Source of the DNA: a virus
Direction: 5' to 3' (one strand)
DNA length: 42,966 bases
IMG/VR virus record: IMGVR_UViG_3300021376_003130
Span: 1-42,966 of that record
Position 1 is the first letter of the stretch. Each line of letters opens with the position of its first letter. The notes beneath the pieces were generated by a model. The model made no database searches, had not been told where the DNA came from, and saw nothing but the letters and a program-made list of their open reading frames with translations. Shown one piece after another: positions 1-42,966 of this stretch. Made by a program: the position numbers and the translations under genes.

Positions 1-53
1 TATTGAGCATTGAAGGTGAATATCGAAAAGGAACCTGGGACCTAAGATTATAG
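1..53 (+). CDS. 3' end of an upstream gene (partial)
   Basis: An open frame enters from the left edge (codons from position 3) and stops at TAG 51-53. The visible C-terminus reads LSIEGEYRKGTWDLRL. It lies 13 bp before the Nudix gene on the same strand, which fits the spacing of a continuing operon. It is too short to identify. Only the absence of stops, the plausible residue composition and the operon position support it. Confidence 0.4.
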   Translation, partial: LSIEGEYRKGTWDLRL

Positions 54-66
54 CATAATTACAGCT

Positions 67-501
67 ATGAATGTCCGTAAAATAATTGGTATAGGAGCTC
101 TTTTCTATGCCATGCACACACAAAGGTTTTTATTTTTACACCGCACCCAAAGTAAAATATCTAATGTTTGGGGTCTCGTGGGAGGAAAAAATATAGATTC
201 TGAAACTCCGTGGGAATCACTCAGTAGGGAAATTGGCGAAGAAATTGGGCCAATAAAAATTATCAAAACTATTCCGCTTGAGACATTTGTGAGTAACGAT
301 GAAAATTTTCTATATCATACATATTTGTGTGTGGTAAAAGATGAATTTCTTCCTGTGCTGAATGAAGAACACGACGGTTATGCATGGGTTCAGTTTGGTA
401 AATGGCCAAAACCTCTGCATCAAGGATTACGCAATACTCTCACCAACAAAACCAATCAAATGAAATTAGAAACTGTATTTAAAATGTTGAAATTTTTATG
501 A
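67..501 (+). CDS. Nudix hydrolase
   Basis: This 144-residue protein carries a complete Nudix box at about residues 40-62: GKNIDSE, seven residues, then REIGEEIG, which matches GX5EX7REUXEEXGU. Nudix enzymes hydrolyse nucleoside diphosphates linked to another moiety, using a divalent metal held by the box glutamates. The length is typical of a single-domain family member. The substrate cannot be read from the sequence. Its neighbours are sugar-nucleotide genes, so a nucleotide sugar is a reasonable guess, but T4-like phages also carry Nudix enzymes acting on dinucleoside polyphosphates or RNA ends. The stop overlaps the hldE start as ATGA (498-501), which suggests translational coupling. The start at 67 directly precedes the conserved first strand. 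Confidence 0.85.
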   Translation: MNVRKIIGIGALFYAMHTQRFLFLHRTQSKISNVWGLVGGKNIDSETPWESLSREIGEEIGPIKIIKTIPLETFVSNDENFLYHTYLCVVKDEFLPVLNEEHDGYAWVQFGKWPKPLHQGLRNTLTNKTNQMKLETVFKMLKFL

Positions 502-1745
502 TAAAAATATTAGGTGATGTGATGTTGGATAGATGGATCAAAGGCACAGCCACACGCATGAGTCCGGAAGCACCCATTCCAATCATTTTAAAACAGGATG
601 AAAATTTAAATGCTGGCGGAGCTGCCAATGTTGCTGTGAATCTAGCACGTCTTAAAATAAAGGTAGATATCTGGGGTGCTATGTCTAATGACATAGAAGG
701 TTTCACTTTATTGAATTTGTTAGCGTATGAAGGCATGTCTATTAACATTAAAAGAGATGCTGATTACACCACCGAAAAAACAAGGATAATAGGTCAGGGT
801 GGACATCATGTGGTTAGATTAGATCGTGAAAAATTTTACACAGGCAACGTTGATGATGACTTTGTGGAAACATTGGAAAGAGATGACATTGTTGTGATCA
901 GTGATTATGCTAAAGGAGTTATTAAAATTGATACTGTGTCAAAAATTTTGTCAAAAACACACAACATATTTGTAGATCCTAAACAAAGTCCTCTGTTTTA
1001 TACTGGAGCGTTCTTGGTCAAACCAAACATGAAAGAATATATGATATGGAATGGTGATTTCGAAGTTGCAAGTGCGATAAAATTCATGCGCAAATATGAC
1101 TGGACTTGGTTGATAATTACAGAAGGATCAAAAGGTGTGCATATCTTACACACAGATGGACATTATCACCATCACAAAGAACCCAGCAAAGAAGTTGCTG
1201 ATGTATCAGGAGCAGGCGATGCTTTTCTAGCTGTGTTAATTTATGGAATAAACAAAGGATACTCTGTAAAACAAAGCTGTGAGCTTGCCTGTTATGCTGC
1301 AGCTAGGAATGTTGAAAAACAAGGAGTAGTACCAGTAAGTCCACAGGACATTGACAGAGGAGTAGTTTGGACCAATGGAGTATTTGATATCATACACACA
1401 GGACATCTTGAGCTACTAAAATTTGCTAAAAGCCAAGGAAAAAAACTAATAGTTGGAATCAATGATGACGACAGTGTAAAAAGATTGAAAGGTGCGGACA
1501 GACCAATTAACAAATGCGAAGTTAGAAAAAAACAATTGGAAATATTGAGCTGGGTAGATTCTGTAGTGGTGTTTTCTGAGGATACTCCAAAAAACATCTT
1601 GGAAAAAATACGTCCAGATGTAATAGTTAAAGGTGGAGATTACACTGTAGAAACAACAGTGGGAAATGATTTAGCCAAGGTGATAATTTTTCCAAAATTA
1701 GAAGGCTACAGCACTTCTAATATCATTAACAAACTAGTGAAATGA
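498..1745 (+). CDS. hldE: Bifunctional heptose-7-phosphate kinase / heptose-1-phosphate nucleotidyltransferase (HldE-type)
   Basis: This 415-residue protein has two domains in the order of bacterial HldE. Residues 1-285 form a PfkB/ribokinase-type kinase: GDVMLDRW at the start, the substrate-site GGAANVAVNLARL near 40-52, VDPK near 158, and the GAGDAF catalytic loop near 237-242. Residues about 290-415 form a nucleotidyltransferase with TNGVFDIIHTGH (the HxGH-type signature), VGINDDDSVKRLKG and a C-terminal STSNII. In bacteria HldE phosphorylates D-glycero-D-manno-heptose 7-phosphate at C1 and, after GmhB removes the 7-phosphate, transfers AMP to make ADP-heptose. At 415 residues it is somewhat shorter than E. 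coli HldE (about 477). It overlaps both neighbours by 4 bp. GmhA and GmhB are not in the window. Family assignment is strong; use of exactly the heptose substrate is inferred. Confidence 0.9.
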   Translation: MIKILGDVMLDRWIKGTATRMSPEAPIPIILKQDENLNAGGAANVAVNLARLKIKVDIWGAMSNDIEGFTLLNLLAYEGMSINIKRDADYTTEKTRIIGQGGHHVVRLDREKFYTGNVDDDFVETLERDDIVVISDYAKGVIKIDTVSKILSKTHNIFVDPKQSPLFYTGAFLVKPNMKEYMIWNGDFEVASAIKFMRKYDWTWLIITEGSKGVHILHTDGHYHHHKEPSKEVADVSGAGDAFLAVLIYGINKGYSVKQSCELACYAAARNVEKQGVVPVSPQDIDRGVVWTNGVFDIIHTGHLELLKFAKSQGKKLIVGINDDDSVKRLKGADRPINKCEVRKKQLEILSWVDSVVVFSEDTPKNILEKIRPDVIVKGGDYTVETTVGNDLAKVIIFPKLEGYSTSNIINKLVK

Positions 1746-2566
1746 ATATTTTATTAACTGGATACAAGGGTTTTATTGGTCAAAACTTACTGAAACATTT
1801 GCAATCACTGCTGCATAATGTGCAAGGGTTTGAATATCAACCAGGCATACTACCCAATCTAAGAGACATACATCAAGTGATACATTTGGGAGCTATTTCT
1901 AGCACCATTGAAAAAGATGTTGATAAAATTATTTCACAAAATTTTGAATTCAGTATGAGACTACTTTCATTGTGCAACAGTCTTAGAATAAATTTTCAAT
2001 ATGCCAGTTCAGCCAGTGTGTATGGCAACACAACAAATTTTAGAGAAAATGCAGCAAAAAGTCCCAATTCTCCTTACAGTTGGAGCAAATACATGTTTGA
2101 TCGATATGTGGAATCTGTTCCATACAGTCAATACAAAATAAAAATACAGGGATTCAGATACTTTAATGTATATGGACCTCATGAGGAACACAAATCAGAA
2201 CAGGCGTCTCCTATTACAAAATTTTCTATGCAAGCCAAAACTCAAAAAAAAATAATTATTTTTGAGAACAGTGAAAATTATAAAAGAGATTTTGTTTGCG
2301 TGCATGATGTGTGCAAGGTTCATGAATTGATGTTGCACAAACAAACTAGTGGCATTTTTAATGTTGGTACTGGCATTGCAACCAGCTTCAAAGAAGTGGC
2401 TGAATTAATAGCACAAAAGCATAAAGTTCCAATAGATATTGTTCCAATGCCAAAAATGTTGACTCATCAATATCAAACCTATACTTGCTCTAATAACGAA
2501 CTTTTAAATAAGCATATACAAATACGTTTTCAAACTGTTAAGGAATACATAGACAATGAAAAATAG
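1742..2566 (+). CDS. hldD: NAD(P)-dependent sugar epimerase, HldD-like
   Basis: This 274-residue extended short-chain dehydrogenase has the N-terminal nucleotide-binding GYKGFIG (residues 7-13), a serine-rich ASSASVYG strand near 87 and the catalytic YSWSK motif near 111. The segment RYFNVYGPHEEHK resembles the signature of ADP-L-glycero-D-manno-heptose 6-epimerase (HldD), which inverts C6 of ADP-heptose. It is shorter than E. coli HldD (about 310 residues) but contains both cofactor and catalytic motifs. It starts within the hldE stop (ATGA) and overlaps the next gene by 11 bp, so the genes are very likely co-translated. The neighbour HldE is the main reason for preferring HldD over a UDP-glucose 4-epimerase-like enzyme. 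Confidence 0.78.
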   Translation: MNILLTGYKGFIGQNLLKHLQSLLHNVQGFEYQPGILPNLRDIHQVIHLGAISSTIEKDVDKIISQNFEFSMRLLSLCNSLRINFQYASSASVYGNTTNFRENAAKSPNSPYSWSKYMFDRYVESVPYSQYKIKIQGFRYFNVYGPHEEHKSEQASPITKFSMQAKTQKKIIIFENSENYKRDFVCVHDVCKVHELMLHKQTSGIFNVGTGIATSFKEVAELIAQKHKVPIDIVPMPKMLTHQYQTYTCSNNELLNKHIQIRFQTVKEYIDNEK

Positions 2567-2957
2567 ATTAGAAGGTAAAATAACCAAAGGTTGGGGTTAT
2601 GAAATTATATGGGCCACCAATGATCAATATTGTGGAAAAATATTAGTGTTTGAAAAAATTGGCTCGAAATGCTCATTGCATTTTCACAAAGCTAAAGATG
2701 AGACTTGGTTTGTCAACAATGGCAAGTTTATAGTACGATGGATAGATACTAAAGATGCTAAACTTTATCAAAAAGAACTTACTGAGGGACAGACTTGGCA
2801 CAATCCTCCACTTCAACCACATCAATTAGAAGCTTTAATGGACAATAGTTCAATAACTGAAGTGAGCACAGCTGACAGTATTGAAGATAATTATAGGATA
2901 ATTCCTGGAGACACTCAAAAGAATGTTACGCCTGAGCTTCACCCCAACGTAAAATAA
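2556..2957 (+). CDS. Single-domain cupin protein
   Basis: This 133-residue protein matches cupin motif 1 exactly: GSKCSLHFHKAKDE followed by six residues and G (near residues 37-57), giving the HxH and Glu metal ligands. A second motif, GQTWHNPPLQPHQ, supplies the third His. The opening WGYEIIW resembles the cupin domain of type II mannose-6-phosphate isomerases and related sugar-modifying proteins. It could be a sugar-phosphate isomerase or epimerase, or a binding protein, acting in the same pathway as HldE and HldD; the substrate is unknown. It starts 11 bp inside hldD. Its 3' end overlaps the convergent giant fibre gene by 32 bp, so its last codons are read from both strands. Confidence 0.8.
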   Translation: MKNRLEGKITKGWGYEIIWATNDQYCGKILVFEKIGSKCSLHFHKAKDETWFVNNGKFIVRWIDTKDAKLYQKELTEGQTWHNPPLQPHQLEALMDNSSITEVSTADSIEDNYRIIPGDTQKNVTPELHPNVK

Positions 2958-5900
2958 CAGAACCTTGCACTGCTGCTCCTGTGGTCTTGTACACATTTAT
3001 GGCCAGCACGTCTGGACCGTTAGGAAATGCTCCTCTACCACCAATTGCAGTGGTAGTCAATTCTTTTAGATTGGATAAGTTCAGTGAATTCAAACTGCCG
3101 GGCTGACACAAAAATGAAAATACTTGTTCTCCTGGTACAGCATGTTGTTCAGGACCAAATTGGAAAGTAACAGTGGCACCTGCCGACACAGATGTGGTCA
3201 AGGTTTGAGTAAATGTGGCTCTTATCACGGTGGTAGTACTTAGAACGCGACTTGCCACTGCACTCACTGCTGTACCTGCTGGAAATTGAGTGAAAGCTGC
3301 TGCTATTCGAGATCCTACTGTGGCAGTGGAATTATTCCAAGTGGCCAGTGTGAAAAATATGAAGTTTCCTGTGTATGTAGAACCTGTGCCAGCTGCTTGT
3401 ACAGTTGTGCTTATGTTGGTCGCCGCAGCTGATGTGGCATTGGCCGCTGCACTCATTATAACTCTAGTGTACACAACACTTGCTACTGTGGCGTAGCTAG
3501 GCGTGATGGATGTGATGGTCTGATTGCCTGTTACAATAGATGCAACAGAGATTCTGTCACCCACTGCTATTTTGATATTTGTGTTGTCTGTGTTTGTAAC
3601 CAAAAAATCTGTTCTTCCAGACAAGAAAGCTCTATTATAGTTGAGTGAAATACTGTTTTGTATGGTCACACTGACGTTTGCGGCAACAGCACTCTGTGCG
3701 TTGGGAACCGCACTCATGGTTATTCTTGTGTAAATTGTACCCAGATAAGCTCTAGTGATGTTAGAAATAGTTTGACCGCCTGTGACGAAAGTAGCGACTG
3801 AAATTCTATCTCCTATGCGTAAAGGAGTTGCAGTTAAGCCGTCATACTGAGAGTTAGTTATAAAAAAATCGTTGGTGCTAGTCAAGAAAGCTCTAGTACG
3901 TCCTGCAATCACTGCAGAAACATCACCAATTGCTGTCACTGTTTGGCTGACTGTGCTGAATGCTCTTGCGGTGATAGTGGCTGTCAAGCTGCCTTGTATT
4001 GTGGTTGTGGTGGTGAATGCACCTGAGCCCCAGTCTACAGATCCTCCCAATGCTATCTGTGCAAAACTAGGCTGTCCGCCTGCAGCCGCAGTGTTCAGTG
4101 CAGTCCATGTGATTGAAGCTGGATTAGTTGGATAATTTTTTGGATTTAAGACGCCTTCTATCACAACTGAACCTGATCCTGTATCTGTGGTCACCGCCAC
4201 TTCATTCAATAACAATTGAGCTCTATTTAATAGATCTCTTTCTCCTAAGTCCCCCGCGATTGCATTGGACACAGACGGTGCTAATCTGATTAAAAAAGAT
4301 GTTTGTTTGGTAGTAGAGATGCTCAACGCAGTAGTGGCATAGTTGAACAGATATCCTCTATCTTCATCAAATCTACCATCTGTCAATAGCGCCGAACCCC
4401 AATGGCTTATTGTAGGAGTTGCTGTGCAGCTTATCAAAACTACTCCTGCTCCAACACTGTGAGCAGACGCACTAGCAGCAGTGAACAATCTGTTGGTTCC
4501 TGCTGTGAAAGCACTGTATGTAGAAGCTCTTGTGCAACTGGTCAAAGTATTGCCTGATTTTCCACCATATGTAATCAATTCATTATCTATATAAACTGTG
4601 CCATTAGTTGGAAATCTGCTGGCATCTGTCAAAGATATTGTGTTTTGAGCAGCAGTCATTGCAGCTGATAATTTATTTACTGCGCTTCTATTTTCTACTT
4701 CATATCGCACAGGTAAATTTGCAGTACGCATGTAAGCTTCTGTGTTGACGTTTGAATTTCTCAATTTATGACAGAAAACAAATCTTCCATCAGCTCCTCT
4801 CATCATCCATTCTACAAAACCTGCCGCGTACCATGAGTATTGCATACCTAACATCTGCATGCGCCAAGGTACAAGGTCATAACCGCTTGGACCATTTCCA
4901 TCAAGTGTATCAATGTTCCAATCATATTGTGGCATATATAATTCTTCAGTGATACAGATTCTAGCTCCGGTAACATTTGAGAAACCACGCCAGTCAGGTG
5001 CAATGTTCATTGATGTTTGTGAATTTATTAAAGTAACAATATGACTCATGCCTCTAATCACTATTTTATCACCTACTTTTAATTGATCTTGGAACCTTGT
5101 GCCTGTGCCTGTGACTAAATTACTGTCAACGTTTAGAGCGCATGATCCAGCCAATTGATTGGTGCTGGTTCTTCGTACCACTGCCATTTCTTGTCCGTCA
5201 TATTGATAAAATAAACCATTCTGTTCATCAAATGCTCCTATTCTAACAGTTGATCCATGCCAATACTTTAATAATATTTTACAATCTTGACCTAATTCTG
5301 CTGTGACTGTGGTCAGTACAACTGCATTTCTAACTTTGAAACTTCGCGCATCTACAACAGTCTCCACAGTATATTCTTGATTATATTCAAAACTTACGCA
5401 TCCGATAACCTCGATCACAGCTCCTGCTTGTAGTCCATGATCTGTATCATCCAGCGTGATTGTGATCACACTGTTGATAGCTGTACCATTGGCAGTGGCT
5501 GATGCTAGATTGTAGCTGGGAGCGAACAAGCCACCAGTGGTGTACATTATGCCTTTTCCTGATTGATATCTCACATACTTCTTACTTTGACGTATGGCTT
5601 GTGCGCCATGACTTGGATTACCTGTGCCCAATTGAACGCCACCGTCAAATGGTCTGTGTACAAAAAATGAATCTGGTCTTGCATACACCACACCGGTAAT
5701 GGATGCTGAAGTCACGTCCACAGTGCCAGTGGATCTAGCTGTAAATCTTATAGAGTTAGTTGATGGTACTGCTGATATCACGTGTGGACCAGTTCCTAGT
5801 TGATGATTAGCAGAAGTCAAGTTTATTTCAATTGCATTCGTTGAGTTATCAACCAATATAAATCTTCCAAAGCCTTGTCCTGTGTAAAAGGTATATGTTA

Positions 5901-8900
5901 AATTTCTATAAGTTGCATTTAAAGATAGAGTTCTTGAGGTAAATGATCCTGTGGTAGCATCGAAAGAGGTAAGCACTTCGTCCGTGCCTGATGCTACTAT
6001 TAAAAATACGTCATCACCAAATTCAACGTCAACCCAGTTTGAACCAGCTGGCAGTGAGACAGATGTCCATGTGACTCCGCTGGTGGATAAAGCAGCAGTG
6101 CTGGATCCAGTTGCCACCACAAAAAATCTATTGTTGCCAAAAGCAATGCCGCTCCATGTGGCCGATGCTGGCAGTGCTCCGCCCGAAATCCAGTTCAAAC
6201 CATTGTCCACTGAATACGCATTTGTAGTACCACCCGATGCAATAGCAACAAAATACACACTGGTTCCTACCAATCCATTTGTAATTTTGGTCCATGAAGT
6301 GCTGCTTGGCAAAGTGCCGCCTGCCGTCCAAGTGATACCATCTGTTGAATAAGCAGAGACGTTAGAACCACTGGCAATCGCCACAAAATATCCATTGCCA
6401 AAAGACACATCAATCCAGTTGGCAGAACTAGGCAGTGTGCTGGCTGTCCATGTTGCACCACTATCATTTGAATAGGCAGCAGCGTTAGAACCAGATGTAG
6501 CAATAACCACGAATCTGTCTGTACCACTCACTGTGCCTGCTGTGATTGCAGACCACGTGGCACTGCTGGGCAACGCACCTCCAGCTGACCATGTCTGTCC
6601 TGTGGTGGATACTTGAGTAGCAGTTGCTCCTTGTCTTACTGCTACAAATTTTCCGTTGAAACCTTTGACTGACCAGTTACCTGAACCTGTAAGAGTTCTA
6701 GTGGTAGAACTTAACGCAGGTGCTGGTGCAGAAGTCACTTGGGATAATATGGTAGTGCCTGGAATCAATCCATGTGCTGATGTAAAATCCACTTGAAAAG
6801 TAGCAATTGCGCCCACGTTTAAAAATACTCCAGCTGCTATGCCTGCAGTAAGAGCATCACTGAGACCTAATGTGCTGTACACAGTTAGTGTGTCCCCTGT
6901 AATTGGAGTGCCTGATATTGTCTGCCCTGTAATTGCTCCAGAGCCACTGATGGAAGTGATTAAAATTGTGGCATCATTGGCAGATGATAGTCCATCTAAA
7001 ACTGTGCCAAGCACAGTCAATCTGTTGCCTATTTCAAAGTTTGAACCTGGTGGAGACACCGCAACAGTATAAACTCCATTTGTTCTGGTCACATTAAATT
7101 GAGCACCAGTGCCTGCGTGTGCAATATTGCTAGGCACCACAGCCACATAGCTTGCATCTCCTGTAACTCCAATTGGGCTTCCAGTAATTGTAAATGTTGC
7201 AATTTCTCCACTGCCACCTACAGTGTCCACAGTCAACACTATATCATTTGCAGGTGAACTGCCACCTAAATCAGAGCCCGCAATAGTCAATGAGTCTGCC
7301 ACAGTATATCCTGTGCCAGCATTAGCAAGAGCAACGCTGTAAGCTCCTGTGCCTCCTGTGCGTACCACATTGAATGCTCCAGATGCTCCAGTGCCTCCTG
7401 TGGCCACCACAGCACTGTATGTGGCTCCTCCTGTGATTGAAGAGCCTGTGAATGTAAAAGCAGATATCGCTGATCCAGCCACCGCTGTAATCAGTATGGT
7501 AATATCATTAGCAGGAGTAGCTCCTCCTAAATCAGTACCAACTATTTTAATTTTGTCGCCTTGGAAATAGTCACTGCCAGGCGTATTAAGAGTTACTACA
7601 GTGTATGTGCCAGCTGAACGAGATACATCAAATGTTGATCCCGAACCTGCTGGAGCTATCAATGTGCCATTAACACTGTTGTTGGTGTGATCCCTGCCTT
7701 TGTATGCTGATCCTAATGTGCCGGTCATGGTCAAAGTTTGACCAACTATGGTAGCAACTGTGTTAGCAATGCCTGAAGAACTGATAGCCATACCATTTAG
7801 AATGCCAGTGGTGTCCACAACATCTATGTTGGTGTCTGTAGACAAGGCATTAGAAAGCGTGATAGCATTGATTGTACCAGTGCCAATTAATCCTGCTATT
7901 GAAGTTCCAGCTGCAATAGAAGCAGATCCAGTCACAGGTGATCCTACCACTGGAGCTGATCCAGTGTAAATAATTGAAGTGGCCCCGCTGGCTGCTGCGA
8001 AAGCCAACTGTATGCTGATAGCAGTACCATTACTGAACAATGAAAAGCTGGGTTGACCAATGGTGGCTCCTGTGAAAAAAGCTGCTGCTCGAATTTGTGC
8101 AAATGAAGTGAAAAGACTTTGACCCTCTGCAGTGCCAACTCTAGCGCTGGCAAAATATGTAAAGCTCACTGCACTGGGAGTGCTGAACACAATGAACGCG
8201 CCTTCGGCTCTAGCGAATCCTGACACTGTTGTATTCAAACCTTTCACAGTAATTGGATAACCTTTTTCTATACCGTGAGTACCATTTGTGGTCACAGTGA
8301 TCAACGAACTACCAAAGGCTCCAGTATTGATAGACGCGTCAGTAGTTATGGCTGAGATAGATAGATCACTTCCAGGAATTTCATACACAGAAGGATACAT
8401 TCTAATAAGTCCTAAGGCCTGCCATTTGGTAGGTTGAAGACCATATTCGAAGTCAGCATCCAACATGGCCTGAGGAGCGGCCACACGCATTCTTTCGATT
8501 GCGTCCGTGCCAAAGTCCCAAGGTCTTATTTCTTGGCTAGATTGTTCTACAAATATTTGAATACTAGCACTGCTGGTTAAGTTGCTGGTGTCAGCACTTA
8601 GATCTATTGTAGTAATTGCATCAGATTTTTGAGCCCAGGTTCTGAAATCTACATCACTTAATAAATTACCATCTCCACTGCTGCGTCCTTGTTTCAAACT
8701 GATAGATATAGAATTTGCAGGGTCAGCAAAACTGTACAATATTTCTGAATTGTCAGTGTCAGTGATCAATAGTATATCTGAAACGTCAAATTGTCCTATT
8801 ATTCTAATAGAACTTACGCCAGGAATTTTGGCAGGCATGGCTGGAATACCTGAAGTAATCACGGTTCTAAATATGTTCCATAAAGTGGTATTTTGTGCGG

Positions 8901-9576
8901 CTGCATCACTTTCCGCATTAATATTTGCATCTATCACCTGAGGTGTGGTGTTGCCATATGTGACTGGATTCTGAATATTTTCAAAAATATAATCATTAAT
9001 AATATCTCGTAGATAGGCTTGACCAGTGGTTTCTGGTGTGACATCTCCTCTGATCTGAGGTTCACCATCAATCCAAAAATAATCTGCTACCTGTCTGCTT
9101 TTGACATTGCCACCATATTTCACATCGTGAACAACTGCATCTATAAAAAATCCCACATCTCGTGTGCATTTTTGCGAAGCGTAAGTGTATCCTGTGTATG
9201 CTGATGTGATTGTGCCTGCCACAGTCTGTGAACCTGTGGTAGCACTTGAAAAACTTACTGATGTTGTGGTGCAAGCAGTCACAGTCTTTGTGCCATTGTA
9301 TCCTACAGGTGTGACTCCAGCCACAGTGATAGTCTGACCCACAATGTATGGAGGATATGCTTTGGTAGCAAAAGTGAGAGTGGCAGTGACACCATTGCCA
9401 GCGGCTGCTGTGGTAGTGATAGTTCCCACTGATATGCTGAAATCTATGAATTTTACTACTTGATTTTGTAAATGACTTTTGTTCAATAATAACAGTTGAG
9501 CTGCAAAAGGATATAGGCCATCATCCTTGCTGATACCAGGTTCAAACACATAATTTTTAATTTGCTTTTTAGCCAT
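2926..9576 (-). CDS. Giant mosaic tail fibre protein (2216 residues)
   Basis: This is one uninterrupted 2216-residue frame of low-complexity, Thr/Ser/Gly/Ala-rich beta sequence typical of phage fibres. Visible modules: a helical scaffold with KCTRDVGFFIDAVVHDVKYGG near residues 30-170, interrupted near 52-129 by a beta module; three copies of a module containing LGG.xPANDI-like cores near 640-890; an Asp-box region near 965-1210 with DSGATW, DGITW and DNGLNW repeats, as in BNR/sialidase-type propellers; and a more globular stretch with conserved Trp and Tyr (near 1540-1590). Asp-boxes mark a fold, not enzymatic activity. The N-terminus resembles parts of the 18948-25274 fibre. It has no obvious Shine-Dalgarno; a weak late-promoter-like site lies 28 bp upstream. 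It is probably a host-recognition structural protein. Confidence 0.8.
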   Translation of the reverse strand: MAKKQIKNYVFEPGISKDDGLYPFAAQLLLLNKSHLQNQVVKFIDFSISVGTITTTAAAGNGVTATLTFATKAYPPYIVGQTITVAGVTPVGYNGTKTVTACTTTSVSFSSATTGSQTVAGTITSAYTGYTYASQKCTRDVGFFIDAVVHDVKYGGNVKSRQVADYFWIDGEPQIRGDVTPETTGQAYLRDIINDYIFENIQNPVTYGNTTPQVIDANINAESDAAAQNTTLWNIFRTVITSGIPAMPAKIPGVSSIRIIGQFDVSDILLITDTDNSEILYSFADPANSISISLKQGRSSGDGNLLSDVDFRTWAQKSDAITTIDLSADTSNLTSSASIQIFVEQSSQEIRPWDFGTDAIERMRVAAPQAMLDADFEYGLQPTKWQALGLIRMYPSVYEIPGSDLSISAITTDASINTGAFGSSLITVTTNGTHGIEKGYPITVKGLNTTVSGFARAEGAFIVFSTPSAVSFTYFASARVGTAEGQSLFTSFAQIRAAAFFTGATIGQPSFSLFSNGTAISIQLAFAAASGATSIIYTGSAPVVGSPVTGSASIAAGTSIAGLIGTGTINAITLSNALSTDTNIDVVDTTGILNGMAISSSGIANTVATIVGQTLTMTGTLGSAYKGRDHTNNSVNGTLIAPAGSGSTFDVSRSAGTYTVVTLNTPGSDYFQGDKIKIVGTDLGGATPANDITILITAVAGSAISAFTFTGSSITGGATYSAVVATGGTGASGAFNVVRTGGTGAYSVALANAGTGYTVADSLTIAGSDLGGSSPANDIVLTVDTVGGSGEIATFTITGSPIGVTGDASYVAVVPSNIAHAGTGAQFNVTRTNGVYTVAVSPPGSNFEIGNRLTVLGTVLDGLSSANDATILITSISGSGAITGQTISGTPITGDTLTVYSTLGLSDALTAGIAAGVFLNVGAIATFQVDFTSAHGLIPGTTILSQVTSAPAPALSSTTRTLTGSGNWSVKGFNGKFVAVRQGATATQVSTTGQTWSAGGALPSSATWSAITAGTVSGTDRFVVIATSGSNAAAYSNDSGATWTASTLPSSANWIDVSFGNGYFVAIASGSNVSAYSTDGITWTAGGTLPSSTSWTKITNGLVGTSVYFVAIASGGTTNAYSVDNGLNWISGGALPASATWSGIAFGNNRFFVVATGSSTAALSTSGVTWTSVSLPAGSNWVDVEFGDDVFLIVASGTDEVLTSFDATTGSFTSRTLSLNATYRNLTYTFYTGQGFGRFILVDNSTNAIEINLTSANHQLGTGPHVISAVPSTNSIRFTARSTGTVDVTSASITGVVYARPDSFFVHRPFDGGVQLGTGNPSHGAQAIRQSKKYVRYQSGKGIMYTTGGLFAPSYNLASATANGTAINSVITITLDDTDHGLQAGAVIEVIGCVSFEYNQEYTVETVVDARSFKVRNAVVLTTVTAELGQDCKILLKYWHGSTVRIGAFDEQNGLFYQYDGQEMAVVRRTSTNQLAGSCALNVDSNLVTGTGTRFQDQLKVGDKIVIRGMSHIVTLINSQTSMNIAPDWRGFSNVTGARICITEELYMPQYDWNIDTLDGNGPSGYDLVPWRMQMLGMQYSWYAAGFVEWMMRGADGRFVFCHKLRNSNVNTEAYMRTANLPVRYEVENRSAVNKLSAAMTAAQNTISLTDASRFPTNGTVYIDNELITYGGKSGNTLTSCTRASTYSAFTAGTNRLFTAASASAHSVGAGVVLISCTATPTISHWGSALLTDGRFDEDRGYLFNYATTALSISTTKQTSFLIRLAPSVSNAIAGDLGERDLLNRAQLLLNEVAVTTDTGSGSVVIEGVLNPKNYPTNPASITWTALNTAAAGGQPSFAQIALGGSVDWGSGAFTTTTTIQGSLTATITARAFSTVSQTVTAIGDVSAVIAGRTRAFLTSTNDFFITNSQYDGLTATPLRIGDRISVATFVTGGQTISNITRAYLGTIYTRITMSAVPNAQSAVAANVSVTIQNSISLNYNRAFLSGRTDFLVTNTDNTNIKIAVGDRISVASIVTGNQTITSITPSYATVASVVYTRVIMSAAANATSAAATNISTTVQAAGTGSTYTGNFIFFTLATWNNSTATVGSRIAAAFTQFPAGTAVSAVASRVLSTTTVIRATFTQTLTTSVSAGATVTFQFGPEQHAVPGEQVFSFLCQPGSLNSLNLSNLKELTTTAIGGRGAFPNGPDVLAINVYKTTGAAVQGSVILRWGEAQA
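5950..6690 (-). repeat. Asp-box (BNR-type) repeats in the 2216-residue fibre
   Basis: Roughly five repeats of 40-45 residues, each with a W(S/T/V).(I/V)..G strand, a (F/V)(V/F)(V/A)(I/V)A strand and an Asp-box-like turn such as YSNDSGATW, YSTDGITW or YSVDNGLNW. A beta-propeller arm is likely; it need not have glycosidase activity. Confidence 0.65.
6900..7660 (-). repeat. Three tandem copies of a PAND-type beta module
   Basis: Protein-level repeats of about 80 residues in the 2216-residue fibre. Each contains a G(D/Y/N).(I/L)(K/T)(I/V).G(T/S).L(G/D)G..(P/S)AND core, then a glycine-flanked strand and (F/Q)T.(T/S)G(S/T).I. Related copies occur in the 2108- and 1777-residue fibres near 20330-20580 and 29770-30000. 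Confidence 0.65.
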
Positions 9577-9603
9577 TTTATTTTCTGTTGATGTAAGACA
9601 TTA

Positions 9604-9611
9604 TATTTACC
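9604..9611 (-). promoter_or_regulatory. Weak late promoter-like site (GGTAAATA)
   Basis: The minus strand reads GGTAAATA, 28 bp before the 2216-residue fibre start, and overlaps the last base of the upstream stop codon. It is the same octamer as the one before the cupredoxin-domain gene. Confidence 0.35.
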
Positions 9612-10321
9612 TATGCTCCAAAAGCCACAGCTAATGCTATGGCAGTTCTGTCCACGTAGTCTTTACGTGTAATATTTGAAGCCACAGTAGGCGCATTAGT
9701 CACTGTAGCACTGACAAAGGCTGCTGTGCTGGGTGTGGTCGCTCCTATGGTGGTGTTATTGATTGTGGTATTTTGCACAGGCACATTTGATCCTGTGGCA
9801 TCAATTCTTCCAACCTCGGTGCTCTGTCCTTGTGTTTTAAAAATCACATCACCCAATGGTTCAATTTCTAAATTAGACACAGTGCTGCCATCATCTACTG
9901 AAGCAATGAATGATGTGATCAGATTGGCATTGGTTTGTATGTTACCATAGGTTAGATTGGAGCCAAAAGTTGTTACATTGGTGCCCACAGTTAGAGCAGT
10001 GCCGATGTTCGCTTGTTGACCAACTATTATATTTTTTTGTATGCCCACACCACCAATGATTGCTAATGCTGCTCCTGACTCTGAAGCTGCTGTGTCATTC
10101 ACAATGGTAGTGAGATTCAAAGTGCTGTTTGAATCCACCTGAAGAGTGTCTTGTAATACAGTGGGTCCGGCCACTGTTAAAGATGTGGTTGAAATATCCA
10201 CAGCCGTAACAAATGTAGAGCTGGTAACACTGTTGGCTATCAGTTGACCTGTGGGAGATACACTAAAACCTAGGCTTTCAAAGCCATATTGCGAAATAAA
10301 AGGGTTATTAATCACGGGCAT
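9611..10321 (-). CDS. Small fibre-like structural protein
   Basis: This 236-residue protein opens with NNPFISQYGFESLGFSVSPTGQ and continues as Thr/Val/Asn-rich beta sequence with phrases (LTVAGPTVLQDTLQVD, GGVGIQKNIIVG, NITRKDYVDR) that recur in marine T4-like fibre proteins. The KDYVDR ending resembles NKKYVDDEIA in the 320-residue fibre protein at the right end of the window. A GATAAATA late-promoter match sits 29 bp upstream of the start and there is no strong Shine-Dalgarno. It probably encodes a short fibre or fibre-attachment subunit; no binding domain is recognisable. Confidence 0.65.
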   Translation of the reverse strand: MPVINNPFISQYGFESLGFSVSPTGQLIANSVTSSTFVTAVDISTTSLTVAGPTVLQDTLQVDSNSTLNLTTIVNDTAASESGAALAIIGGVGIQKNIIVGQQANIGTALTVGTNVTTFGSNLTYGNIQTNANLITSFIASVDDGSTVSNLEIEPLGDVIFKTQGQSTEVGRIDATGSNVPVQNTTINNTTIGATTPSTAAFVSATVTNAPTVASNITRKDYVDRTAIALAVAFGA

Positions 10322-10349
10322 AATTTTGCTCTAATAGTGTTTGTATTTG

Positions 10350-10357
10350 TATTTATC
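10350..10357 (-). promoter_or_regulatory. T4-type late promoter match (GATAAATA)
   Basis: The minus strand reads GATAAATA, 29 bp before the 236-residue fibre-like gene, in the 47-bp gap between two structural genes. Confidence 0.58.
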
Positions 10358-10368
10358 TAGGGTAGTCT

Positions 10369-10773
10369 TTAAGTGGTGACTGGATTAAGAGTTTCAAAAT
10401 ACGTAGCTTGAAACGTTATTTTAGAATCATTGTACGCACTGCTGCTGGCGCTGGCTAGCAATTGTATGTTGGTGTAGTTAACCACAGCATTTAGATTAAT
10501 CAACTCATTGCCTAAATTAGCACGGCCATATATTGTAACTGTGGCTGTTTCAGGGCCGCCTACAACAAGACATCTAATAATTTCCTTGTTCGCTGTGTTG
10601 AAATCTACAAATATGGTGTATTCAGCAGCTGACACTGAAGTGAAAGGCCATTTATCTATCACTGTGTTGTCGCGAATAGCTGTAAAATTAGTGCCCACTG
10701 AAAAGTTCAATCCGTTCTTTAATAAAAGAGTGTTTCTTGGACCTTTTCCAAACAATTGACTTACATCAAACAT
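10369..10773 (-). CDS. Small structural protein (unrecognised)
   Basis: This 134-residue protein begins MFDVSQLFGKGPRNTLLLKNGLNF and consists of alternating hydrophobic strands with no transmembrane segment or signal peptide. I do not recognise the family. The N-terminal segment looks like a short anchor, followed by a beta-sandwich-like body comparable in size to the other 106-134 residue proteins scattered between the fibre genes. It sits between the fibre block and the glycosylation genes. An AATAAATA late-promoter-like site lies only 7 bp before the start codon, so either the transcript would be nearly leaderless or that match is fortuitous. Confidence 0.6.
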   Translation of the reverse strand: MFDVSQLFGKGPRNTLLLKNGLNFSVGTNFTAIRDNTVIDKWPFTSVSAAEYTIFVDFNTANKEIIRCLVVGGPETATVTIYGRANLGNELINLNAVVNYTNIQLLASASSSAYNDSKITFQATYFETLNPVTT

Positions 10774-10779
10774 ATGTTG

Positions 10780-10787
10780 TATTTATT
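10780..10787 (-). promoter_or_regulatory. Late promoter-like site very close to a start codon (AATAAATA)
   Basis: The minus strand reads AATAAATA only 7 bp before the 134-residue gene's ATG. If used, transcription would begin at or beside the start codon. Confidence 0.35.
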
Positions 10788-10796
10788 GATAAAAAT

Positions 10797-11747
10797 TTAC
10801 TTTTTATTCTTTTTGTAGCCGTGTTTAATAAAACTATTTACAGATTGTACTATCTTAGTTTCTATTTCTTTATCCATATTCATTGCATTTTCATTGGCTC
10901 TGTCCACAGTTTCATCTATGGTTATTCTTAATGGACTGTAGATTCTTTTTTCTGCATTCATATTGATGCAGTGAAATTTAGGATTATCAGGATATGACAC
11001 ATTGATTGGATAGGTAGACCCTAGCACTACCGTGGCTGTTTTTTCAAAAGCATGTGCAATATGTTGTCCAAGACTGTCGCATCCTAAAAAATGATCGCAC
11101 TGTTTAATAACAGAAGCCCAGACTCTTACATGTACTCCTTGTGGATTGGCCACTGGAAAATTTATCTGATATTTGGAAAAATCTATTGGCGACTCTGTCA
11201 TAATAATCATAGCATAGGTTTTTCCGAGTTGTCTTATTAGACTAATTGTATTATCAATTTCAAAACTTCTACCACTAATGTCTATGAAATTATCATCTTG
11301 ATTCTTGCTCATTCTTCCAAATGGTTGAAACACTATAACTTTTTCTTTGCCTGTTTTTTCCTTAACTTCTTTGATCATTTGACGTGCAAATATTAATTCT
11401 TCTTTATTAAGAAATATTTGTGGTAATTCTAATTTTCGTATTCCTTTGTTGTTAATTTCTATATCGTATGCCTGCCCAATGCTGCATTTTTGATTGTAAT
11501 ATTCCCATACTCTGTATGGTTCTGGGCTAAGAATTTTCCTTGTCAACAGTAGATCTTGAAACAAATTTTTATGCCAAACATCATATGCTCGTGCATGTAG
11601 TAGTGGATGTCCTTTGTAGAAATCTGTGCCACCTTCGCACACAATTATAAAATCATCTTTAGTATTTTCTTTTGCATATGTATCTAACGCTGATACTGAA
11701 GATAATGTTCTACCTGCTCCACCATTTATAAAAAAAGCACTGTGCAT
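10797..11747 (-). CDS. GT9-like (heptosyltransferase-type) glycosyltransferase A
   Basis: This 316-residue protein has the layout of family 9 GT-B glycosyltransferases, which transfer heptose or related sugars from nucleotide sugars. An N-terminal NGGAGRTLSSVSALDTY corresponds to the acceptor-side loop, VIVFQPFG to the start of the second Rossmann domain, and CDHFLGCDSLGQHIAHAF followed by TVVLGSTYPIN (residues about 215-245) to the conserved donor-binding region. It is a clear paralogue of the protein at 13544-14488: both contain EPYRVWEYYNQKC and the INNKGIRKL segment. It starts directly after the carbamoyltransferase stop, in one apparent operon. The sugar and acceptor are unknown; heptose is inferred from the hldE/hldD genes. 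The lysine-rich C-terminus (YKKNKK) is unusual. Confidence 0.72.
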   Translation of the reverse strand: MHSAFFINGGAGRTLSSVSALDTYAKENTKDDFIIVCEGGTDFYKGHPLLHARAYDVWHKNLFQDLLLTRKILSPEPYRVWEYYNQKCSIGQAYDIEINNKGIRKLELPQIFLNKEELIFARQMIKEVKEKTGKEKVIVFQPFGRMSKNQDDNFIDISGRSFEIDNTISLIRQLGKTYAMIIMTESPIDFSKYQINFPVANPQGVHVRVWASVIKQCDHFLGCDSLGQHIAHAFEKTATVVLGSTYPINVSYPDNPKFHCINMNAEKRIYSPLRITIDETVDRANENAMNMDKEIETKIVQSVNSFIKHGYKKNKK

Positions 11748-11748
11748 T

Positions 11749-13554
11749 TTAGTTAGGAACGTATATTAGTTTCTTGTGTTCGGGAAGATATAGATATTCT
11801 ATTTTAGAATTAATCAAGGTTCGCACAGCATCTTCTAGTGTTTCAACTAATGGTTCTCCGCCCAGATTGAATGAAGTATTGAATATGATCGGCACTTGCG
11901 TTTTTTTATAAAAAGCATTGATAAGATTATGATAGTGTAGATTTTGTTTTTGCGTGATAGTTTGTATTCTACACGTGCCATCCACATGTATAATGCTAGG
12001 TATCTGTTCAGCTTTGCCTGGTTTACAATCCACGGCATACATCATAAATGGACTATCTTTCATACCTCGTAAATCAAACCATTCATGCACGTGTTCTTGC
12101 AGTATTGTGCCTGCAAATGGTCGGAAGTATTCTCTTTTCTTCACCACATTTACAAAATCTTTGCCGTCAGCGAATCTTGGATCAAACAATAATGATCTAT
12201 TACCTAAAGCTCTAGGGCCATTTTCAGATCTACCTTGAAACAGTGCCACAATATTTTTGCCGATTATCAAATCTATTACGTCAGAATCTTGTGCGTCTTT
12301 TAGAATTACTTTTTGATTATCACACATAGATTGTATATGAGCTATTGAATAATGCCTATCAGGCCCCAAATAAAGAGTATTGTGTGCTACAATGTTTTTG
12401 TTAGGTAATATTTGATGATAGAACAAAAGTGCTGCCCCGATTGCTGTGCCTGCGTCATTACTGATCGGCTCCACATATAAATCAATTTGATCTTTTTGCA
12501 AAAATTCTAAGTAAGAATAATTTGCCACACAATTTAATCCATAGCCCCCTGATAACACTACTTTTTTCTTACCCGTCATTTGAACAGCTCTGTATATTAG
12601 TTTTAAAACCTGTGTTTGTGTCTCCAATTGACAATGATAAGCCATGTCTCTGCGATTTTGTAATTTTGTGACGTCATCAAATTCTTTATCTGTGGGGTCT
12701 TCTAAGAATTCGAACATTTGTGAATTCACTAGTGCAGCATTAGGATATGTGGGTAATATTAAATTTCTATTTGATAATTCAGCTTTGGAGTTGCTTTCAA
12801 ACAAAGGAGGAATGTTTGGATTTTTTTTACCATAAGGAAAAAGTCCCATAGTTTTTCCTGCTTCAATAGGCATAAAGCCACAGTACTGAGTAACTGCCTC
12901 ATAAACTTTCACTATGCCTGCTCTGTCAGAAAAAACAGCTTCGTGGGTTTTGCCTGGTTCATCTGTAATTTCAGAAGGAAAGTTACGAAATACTGCGCCC
13001 ATTACAGGTTCCTTGGTGCCGTAATGTTTGTATAATGAAACAAAATTAGCAGGATAATCACATCCAATAATTGATTCAACTTCCCACACAGTGGTTGGCC
13101 CTTGCCTACTGTTGTTAATACCCAAAAATGTTCCCGCACCATCAACTATAACACTGACTGCACTATCAAAACCACTGCGATAGAAAGCACAGGCAGCATG
13201 AAGTTTATGATGTATGTGACTTAAATCAATTACCTGTGGGTGATTCATCACGTCTGCTTGTCTATCAATCAATCCAAGTTTGCGAGCTAGACCTGTGTAC
13301 ACATCATCACCGGTAAAATCTACTCTACCTGCTGTATCTTTAATTTTTTGTGTGTGTGCTATGATCAAATAATCAATTTTGTCAGTGTATTTTAAAATTT
13401 CTATCATTGAAGCATAAGGACCTCCATCATATTTGTGTCTGCTGAGTCTTTCTTCTTCCACGCTAAAAATAATGTTGCCATCTTTCAAAAGGCAAACACC
13501 AGCATTATGTCCTCTAGTGATGGCGGCTATATATCCAGTAGTTTTACTTGTCAT
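11749..13554 (-). CDS. Sugar O-carbamoyltransferase (NodU/CmcH/TobZ family)
   Basis: This 601-residue protein is full length for the family. The N-terminal Kae1-like domain shows GHNAGVCLLKDG and SVEEERLSRHKYD (residues 15-42), the metal-binding histidines in HIHHKLHAA (113-121) and VDGAGTF. The middle contains LSGGYGLNCVAN and SNDAGTAIGAAL, and residues near 445 read SENGPRALGNRSLL followed by KREYFRPFAGTIL, the usual family signature. Known members use carbamoyl phosphate and ATP to form carbamoyl-adenylate and carbamoylate a sugar hydroxyl. It lies between two GT9-like genes, overlapping one by 11 bp and 1 bp from the other, so a sugar transferred by those enzymes is the likely substrate. 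All key motifs appear intact, so it is probably active. Confidence 0.9.
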   Translation of the reverse strand: MTSKTTGYIAAITRGHNAGVCLLKDGNIIFSVEEERLSRHKYDGGPYASMIEILKYTDKIDYLIIAHTQKIKDTAGRVDFTGDDVYTGLARKLGLIDRQADVMNHPQVIDLSHIHHKLHAACAFYRSGFDSAVSVIVDGAGTFLGINNSRQGPTTVWEVESIIGCDYPANFVSLYKHYGTKEPVMGAVFRNFPSEITDEPGKTHEAVFSDRAGIVKVYEAVTQYCGFMPIEAGKTMGLFPYGKKNPNIPPLFESNSKAELSNRNLILPTYPNAALVNSQMFEFLEDPTDKEFDDVTKLQNRRDMAYHCQLETQTQVLKLIYRAVQMTGKKKVVLSGGYGLNCVANYSYLEFLQKDQIDLYVEPISNDAGTAIGAALLFYHQILPNKNIVAHNTLYLGPDRHYSIAHIQSMCDNQKVILKDAQDSDVIDLIIGKNIVALFQGRSENGPRALGNRSLLFDPRFADGKDFVNVVKKREYFRPFAGTILQEHVHEWFDLRGMKDSPFMMYAVDCKPGKAEQIPSIIHVDGTCRIQTITQKQNLHYHNLINAFYKKTQVPIIFNTSFNLGGEPLVETLEDAVRTLINSKIEYLYLPEHKKLIYVPN

Positions 13555-14488
13555 CCTTATTTCTCCTCATCACTTCATTAATCATCCAATTTTCAATTTC
13601 TTCATTCATGCTCATTATTAATTCATTTTTCCTCATTATTCTTTCATCCATAGTGATGCGTATTGGATCATATTCTCTATCTAGCTCACCCATGTCACAC
13701 ACTCTAAAATATGTGCAATCGGGATAGCTGGTATTAATTGGAAAAGTAGGGCCTAAAATAACTGTGCTTGGTATTTCCATGCAGTAGGCAAGATGTTGTC
13801 CCACGCTGTCACAGCCAAAGAAATGATCAGAATGTTTGATAACTGAAGCCCATTGTCGCAAATTTAATCTTTCAGGCGCAGCTACCTCATCTGTGTATTT
13901 TTCACCAGTAAAATCCATGCCAAATTCTGCCATGATTATTACTGCAAATTTTTCTGCTTGCAATTTTCTTATCAAACTTTTAGTATTTCTATATTCTATA
14001 CTTCTGCCGGTTTTGTCCACGAAACTGCCATCAATGTGTTCTATACCTCGGCCAAATGGTTGAAACACAATCACTTTGTTGTGTTTAATTTTAGTTTTTA
14101 TTTGTTCAACAATTTTTTTTCCTTGTAAAATTTCTTCTTTACTCAAAATAATTGTTGGTTTTGAAAGTTTTCTTATGCCTTTGTTGTTTATTAAAATATC
14201 GAATGCTTGGCTTAAATTGCATTTTTGATTGTAGTATTCCCATACTCTGTATGGCTCTAGGCTCACAACATCTTTACTTTGTAACTTTGTGTGAAATAAA
14301 TTTTTATGAAATATGTCATATGTTTTTGCATCTAATACTGGATGACCTTTCAATATGTCAACTGCACCTTCACACACAACTAAAAAGTCTTTATCTCCTG
14401 ATTCTTCATGATATTTTTCCAGTGCAGGAATAGCACATAAGATTCTACCAATACCACCATTCAAAAAAAATGCTTTGGATCTAACCAT
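13544..14488 (-). CDS. GT9-like (heptosyltransferase-type) glycosyltransferase B
   Basis: This 314-residue protein is paralogous to the one at 10797-11747 along its whole length. Landmarks are NGGIGRILCAIPALEKY near the N-terminus, EPYRVWEYYNQKC, INNKGIRKL, VIVFQPFGR, and SDHFFGCDSVGQHLAYCM followed by STVILGPTFPIN in the donor-binding half. It is the first gene of the three-gene operon with the carbamoyltransferase, whose start lies 11 bp inside it. A weak AATAAATT late-promoter-like site lies 44 bp upstream. The pair probably arose by duplication and may add two successive sugars or act on two acceptors. The donor is inferred, not shown. A GT-B enzyme for a different sugar remains possible. 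Confidence 0.72.
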   Translation of the reverse strand: MVRSKAFFLNGGIGRILCAIPALEKYHEESGDKDFLVVCEGAVDILKGHPVLDAKTYDIFHKNLFHTKLQSKDVVSLEPYRVWEYYNQKCNLSQAFDILINNKGIRKLSKPTIILSKEEILQGKKIVEQIKTKIKHNKVIVFQPFGRGIEHIDGSFVDKTGRSIEYRNTKSLIRKLQAEKFAVIIMAEFGMDFTGEKYTDEVAAPERLNLRQWASVIKHSDHFFGCDSVGQHLAYCMEIPSTVILGPTFPINTSYPDCTYFRVCDMGELDREYDPIRITMDERIMRKNELIMSMNEEIENWMINEVMRRNKDDK

Positions 14489-14531
14489 ATTGTAAATTGA
14501 TACAAATAGTTAGTTCTTGAATATAAAAATG

Positions 14532-14539
14532 AATTTATT
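14532..14539 (-). promoter_or_regulatory. Weak late promoter-like site (AATAAATT)
   Basis: The minus strand reads AATAAATT, 44 bp before glycosyltransferase B, in the gap after the 219-residue gene. It matches six of eight consensus positions. It is the only candidate I see for starting the glycosyltransferase-carbamoyltransferase operon. Confidence 0.3.
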
Positions 14540-14544
14540 CTTGA

Positions 14545-15204
14545 TTAATATACAGGTACTTGATGTTTGAAAGGAATTTTCCAATGCTTTACATTGGCAT
14601 ATTTGGTTGGCACTGCTTTTAACCATGCAACATATTCTTGCAGCTTTATTTTATCTTCTGCTGAAATTAAATCTGCCTTTTCAACGAAAGCCTTTTCGAT
14701 TGCATTGATTTGCACCACTAAACTTGCTAGGAAACTTTCTCTGCTTAATATGTGCACTCTAAATCCTGGTCTTATCCACGCACCATTTTTGAATTTCATA
14801 TCAATGTGAAGATATTGCTGACCTATCATACCATTGTTGTCGTCCCAACCGTATGTAAAAGTCTCTGGCTTACCATCCTCATCGACTGTGCCAATATCTT
14901 CAGAATAATCTTCTACTTTGCCTGTGTCATAATAACCAGATATGTAAGCAGCTTCAAATGTGTGCACAGTGGCATCAATTTTTTCATACAATTTGCCTGG
15001 TTCTTTAGGATAGCTTGTGAATTTGTCCATTTCAACTAAAGAATCTGTGCCAAACACTGTATTTTCTACCACGCCAGTTGACTGATCTACTTTCACTAAA
15101 AGATATCTTGGTCCTGTGTATGTGGCAGTGTAGGTTTTGTTTAGTGCAGTGGTGCCTACGTAAGGCTCATCTGTCAACGGGATTTGAAAAGTCTTCTTAA
15201 TCAT
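14545..15204 (-). CDS. Structural or tail fibre assembly-like protein
   Basis: This 219-residue, mostly polar protein lacks a signal peptide and membrane segments. The C-terminal 40 residues (DKIKLQEYVAWLKAVPTKY, then KHWKIPFKHQVP) resemble the ending of phage tail fibre assembly chaperones, where a helix of the form LQxWxxYxxxL is followed by a Trp/Pro segment. Its position beside the three glycine-rich adhesin-like genes fits that role. The N-terminal half, with DEPYVGTTALNKTYTATYTGPRY split over two strands, has no match I know. Two late-promoter matches, CATAAATA and GATAAATA, lie 13 and 23 bp upstream. An ordinary structural subunit is the alternative. Confidence 0.55.
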   Translation of the reverse strand: MIKKTFQIPLTDEPYVGTTALNKTYTATYTGPRYLLVKVDQSTGVVENTVFGTDSLVEMDKFTSYPKEPGKLYEKIDATVHTFEAAYISGYYDTGKVEDYSEDIGTVDEDGKPETFTYGWDDNNGMIGQQYLHIDMKFKNGAWIRPGFRVHILSRESFLASLVVQINAIEKAFVEKADLISAEDKIKLQEYVAWLKAVPTKYANVKHWKIPFKHQVPVY

Positions 15205-15216
15205 AGTTATATATTA

Positions 15217-15224
15217 TATTTATG
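15217..15224 (-). promoter_or_regulatory. T4-type late promoter match, proximal of two (CATAAATA)
   Basis: The minus strand reads CATAAATA, 13 bp before the gene at 14545-15204. It is in tandem with the GATAAATA site; this one leaves little room for a leader. Confidence 0.45.
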
Positions 15225-15226
15225 TT

Positions 15227-15234
15227 TATTTATC
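15227..15234 (-). promoter_or_regulatory. T4-type late promoter match, distal of two (GATAAATA)
   Basis: The minus strand reads GATAAATA, 23 bp before the gene at 14545-15204. A second match begins 10 bp further downstream, about one helical turn apart. Confidence 0.55.
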
Positions 15235-15243
15235 ATAAAACTA

Positions 15244-16206
15244 CTAGCTCTCCACAAATCTGATACGCATGCCACCCCAACCACCTCTTATGCCGTGATC
15301 TCTAACATCTGGGCAGGGTTGTGGAGGCAATCCACCTGCTCCGATTGGTAGGTATGGTGAACAACCTTGCATTTCATAACATCCGCAGGATCTATCTGAT
15401 CTCCAACAATAACTGTTAAACGAACCCCTTGTAGGCTGTTTATTGATACCTGCCAATGATGAAAAATAAGCTGGCAATTGACTGCCTGACATACCACTAG
15501 TGTGTATTCCACCGTCAGTGGTATTGAAAGTGATACGTGCACCGGAGTCTGCAAACATATATGATGGAATTGGTGCATGATGATAGAACTGACATGGACA
15601 AGTTGGATAACATCCTAAGAAGGAACTACATCCTATAATGCCGCAACAGTTGATGTCACCACCATAGGCCAGTCCTTCCCAAGCTCCATTACATTGATTG
15701 CAAATGATACCGCAGTGATCGTTGATGGGACCTGTGCCACAAAATCCATTGGCATAAAAACAACACCACATGCTGGTGCTGGTGCTGCAAAAAGATATTC
15801 CACCCTTGCCGCCTCTAGCACACATACAACCATTGGAATCGGTGCTGGTCCAACATACTGTGCTGGGATCACCGCAACCTTGAAAACACAATGAGTGTGC
15901 ATAAGGTGGGAAACCCACGCAACCACACACATAATTTGTCGTGGTCACTAGAAATGATTTTCTTGCATAACCACCTGCATTACCGGGAATTCCTCCTCCG
16001 CAACAACACATACGTGCTCCTGGTCCACCTGCTCCCCAAATTTCTAAATGCACACAGCCACTGGCTGGTGGTTTCCAACAAAATCCATTGCAGTATTGTG
16101 TGTACATGGTGCCTGGACAAAAGGCATAAATTACGCCGGTCTCTAAATTATTTTCAGTAACACTGTACTGTACTCTAGATGATATAATACTTTTTAATCC
16201 TGGCAT
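15244..16206 (-). CDS. Glycine- and cysteine-rich adhesin-like protein 1
   Basis: This 320-residue protein has 32 cysteines by my count (10%). It shares a framework with the next two genes: EIWGAGGPGARMCCCGGG near residue 56, GCMCARGGKGGISFCSTST near 128, paired CC motifs, and a C-terminal CPDVRDHGIRGGWGGMRIRF. Glycine-rich strings of this kind are known from phage adhesins such as the gp38 class, which fold as polyglycine sandwiches; that comparison is inference. The cysteines may form disulphides or bind metal. The start codon overlaps the stop of the upstream paralogue by one base (TAATG), indicating coupled translation. No signal peptide is present. Confidence 0.75.
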   Translation of the reverse strand: MPGLKSIISSRVQYSVTENNLETGVIYAFCPGTMYTQYCNGFCWKPPASGCVHLEIWGAGGPGARMCCCGGGIPGNAGGYARKSFLVTTTNYVCGCVGFPPYAHSLCFQGCGDPSTVCWTSTDSNGCMCARGGKGGISFCSTSTSMWCCFYANGFCGTGPINDHCGIICNQCNGAWEGLAYGGDINCCGIIGCSSFLGCYPTCPCQFYHHAPIPSYMFADSGARITFNTTDGGIHTSGMSGSQLPAYFSSLAGINKQPTRGSFNSYCWRSDRSCGCYEMQGCSPYLPIGAGGLPPQPCPDVRDHGIRGGWGGMRIRFVES

Positions 16207-17207
16207 TAGTTTAACCCCAATAATCCTGTTCCAATGTATTTAATTCTAATAATACCGTGTCCTCCACGATAAGCATGGTCTCTCACATCTGGACAAGGAT
16301 GCGGTGGTGGACCACCATGTCCTGGAGGTGAAAAAGTTATACAACCATTCATGTTGTAACATCCGCAATATCTATTACCAGTCCAACAGGCAGTGTAGTG
16401 TCCTCCATGTGTGGGGTTTCGTGCTGCCAACCCTAATGTGTGAATGTAACCATACATGGAACCGCCGCTCCAGTTGTACATTCCGTTGTCTGTGTCATTG
16501 GTATATGTGATCCATGCACCGCAATCTGCATACTGTTTAGGTGGAGTTCTCATGTGATACCAGAATGCACAAGGGCATGATGGATAACAGCCAAAGAAAC
16601 TTACACAGCTGAATCCGCCTGCCATGTTGCAGGTTCCTCCATATGATTGTGCTTGATGGATAGCACAACCTGGTCCTCTATAGTTGCACACAATTGCGCA
16701 GTTGTCTCCAGCACATCTTGTGTGACAAAAACCGTTTGCTGCATAACAACAGTAGGCAGATGTAGAAGTTGAACAGTAGCTAAATCCACCTTGACCACCT
16801 TCTGCACACATACAACCGTTGGTACCATTGCCTTGCCAACATATTCCTGTTGATTCTGATCTGCCTCTGTAACATAAATCGTCTGAGTTTCCGCAACTGA
16901 TACCTACGTTGCCAAATATACAACAACCAATTGTGACGTTCAATGTTCTGCTGGAGTATGCTCCAGGATTTCCTGGTAGTCCATATCCACAACAACACAT
17001 CTTAGCTCCAGATCCACCTGCACCCCAAATCTCTACCAGTGCTGTGCCTGTGCCTGGCGAAATCCAACACACACCGCAACAAAAGTTGGTGCCTACTGTT
17101 GTGCCAGGATTGTATGCCCAGATTCTGCCTTCTTCAGTGTTTTGTTCCAATCCTTGAAATTGAAAACTTAATCTTTGTGTTTCTAAATATGTTCTTAAAC
17201 TTGGCAT
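16206..17207 (-). CDS. Glycine- and cysteine-rich adhesin-like protein 2
   Basis: This 333-residue protein is the middle member of a tandem triplet, with 32 cysteines by my count. Conserved landmarks are LVEIWGAGGSGAKMCCCGYG, GCMCAEGGQGGFSYCSTST, CCYAANGFC, GGFSCVSFFGCYPSCPC and CPDVRDHAYRGGHGIIRIKY. Most cysteines line up with those of its neighbours, while stretches between them differ, as expected for a common fold with variable surface loops. The N-terminal 25 residues (MPSLRTYLETQRL onward) differ from the paralogues except for the shared MPxL start and may be the attachment part. It starts 4 bp after the upstream stop. Probably a host-binding tip or decoration protein. Confidence 0.75.
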   Translation of the reverse strand: MPSLRTYLETQRLSFQFQGLEQNTEEGRIWAYNPGTTVGTNFCCGVCWISPGTGTALVEIWGAGGSGAKMCCCGYGLPGNPGAYSSRTLNVTIGCCIFGNVGISCGNSDDLCYRGRSESTGICWQGNGTNGCMCAEGGQGGFSYCSTSTSAYCCYAANGFCHTRCAGDNCAIVCNYRGPGCAIHQAQSYGGTCNMAGGFSCVSFFGCYPSCPCAFWYHMRTPPKQYADCGAWITYTNDTDNGMYNWSGGSMYGYIHTLGLAARNPTHGGHYTACWTGNRYCGCYNMNGCITFSPPGHGGPPPHPCPDVRDHAYRGGHGIIRIKYIGTGLLGLN

Positions 17208-17211
17208 ATCA

Positions 17212-18195
17212 TTAACCCGCTATAAATTTAATTCTGATTGCACCGTTGCCACCTCTGCTGGCGTGATCTCTCACTCCTGGACATGGATGTGGTCCTGGTG
17301 ATGGGAATCCTGGTGGAAACAACATTTGACAACCTTCATTTTCATAACAACCACAGTTGCCGCTAAAGCCCCAACAGGTTGCAAATTGCACGCCCATCTG
17401 AGGCCATCTGCTGGCCGCTGACAGTGCATTAACATATTGTCCTCTGCCTTGTCCCGACCAATTGGCAAAACCATTGCCGTCATCTGAGTTGTAACTTACT
17501 ATTACGCCAGACTTGGCAAAATATCCTGGAGGACCTTGCATGTGAAAATGTGTGGAACACGGACATGAACTGCCGCTTGCTCCTAAAAAACTTACGCAAC
17601 TGAAACCTGCATTACAATTTACTACTCCTCCATATGCCTGAGCACACCAACCACCAGAACAACATTTGTTGCAGACTATGCCACAACTGCCGTTGACTCC
17701 TAATGTAGAATAAAATCCGCCTGATAAAAAACAACAGTATGCATTGGTTCCTGTAGAACAATAAGAAATTCCTCCTCTGCCGCCTTGAGCACACATACAA
17801 CTTTGTCCTGCAGATGTACCATTAGGATAAATTGTAACTCCTGTGGGATCGCTGCAACCTCTAAAACAGAGTGCAGAAGAGTTGTTGCAGGCCATACCTA
17901 CTTGTCCACAGATGTAACCGCAACATGTTAGACTGACTGTGTTTCTTGAATACGCTCCGGGATTTCCTGGAGTGCCAAATCCACAACAGCACATTTGTGC
18001 TCCAGATCCACCTGCTCCCCATATTTCTATAATTGCTGTGCCTGGCTGACAAGGTTTGAAACAGATGCCATGATAAAATGCATCGAAGTTTGGACCTGGT
18101 TGATACATGAAGATTCGACCTGACTCTATATTCGTTTCCACAATCTGTGGGAACGTTGGATTTTTGGTCGGTATCAATGTTGATAAAGCCGGCAT
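17212..18195 (-). CDS. Glycine- and cysteine-rich adhesin-like protein 3
   Basis: This 327-residue protein is the first-transcribed member of the triplet, with 30 cysteines by my count. It keeps IIEIWGAGGSGAQMCCCGFG, SCMCAQGGRGGISYCSTGT, YCCFLSGGF, CNKCCSGGWC, GFSCVSFLG and CPGVRDHASRGGNGAIRIKF. It lacks some cysteines found in the other two (for example, GASGSSCPC replaces GCYPSCPC) and has a few of its own. A good ribosome binding site (AAGGA) precedes the start by about 9 bp, and this may serve all three coupled genes. As a virion component, its high cysteine content would need an oxidising environment after lysis or bound metal for stability. Confidence 0.75.
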   Translation of the reverse strand: MPALSTLIPTKNPTFPQIVETNIESGRIFMYQPGPNFDAFYHGICFKPCQPGTAIIEIWGAGGSGAQMCCCGFGTPGNPGAYSRNTVSLTCCGYICGQVGMACNNSSALCFRGCSDPTGVTIYPNGTSAGQSCMCAQGGRGGISYCSTGTNAYCCFLSGGFYSTLGVNGSCGIVCNKCCSGGWCAQAYGGVVNCNAGFSCVSFLGASGSSCPCSTHFHMQGPPGYFAKSGVIVSYNSDDGNGFANWSGQGRGQYVNALSAASRWPQMGVQFATCWGFSGNCGCYENEGCQMLFPPGFPSPGPHPCPGVRDHASRGGNGAIRIKFIAG

Positions 18196-18231
18196 AATTT
18201 TTTTTCCTTGTTAACTTTGATATAGCTAGTG

Positions 18232-18564
18232 TTATACTGCGCCCACTACCCAACCATAAGTTGCTCCGGTGTAAATCAATGTGATGATTGCACCATTCAA
18301 GTCAATTGTTAGATTATCAGCCGCCCCATTTATCAAACTGCCATTTCGTGCCACAGTGATGTTGTTAGTTGCTGAAGACGCACCAATGTCAATAATTTGG
18401 ATGTTGTCTCCTTCAACTAAACTGGCAGTGGCTGGCAGCGTGATGGTAAAAGCACCACCAGCTGAGCTAGCTAATATTCTATCATTGACCAAAGCACTGT
18501 AGGTTGTGGTTACTGAACGATTCGTAACACCTGCTGTACCGGTTGTAGATATATATCTTCCCAT
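18232..18564 (-). CDS. Small fibre-domain protein (110 residues)
   Basis: The protein begins MGRYISTTG and contains one compact beta domain: NDRILASSAGGAFTITLP, EGDNIQIIDIG, NNITVARNG, DNLTIDLNG, then YTGATYGWVVG. This pattern of short strands ending in a GW(V) motif is familiar from small phage fibre and knob proteins in marine T4-like viruses, though I cannot name the family. It has an AAGGAC ribosome binding site and a CATAAATA late-promoter match 23 bp upstream. It precedes the cysteine-rich triplet and could be transcribed with it. Confidence 0.7.
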   Translation of the reverse strand: MGRYISTTGTAGVTNRSVTTTYSALVNDRILASSAGGAFTITLPATASLVEGDNIQIIDIGASSATNNITVARNGSLINGAADNLTIDLNGAIITLIYTGATYGWVVGAV

Positions 18565-18586
18565 GTTTCAGTCCTTGTTTGTACTA

Positions 18587-18594
18587 TATTTATG
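18587..18594 (-). promoter_or_regulatory. T4-type late promoter match (CATAAATA)
   Basis: The minus strand reads CATAAATA, 23 bp before the 110-residue fibre-domain gene. It would also serve the cysteine-rich triplet downstream, which has no promoter match of its own. Confidence 0.58.
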
Positions 18595-18608
18595 CTAATC
18601 TAGTAGTT

Positions 18609-18929
18609 TTACAGTGTTGATGTTTCAATACCATAAACCACGCAACTAGCTGTTGATCCCGACGCATATGCCACTATTTTTTGTGCAGCTGATAATACCA
18701 AACCAGTTCTTTCTAGAACTCCCTTGGGATTTACTTCCACATCATACTCAATGTATTCACCATTTAGTGGTGTCGCTGCATCAGCGATAGCCAATCTAAA
18801 TGCTTGCATAGCATTGCCTCTGTTTAAGAAGTTAACAGCCACAACAGCAAAAGTGTCTGCTGGACAGGTGTACACCGTTGTGAGTGTGCCTGCTGCCAGA
18901 GCGCTTGAACCTAATCTTCCTGTTGCCAT
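18609..18929 (-). CDS. Small virion beta protein (106 residues)
   Basis: A short protein starting MATGRLGSSALAAGTLTTVYTCPA followed by AVVAVNFLNRGNAMQAFRLAIAD. Its length and strand pattern (an N-terminal tail, then a hydrophobic strand containing an N or NKG turn, ending in a valine-rich strand) resemble the proteins at 32842-33171 and 41532-41855, so the three are probably distant paralogues. A strong AAGGAG ribosome binding site lies 7 bp before the start. It follows the 2108-residue fibre gene by 18 bp, in an arrangement repeated elsewhere in the window. Function unknown; probably a small tail or capsid accessory subunit. Confidence 0.65.
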   Translation of the reverse strand: MATGRLGSSALAAGTLTTVYTCPADTFAVVAVNFLNRGNAMQAFRLAIADAATPLNGEYIEYDVEVNPKGVLERTGLVLSAAQKIVAYASGSTASCVVYGIETSTL

Positions 18930-18947
18930 TTTTTTCTCCTTTTATTT

Positions 18948-21900
18948 TTATCCTTGTAAGAAGTAGCCCATGGACAATGGACCACCTGTTACGCCCCTTG
19001 TGAAATTCACAGGAGCACCAAAATTTATTGTCACTCCAGTGGTGGTTTCAATTGTAGAAGCATATATGGTGATCAGACCAGCCGTGATCTGGTTCACATT
19101 CAAGCTGCTGGCTCCACCACCAATTTGACTTGCTATATATGTTCTAATGGCTCTCTGAGTAGGCACTATTTGGTCGCTGTTAGCCGCCATTGTACCATCT
19201 GTAGAGAACTCATTGATTGAAGCACTGGTACCACCTAGTACTAGTTCTCCCAACTGAAGTTCTTGTAGTCCTGAAATATTAAATGCGTCTGCATTTAGTG
19301 TGGCCACACCTGTGCTCTGCTCTACAGAGAACAGATCGCCAACTCTAAAATTACCATCCTGGTCAGTGGAAGTAAAGAAAACTCTACCACCACCATTTTC
19401 CACAGTTTCATTTGCGGATATAGGATTTTGTGTAGGCAATCCTGGATAATTGGTTTCTGAAAAATTACCTGTGCCTATGTCTAAGAAATCGTGTCCTGTT
19501 AGACGTATCTGTGAATATCTTCTTCTAATTGTGACTGTATCACCATGTGCTGGAGATTCACTTACTCTTAATTCTGGACTTATTTGCAACAGTGCTGTGA
19601 AAGGATATTGACTTCCTAAGAAATTTTGAACACTTACTAATTTGTAATACTCACCAGCCACACTGGCAAATTCTACGTTAGAACCTGCTATTGGTATTTC
19701 AGTTAGACCTTCCACTTGAATATATTTTCCAGACTGTAGTGCATCTCTATAACCACCAAAAGTGGTCACAGTGCCTGCTGATGCAGTATAAGTGCCGTAT
19801 GTGGTTGAGTTGACAGGAATTGATAATGCTTCATCAATGTATAGACTGAAAGTGGTTGCTGACAACACTGAGATGTAATACCATACACCTGTGTTCAATT
19901 CAAAAATACCTGCCACATTGTCAAATTGCACTTTGTTGCCTGTGGTAAATGTGTGTGCTGTTGACGTGGTCACCACTGCAGGATTAGCATTGGTTACACC
20001 ACTCACTGTTTTTTGAATGCCATTGTCAGTGATTGTGGTGGCTGCTGTAACAAAAGCTAGACCTCTATTTGTAAAAGTAGGTTGTGCTAATACTCCGTTG
20101 CCGATAAAAACATTTAATGGTGCTTCTACAGTGTTGCTTGGATCCACTATGGTTACAGTCGGTGCAGTCACGTAGCCTGATCCAGGATTTATGATTCTAA
20201 TTGAACTAATTTTGTTTGTGGTCACTATTGCTCTTGCCACTGCGGTATCACCTGTGGGCGAAGCACTGACAACCAGTCTAGGCACATATTCATATGTAGT
20301 GGTGCCATCCAGCAATGCTTCTGTGCCTTGCACAATCATGCTGCCCACATAGCTCGCCACTGTCAGTGTGAGGTTGTTGGCCGGAGTAGCGCCACCCAAA
20401 CTGGCTCCTGGAATGGTGATAGTGTCGCCTACCACATAACCGGAACCCTCTGTGGTCACTGTGACAGTGGTATTGGCTGAAGAGTATGAAGTGAGTGCGC
20501 CTGTTTTTTGTATAGTAAATATGGCTCCTGTGCCTGTGCCGCTGGTGGCCGATTGAGATACTGCTGTGTAGGTAGCTGCGCCCACTATGCTGGTACCGCT
20601 GACTGAGAATGTGGTTTCTGTGGTGAGTGCACCTGTGCCTGCTGTGGACAATGCCACTGCAGCTCCACCTGAAGTGGTACTGACTCTAAATTGTGTTGCT
20701 GTAAGTCCTGAAGCTATCACATAATACTGTGTGTATGGACTCAAGCCTCCAAAAGTTCTTCCTTCAAATTGCACCGCTAAACCTGCATACAGAGCTGATG
20801 TGCTTGCGCATGTGAGTAGGTTGGTGCCAGTAGTGGTGGCAGTCACAGTGGTCTTCACCAAATGATCGTATCCAGCTTTGTGTAGATACATGGTGCCTGT
20901 ATCATCGGCAGTGATGTCAAAAGTTGAACCTCCTGGCGAAGTAGAAATACTAAAAGTTGTGGCACTTGCTATGGTTTTAATATAATAAATGGTGACGTTT
21001 GTTGGCGTTGTGACCACACCTCCAAAAGATGTACCGCTGAACATGATAGGCATGTTCAATTGCAGACTGGTTGTGGAAGATGTAGTGAATAAGTCTGATG
21101 AAGCTGTGGCAATGGTCACAGTTAAATTTGTAAAAGATGGCACTGCAACTTTAGCTAATTTTGTGCCAGCATTATATCCTACGACATATGCATACTGTCC
21201 AGCTCCTAAACCTTCTTTTATCCATAGTGCCATACCTGGCAATTGTGAAGCTAATGAAGTATCAGTGTTGGATATTGTAATTGTTTTGTCTGTGCCGGTC
21301 TGTGCCACATTGGTGTTGGATTGATATCCGTCTCCTCCAAAATCACTTTCAGGAGATACCACAGTTTCATCCAATCTGATCTGATAAACAGATCCGTTCT
21401 TTACAGTGGCAGTTGTGCCTGCTAATCCATATCCATCACCTGATATAGTGATTGTGGCTGAAGTGTTGTAATTTACTCCTGCGTTGCCGTATTCTAAAGC
21501 TAGTATTCTATCACCATCTGTAAATGTGTTGGCTACCACAGCATCAGTGCTATGATTGTCCACAGTGGCTTCAATTGGTGTCTCTGCTGAATCTCCACCT
21601 TCAGACACTGATCCAAAATCTCCATATGAATTATTACCATTGGTTGCACGCACTTTGCCACCATTTTCAGCAAGATATCCGATGTGGTTATAATAAGTGA
21701 ATACAGAAACTAATTCAGATCTACCTAGGTTAGTTACCCAGAAGCCAATACCATCTGATAAAATCTGTGTGAAATCATTTGCAACCACAGAGTCATTGCC
21801 GCTATTGTGAAGAGCGCCGTCAACTTTTAATCCTACGCAACCTGTGCCAAATGTTGAAACGTTCTGCACATATGGTGATTTGTTTGTAATCCAAACTTCC

Positions 21901-24900
21901 TCATGCGCTGGTCCCCAACCTGGATCTAAAGAAACATAAGCTCCAGCTGTGGGTCTTTGTGTGCCATAGGCGTTTGCTGCGCCTAGTGTGCCAGACAATC
22001 CTTGCAATGTGCAGTTTCTTAGTCCTGTGCCGTTACGCATGTAGAACATGTCTGATAGTGTACTACCTGTCACTGAAATTTCATAATATTTGGCTGCTAC
22101 GATTGATCGATAATTACCTGTGTATATCAAGTCATGCGTGATTGCATCTATGTATTCTCTAAGATCTCTTTCACAGAATGCTCTATTTGCAGCATTGAAA
22201 TATGTGATAAATGCGCCTGGGTTATTTTTTCTTACATATTCTATGGATTCCTGTACTAAAAATTCTTTATTTTCAATCAATCTTAACACAGCATCTGTGT
22301 AACCCACTGCTGTCTCTGGAGTGTTGCTGCCGCTGATTGTTGGCAGAGGACTAGAACTGTCACCTATTATTTTGTAATTTATCCAGTCATATATGTCGTC
22401 AGCTATTGCCACTGCTGCATTGGCAGCTGCCACTGAACCTGTTGGAGCATTTAAATCCTGTGCGCCTGCTAGAGCCACAGTGCCAGAACCAACTGCTGTG
22501 ACTGTGAATGATGCTGCCAAGCTGGAAGCACCCAATAGTCCAGCACCTATGGTCACTGTGTTGCCCACAGCATAATTAGAACCTGCATTGCTGCCTACCA
22601 CTAATGAAGTTATCACGCCGCCAGCAGCTACAATAGCAGTGAATGTGGCTGATGAACCTGCACCACTGGTTGAAGTGGCCACGTCAGTATAAGTGCCTGC
22701 AGTTCTATTCACGTCCGTGGCTGGTGTGGTAAATCCTGTGATATAACCTGCTGCAGTTGGAGTAATTGCAATATTTCTTATAATGTCATCAATTATATTG
22801 CGTAATCTATCAATGCCTGCTAAAGAATAAGGTGTGTCAGCAGCAGTGGTTACAGGACCTCTTGGTCTTATGTTGGTGCTTCTCAATTCATCTCCAACAA
22901 TGGCTGTGCTTTCTCTTACGCGGATAGGACAAAATTCAAAATAAATGCCTGTTTTAACAAAAATACAATTGTTAGCAATTATTTCGCTTGGTACGTCATC
23001 AATGTCACCAGCATCTATTGCATCTATGATTATGTCCATAAGGTCTTCAATAATACCTTGAGCCTGTGGTTCTTCATAAATGGCTCCATCAAATACTTGT
23101 GGTACTGTGCCTTGCAGTGCAGTGTATGTGTTGTCATTAGATATAGCTGAATCAATCACAGTTTTAGCAAATTCAATAGCAGCACTTGTTTCACTTTCTG
23201 TGCCTGGAATATATGTGCCGCTGCCAGTGTAGTAACTGATAGCTGCCAATCTTGATCTTTCATTACCGCCATGTCCCAAATCCCACAACACTGCATCAAT
23301 GATCTGCCCCAAATCTCTTTGGCACTTGACTTGATCATACAGTAGTTTCACAACCATTGTGCCTGCTGCTGTGGATAGAGCCTCGGCTGTACCGCCAACA
23401 GTGAGGCTCACTTTGAATTGTGTGGCACTGAAACCACTGGCAATAATAAAATATGTGGTGGAGGTAGTGATGCCACCAAATGTGGTGCCTGTGAATTCCA
23501 CTGTCATGCCCACTCTTAAATTAGCAGTGCTGTCGCAGGTAATAAGATCAGGAGCAGTTGTATTTGTACAATTGGCCTGGAATGTGTCATTAATATATTG
23601 AATGGTTTCTCTCTGAATGAATGCTTTGTTTCTCAATAATAAATTTCTTGCTGATGGATACAATGGCCCATACTCCACCTGTCTAGCTGCGTATTGTATG
23701 GTCTTCCATGGTTGAGTCAAAGTGGATCCATAATCTGGAGCAGGAAGGTCAGTGCCTGATGGAGCAACATACCAAACGTTGTTTATCTTTCCAAAATATC
23801 CCCATTCTGGTAAAGTACCTGCTGCATTTACTAAAAGTGTTTGACCAGGCAGTCCAATAGGCAATCGCACAGGCCCTGATGGACCATAAATCAAAAGATC
23901 TCCTTGTGTGGTGAGTGCTAAACTTTCAGCACCGCCCGACAACAATTGCCAGTATGTGCCTGTGTCTACTCCCACACCTGGTGGATAGTCTGGCTGAGTG
24001 ATTGTGGCAGGTCCCACGTTGTTTGATGTGTGTCCTAGAATACAAATATAAGTGTTTGTGGTAATTGTTGTGCCACGCACCACATCACCTTTGTCATACA
24101 GAGTAGCATTGGCCCAATTGCCTTTCCAATATATGCCTTCATTAAGTTTGTCCCAATAGGTCACATTGGGTGGTCTGTTGCCAGTGGTATCTGTAATTGC
24201 TATGTAGGTGAATCCACCCAGGCGCACCACATCTCCAATTTTGTATGCAGTAGCGTTGTTGTAATCACCTCTAAGATTAAATCCTGTGACAAATAATTTC
24301 CAATCTGCAGGATAACTTACTGGAGCCTTGTTGATATTATTTGTTGCGGCCACATATCCATAACCACCATAAGTTACAAAATCACCTATTTGGTAATTGG
24401 TAGCTGAGTTCCAACTGTCTTCAAATTCTAAACCTGGTACAAACACTGCCCAGTTTGCCTGATCGGCAGTCAACGTTGTGGTACTTACATGCAGTGTGGT
24501 ACAGATCCATAAACTTGGTCCCCACTTCACCACATCATTTATTTTGTATCTGTTTGTCGCTGTCCACGCACCTTTGTATTCGATTCCTTTGTGTAGATAA
24601 TCCCATTTGGCTTGATCTGCTTCTAGTCCGCCTGCGGCTAGAGTGGCTGATGCATTCGATGTGTGTCCAGTGTTACACACATATAATTGTCCACCATATC
24701 TCACCACGTCACCTACTTTGTACCTTGTGCTTACAGTCCAAACATTAAGCCAATTGAATCCTTTGGAGAAAATTTCCCATTTGGCTGAATCAGCTTCTAG
24801 TCCTAATGCGGTTGTGGCTGCAGATGTGTGATAAGTGATACAAGTGTAGATGTAGGCACCGTATCTCACAAGATCATTTACTTTGTATCGAGTGGAGATG

Positions 24901-25274
24901 CTCCAATCACCTTTGTAATCAAAACCTTCAGAAAATAAATCCCATTTGGCAAGGTCGTTTTCCAGTCCCAATGAAGTTGTGGCAGCTGATGTGTGTCCTT
25001 CGTTGGCTATGTATAGATAGCCGCCATATTTGACTATGTCATTTACTTTGTATGTGGTTGTGACTGACCAACTATCTTTCCATTCTTGACCATCACTCCA
25101 TAAATTCCAATAACCTGCATCTAAATCAGTTTGGAAAGTTCCGCTGGTGTGTCCTTCCACACACACATAGGTCCTACCACCATATCTGATTACATCATCA
25201 ATAAAATACTCAATAGCAGTGTACCATACACTTTTCCAAATAAATCGAATCCTACCTAATTTGAACTCTGCCAT
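18948..25274 (-). CDS. Giant tail fibre with CBM5/12-like repeats (2108 residues)
   Basis: Residues 1-446 form eight repeats of about 50 residues with the pattern W..x.YKVGDVVRYGG.LYVC..GHTS...KW, resembling CBM5/12 (ChtBD3-type) carbohydrate-binding modules. A linker and helical scaffold follow (LLLRNKAFIQRE near 545; CQRDLGQIIDAV near 650), interrupted by a beta module. A second, uninterrupted scaffold copy lies near 990-1070. Residues about 1080-1230 are a conserved beta-helix-like segment (NGTGLRNCTLQGLSG; YGDFGSVSEGG). Several small beta modules fill 1250-1900, and the C-terminal 180 residues (GHDFLDIGTGN onward, ending GYFLQG) match the paralogue at 25327-30660. A GATAAATA late-promoter match lies 26 bp upstream. 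Probably a long host-recognition fibre binding glycans. Confidence 0.82.
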   Translation of the reverse strand: MAEFKLGRIRFIWKSVWYTAIEYFIDDVIRYGGRTYVCVEGHTSGTFQTDLDAGYWNLWSDGQEWKDSWSVTTTYKVNDIVKYGGYLYIANEGHTSAATTSLGLENDLAKWDLFSEGFDYKGDWSISTRYKVNDLVRYGAYIYTCITYHTSAATTALGLEADSAKWEIFSKGFNWLNVWTVSTRYKVGDVVRYGGQLYVCNTGHTSNASATLAAGGLEADQAKWDYLHKGIEYKGAWTATNRYKINDVVKWGPSLWICTTLHVSTTTLTADQANWAVFVPGLEFEDSWNSATNYQIGDFVTYGGYGYVAATNNINKAPVSYPADWKLFVTGFNLRGDYNNATAYKIGDVVRLGGFTYIAITDTTGNRPPNVTYWDKLNEGIYWKGNWANATLYDKGDVVRGTTITTNTYICILGHTSNNVGPATITQPDYPPGVGVDTGTYWQLLSGGAESLALTTQGDLLIYGPSGPVRLPIGLPGQTLLVNAAGTLPEWGYFGKINNVWYVAPSGTDLPAPDYGSTLTQPWKTIQYAARQVEYGPLYPSARNLLLRNKAFIQRETIQYINDTFQANCTNTTAPDLITCDSTANLRVGMTVEFTGTTFGGITTSTTYFIIASGFSATQFKVSLTVGGTAEALSTAAGTMVVKLLYDQVKCQRDLGQIIDAVLWDLGHGGNERSRLAAISYYTGSGTYIPGTESETSAAIEFAKTVIDSAISNDNTYTALQGTVPQVFDGAIYEEPQAQGIIEDLMDIIIDAIDAGDIDDVPSEIIANNCIFVKTGIYFEFCPIRVRESTAIVGDELRSTNIRPRGPVTTAADTPYSLAGIDRLRNIIDDIIRNIAITPTAAGYITGFTTPATDVNRTAGTYTDVATSTSGAGSSATFTAIVAAGGVITSLVVGSNAGSNYAVGNTVTIGAGLLGASSLAASFTVTAVGSGTVALAGAQDLNAPTGSVAAANAAVAIADDIYDWINYKIIGDSSSPLPTISGSNTPETAVGYTDAVLRLIENKEFLVQESIEYVRKNNPGAFITYFNAANRAFCERDLREYIDAITHDLIYTGNYRSIVAAKYYEISVTGSTLSDMFYMRNGTGLRNCTLQGLSGTLGAANAYGTQRPTAGAYVSLDPGWGPAHEEVWITNKSPYVQNVSTFGTGCVGLKVDGALHNSGNDSVVANDFTQILSDGIGFWVTNLGRSELVSVFTYYNHIGYLAENGGKVRATNGNNSYGDFGSVSEGGDSAETPIEATVDNHSTDAVVANTFTDGDRILALEYGNAGVNYNTSATITISGDGYGLAGTTATVKNGSVYQIRLDETVVSPESDFGGDGYQSNTNVAQTGTDKTITISNTDTSLASQLPGMALWIKEGLGAGQYAYVVGYNAGTKLAKVAVPSFTNLTVTIATASSDLFTTSSTTSLQLNMPIMFSGTSFGGVVTTPTNVTIYYIKTIASATTFSISTSPGGSTFDITADDTGTMYLHKAGYDHLVKTTVTATTTGTNLLTCASTSALYAGLAVQFEGRTFGGLSPYTQYYVIASGLTATQFRVSTTSGGAAVALSTAGTGALTTETTFSVSGTSIVGAATYTAVSQSATSGTGTGAIFTIQKTGALTSYSSANTTVTVTTEGSGYVVGDTITIPGASLGGATPANNLTLTVASYVGSMIVQGTEALLDGTTTYEYVPRLVVSASPTGDTAVARAIVTTNKISSIRIINPGSGYVTAPTVTIVDPSNTVEAPLNVFIGNGVLAQPTFTNRGLAFVTAATTITDNGIQKTVSGVTNANPAVVTTSTAHTFTTGNKVQFDNVAGIFELNTGVWYYISVLSATTFSLYIDEALSIPVNSTTYGTYTASAGTVTTFGGYRDALQSGKYIQVEGLTEIPIAGSNVEFASVAGEYYKLVSVQNFLGSQYPFTALLQISPELRVSESPAHGDTVTIRRRYSQIRLTGHDFLDIGTGNFSETNYPGLPTQNPISANETVENGGGRVFFTSTDQDGNFRVGDLFSVEQSTGVATLNADAFNISGLQELQLGELVLGGTSASINEFSTDGTMAANSDQIVPTQRAIRTYIASQIGGGASSLNVNQITAGLITIYASTIETTTGVTINFGAPVNFTRGVTGGPLSMGYFLQG
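23936..25274 (-). repeat. Eight CBM5/12-like repeats in the 2108-residue fibre
   Basis: Tandem protein-level repeats of about 45-65 residues. Each has an opening aromatic, a YK(V/I)(G/N)D(V/L)V(R/K)YGG core, an aromatic YVC or YIA strand, HTS in most copies, and a KW or NW near the end, followed by F..G....(K/D)(G/D/N). The repeats have diverged in DNA sequence and are not recent copies. Confidence 0.75.
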
Positions 25275-25299
25275 GACTGTAATTTAGTTGTTGCATTTT

Positions 25300-25307
25300 T
25301 ATTTATC
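25300..25307 (-). promoter_or_regulatory. T4-type late promoter match (GATAAATA)
   Basis: The minus strand reads GATAAATA, 26 bp before the 2108-residue fibre start, inside the 52-bp gap between two giant fibre genes. Position and sequence fit a late promoter. Confidence 0.6.
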
Positions 25308-25326
25308 ATATTAACATACATTAAAT

Positions 25327-28300
25327 TTATGTGTTTTCAACCTCCAATGTGGAGTCTGAAGAACCCCCTAAAAAGTAATTTAAAGCCAGTGGTGCTCCTT
25401 TAATGCCCTGCTGGAAATTCACCGCATCTTTGATAGAAATTGTTTCATCTCCTACATGCACAATGTCATCATTGGATATTTCTATAGCTCCTGCTCTTAG
25501 TGCTGAAACGTTTAGATTTGATCCACCACCTGAAATTCTACTTTGTATATAAGCCACCACAGCTTTCTGTGTGGGTATAATGTTGTCACTGTTAGCTGTC
25601 ATTAAAGGATCTTTGCTGAATTCGTTGATCACAGTTTGTGATCCGCCCAATACAACTCCACCTAAACTGAGTTCAGTAAGTCCTTCCAGAGAGAAAAAGT
25701 CAGCGTTCAACGTCACAATACCTGTGCTTTGTTCCACTTCAAATTGTTCTCCAACTCTAAAATTACCATTTTGATCAGTGGATGTGTAGAACACTCTGCC
25801 GCCACCTGATTCAACAACTTCATTGAATGGTTGTGGCTCATAGCCAGATGTAAATCCAGTGACATACAGTTCAGGATAATTGGTAGTTGTGCTATTGCCA
25901 GTGCCAATATCCAAAAAGTCATGACCAGTCAATCGCACTTGACTGTAATTCTGTCTAATCACGATAGATTCTAAATGATCTGGACTGTTGAAAGTGTCTA
26001 GTCCTGGTGAAAATTGCAGTGTGCCAAAGAGATTAGGTTCGACACCGCCCAATTGAGTAAAGTTGTTCAGTTTGAAAATCTGATTTGCTATGTTGTCAAA
26101 ATATATGTTGTCTCCTGGTCCAGGTAATCTGCTGAGATTTTTGATACGAATTGTTTTTCCAGTTTGATATTGATCTTTTAATCCATCCCCAGTAATTGTG
26201 GCTGACACGTTCAAAAATCCTGTGCCTCTGTTTGTAAAAGTTGGTTGTGACAGTGTGCCATTGTTTGTTCTGATGGTAAATTGTGCCTCCACAGTGTTGC
26301 TGTTGTCCACTATTGTTAAAGTTGGTGTAGATGAATAACCACTGCCGGGTTCTAAAAGTTCTACAAAACTTAATCTTCCACTTCTTACAATGGCTCTACC
26401 CACTGCTCTTGCTCCATAGGTGATAACTCTCACAGTGTTGGTATTTCCATTTATGATTGGAATAAATCTAGGTCCAGGTAAACTTGCTCCTGCTATCTGA
26501 GTGTAACTGTCTATGCCTCCAGGAGGTATAGTTGAGCCAAGCAATTTCCAATGTTTGGCATCTATGCTTTCTGCCAATTCTCCATCTTCTGTGATGGCCA
26601 CAAACACTCCTTGACTGTAACTTAACCAATATCTATCTGCTGATGGAGGTAATTCACTGGGTTGCCACACTGTGGCAGTGGATGCATTAAGAGTGGCTTC
26701 ATTGGCTAAAGTATAATAAAATCTGTTGGCTACTGTGCTGGAATCACCTGGAGCGTCGTTGGCTGCTGCCACAAATCTATTATTTCCATAGATTAAATCA
26801 TGAATGGCATAACTTACTCCACCAATTGTTGGACCTGGAATAAAAGTTTCTCCAAGATTCACACTTTCATATGTTTGACCTGCATTACTGCACACAATAA
26901 AAATACCTGCGCCACCTGCAGCGTGACTGAGCGCTACTGTGCTACCATCATACACTGCAGCTTGATATGGTGCCCATGTTGAACCGTTGTCAGATGTTCG
27001 CAACACATATCCTTGTGAAGTGGTCACAATAAACACAGTGCCAACTGCTGCCACAGATGTAAATGTACCATAACCACCGGGATTGGTTGCACCAGTCCAG
27101 GTGATACCATCTGTGCTGGTAGAAATAGCAGAAGGTGATATGGCCATCATTCTTATTGTGGAGCTGGCAATTTTAAAATATGGCACGGGTGCTAGACCAC
27201 TGCAGGCATTCCAAGTGGTGCCATTTGTGGTGTATCTACCACCTGTGTTGCTCAGAATCACTGTGATGTTAGTGCTGGCTAATCTAGCGGAGCCTATGGC
27301 TGTGTACACTCCTGATACGCCCACACTGACAGTGCTGGCACTGTAAGGCGGATCTGAAAAGTTCAAAGATGGCTCTATGATATATCTGGTTGATTGATCC
27401 AACACTGGCTCAATAGCTAGTCCTCCTAGTAAATGTTCAAACCCATTCACATTGTCAAATTGTCTTTTCACATTCACAGATTTTAAAGTGTGATCATAGT
27501 ATGAAATAATTGCAAATTGTCCTCTGCCTGTGCCTTCTAATATTTGAAGTTTTTGTCCTACTATTTCAGCTGAAACTAGGGTAGCTGAACCTGACGCAGT
27601 GGTTAAACTTACTGCTGCGCCTCCTAATGTTGTGCTGACTTTGATTGTGTTAGATGTCACTATCTCTTTCACATAGTAGATAGTGTTTGCATTGATGTTG
27701 CCAAATGTGGTACCTATAAAAATTATGGCATCATTGACTTGCATAAAAATAGTATTCTGTATGGTCAAAGTGTTCACACCTCCACCAGTTGTGGCAGTGA
27801 ATGATTTTTCATATTCTGGTTCATACTGGTTGGCCAGTAACACTGATGTGTCATCTCCACCTCTTGCATTTCCTTCTATTGACGTGTAATTCAAACCACC
27901 CACGAATCCACTGTCAAGAGGATCTGTGAATCGCACTTCGCTGATACTTTGATATCTTGTATTTTCATTGCCAAGGGTGGCTGCTGCACCAGCACCAGAA
28001 CCTGTGATGGTTACCGAGGCTGATGAATAATCTTGTCCTGTGTGAGTGTAACCAAAAGCGAATATTTGGTTTTCATCATTGTACACTGTGCGTATGGTGG
28101 CTTCACCAGTGCGATTATCAACCTCTGCTGTGATTGGAGTTTCCACCAAAGAAAATCCTTCTGCTACAGATCCAAAATCTCCATAAGAATTGTTGCCGTT
28201 GGTGGCTCTCACTCTGCCTCCGTCAGTGGCTAGATATCCTATGTGGCAATAATATGTGAACACAGACACCAATTCTGAACGACCATCACCATTTACCCAG

Positions 28301-30660
28301 AAACCTATGCCATCGGATAGCACTTGAGTAAAATCATTTGCAACTATGGATTTATTACCACCGTTGTGAAGATCCCCATCTATTTTCATTCCTATACATC
28401 CTGTGCCAAATGTAGTGACATTTTGTATGTAGGGTGATTTATTTGTGATCCAGGCTGTGTTATCTGAAGGTGAGTTGCCAGGATTCAAAGAAACAAAAGC
28501 TCCCCCGCTGGGTCTCTTGGTGAGAAAAGCATTGGCTGGACCTAATGTGCCATATAATCCTTGCAGAGTCATATTTCTTATGCCTGATCCATTGTTCACT
28601 CGGAACATATCTTCACCTTCATAACCATCCGCTGGTCTCACTACCACACTGCGTAGCTCATCACCACACAATGCTGTATCGTATGGTACATTCATGGGAA
28701 GAATTTCTTCATATAAACCTGTTTTTACAAATACTGTACAGGGAGTGCGTGCTGGTTTGTCTGCATTGACAAAATCCAAGGCAAATTTTATGGTTCTAAA
28801 TGGTGTTTGAATGGTGGTACCTCTGGTAAGAGAATCAATTCCTTCAACTGACACATAGAAAATTTTGCTAATAAGTTCAGCATTTTTCCAATCTGGAAGG
28901 TTGTCAGTGATTTGTAAAGATTGTCCAGCGCTGCCTATAGGAATTCTTAAAAAAGTACTGTCATCATTAATAGTTTTTATGTCTCCAGGTACTTCTAACA
29001 CATTGGTTTCTATGCCTTGTGCTATTTTAACCCAGTAGTCTGTGGCAAATGACAACATATCAAGAGTTGGTTTAGCAGCTGATACGCTTGCTGAGTGATA
29101 CAGTATGCAAGCATACGTTGTGCCCGCCACAGTGACCACGTCACCAGGATAATATTGTCTTATGGTGGTGACAGTGAATGGCTCTATTTCATACCATGGA
29201 CCTCTCCATCGTTTGCCTGTGACCAATAACTGCCAAGGATAAGGAGTAAAGGTGCCAGGATCATAGGCTGTGGTTTCAACAGGCACAACATTCAGATTGT
29301 CAGTGACAGCTATGTATAAATTGCCTCCACTGCGTACCACGTCACCTGTCTTGTACGTAGTTGTGCTTGTCCAGTCGCCCTGTAATTTGTATCCTGGAAT
29401 AATTAATTCCCATGCACTAGAACTGTCAGTTTCCACTTCAGGTGTTTGATTTATATTAGATATCAAACAAACATAACTGTATCCACCGTACATCACCACA
29501 TCGCCTGGTTGGTAGTACGTGGTTTCTAGCCATACGTCTTCAAATCCTAGTCCTGGTAGCCAAATTGAGAATTTTGATTCATCCATTATTGTGGACGAGG
29601 CAAACACACCTGCATCGCCAGGATCATTGCATATCCAAAGACTGGATCCTCCATATTTGACAATGTCATTCTTTTTGTATCTTGTGTATTGTGTGTAGTT
29701 GCCTTTGTATTCTATGCCACTAATCACTATTTCCCATTTTAATGTGTCAGCTTCCAAACCATCGGCGCTAACAAAAGCAGTGCCAGTCACAGAATATGTG
29801 GCAATCGTGCCGCCTGCACCCACAGAAAGCACAGTGATCACACAGTTGTTAGCAGGAGTGGTACCTCCAATCAGTGCGCCGGCCACGATGATAGATTCAC
29901 TGGCCAGCCAACCTGTGCCTAGACTGTTGAACTTTGCGTAGTAATTTGCACCATCTTTAGTGATTATGAAATCTATGCCAGTACCTGCTACTGTGTTGCT
30001 GGCATATGTGGGATTACTAAATGAGTTGGATGTTTTTGCCACATGTCCAGTGATACATCTGTACACTATGCCTCCGTAGCGAGCCAAATCATCAGGCTTG
30101 TATCTGTATTCTGGAGTCCAATCTGTGAGCCAATCTAAACTTCTAGTGTAGACTAGCCAGTTGGGTAAATCTAATTCAAGGCCATCCACCACGCCTGAGC
30201 TGATGTGATATGCTTGACATATGTATAACTTACCACCATATTTGACTAGATCGCCATACTCATATGTGGTACTAGGTGTCCAGGAGCCTCTCCAGTTTTC
30301 TCCTTCAGCAAAAATTGTCCAGTTGGATTCTTGACCAGACAGTCCTAGAGCAACTGTGGCATTGGAAGTGTGTGCTTCAATACATTTGTATATGACTGAA
30401 CCTAATTTTGCTAAATCATCAATTTTGTAAAAAGTACTTACTGTCCAATTGCCTGTCCAACTTGCTCCAGTGTTGTTCAGTGTCCATTTTGGATCTGCTG
30501 CATTCAAATCAGTGTAAAAATTGGCGTTTGATGTGTGTGGGATAAGAGACACATAAACTCTGGCACCATATCTTACAATATCATCTTTGGCGTAGATAGT
30601 GGTGGCCTGCCATTCACCTCTCCATCTAAACCGTATCCTTGCTATTTTAAATTCAGCCAT
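25327..30660 (-). CDS. Giant tail fibre with CBM5/12-like repeats and Asp-box region (1777 residues)
   Basis: This is a paralogue of the preceding fibre. Residues 1-550 hold eight CBM5/12-like repeats (for example DWTSTTTYKTGDVVRSGG); the fourth is split by an extra module of about 75 residues near 220-297. The beta-helix-like segment (NGSGIRNMTLQGLYG to YGDFGSVAEG) is near 685-835. An Asp-box region near 1120-1410, with TNGTTW, DGITW and DNGSTW, has no counterpart in the 2108-residue protein. The C-terminal domain (GHDFLDIGTGN near 1580) is shared. The gene follows a small accessory gene by 6 bp, so it is likely co-transcribed from further upstream. Glycan-binding fibre is the best reading; no enzymatic residues were identified. 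Confidence 0.82.
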   Translation of the reverse strand: MAEFKIARIRFRWRGEWQATTIYAKDDIVRYGARVYVSLIPHTSNANFYTDLNAADPKWTLNNTGASWTGNWTVSTFYKIDDLAKLGSVIYKCIEAHTSNATVALGLSGQESNWTIFAEGENWRGSWTPSTTYEYGDLVKYGGKLYICQAYHISSGVVDGLELDLPNWLVYTRSLDWLTDWTPEYRYKPDDLARYGGIVYRCITGHVAKTSNSFSNPTYASNTVAGTGIDFIITKDGANYYAKFNSLGTGWLASESIIVAGALIGGTTPANNCVITVLSVGAGGTIATYSVTGTAFVSADGLEADTLKWEIVISGIEYKGNYTQYTRYKKNDIVKYGGSSLWICNDPGDAGVFASSTIMDESKFSIWLPGLGFEDVWLETTYYQPGDVVMYGGYSYVCLISNINQTPEVETDSSSAWELIIPGYKLQGDWTSTTTYKTGDVVRSGGNLYIAVTDNLNVVPVETTAYDPGTFTPYPWQLLVTGKRWRGPWYEIEPFTVTTIRQYYPGDVVTVAGTTYACILYHSASVSAAKPTLDMLSFATDYWVKIAQGIETNVLEVPGDIKTINDDSTFLRIPIGSAGQSLQITDNLPDWKNAELISKIFYVSVEGIDSLTRGTTIQTPFRTIKFALDFVNADKPARTPCTVFVKTGLYEEILPMNVPYDTALCGDELRSVVVRPADGYEGEDMFRVNNGSGIRNMTLQGLYGTLGPANAFLTKRPSGGAFVSLNPGNSPSDNTAWITNKSPYIQNVTTFGTGCIGMKIDGDLHNGGNKSIVANDFTQVLSDGIGFWVNGDGRSELVSVFTYYCHIGYLATDGGRVRATNGNNSYGDFGSVAEGFSLVETPITAEVDNRTGEATIRTVYNDENQIFAFGYTHTGQDYSSASVTITGSGAGAAATLGNENTRYQSISEVRFTDPLDSGFVGGLNYTSIEGNARGGDDTSVLLANQYEPEYEKSFTATTGGGVNTLTIQNTIFMQVNDAIIFIGTTFGNINANTIYYVKEIVTSNTIKVSTTLGGAAVSLTTASGSATLVSAEIVGQKLQILEGTGRGQFAIISYYDHTLKSVNVKRQFDNVNGFEHLLGGLAIEPVLDQSTRYIIEPSLNFSDPPYSASTVSVGVSGVYTAIGSARLASTNITVILSNTGGRYTTNGTTWNACSGLAPVPYFKIASSTIRMMAISPSAISTSTDGITWTGATNPGGYGTFTSVAAVGTVFIVTTSQGYVLRTSDNGSTWAPYQAAVYDGSTVALSHAAGGAGIFIVCSNAGQTYESVNLGETFIPGPTIGGVSYAIHDLIYGNNRFVAAANDAPGDSSTVANRFYYTLANEATLNASTATVWQPSELPPSADRYWLSYSQGVFVAITEDGELAESIDAKHWKLLGSTIPPGGIDSYTQIAGASLPGPRFIPIINGNTNTVRVITYGARAVGRAIVRSGRLSFVELLEPGSGYSSTPTLTIVDNSNTVEAQFTIRTNNGTLSQPTFTNRGTGFLNVSATITGDGLKDQYQTGKTIRIKNLSRLPGPGDNIYFDNIANQIFKLNNFTQLGGVEPNLFGTLQFSPGLDTFNSPDHLESIVIRQNYSQVRLTGHDFLDIGTGNSTTTNYPELYVTGFTSGYEPQPFNEVVESGGGRVFYTSTDQNGNFRVGEQFEVEQSTGIVTLNADFFSLEGLTELSLGGVVLGGSQTVINEFSKDPLMTANSDNIIPTQKAVVAYIQSRISGGGSNLNVSALRAGAIEISNDDIVHVGDETISIKDAVNFQQGIKGAPLALNYFLGGSSDSTLEVENT
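29010..30660 (-). repeat. Eight CBM5/12-like repeats in the 1777-residue fibre
   Basis: The same repeat type as in the 2108-residue fibre and the same number of copies, in corresponding order (for example, the sixth repeat of both carries a GD(F/V)V.YGGY.YV..(T/S)NIN(K/Q) core). The fourth copy is split by an unrelated module at about 29770-30000. Confidence 0.75.
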
Positions 30661-30666
30661 ATTAAA

Positions 30667-31020
30667 TTATATTCCTGTAGGATATGTGTAAGGTTCATTC
30701 ACTCTTAATGTCAACTGTCCATCAGAGTCAATATAGTACAAAATACTCCTACCGTCCCACCTAAATTGTTCATAGTTAAGATTTTCATAAATTTTTGTGT
30801 GTAACTCATCCCTACCTTCTAAAAAATCAACTCCTCTTTGAAAATGTGGAAAATTGCCAGCAGCTTCACCAGGTTTATTGATTTGTAGACCATCTGATAC
30901 TGACATCAAATCCACTTTGCCCAAGTACAATTCTCCAGCATCAGTTCTGCGAAGTCCATAAAAATATCGCGTTGTGCCTAATGCATCTTGTATGGTTTCT
31001 ATGTATTTGTTGTCATCCAT
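30667..31020 (-). CDS. Small structural protein, FYGLRRTD family (copy A)
   Basis: This 117-residue protein is paralogous to the one at 32376-32840: both contain YGLRRTD.GE.(Y/W)LGK, then a GVDF..GRD segment and (N)YEQFRWD followed by a strand ending in LRVN(E/Q)PY. The alternating charged and aromatic residues suggest a compact soluble domain with no membrane segment. I recognise the pattern as one that recurs among structural genes of marine T4-like phages but do not know its function. It is 1 bp from the cupredoxin-like gene upstream and 6 bp from the fibre gene downstream, so it probably acts with one of these fibres. Confidence 0.65.
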   Translation of the reverse strand: MDDNKYIETIQDALGTTRYFYGLRRTDAGELYLGKVDLMSVSDGLQINKPGEAAGNFPHFQRGVDFLEGRDELHTKIYENLNYEQFRWDGRSILYYIDSDGQLTLRVNEPYTYPTGI

Positions 31021-31021
31021 A

Positions 31022-32329
31022 TTATGTTACAACGTTGATTGTTGCACCCATGCCGCCATGCACACCACACTGATAGTACAGTGTACTAGGTGCACTCATA
31101 GGCACAGTGAAAGTAATTACGGCTGTGCCAGCTCCTGACACTCCATCAGAGTACGTCGCGCCACCGCTGCTGACTCTTATGTTCAACGGGTGGTTAGTGT
31201 GCACAGTGTTGTTAAAAATATAAGTGTGACCTCTGTGCAAATACAACGTAGGATTATTTGTTGCTGTTGGAAAACCAGGACCAGTAAAGATATAAACAGA
31301 ATTGGTGGCCTGATCCAAACTCCATCTGATGATAGGACCATTTTGTTTTACCCAAGCTGTGCCGTTGTAATACAATACATCTCCCAGTGCTGGGCTCACA
31401 ATAGTGACATCAGTGAGATCATCCAATGTGCTCACCACTGTAGTCGGCGCAACAAATTCTAATGCAGTAGCGCCTGCATTCACTTTCACAAATCTGCCAC
31501 CATTGCCAGTAAAAGTAGCAGGAGTATCAGTCAATTGTAAAAAAGTACTGACTGTGGTAGGAGTGTTGGTCAAATTGTTGTAGTTTAAAAAATATGTGCT
31601 ATCAAAGCCATCTAAAGTGTCGGCATTGCTACCTCCACCACCTGCTGTGGCATCTGCTGCTGGTGTCCATTGTGATCCATTCCATTTTAAAACTTGTCCT
31701 GCAGTGGGAGCCACTGTGGCAGTATCAACATCAGACAGAGCATTGATAGAAATAGCATTTAGATCTGCTGATTGCACTCCTGATACAAATTCTAGTGCAT
31801 TGGAACCACTGTTGACTTTGACATATTTACTGGCTGATCCTGAAAATGTTGATGGAGTATCTGTGAGTGCTAAAAAAGTTGTCACACCTGAACCACCTCC
31901 GCCTCCTGCGGACACTGTGCCTGGTTTCCAATTGCTGGAGATACTGTCCCATAATAATGCTTGACCATTTGTAGGCGCTGCAGTGGTGTCAACATCACTT
32001 AAAGCATTTATACTGTCTGCTGTGCTGATTAGTTTTGTCCATGCGCCGCCATGTGCAAAATACATTGCTCCATCTGCGTGTGAATGTGCCACAGCACCAT
32101 GATAAGTGCTGGCACTGGGAAAAGCTGCTTGATTGTCAAAATAAAACGCAATTCTATTTCCGCCAGTGGCAGTGATTAAATTATTATTGATCACTGTCAA
32201 TGCTGTGCCATTGCCCAATGCTGTGTACAACTCAGTGAAATTATTGTTGATCTTAATCGCACCTGCTCTTAGATTATCACCTTGTCCGTCATTTGGTAAT
32301 ACTCCAGAATTTATAACTTGTTTTACCAT
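31022..32329 (-). CDS. Repeat fibre protein with C-terminal cupredoxin-like domain (435 residues)
   Basis: The N-terminus (VINSGVLPNDGQGDNLR..INNNFTELY) is typical of marine phage fibres. Residues about 110-330 alternate two repeat types: INALSDVDT..P..GQ.L.W....W and FL.LTDTP.TF.G....VKVN.G..ALEFV. Glycine-rich linkers (SAGGGGGSG; TAGGGGSNAD) separate them. The last 100 residues resemble a cupredoxin: LYLHRGHTYIFNN, NHPLNI (His near 380) and YYQCGVHGGMGATI (near 417-430), giving candidate type 1 copper ligands His, Cys, His and Met. Whether copper is bound is untested. A weak GGTAAATA site lies 23 bp upstream and may start a transcript running into the two genes downstream. Confidence 0.75.
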   Translation of the reverse strand: MVKQVINSGVLPNDGQGDNLRAGAIKINNNFTELYTALGNGTALTVINNNLITATGGNRIAFYFDNQAAFPSASTYHGAVAHSHADGAMYFAHGGAWTKLISTADSINALSDVDTTAAPTNGQALLWDSISSNWKPGTVSAGGGGGSGVTTFLALTDTPSTFSGSASKYVKVNSGSNALEFVSGVQSADLNAISINALSDVDTATVAPTAGQVLKWNGSQWTPAADATAGGGGSNADTLDGFDSTYFLNYNNLTNTPTTVSTFLQLTDTPATFTGNGGRFVKVNAGATALEFVAPTTVVSTLDDLTDVTIVSPALGDVLYYNGTAWVKQNGPIIRWSLDQATNSVYIFTGPGFPTATNNPTLYLHRGHTYIFNNTVHTNHPLNIRVSSGGATYSDGVSGAGTAVITFTVPMSAPSTLYYQCGVHGGMGATINVVT

Positions 32330-32351
32330 CTTATTTCCTGTGTTTTGTTAA

Positions 32352-32359
32352 TATTTACC
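32352..32359 (-). promoter_or_regulatory. Weak late promoter-like site (GGTAAATA)
   Basis: The minus strand reads GGTAAATA, 23 bp before the cupredoxin-domain fibre gene. It keeps the TAAATA core but departs at the second consensus position. The same octamer occurs before the 2216-residue fibre gene, which hints at a variant promoter class. Confidence 0.35.
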
Positions 32360-32375
32360 ATAATAATACCTTATA

Positions 32376-32840
32376 TTAAGTCTTATCAAAAGTTAATTCA
32401 TTGCTGTCAAAAGTTGCAGTGTAATCATCGTCAAATGTTAAACTTGGACCAGTAGGAATTGGTACTTCGCTGAGAGTTGGATATGTGATCAAGTTCTGAT
32501 CATTGTCATATGGTTGATTTATTCTCAGCACTAATTCTCCTGCATCATTGATGTAATATGTGACGTCCACACTGTCCCATCTGTATTGTTCGTATTTCAA
32601 ATTGTCATACACATATGTGTGATTAACATCTCTACCATCAAAAAAATCCACGCCTTCCATCCAATCCTCATAGTTTTGAGTAGTTGCACCTGGTCGATTA
32701 ATGGTCAATGATTCGCCACTGTCTTGTTGATTAATTTTTCCCAACCATACTTCTCCGTCGTCGGTCCTTCTTAAACCATAGAAAAACTTGTCTCGATGTT
32801 GCTTCTCTATGCCTTGAATATTTTGTCCTATTGTTTTCAT
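32376..32840 (-). CDS. Small structural protein, FYGLRRTD family (copy B)
   Basis: This 154-residue paralogue of copy A (30667-31020) shares FFYGLRRTDDGEVWLGKI, GVDFFDGRD and LKYEQYRWD. It has an extra C-terminal tail of about 40 residues (TGPSLTFDDDYTATFDSNEL) that is acidic and absent from copy A, perhaps an interaction tail. It starts 1 bp after the stop of the 109-residue beta protein and ends 46 bp before the repeat fibre gene. Two copies, each placed directly before a different fibre gene, suggest a fibre-associated role. Confidence 0.65.
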   Translation of the reverse strand: MKTIGQNIQGIEKQHRDKFFYGLRRTDDGEVWLGKINQQDSGESLTINRPGATTQNYEDWMEGVDFFDGRDVNHTYVYDNLKYEQYRWDSVDVTYYINDAGELVLRINQPYDNDQNLITYPTLSEVPIPTGPSLTFDDDYTATFDSNELTFDKT

Positions 32841-32841
32841 A

Positions 32842-33171
32842 TTATGTGATCTCCACGTAGCTCATTACTACATCCACACTGGCAGCTGCTGAACTTTCCA
32901 CAAAAAGATCATATTCTTCTGGAATGATTAATTTCTCACCATTTGTAACCACTCTCAGTGCAGAATTAGCAGCAATTTGTACGTCTTTGATGTAGTATGC
33001 TGTGGCACTGGTGTCATCCTGCACATAAACACTGGCATTGATGATTCCTGCTGTAACGTTTGCTAAACTGAGCCCAATTATGGTAGTGTATGTGGCTACA
33101 GGAGCTTCATACACTTTAACAGGGCTTGTGCCCACTGCGCTTACTATTTTGTTTCTAAATAATGTTGCCAT
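32842..33171 (-). CDS. Small virion beta protein (109 residues)
   Basis: The protein starts MATLFRNKIVSAVGTSPVKVYEAP and continues with strands TTIIGLSLANVT, ASVYVQDD, AYYIKDVQIA, LVVxGEKLIIPE-like and VDVVMSYVEI. It resembles the 107-residue protein at 41532-41855: both have a hydrophobic strand with a polar turn, a GEKL or TEKL segment before the last third, and a valine-rich C-terminal strand followed by a tyrosine. A single beta-sandwich domain is likely. It lies 6 bp after the 1243-residue fibre gene in the same transcript direction. Function unknown; presumably a virion accessory subunit. Confidence 0.65.
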   Translation of the reverse strand: MATLFRNKIVSAVGTSPVKVYEAPVATYTTIIGLSLANVTAGIINASVYVQDDTSATAYYIKDVQIAANSALRVVTNGEKLIIPEEYDLFVESSAAASVDVVMSYVEIT

Positions 33172-33177
33172 ATGTTG

Positions 33178-36100
33178 TTATCCTAATATCAATGCGTATT
33201 TAACCGCTAATTCAGTTGCGCCAGTCACAGTAACTCCACCTCCAGCCCCTGCCACAGATTCCCAGCTGGCTCCATCATATATCTCAACTCTTTGATCTGT
33301 GGTGCTGTATCGCATCACTCCAATCACAGGCACAGATGGTCTTAAAGCAGAAGTACCATAAGGAATTCTCAAACCTCCTGCTTGTGAAGTGTCCACATAG
33401 CCATCACCTGTGGTCTCAAATATGATTGGTTGATTGCTGACATAATTGGTTATGGTATTGGTTTGAAAATTTAAATTTTCTATTCTAATAATTCCAGTGC
33501 CTGCACCAGTCAAGACTAAATCCTGATTCACTCCTGTGGTTGTCAGAGTGCTGCCTGAAATCAATATGCTGTCTACCTGCAGTGTGTTAGCATCAAATCT
33601 AGTTGAATTTACATCTGCCACTAAAGCACTATTGCTGTAGAATCTGATTGTGTCATCGTTAGCACCAGGCGTTAATTCTGGAGTAATATAAGTGTTCCTA
33701 TCCAAGTCATACACACCTTGCAGCACCTGCCACGAACCATCATAACCCTCAAAGAGATTATTGTCTGTGTTGTATCTTATCATGCCCACTTGTGGCACAG
33801 CAGGTCTATTAGCAGTGCTGCCTGCTGGTAATCTTATAGCGCCAGTGCCGGAAAAAGTAGTTACCCCGCTGGCTGGCACAAATGTCATGTTGCCCACGGT
33901 GTTGGAAATGGTATTGTTATTAATGGTAAAATTTTCTATTTCCACACTGCCTGTGCCAGCACCACTTAATTGTAAGTTTGAGTTGGTAGTTTGTGTGGTA
34001 ATGATATTGTTTTCAATTTTTATATTGCCATCCACATTGATGGTAGATGAAAACACAGTGTTCCAATTTTTTAGTGCAGATCCTAAATTGTACAAATTAG
34101 TGGTCTGTGGAATTAAATCACTAGAGATAGCTGCCAACACAGACAATGTATCAGTAGCAGCGTCACCTATGGTAATGTTGCCACCAATGGTGACGTCTCC
34201 TGTGACATCTAAATCTCCAGATATATTAACATCATCCAACAGGTTTATTATACTGCTGTTAGAATCTAAATTTAAATCTCCTGACAGAGATTCAATTGTG
34301 TTGCCACTAATCTTCACATTATTTTGTTGAATATATGAACCATCTATCACAGTCACATTGGCTCCTGATGTGAAGGTCAATGTGGATGCACTAGAGATGT
34401 TGGTGATAGCACCTGTAAAAGTTACAGTGCCAGCTGCTTGATTGACATAAAATAAATCACCTACTCTAAAATCTCCTGAGTGATCTACTGAACTGTATAA
34501 TATCCTTGCATTATTTAATGTGACCACTTCATTGGCTTGAATGGCTGCTGAGGCATCATTGTTGGATTCTTTGCCTGAGCCTATATAAGCAAAGTTGTGT
34601 CCTATTAGATACACCAACACACCCACACCATCACCATATGCACCATACGTGCCATATATGCTGGCTGATGCAATACTGCGCACTTCACCACCAAAGTCTT
34701 GATAGTCAACATTCACGAACGCTGTGGCCGTACCACCTGCAGAAAAACTAATATATTGTGCTCCGGTCACTGTGTCCGAAAAAGTAGTTGAACCGTTGGT
34801 GCCATTAAAATTTAATAGTAACACAGTGTTTGGGGTTGTGGTCAGTTGAGCGACGGGAGCGGCAAAAGCACTTGTGTAGATGGCTGCTCCTTTGGCTATT
34901 CTCAAATCATCAATGTAACCTGTGAAAGCCGAAGTGCCATTGTAATCTGCTCCTATGCGTAATGGTTTTATGGCATAGTTGTTACTGTCTGAATAGGTGG
35001 ATCCTTCCTGCACTCCATTCACAAACAACTTGGTTGACGTGCCAGTACGTGCAAGGGCCACATGTGTCCAAGTGCTGGAAGATACGGCTGTGGTTCCTTG
35101 TATCACAATCGCACCATTCACATAACAATATATTCTTTCAGCAGTGTCAATGCCTACAGTGATGGCTGTGTCACTTGCCACGGTGCGCATATCAATTATG
35201 ATTCTGTTTGTGCCACTTGTAGTTTTATAAATCCAAGCTTCTATAGTAAATTTTCCTGTGGTAAAAGCAAAATCTGCTTGACTGACTATGGATGCATAAT
35301 CACCTGTGCCGTCTAAAGCTAGACTTGCTGTGCCATATTTTTTAATTGTGGTATTGAGTTGCGCATTGCCGTTGGCTGTGACTGTTTTAGCTATTCTATC
35401 TGCTGCATTGGCAAATCCTGTGACCTTGCCAGTTAATTCAAATTCACTACCACTCACAGCACTCAAAGTGCCTGTAGCCAACACTGTAGCATTGTCCACG
35501 TCATAATATGTGATTGTTTGACCAGACGTCACAGCAGCTCCTGCCAGTCCTGATACTTTTAATCTTGTTTTGCCAGTGCCTTTTAAACCTGTAACTCCAT
35601 CAACTCCATATATACTAGAGTTTGCAAAGTATGTGAAAGAGTTGAGCCATTCAATCCTAGCTCCATTGGTAAAAGTGAGTGCATTTACACCAGGCGTGAT
35701 CAATGTGACATTTTGAAACAGACAACTGGCTTCATTGCTGCCCGCTGTGGCTACACTGCCGTCTAAATAAGCACCTTTGCCTGCATCTCCTGCGGCAAAA
35801 CCTCTTGGATCCGAAGCACTGGTAGTTGATCCCTGTGTGATCACAGTGACATTTCTTATGTAGGGTGATCTGCTGGTTACTGTGAAACTAGGAGCAAATC
35901 TAAAAGCATAACCTGTGTTTGCTGCACTGTTAAACCTGAAATTGGCCACTGTGATGTCTTCTATAGTGGTTTCCCCGTTCAATAGAAAAGCATCCTGTGA
36001 TATGGTGCCAGCTGTGGGTTGAATGGTCACAGCTCTCAAACTTTCTCCTCTGATGCTGACGCCTGTTGGCACTGTGATAGGAAAAATTTCAGTGTATGTG

Positions 36101-36909
36101 CCTGGATATATGTGAACAAGATCACCTGCAGTTGCCAGTGTAAGTGCATGTTTCAAAGTAAGCACAGGATCATTTTGATGTGTGCCTGTGTTGGTGTCAT
36201 CTCCTATACTGCTTACATATATGATATTGCCAGGGATGGCAGTAAGGTCCAATCCGCCCACTAACACATTGCCACCCACTGTTAAATTGTCCACAAACAA
36301 ATCTTGAGTGAATATTTCATTCCAACGTTTGCCTGCACTGCCCAAATCATAGGTGTCAGTTACGTTGGGTATCATGTCGCTGGCTATGTCAGCATTGATT
36401 GTAAGACTGTCTGTGTCTTGATCACCTATGGTAATATTACCGTCTGCTGTGATACTGCCTGTGGCATGTATGTTACCTGTGACATCTAAATTGCCAAACA
36501 TTTCAACAATGCCAGTACCATTGGGAGTCAATAGTAAATTTGTATTTGCTGCTGTGATTTCTATGGAATTATTGGATATTTCGAAATCATCCACAATGAT
36601 TGCATTATTGTACAATATTTTATCAGGGGCAGCCAAAGTCAACACAGCACTGGTTGTGCTGATGGAATTGCCTGTCACTGTGAGGTTACTGATAGTGCTT
36701 GTGTTGGGTACTTCTAAATTAGTGGTTCTTAAAATTCCTACTACGTCTAAAGGAAACTGCGGGCTCGCCGTTTTAATACCGATCCTTGAATTTATAATAT
36801 CTAAGTACAAAAGATCAGTCTCAAAAGCCAAATTTTGCTCCGCCACAGGTAATGTGGAACGGATCAAATTGTCCTTCAAGAGCTGACCGGATATACGACC
36901 AACGGCCAT
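33178..36909 (-). CDS. Beta-helix tail fibre with LamG-like domain (1243 residues)
   Basis: The N-terminus (VGRISGQLLKDNLIR; LAFETDLLYLD; RIGIKTASPQFPLDV) matches the paralogue at 37067-39931 and probably attaches the fibre. A right-handed beta-helix region lies near residues 237-440 (YPGTYTEIFPITVP, GVSIRGESLR, KSPYI-like turns, FTNGARIEWLNSFTYF). Residues about 525-700 form a LamG/concanavalin-like domain (YGTASLALDGTGDY; FTIEAWIYK; WTHVALARTG; GYIDDLRIAKGA) that the paralogue lacks. Later segments repeat the motif (GNIT)IGD..TDTL....SDL.P.T..LY.LGS..K.WN. The start has a strong AAAGGAG ribosome binding site. A GATAAATA late-promoter match lies 128 bp upstream, leaving an unusually long leader. 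Confidence 0.82.
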   Translation of the reverse strand: MAVGRISGQLLKDNLIRSTLPVAEQNLAFETDLLYLDIINSRIGIKTASPQFPLDVVGILRTTNLEVPNTSTISNLTVTGNSISTTSAVLTLAAPDKILYNNAIIVDDFEISNNSIEITAANTNLLLTPNGTGIVEMFGNLDVTGNIHATGSITADGNITIGDQDTDSLTINADIASDMIPNVTDTYDLGSAGKRWNEIFTQDLFVDNLTVGGNVLVGGLDLTAIPGNIIYVSSIGDDTNTGTHQNDPVLTLKHALTLATAGDLVHIYPGTYTEIFPITVPTGVSIRGESLRAVTIQPTAGTISQDAFLLNGETTIEDITVANFRFNSAANTGYAFRFAPSFTVTSRSPYIRNVTVITQGSTTSASDPRGFAAGDAGKGAYLDGSVATAGSNEASCLFQNVTLITPGVNALTFTNGARIEWLNSFTYFANSSIYGVDGVTGLKGTGKTRLKVSGLAGAAVTSGQTITYYDVDNATVLATGTLSAVSGSEFELTGKVTGFANAADRIAKTVTANGNAQLNTTIKKYGTASLALDGTGDYASIVSQADFAFTTGKFTIEAWIYKTTSGTNRIIIDMRTVASDTAITVGIDTAERIYCYVNGAIVIQGTTAVSSSTWTHVALARTGTSTKLFVNGVQEGSTYSDSNNYAIKPLRIGADYNGTSAFTGYIDDLRIAKGAAIYTSAFAAPVAQLTTTPNTVLLLNFNGTNGSTTFSDTVTGAQYISFSAGGTATAFVNVDYQDFGGEVRSIASASIYGTYGAYGDGVGVLVYLIGHNFAYIGSGKESNNDASAAIQANEVVTLNNARILYSSVDHSGDFRVGDLFYVNQAAGTVTFTGAITNISSASTLTFTSGANVTVIDGSYIQQNNVKISGNTIESLSGDLNLDSNSSIINLLDDVNISGDLDVTGDVTIGGNITIGDAATDTLSVLAAISSDLIPQTTNLYNLGSALKNWNTVFSSTINVDGNIKIENNIITTQTTNSNLQLSGAGTGSVEIENFTINNNTISNTVGNMTFVPASGVTTFSGTGAIRLPAGSTANRPAVPQVGMIRYNTDNNLFEGYDGSWQVLQGVYDLDRNTYITPELTPGANDDTIRFYSNSALVADVNSTRFDANTLQVDSILISGSTLTTTGVNQDLVLTGAGTGIIRIENLNFQTNTITNYVSNQPIIFETTGDGYVDTSQAGGLRIPYGTSALRPSVPVIGVMRYSTTDQRVEIYDGASWESVAGAGGGVTVTGATELAVKYALILG

Positions 36910-36912
36910 TCT

Positions 36913-36957
36913 TCACTCCTTTAAACGGGCATCTTGTGCCACCAACCACTTTTTCAT
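36913..36957 (-). CDS. Possible 14-codon leader ORF
   Basis: In the 157-bp gap before the 1243-residue fibre gene, an ATG frame on the minus strand encodes MKKWLVAQDARLKE and stops 3 bp before the fibre start. Its last codons overlap the fibre gene's ribosome binding site (AAAGGAG). It has no clear Shine-Dalgarno of its own. It could be a coupling leader peptide or chance; it is recorded because the leader is unusually long for this window. Confidence 0.2.
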   Translation of the reverse strand: MKKWLVAQDARLKE

Positions 36958-37036
36958 CCTACACAATGCTTAGGCTCTTCGCGGGTTGTACCACGGTTTG
37001 TCCTGCGTGTTCTTGGTCTGATCACAGCATTAAGTG

Positions 37037-37044
37037 TATTTATC
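37037..37044 (-). promoter_or_regulatory. T4-type late promoter match (GATAAATA)
   Basis: The minus strand reads GATAAATA, 128 bp before the 1243-residue fibre start. It would give an untranslated leader of about 120 bases, far longer than for other genes here. Confidence 0.55.
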
Positions 37045-37066
37045 GAGTCTGTGTATTTTGGTAGTA

Positions 37067-39931
37067 TTAGCTGAGAATTAGGTTGTAAATGGTGTTAATT
37101 TCTTGCACTTCATCACCAGTGACTATGCCTGAAACCACACCCACTGCGTTAGCCCACAAAGTACCTGTGTAAACTTGTAATCTGGCTGTTTGTGTGTTGT
37201 AGTAGATTTCACCTATCACTCCAGGATTACGATTGGCTGTGTTGCCAAATGGCACTCTTACTCCTTTTGAATTGGCTCTGAATTCAACTTTTTGCTCTTT
37301 GGTCACTCCAGTCATTAACAGTGTAATATCACTGTGTAACACTGTGTTTTTTATATTGCCTTCATTGAACACATAATTGCTAGTGTCAAACAAAACTCTA
37401 CCTGTGCCATTGGCCTGTAGAGCTGCCACTGTGCCCGGAGCACTGGATCCCACTGTTACTGTGTTGCTGTCCACTGCGAACTGATTCTGACTGCTGAATC
37501 TGTTGGCTATTAAATTGCCTGCTGTGTCGATTCTTGCTGTGTTCACGCCATCAGCATAGAAATAAAATTGATCGGAAATCAGCTCAATGCGTGTGTTGCC
37601 ATCCAAATCTTTTACTCCACCTAGGTTAAAATAGTCAGTAGTGCGCCCTTCAAAACTGTTTGTGCTGTTATTGTAACGTAAATCTGCAAGTACATTGGGT
37701 CTTTGTGCTGAATTTCCCACGTGTAAAGTCATTGCCTTGCCGGAAAAGTTAGTTACCAGATTGGAATTGTTAATGTCAATCACTCCGGAAGAGCTGTCAA
37801 CTTCGGTTTTGAACCTTAAATTATCCACTAAAACTTTGCCTGTGCCGTTGGCATTAACAATTAAATCTTCATTGCTTACATTCACAGCAATAAAATTATC
37901 AGTGATGGTGATATCGCCCACACGCATTTCTCTAGCATATACATTGTCCCAATTTTTACTTGAGGATCCAAGATTGTATAGATTATTGTTGGCTGGAATT
38001 ATATCACTGGTAAATTGTGTTTCAAAATCTAAAGTGTCAGTGACTTGATTGCCTAAATTTATAAGCGCGCCATTTATTACAAGATTTCCAGACACTGCTA
38101 GGTCAGTGCTGATGTTTACATCTTTGAGAAAGTTGATGTTGCCACTGTCACTTATGACATTAATTTCATTTATATCGCTTTTTACAGTGTTGCCCGATAT
38201 GGTAAAATTAGGAAATGTTATTCTCTCTGCGTCAATAAATGTTTGTGGACCCCCTGGCACTCCCACTGTGATACTAGAACCTGAAAAAGTAAAACTGGCT
38301 GGAGAAAAATTAAGTGTGCCAGTGTTAAAATTCACAACAAATGTGTTACCTATTCTGTAATTGCCACTTTGATCCTGTGTTTGATAGTATATTTGTCCAC
38401 CATTCAGTTCAACAATTTCATTGTCCTGACTTACTATTGAAACGTCATTATCCACGTCCTTACCTGATCCCACGTATGCCATGTTGTGATTGATAAGATA
38501 CATCAAAGTAGCATTGCCATCTGCTTCTGCTCCTATAGCACCGTAAATACTGGCGCTTGCTATCACTCTCACTTCTGCTCCAAATGTTACGCCTAAACCA
38601 GCAAATCCTGTGGCTCCATTTACAGCATAGAGACTTCTATTAGCAAAATATGTGAAACAATCTATAAATTCCACTCTAACACCGTTTTTCATTGTGACTG
38701 CATCCACCCCTGGAGTGATAAAAGTCACAGCATTGAACAACATGCTGGCTTGATTGCTGGAAGAGTTGGCCACACTGCCATCCACCATGGCACCTTTGCC
38801 TGCATCGTGACTGTCATATCCTCTAGGATCACTGCCTGATGTGACAGTGCCTTGTGTGATTACTGACACGTTTTGTATGTAAGGTGATTTACTGGTGACA
38901 TTGATGCCAGTGTCAAATCTAAATGCATAACCTGTATCATTGATAGAATCATAATAAAAATTGCTGACAGTTAAATCACTGATAAAGCAGGCATTGTTTA
39001 ATAAAAATGCATCCTTACTTTGAGTAGATGTGCTAGGTTGTAGTGTCACACTGCGCATGCTTTGACCGCGCACAGTGGTGTTGGCTGGTACATCCAACGG
39101 AAAATCTTCTGTGTAAGTGCCAGGCATAATAAAAACAAGATTGTTGCCACCTGCCAAAGCTGCTTCATCCAAGGCCTTCTCTACACTGGCAAATGCAAAA
39201 CTGGCAGTTTGTCCACTGTTTGTGTCAGCTCCTAGACTGCTGACATAGTATGTATTGGCAATAGGTTGGTTCACTGTGATGCCACTGAATGACACAAGAG
39301 AAGCAACATTTACATCATCAGTCACATCGCCCAATACTCCATAAAACTCGCCCCATTGTCTTGAAATAGAACTTCCAATTTTGTAGGTCAATGTGGCATC
39401 AGGCAAAAGATCCGAATTGATGTCTGCGCCAATCACCAATGAATCTGTGCTGTCATCCCCCACCGTGATGTTGCCTTCAGCTAAAATATCACCTGTGGCA
39501 TTTATGTTGCCATACACTTCTAAATCTGTGGGTATGATAATTTCACCTGTGCCATTACTGGACAACTGTAGATTTGAATTTGTGGTCCAGGTTCCCAATT
39601 CATTATCCTTGAAATACACGTCTCCTATGCGTAATTCTGGCATGGTAATTGTGCCTGTGCTGGTCAATGACATCTGTCCTGCCACCATAGATGCACCTGC
39701 ACTGTTGAACAGTATGTTGCCTAGAGTGGCACTGTTGGTAGCAATGAAAGTATCGTTAAGATTTGTGAGGCCATTCACCTGCAAGGTTCTGGTAGGAGAG
39801 TCTGTGTTTATGCCAATCCTATTGCCACTGTGATTGATGTACAATAGATCTGTTTCAAAGGCAAGATCATCCGTACGCTGCAGATTACTGCGCAAAAGTG
39901 GTCCTGAAATACGTCCTACTGGATTGGGCAT
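37067..39931 (-). CDS. Beta-helix tail fibre (954 residues)
   Basis: Paralogue of the 1243-residue fibre, sharing the N-terminal VGRISGPLLRSNLQR, LAFETDLLYIN and RIGINTDSPTRTLQV segments. The beta-helix region near residues 229-437 contains YVSSLGADTNSG, MPGTYTEDFPLDVP, TTVRGQSMRSVTLQP, KSPYIQNVSVITQG and FIDCFTYFANRSLY. The following GAEVRVIASASIYG joins directly where the paralogue has its LamG-like insert. Repeated units of the type LGN..TD.L....SD.IP....LYNLGSSSKNW occur twice. A good AGGAG ribosome binding site precedes the start and an AATAAATA late-promoter match lies 21 bp upstream. Probably a homotrimeric fibre subunit; no receptor is evident. Confidence 0.82.
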   Translation of the reverse strand: MPNPVGRISGPLLRSNLQRTDDLAFETDLLYINHSGNRIGINTDSPTRTLQVNGLTNLNDTFIATNSATLGNILFNSAGASMVAGQMSLTSTGTITMPELRIGDVYFKDNELGTWTTNSNLQLSSNGTGEIIIPTDLEVYGNINATGDILAEGNITVGDDSTDSLVIGADINSDLLPDATLTYKIGSSISRQWGEFYGVLGDVTDDVNVASLVSFSGITVNQPIANTYYVSSLGADTNSGQTASFAFASVEKALDEAALAGGNNLVFIMPGTYTEDFPLDVPANTTVRGQSMRSVTLQPSTSTQSKDAFLLNNACFISDLTVSNFYYDSINDTGYAFRFDTGINVTSKSPYIQNVSVITQGTVTSGSDPRGYDSHDAGKGAMVDGSVANSSSNQASMLFNAVTFITPGVDAVTMKNGVRVEFIDCFTYFANRSLYAVNGATGFAGLGVTFGAEVRVIASASIYGAIGAEADGNATLMYLINHNMAYVGSGKDVDNDVSIVSQDNEIVELNGGQIYYQTQDQSGNYRIGNTFVVNFNTGTLNFSPASFTFSGSSITVGVPGGPQTFIDAERITFPNFTISGNTVKSDINEINVISDSGNINFLKDVNISTDLAVSGNLVINGALINLGNQVTDTLDFETQFTSDIIPANNNLYNLGSSSKNWDNVYAREMRVGDITITDNFIAVNVSNEDLIVNANGTGKVLVDNLRFKTEVDSSSGVIDINNSNLVTNFSGKAMTLHVGNSAQRPNVLADLRYNNSTNSFEGRTTDYFNLGGVKDLDGNTRIELISDQFYFYADGVNTARIDTAGNLIANRFSSQNQFAVDSNTVTVGSSAPGTVAALQANGTGRVLFDTSNYVFNEGNIKNTVLHSDITLLMTGVTKEQKVEFRANSKGVRVPFGNTANRNPGVIGEIYYNTQTARLQVYTGTLWANAVGVVSGIVTGDEVQEINTIYNLILS

Positions 39932-39951
39932 GTTGCTCCTATCTTATAGTG

Positions 39952-39959
39952 TATTTATT
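39952..39959 (-). promoter_or_regulatory. T4-type late promoter match (AATAAATA)
   Basis: The minus strand reads AATAAATA, a match to the T4 late consensus TATAAATA in seven of eight positions, 21 bp before the 954-residue fibre start and after the stop of the 518-residue gene. Placement in a short gap right before a fibre gene supports it. Confidence 0.6.
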
Positions 39960-39975
39960 TTTTTGGTAGGCTGCG

Positions 39976-41532
39976 TTATTTGTCAAAATTGTGCAACACA
40001 GTGACTGGTTTGCCCGAAGGCACTGGGGTGCCAAAATATAGATAAAGATTATTGCCCAGAGTGGCCACCAGCATGTATCCACTGGATCTGGTCAGTGTGA
40101 ACACTGCTCCGCCATATGTGGCACTGATTCTTAGGGTGGTGGCGTTAGGAATTGAATGTATGAAATACGCAGTGCCATCCACTAAATTTCCAAAATTTGT
40201 GCCATTGAATGAAATCTCTTGACCCACTGCCATGTTGCTGGTGCTGACCAATGTGATTTCATTGCCCACTGAAGTGACAATACCAAATGCTGTGCCAGGT
40301 GCTGCGGTTGCGTTGGCATAACTGACTGTGCTCACTGTGCAGGCTGTTACTGTGGCTGATGCGTTGTTGTAACCAGCTGGAGTCATGCCTCCCACTGTGA
40401 TTGTTTGTCCCACATAGAATGGTGCATTTGCTTGTGCGGCAAAAGTGAGTGTGGCTGTAGCGCCCGTGCCAGTGGCTGCTGTGACTGCTAAAGATTCAGC
40501 AGCAAATGTTTGTGATGCCACGCTGGTGGCTGACGGCGTTCTGCCATAACCAAATCCTGCTGCGTAATTGCCTGCACCTGCTGCAGTGGTCAAAGCAACT
40601 GGAGATCCACCTGCTGTGGCACTGATAGTAATCTGTGTGGCATTAGGAATGGAAAGAACAAAATATATTTGAGTTGTTACAATATTTCCTAGAGCAGTGT
40701 CAAACATTATCATTTGATTGATTGCTAATCCTGCTGTGGATGCTAAAGTGACTCTATTGGTGCCTGTGGTAGTTGCGCTGTAAGTGCCGGTGTCATGAGT
40801 GATGTTCACTAGACCTTCCACAGTGCTCACTGTGGCATATCCAGGGTCATTTTCATTTGCTGGAAAGGTTTCATTGATTTCCAACACTGTGGGTGTGACT
40901 GATGCTATGGTGTAATATCCATTGTTGCTGGTGGTGCCAGACACAAATATAATTTGACCGTCATAAAATCCTGCATCTTCAAAATCCACAATGCCCACAT
41001 TGTTGCTGAATATGGCTGAAGTGTTGGCAGCATAGGAGCCCGAAGTTGGTTTACCTGCTATACTAAAATCTACAAAATAAGCCATTTGCGCACTGTTATA
41101 GTAACAAGGATTCTGTATAAAAATATAGTTGGTGGTAGGTATCTGCAGCACATTCTCCACCAACACTAATATCTGTGCTGGAAATTGAGGCACTGGAGTG
41201 ACTGGATCATTGGCATCCAATGCACCAAATAGATGTTCCACATTGTCACCGTTGCCTAAATTTTGTGCAGTGATTAATTTGGGTGCGTCAGTTCTGAATC
41301 TTTTCCAATCTGGAGTACCAAATGCTGGATTGGCTTCGTACGCTTCAAAATTTTGTGTGGTGGTGTTGTAGCGTATCATGCCCTCCACATTGTAACCTCT
41401 TTGACCTGTGGTGCCTTTGGGCAGCAATAATGAGCTGGTGCTGTCTATGCTGGCCTGTTCATCTGCACTGTATTTGATTCCTCTGCCATTCAAGGAAGAC
41501 TGATTGGTGGATTGTTTTTTAAGATATCTCAT
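39976..41532 (-). CDS. Fibre-like structural protein (518 residues)
   Basis: The N-terminal 60 residues are polar (SLNGRGIKYSADEQ), followed by LLLPKGTTGQRGYNVEGMIRYN and NFEAYE, a phrase also seen at the ends of the 954- and 1243-residue fibres (GMIRYN; EGYDGSW). The C-terminal half carries two copies of a small beta module (LASTAGLAINQMIMFDTALG; VSTSNMAVGQEISFNGTNFG, each followed by an aromatic strand and an ATxGG turn), separated by a module with YVGQTITVGGMTPAGYN that also occurs near the N-terminus of the 2216-residue fibre. The start codon overlaps the upstream stop (TAATGA-type junction). It appears to be built of modules shared with other fibres here. Confidence 0.72.
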   Translation of the reverse strand: MRYLKKQSTNQSSLNGRGIKYSADEQASIDSTSSLLLPKGTTGQRGYNVEGMIRYNTTTQNFEAYEANPAFGTPDWKRFRTDAPKLITAQNLGNGDNVEHLFGALDANDPVTPVPQFPAQILVLVENVLQIPTTNYIFIQNPCYYNSAQMAYFVDFSIAGKPTSGSYAANTSAIFSNNVGIVDFEDAGFYDGQIIFVSGTTSNNGYYTIASVTPTVLEINETFPANENDPGYATVSTVEGLVNITHDTGTYSATTTGTNRVTLASTAGLAINQMIMFDTALGNIVTTQIYFVLSIPNATQITISATAGGSPVALTTAAGAGNYAAGFGYGRTPSATSVASQTFAAESLAVTAATGTGATATLTFAAQANAPFYVGQTITVGGMTPAGYNNASATVTACTVSTVSYANATAAPGTAFGIVTSVGNEITLVSTSNMAVGQEISFNGTNFGNLVDGTAYFIHSIPNATTLRISATYGGAVFTLTRSSGYMLVATLGNNLYLYFGTPVPSGKPVTVLHNFDK

Positions 41533-41855
41533 TACACTACAAAGTAACTCACTGTGACCAGCAAGTCGCCATTTGTTCCACCGTTTTGTTGAAATGATAA
41601 TTTGTCTCCTGTGGACAGCACTAATTTTTCTGTGTCCATAATGAAAGAATCACCTGCTTCCACACTGGCTGCTGCAACTATTTTGTTTTTATTGTCGTTT
41701 ATGGCTTCACCGTTTAGCACTGCGTACAAAGAAAAAGTTGCAGTGGCGCCGCCTTTGTTACATACCACTATGGTAGTGAATGCCCAAGTTTGTGATGCAG
41801 TCACAGTGAAATTCACCGGAGTGCTTGTGTTCATTTGTGCATTATCAATGGCCAT
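41532..41855 (-). CDS. Small virion beta protein (107 residues)
   Basis: The protein begins MAIDNAQMNTSTPVNFTVTASQTW and continues with strands AFTTIVVCNKGG, TFSLYAVLNGE and LLVTVSYFVV. Its size and strand order resemble the proteins at 32842-33171 and 18609-18929. A good AGGAG ribosome binding site lies 6 bp before the start. It begins 7 bp after the 320-residue fibre gene and its stop overlaps the start of the 518-residue gene, so all three are likely co-transcribed. Probably a small beta-sandwich virion subunit; function unknown. Confidence 0.65.
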   Translation of the reverse strand: MAIDNAQMNTSTPVNFTVTASQTWAFTTIVVCNKGGATATFSLYAVLNGEAINDNKNKIVAAASVEAGDSFIMDTEKLVLSTGDKLSFQQNGGTNGDLLVTVSYFVV

Positions 41856-41862
41856 ATTTCTC

Positions 41863-42825
41863 CTAAAAAATTAAACTGAAAAGCAAAGCTCTGTTTTTGC
41901 TTATCATTTCATCTCTAATATTACTACTATTTACATAAAAAATGCCTGTCTTGCCTGCACCCTGAGCGCCAGTGTACACTTTCACGCCCATTGTGTCATA
42001 GGCAGGGTCACTCACAGCAGCTTTGATAAACAGTGTGTCATCAATTCTCACTGATTGAGCACCTGTGGCCTGCAATACCAAATCTCCACCTGTGCCGGGT
42101 GCTGATATAGTGCTTTGATCTATTCTCACCTCAGATAGATTGATTTGTTGCTGTAAAAAATCCACTTGATTGTTTAAAAATGTGTTTTTTAATACGCCAT
42201 CAATTTCTATGGTGGCTTTGCTGACAGGGTCTCCAGATGCTGTGTCATACACTCTCACTTCTGTGTTGTCTGTTTCTATGAATGTGGGTGCCAGTGTGGC
42301 TATGGCTGTGGCTATTTCATCATCCACGTATTTTTTATTGGGTAAATCATTGTCGTTGACCACAAAAGTTTCATATGCAGTTTTGTATGCAGTGATTGCT
42401 CCTGAGCCTCCTGGTTGCAGATAAATGGCTCCACCTGAATGTATGTTGTGAGTGCGCAGTCCACTAAGATTGCCGTTCTGCATGCGCAAAGTAAAACTGC
42501 CCGAATTCACTGAAGCACTGTCAGGATTATTGTAAAGCAATGCTTCGTCCCAAAGTATTTGAGCATCAACCAATGTGCCTCTGTCAATTCTAATACCTGC
42601 TGTGCCTAATGTTACTCCTGTGCCACCTTCACCTTCATTGATCACTATGATGTTGTCTTTGACCACCATGTTCTCTGATTGCACAGTGGTGTTGTCACCT
42701 TCTACTACTAAATTTCCTGTGATTCTCACAGTGCCCACTTGAAGGCCAGTGTCCAATTTGATTTCTCCAGCATCTTGTACTTTAATGCTGTAGTTTCCAT
42801 CTAAAACTCTTAAAAATTTTGACAT
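41863..42825 (-). CDS. Fibre-like structural protein (320 residues)
   Basis: The N-terminal third (MSKFLRVLDGNYSIKV; GTVRITGNLVVEGDNTTVQS; VVKDNIIVINEGE) is a hallmark beta arrangement in fibres of marine T4-like phages. The middle contains NGNLSGLRTHNIHSGGAIYLQPGG and NKKYVDDEIATAIA, the latter close to a phrase in the 236-residue fibre protein at 9611-10321. A predicted helical segment (LKNTFLNNQVDFLQQQINLSE, split here for length) near 210-230 could be a short trimeric coiled coil. The C-terminus ends in a hydrophobic LLFSLIF. The ATG has only a weak ribosome binding site (AGTAAAAG) and follows a GC-rich hairpin by about 15 bp. Confidence 0.75.
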   Translation of the reverse strand: MSKFLRVLDGNYSIKVQDAGEIKLDTGLQVGTVRITGNLVVEGDNTTVQSENMVVKDNIIVINEGEGGTGVTLGTAGIRIDRGTLVDAQILWDEALLYNNPDSASVNSGSFTLRMQNGNLSGLRTHNIHSGGAIYLQPGGSGAITAYKTAYETFVVNDNDLPNKKYVDDEIATAIATLAPTFIETDNTEVRVYDTASGDPVSKATIEIDGVLKNTFLNNQVDFLQQQINLSEVRIDQSTISAPGTGGDLVLQATGAQSVRIDDTLFIKAAVSDPAYDTMGVKVYTGAQGAGKTGIFYVNSSNIRDEMISKNRALLFSLIF

Positions 42826-42839
42826 CTTTTACTTTTTAT

Positions 42840-42863
42840 ATTGGGGGGATTGCTCCCCCCAAT
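42840..42863 (-). terminator. GC-rich hairpin after the right-edge gene
   Basis: A perfect inverted repeat, TTGGGGGG and CCCCCCAA, extended by one A-T pair, encloses a 6-base loop (9-bp stem). It sits 7 bp after the partial gene's stop and about 15 bp before the 320-residue gene's start. There is no U-tract after it on the minus strand, so it may be a weak terminator, an RNA-processing barrier or an mRNA end stabiliser rather than a classical intrinsic terminator. Confidence 0.5.
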
Positions 42864-42870
42864 GGTGTTA

Positions 42871-42966
42871 TTATATAGCAGTTAGTTCAATGTAGTCTTG
42901 TGTGGAATCGTTCACAAGAGTCCATTTGTATTTCAAGCCAGCGCTGTCAATAAATCTGCGTTGTGT
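42871..42966 (-). CDS. 3' end of a further minus-strand gene (partial)
   Basis: A frame enters from the right edge and stops at TAA (complement of 42871-42873). The 31 visible residues end TLVNDSTQDYIELTAI, with KYKW before them. It is on the same strand as the fibre block and directly precedes the hairpin at 42840-42863. It is too short to identify, but the mixed hydrophobic and acidic end suggests another structural gene. Confidence 0.55.
   Translation of the reverse strand, partial: TQRRFIDSAGLKYKWTLVNDSTQDYIELTAI

Follow-up and report, generated by a model that had tools for sequence, protein, structure and literature searches.

Why viruses and archaea make heptose was described as unsolved in 2024 (PMC11573728). 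The question is raised for phages by a fragment of a T4-like phage, 42,966 nucleotides long (IMG/VR record IMGVR_UViG_3300021376_003130; the whole stretch is called the window here), in which genes of heptose synthesis and genes of sugar and carbamoyl transfer occur together (Table 1). At the DNA level the window resembled known phages in a single 82-base match only, and tRNA and Rfam searches across the window found none. The preliminary description had named an HldE-type, an HldD-type, a cupin, two GT9-like and a NodU/CmcH-type gene; open reading frame and family checks found all of them intact, at the positions given and with the families and motifs confirmed, and the family matches were far above chance. 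The plus-strand genes (67-2957) overlapped one another by 4-11 nt and the three genes GT9-carbamoyltransferase-GT9 abutted or overlapped by 11 nt, as seen in operons with translational coupling. The large structural gene that follows the cupin gene runs convergent to it.

Table 1. Features of the window that bear on heptose synthesis, transfer and carbamoylation
Feature	Position	Strand	Evidence
Nudix hydrolase	67..501	+	PF00293 51.9 bits
HldE-type fused heptose-7-phosphate kinase / heptose-1-phosphate adenylyltransferase	498..1745	+	PF00294 111 bits, PF01467 76 bits, PRK11316 E=1.3e-96
HldD-type ADP-heptose 6-epimerase, shortened near N-terminus	1742..2566	+	TIGR02197 E=1e-67
Cupin, predicted sedoheptulose-7-phosphate ketol-isomerase	2556..2957	+	profile, active-site residues, context
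2216-aa virion structural protein, fibre-like	2926..9576	-	phrog_5838 771 bits
236-aa conserved late protein, downstream of GT9-carbamoyltransferase	9611..10321	-	family in 77 GT9 loci
134-aa conserved late protein, just downstream of GT9-carbamoyltransferase	10369..10773	-	family in 83 GT9 loci, median gap 44 bp
GT9-like glycosyltransferase copy b, predicted heptosyltransferase	10797..11747	-	phrog_8954 440 bits
NodU/TobZ-type (NodU/CmcH) O-carbamoyltransferase	11749..13554	-	PF16861 193 bits, PF02543 87 bits
GT9-like glycosyltransferase copy a, predicted heptosyltransferase	13544..14488	-	phrog_8954 428 bits; fold
219-aa conserved late protein, just upstream of GT9	14545..15204	-	family in 80 GT9 loci, median gap ~84 bp
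Cys/Gly-rich late protein copy 3, candidate acceptor	15244..16206	-	32 Cys/320 aa; phrog_4205 weak
Cys/Gly-rich late protein copy 2, candidate acceptor	16206..17207	-	32 Cys/333 aa
Cys/Gly-rich late protein copy 1, candidate acceptor	17212..18195	-	30 Cys/327 aa; phrog_4205 weak

The reading preferred here, with a probability of roughly 0.6, is that the phage carries genes for an ADP-heptose pathway and decorates its own particle with the product, each catalytic activity being predicted. The earlier proposal of ADP-heptose synthesis, heptosyltransferase-type transfer and carbamoylation was supported by families, active sites, folds and co-occurrence. The kinase half of the HldE-type protein would form the 1,7-bisphosphate, a HAD phosphatase (GmhB or EcbF/BcbF-type in relatives; host-supplied or a promiscuous enzyme in the window's phage) would remove the 7-phosphate, the C-terminal half would form ADP-D,D-heptose, and the HldD-type enzyme would epimerise it at C6 to ADP-L,D-heptose. 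The GT9-like enzymes would move the heptose onto a late protein of the virion, the neighbouring Cys/Gly-rich tail-region proteins being the likeliest acceptors, and the NodU/TobZ-type enzyme would cap it with a carbamoyl group. Transfer presumably precedes carbamoylation, and the particle may gain adhesion, stability or shielding.

The HldE-type protein best matched HldA (4e84, E=1.6e-28) and a cytidylyltransferase (5x9q, E=5e-25) in the PDB. Loss of its active sites, which had been named as evidence to look for against the pathway, was not found: Asp241 of the kinase GAGD motif (aligned to 4e84) and the nucleotidyltransferase HxGH at 300-303 (aligned to 5x9q) were intact, and Asp241, His300, His303 and Lys378 were invariant in 123 homologues. 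The best PDB match of the HldD-type protein was E. coli HldD (1eq2, E=1.6e-45), with the catalytic Tyr and Lys (E. coli Tyr140, Lys178) present and Tyr112, Lys116 and Lys151 intact; Tyr112 and Lys116 were invariant in 233 homologues and Lys151 (E. coli Lys178) was kept in 209/233. The designations 'HldE-type' and 'HldD-type' are used because both proteins scored under the curated equivalog cut-offs (216.5 vs 345 bits for TIGR02198 and 150.4 vs 181.5 bits for TIGR02199; 228.5 vs 274.6 bits for TIGR02197). Kinase, nucleotidyltransferase and epimerase are shared by family and active site with the bacterial pathway GmhA-HldE-GmhB-HldD, whereas GmhA is missing from the window, with a cupin apparently in its place, and GmhB is missing as well. 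No dedicated heptose-bisphosphate phosphatase was found in the window, and no gene was assigned to that step in its nearest relatives; in other relatives it is filled by GmhB or an EcbF-type HAD.

No GmhA, a phosphoheptose isomerase of the SIS fold, was detected in any of the 51 phage records tested, four of them complete cyanophage genomes, by a search that picked up its control. The cupin fold differs from the SIS fold, and in phages the cupin gene is grouped with kinase, phosphatase, nucleotidyltransferase and HldD genes. A profile of 29 cupin sequences found a D-lyxose ketol-isomerase as its best PDB match (2y0o, E=9e-7). Fold comparison was unspecific among cupins and did not single out isomerases, so active-site residues and gene context were used instead. 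The D-lyxose isomerase TsLI has eight substrate and metal residues, of which three were reported essential by mutation (PMC8378251). All eight (K62, H75, H77, K86, E88, H143, E156, D163) align with K28, H42, H44, K47, E49, H89, E102 and D111 of the window cupin, metal ligands H42/H44/E49/H89 included, which leaves the D-lyxose/D-mannose ketol-isomerase active site complete; they were kept in at least 226/227 phage homologues and in 69/69 cellular ones. Spacing is near-identical to that in the ketol-isomerase cupins 2Y0O, 3KMH and 7NZO, but phage cupins are shorter (~120-135 aa vs at least 170) and differ in gene context. The Pfam lyxose isomerase model PF07385 did not match the window cupin and scored 17.4 bits with the P-SSM2 cupin (cut-off 20.8 bits). 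These cupins are a separate family related to the D-lyxose/mannose ketol-isomerases. Lyxose, mannose and manno-heptose have a common C2-C3 configuration, and this stereochemistry fits isomerisation of sedoheptulose-7-phosphate by the cupin.

Similar associations were found outside phages, in archaeal and CPR operons of the order cupin-HldD-HldA-GmhB-HldC, where HldA (5/5 tested) and HldC (contig L367) scored above curated cut-offs. Near the archaeal/CPR cupins lay 25/30 of the kinase matches (within 2 kb), 30/31 of the nucleotidyltransferase matches and 12/12 of the GmhB matches (both within 4 kb). Archaeal cupins formed their own clade (support 99/99), so the association of cupin and heptose genes is phylogenetically independent of the phages. 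Weak gmhA matches in archaeal genomes were examined because they could contradict the cupin assignment. Four archaeal contigs were read: in three, the gene for the SIS isomerase sat in a separate HddA/HddC-like operon, with genes for an HddC-like nucleotidyltransferase and an HddA-like kinase next to it; in the fourth (L553) no HddA-like kinase was found beside it. This count covers the four archaeal contigs and bacterial contig L557 stands outside it. Identity of the SIS proteins as 6-phospho-3-hexuloisomerase was tested and not supported.

Because the active site is complete, heptose genes surround the cupin in phages and in archaea/CPR, and GmhA is absent, the cupin probably replaces GmhA as a non-homologous sedoheptulose-7-phosphate isomerase, an assignment that goes beyond the preliminary description. 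That the cupin instead acts on a later sugar intermediate, with heptose-7-phosphate supplied by host GmhA, appears unlikely: many cupins are sugar epimerases and CapF cupins ranked high in the unspecific fold search, but all eight ketol-isomerase residues are conserved, the archaeal/CPR operons already have a gene for each of the remaining ADP-heptose steps, and the SIS isomerase accompanies the HddA/HddC-like set in 3/4 contigs. The precursor had been expected to be supplied by the host or by genes beyond the window, with a search for gmhA and gmhB in relatives proposed. For the isomerase step this expectation is probably replaced by the cupin, in line with the lack of gmhA in relatives; for the GmhB step it stood in the window, and relatives do carry a GmhB or EcbF-type HAD. 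If the cupin is a second, unrelated entry enzyme of ADP-heptose synthesis, searches for GmhA overlook phages, archaea and CPR bacteria that produce heptose.

The two GT9-like proteins were 50% identical, both belonged to phrog_8954, and gave one weak heptosyltransferase III match. The Pfam GT9 model PF01075 found no match in the window and scored 15.4 bits with the P-SSM2 GT9-like protein (cut-off 22 bits). A sequence search of the PDB with the GT9 profile gave no informative match, and fold comparison was therefore needed. Copy a was modelled with AlphaFold (pLDDT 90.5), the alignments for structure models being built from the window and further contigs. Clustering with enzymes for unrelated sugars, the outcome to be watched for, was not seen: the top 30 Foldseek matches in the PDB were all GT9/heptosyltransferases of the GT-B fold, including TibC, WaaF and WaaC (TMq ~0.6 for TibC vs 0.5 for WaaC). 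The modelled fold predicts that the GT9-like enzymes are heptosyltransferases. In phage GT9 alignment A7 the motif G-G-x-G-R (GGAGR) was invariant, and the catalytic Asp of WaaC seems to be replaced by Arg within it. The same alignment held a single nearly invariant Cys (C226) and no four-cysteine iron finger of the TibC type. TibC and Aah heptosylate adhesins (PMC4358343); these autotransporter heptosyltransferases have the GT-B fold and the predicted ADP-heptose donor in common with the phage enzymes, which differ in having no iron finger and no detectable sequence similarity, and in being phage-encoded.

The carbamoyltransferase carried Carbam_trans_N and Carbam_trans_C domains above cut-off and matched PDB carbamoyltransferases with E down to 3e-53. 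A heptose carries a carbamoyl group in Pseudomonas LPS, where WapO is the precedent (PMC8005017); there, as proposed for the phage, a carbamoyltransferase-family enzyme caps heptose, but the acceptor is the LPS core of a bacterium and not a virion protein. Hypermodification of phage DNA bases by the carbamoyltransferase and glycosyltransferase is very unlikely. A NodU/TobZ-type enzyme of a phage contig does carbamoylate 5-hydroxymethylcytosine (PMC8670742), but in that study thymidylate synthase homologues accompanied the DNA-acting enzymes, whereas the carbamoyltransferases of unmodified contigs were located near glycosyltransferases. In the window the carbamoyltransferase is paired with an enzyme of heptosyltransferase fold, amid tail genes.

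The GT9 and carbamoyltransferase genes are embedded in a cassette of late structural genes, tens of bp from neighbouring late genes that are themselves conserved, and are almost always linked to a family of Cys/Gly-rich late proteins of ~327 aa. With the Cys/Gly-rich family as query, GT9 was found within 9 kb in 65/76 loci, most exceptions being truncated loci; with the carbamoyltransferase family as query, GT9 was present in 76/78. One Cys/Gly-rich protein gave no tblastn match in reference phages; S-CAM3 and P-SSM2 have Cys/Gly-rich genes beside GT9 that pass the same composition filter. Gene linkage points to the Cys/Gly-rich tail-region protein or proteins as the likely acceptor. Cassette position and linkage support the earlier suggestion of a virion acceptor rather than host polysaccharide; the tie of both transferases to this family goes beyond the preliminary description. 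Virion proteins of mycobacteriophages carry glycans (Freeman et al. 2023, as cited in PMC12619734), and the part of PMC12619734 that treats them makes no mention of heptose or carbamoyl groups.

Heptose may instead be added to a host surface glycan during infection, as LPS/O-chain remodelling that could block superinfection, for example. This is the standing literature view of such pelagimyophage genes (PMC7029224) and is implied by the cyanophage name 'LPS genes' (PMC3037559); the LPS-acting WaaC and WaaF are also among the fold matches, and heptose carbamoylation is known on LPS (PMC8005017). It is nevertheless a rather improbable account, given the late cassette with its close late neighbours, the nearly constant linkage to a single Cys/Gly-rich family and the higher fold score of TibC than of LPS enzymes; late expression would also leave little time for surface remodelling. 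Decoration of the particle offers a candidate answer, for phages, to why heptose is made (PMC11573728): tail-region proteins would be heptosylated and carbamoylated. In this abundant group of aquatic phages, such decoration would matter for how hosts are recognised and how stable the particle is. The compound claim that the cupins of phages, DPANN archaea and CPR bacteria make up a new class of non-homologous sedoheptulose-7-phosphate isomerases, and that T4-like phages use it for carbamoylated heptose on their own Cys/Gly-rich tail proteins, is given an even chance.

The gene set recurs in hundreds of viral contigs, among them many marine and freshwater T4-like phages, and is not unique to the window. 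Co-occurrence of the synthesis and transferase groups was borne out: GT9 was present in 37/48 cupin/HldE records and the close cupin family in 31/49 GT9 records, and all non-fragment reference phages with a near-full-length GT9 of >35% identity carried the cupin. Heptose genes were present without a GT9 of the window type in S-SM2, P-TIM68 and Bellamy, so heptose must have other uses too. The preliminary description knew of no account of this exact combination and made no literature claim; as a gene set it is not new. Annotated cyanophage genomes contain it, and a 2010 paper had pointed out part of it as the cyanomyovirus 'LPS gene cluster' of P-SSM2, S-SSM7 and S-SM2 (T4-GC 302-308), possibly stuffer DNA (Sullivan et al. 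2010, PMC3037559). Retention as non-functional DNA for headful packaging, the possibility raised there, is extremely improbable in view of intact frames, catalytic residues that do not vary among hundreds of divergent phages, and conserved order and overlaps. The pathway proposed here turns that puzzle of functional genes or stuffer into concrete steps that can be tested one by one.

Syntenic sets in the sequenced cyanophages P-SSM2, S-SSM7 and S-CAM3 occupy the same genomic place, beside tail fibre and neck genes, and share the GT9-like, carbamoyltransferase, nucleotidyltransferase, kinase, HAD, cupin and epimerase genes. In cyanomyovirus records the cupin appears as 'cysteine dioxygenase' and the HAD as 'phosphoheptose isomerase'; the latter name was rejected, the product being a HAD phosphatase. 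Relatives repeatedly carry Trp halogenase-like and 2OG-Fe(II) oxygenase-like genes in the module; none was found in that of the window. HldE is split in the cyanomyovirus cluster, which has an EcbF-type HAD, and fused in the window, which has two GT9 genes flanking the carbamoyltransferase and a Nudix gene before HldE. The Nudix gene is the conserved first gene of the fused-HldE module type, directly upstream of HldE in 134/145 testable fused-type loci.

Family searches upheld each gene name that the preliminary description had assigned within this virus record of 42,966 bases. The four plus-strand genes overlapped by 4-11 bases, and the two GT9-like genes and the carbamoyltransferase gene lay head to tail. 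The HldE-type and HldD-type proteins scored under curated cut-offs with catalytic residues retained, and the catalytic activities of the module are predicted from sequence. Late genes matched phage tail, baseplate and virion families. A near-identical contig (L248) extended left of the window, where, by reading of ORFs, genes look like T4-like tail sheath and neck genes. The three Cys/Gly-rich paralogues (9-10% Cys, 16-17% Gly, 30-32 Cys each) shared a conserved MCCCG..GNPGAY-like stretch and had no Pfam match; their composition is unusual among phage late proteins.

Coordinates of features in the window and in related contigs
Feature	Record	Coordinates	Strand	Position or remark
Nudix	window	67-501	+	first of four
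HldE-type	window	498-1745	+	second
HldD-type	window	1742-2566	+	third
Cupin	window	2556-2957	+	fourth
134-aa, 236-aa and 2216-aa virion genes	window		-	downstream of GT9-like/carbamoyltransferase genes
GT9-like	window	10797-11747	-	
Carbamoyltransferase	window	11749-13554	-	between GT9-like genes
GT9-like	window	13544-14488	-	
Three Cys/Gly-rich paralogues	window	15244-18195	-	upstream of GT9-like/carbamoyltransferase genes
219-aa gene	window		-	upstream of GT9-like/carbamoyltransferase genes
GmhB joined to nucleotidyltransferase	L355	2523-3509		CPR
GmhB joined to nucleotidyltransferase	L338	12236-13303		CPR
Halogenase-like	L199	1974-3422		split type
Halogenase-like	L186	7145-8632		split type
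2OG-Fe(II) oxygenase-like	L102	7881-8489		
2OG-Fe(II) oxygenase-like	L280	4826-5296		
2OG-Fe(II) oxygenase-like	L294	13139-13714		
Doubtful RefSeq names	NC_006883.2	239311-239992		equivalents in NC_031906.1, NC_015287.1, NC_028955.1

GmhA acts on sedoheptulose-7-phosphate by a ketose-to-aldose isomerisation that yields the manno configuration. A gmhA model that gave matches in control genomes gave none in 51 phage records, including four complete genomes bearing heptose genes. The cyanophage protein named phosphoheptose isomerase was rejected as an isomerase, being an EcbF/BcbF-type HAD phosphatase (D8, D10, T49, K94, D102 and D103 conserved). RefSeq names look wrong at the tabulated stretch and its equivalents; there the name cysteine dioxygenase looks misapplied to a ketol-isomerase-like cupin.

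A profile of 29 phage cupins had as its top solved structure the D-lyxose ketol-isomerase of B. subtilis (2y0o, E=9e-7) and also matched the Thermofilum enzyme 7nzo (E=1.4e-4). In the latter, K62, H75, H77, K86, E88, H143, E156 and D163 are sugar and manganese ligands, and enzymes mutated at the residues equivalent to K86, E156 and D163 were inactive (PMC8378251). The phage counterparts (K28, H42, H44, K47, E49, H89, E102 and D111) had nearly identical spacing; none was missing from more than one of the 227 phage homologues or from any of the 69 cellular ones. The AlphaFold model was confident (pLDDT 89.9) and its fold search unspecific, isomerases being only some of many cupins matched. Literature linking a cupin with sedoheptulose and heptose, or with phosphoheptose isomerase, was not found in a search of incomplete coverage, which is no proof of novelty.

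Cellular operons gave evidence on the role of the cupin that is independent of phages. Among 80 loci from a cupin scan of bacterial and archaeal genomes, the order cupin, HldD, HldA, GmhB, HldC occurred in several Woesearchaeota and Nanoarchaeota loci and one Nomurabacteria locus (L360, L367, L371, L375, L376, L386), and L355 had GmhB and HldC fused. Nearly all kinase, nucleotidyltransferase and GmhB matches clustered no more than 4 kb from the cupin. Curated cut-offs were exceeded by the kinases of five archaeal or Nomurabacteria loci and of L367 (378-395 vs 345 bits) and by the L367 nucleotidyltransferase (196 vs 181.5), and were narrowly missed by the epimerases (257-274 vs 274.6). The archaeal operon cupins formed a separate clade (support 99/99) in a tree from few columns. 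Single CPR proteins joined GmhB to the heptose nucleotidyltransferase in both orders.

Some cupin-operon archaea also had a GmhA-like protein, which could count against the proposed isomerase role of the cupin. In three of the four archaeal contigs read (L554, L555, L556), the GmhA-like (SIS) gene had a GHMP-type kinase gene and a sugar nucleotidyltransferase gene as neighbours, joined in two of them by GmhB-like and transaldolase-like genes; read from motifs rather than by family search, these operons would represent the GDP-heptose (HddA/HddC) pathway. The SIS gene of the fourth (L553) was without a GHMP-type kinase. The genomes of the first three also held cupin-type ADP-heptose genes.

An Arg-containing nucleotidyltransferase motif has been tied to the use of several NTPs (PMC11573728). 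The window enzyme was without this Arg, which suggests that it would make ADP-heptose only.

Four IMG/VR scans listed at least hundreds of relatives, whose loci, annotated with profiles built in this analysis, had two architectures. Among the matches listed, split-type loci had separate nucleotidyltransferase and kinase genes plus HAD in 78/80 cases, a figure that is partly selection since one scan had HAD as query. The fused type, including the window, had a fused HldE and no HAD; Nudix stood immediately 5' of HldE in 134 of 145 testable loci, and GmhB adjoined the cupin in 30 of 97 testable ones (both among the matches listed). A phosphatase gene for the pathway was not found in the window or its nearest relatives. 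The Nudix gene, fixed in position, had no evident part in heptose synthesis. Two contigs filed under a Neomarinimicrobiota genome (L319, L320) carried the fused-type module and are probably phage contigs inside a metagenome bin.

The gene set of the window recurred in reference cyanophages: P-SSM2, S-SSM7 and S-CAM3 had it (there GT9, carbamoyltransferase, nucleotidyltransferase, kinase, HAD, cupin and reversed epimerase) in the same genomic place, surrounded by tail fibre or neck genes. Co-occurrence of T4-GC 304, 305, 307 and 308 was already recorded by Sullivan et al. 2010, who left undecided whether they are functional or stuffer DNA (PMC3037559).

The proposed association of the heptose and transferase gene groups recurred, with GT9 in 37 of 48 cupin/HldE records. 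A close cupin (E < 1e-37) was present in 31/49 GT9 records and weaker cupins in 3 more, many records being fragments. Every non-fragment reference phage record with a near-full-length GT9 (>35% identity) had the cupin, and several reference phages had the cupin without GT9; the dependence therefore seems to run from GT9 to the heptose genes rather than the other way.

A solved-structure sequence search with the GT9-like protein gave no useful match, and the first 30 fold ranks of its model (pLDDT 90.5) were all GT9/heptosyltransferase structures, TibC, WaaF and WaaC among them. WaaF and WaaC act on LPS. TibC heptosylates an adhesin (PMC4358343) and has an iron finger, whereas the phage protein does not, which places it outside the TibC family.

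The carbamoyltransferase lay within 3.2 kb of GT9 in 125/134 loci, and Cys/Gly-rich genes lay upstream of GT9 in 103/134. With the carbamoyltransferase as sole query, GT9 was found in 76/78; with the Cys/Gly-rich family as sole query, it was within 9 kb in 65/76 loci, the exceptions mostly being contigs that ended first. GT9 was flanked by a 218-aa family in 80 loci and a 138-aa family in 83. This linkage points to a candidate virion protein of the tail region as sugar acceptor.

A flavin-dependent halogenase-like gene (cluster of 24 members) recurred between carbamoyltransferase and nucleotidyltransferase in split-type loci. 2OG-Fe(II) oxygenase-like genes of several unrelated-looking families occurred at varying points of the module in relatives; hydroxylation of the sugar or of its acceptor is a possible function of their products.
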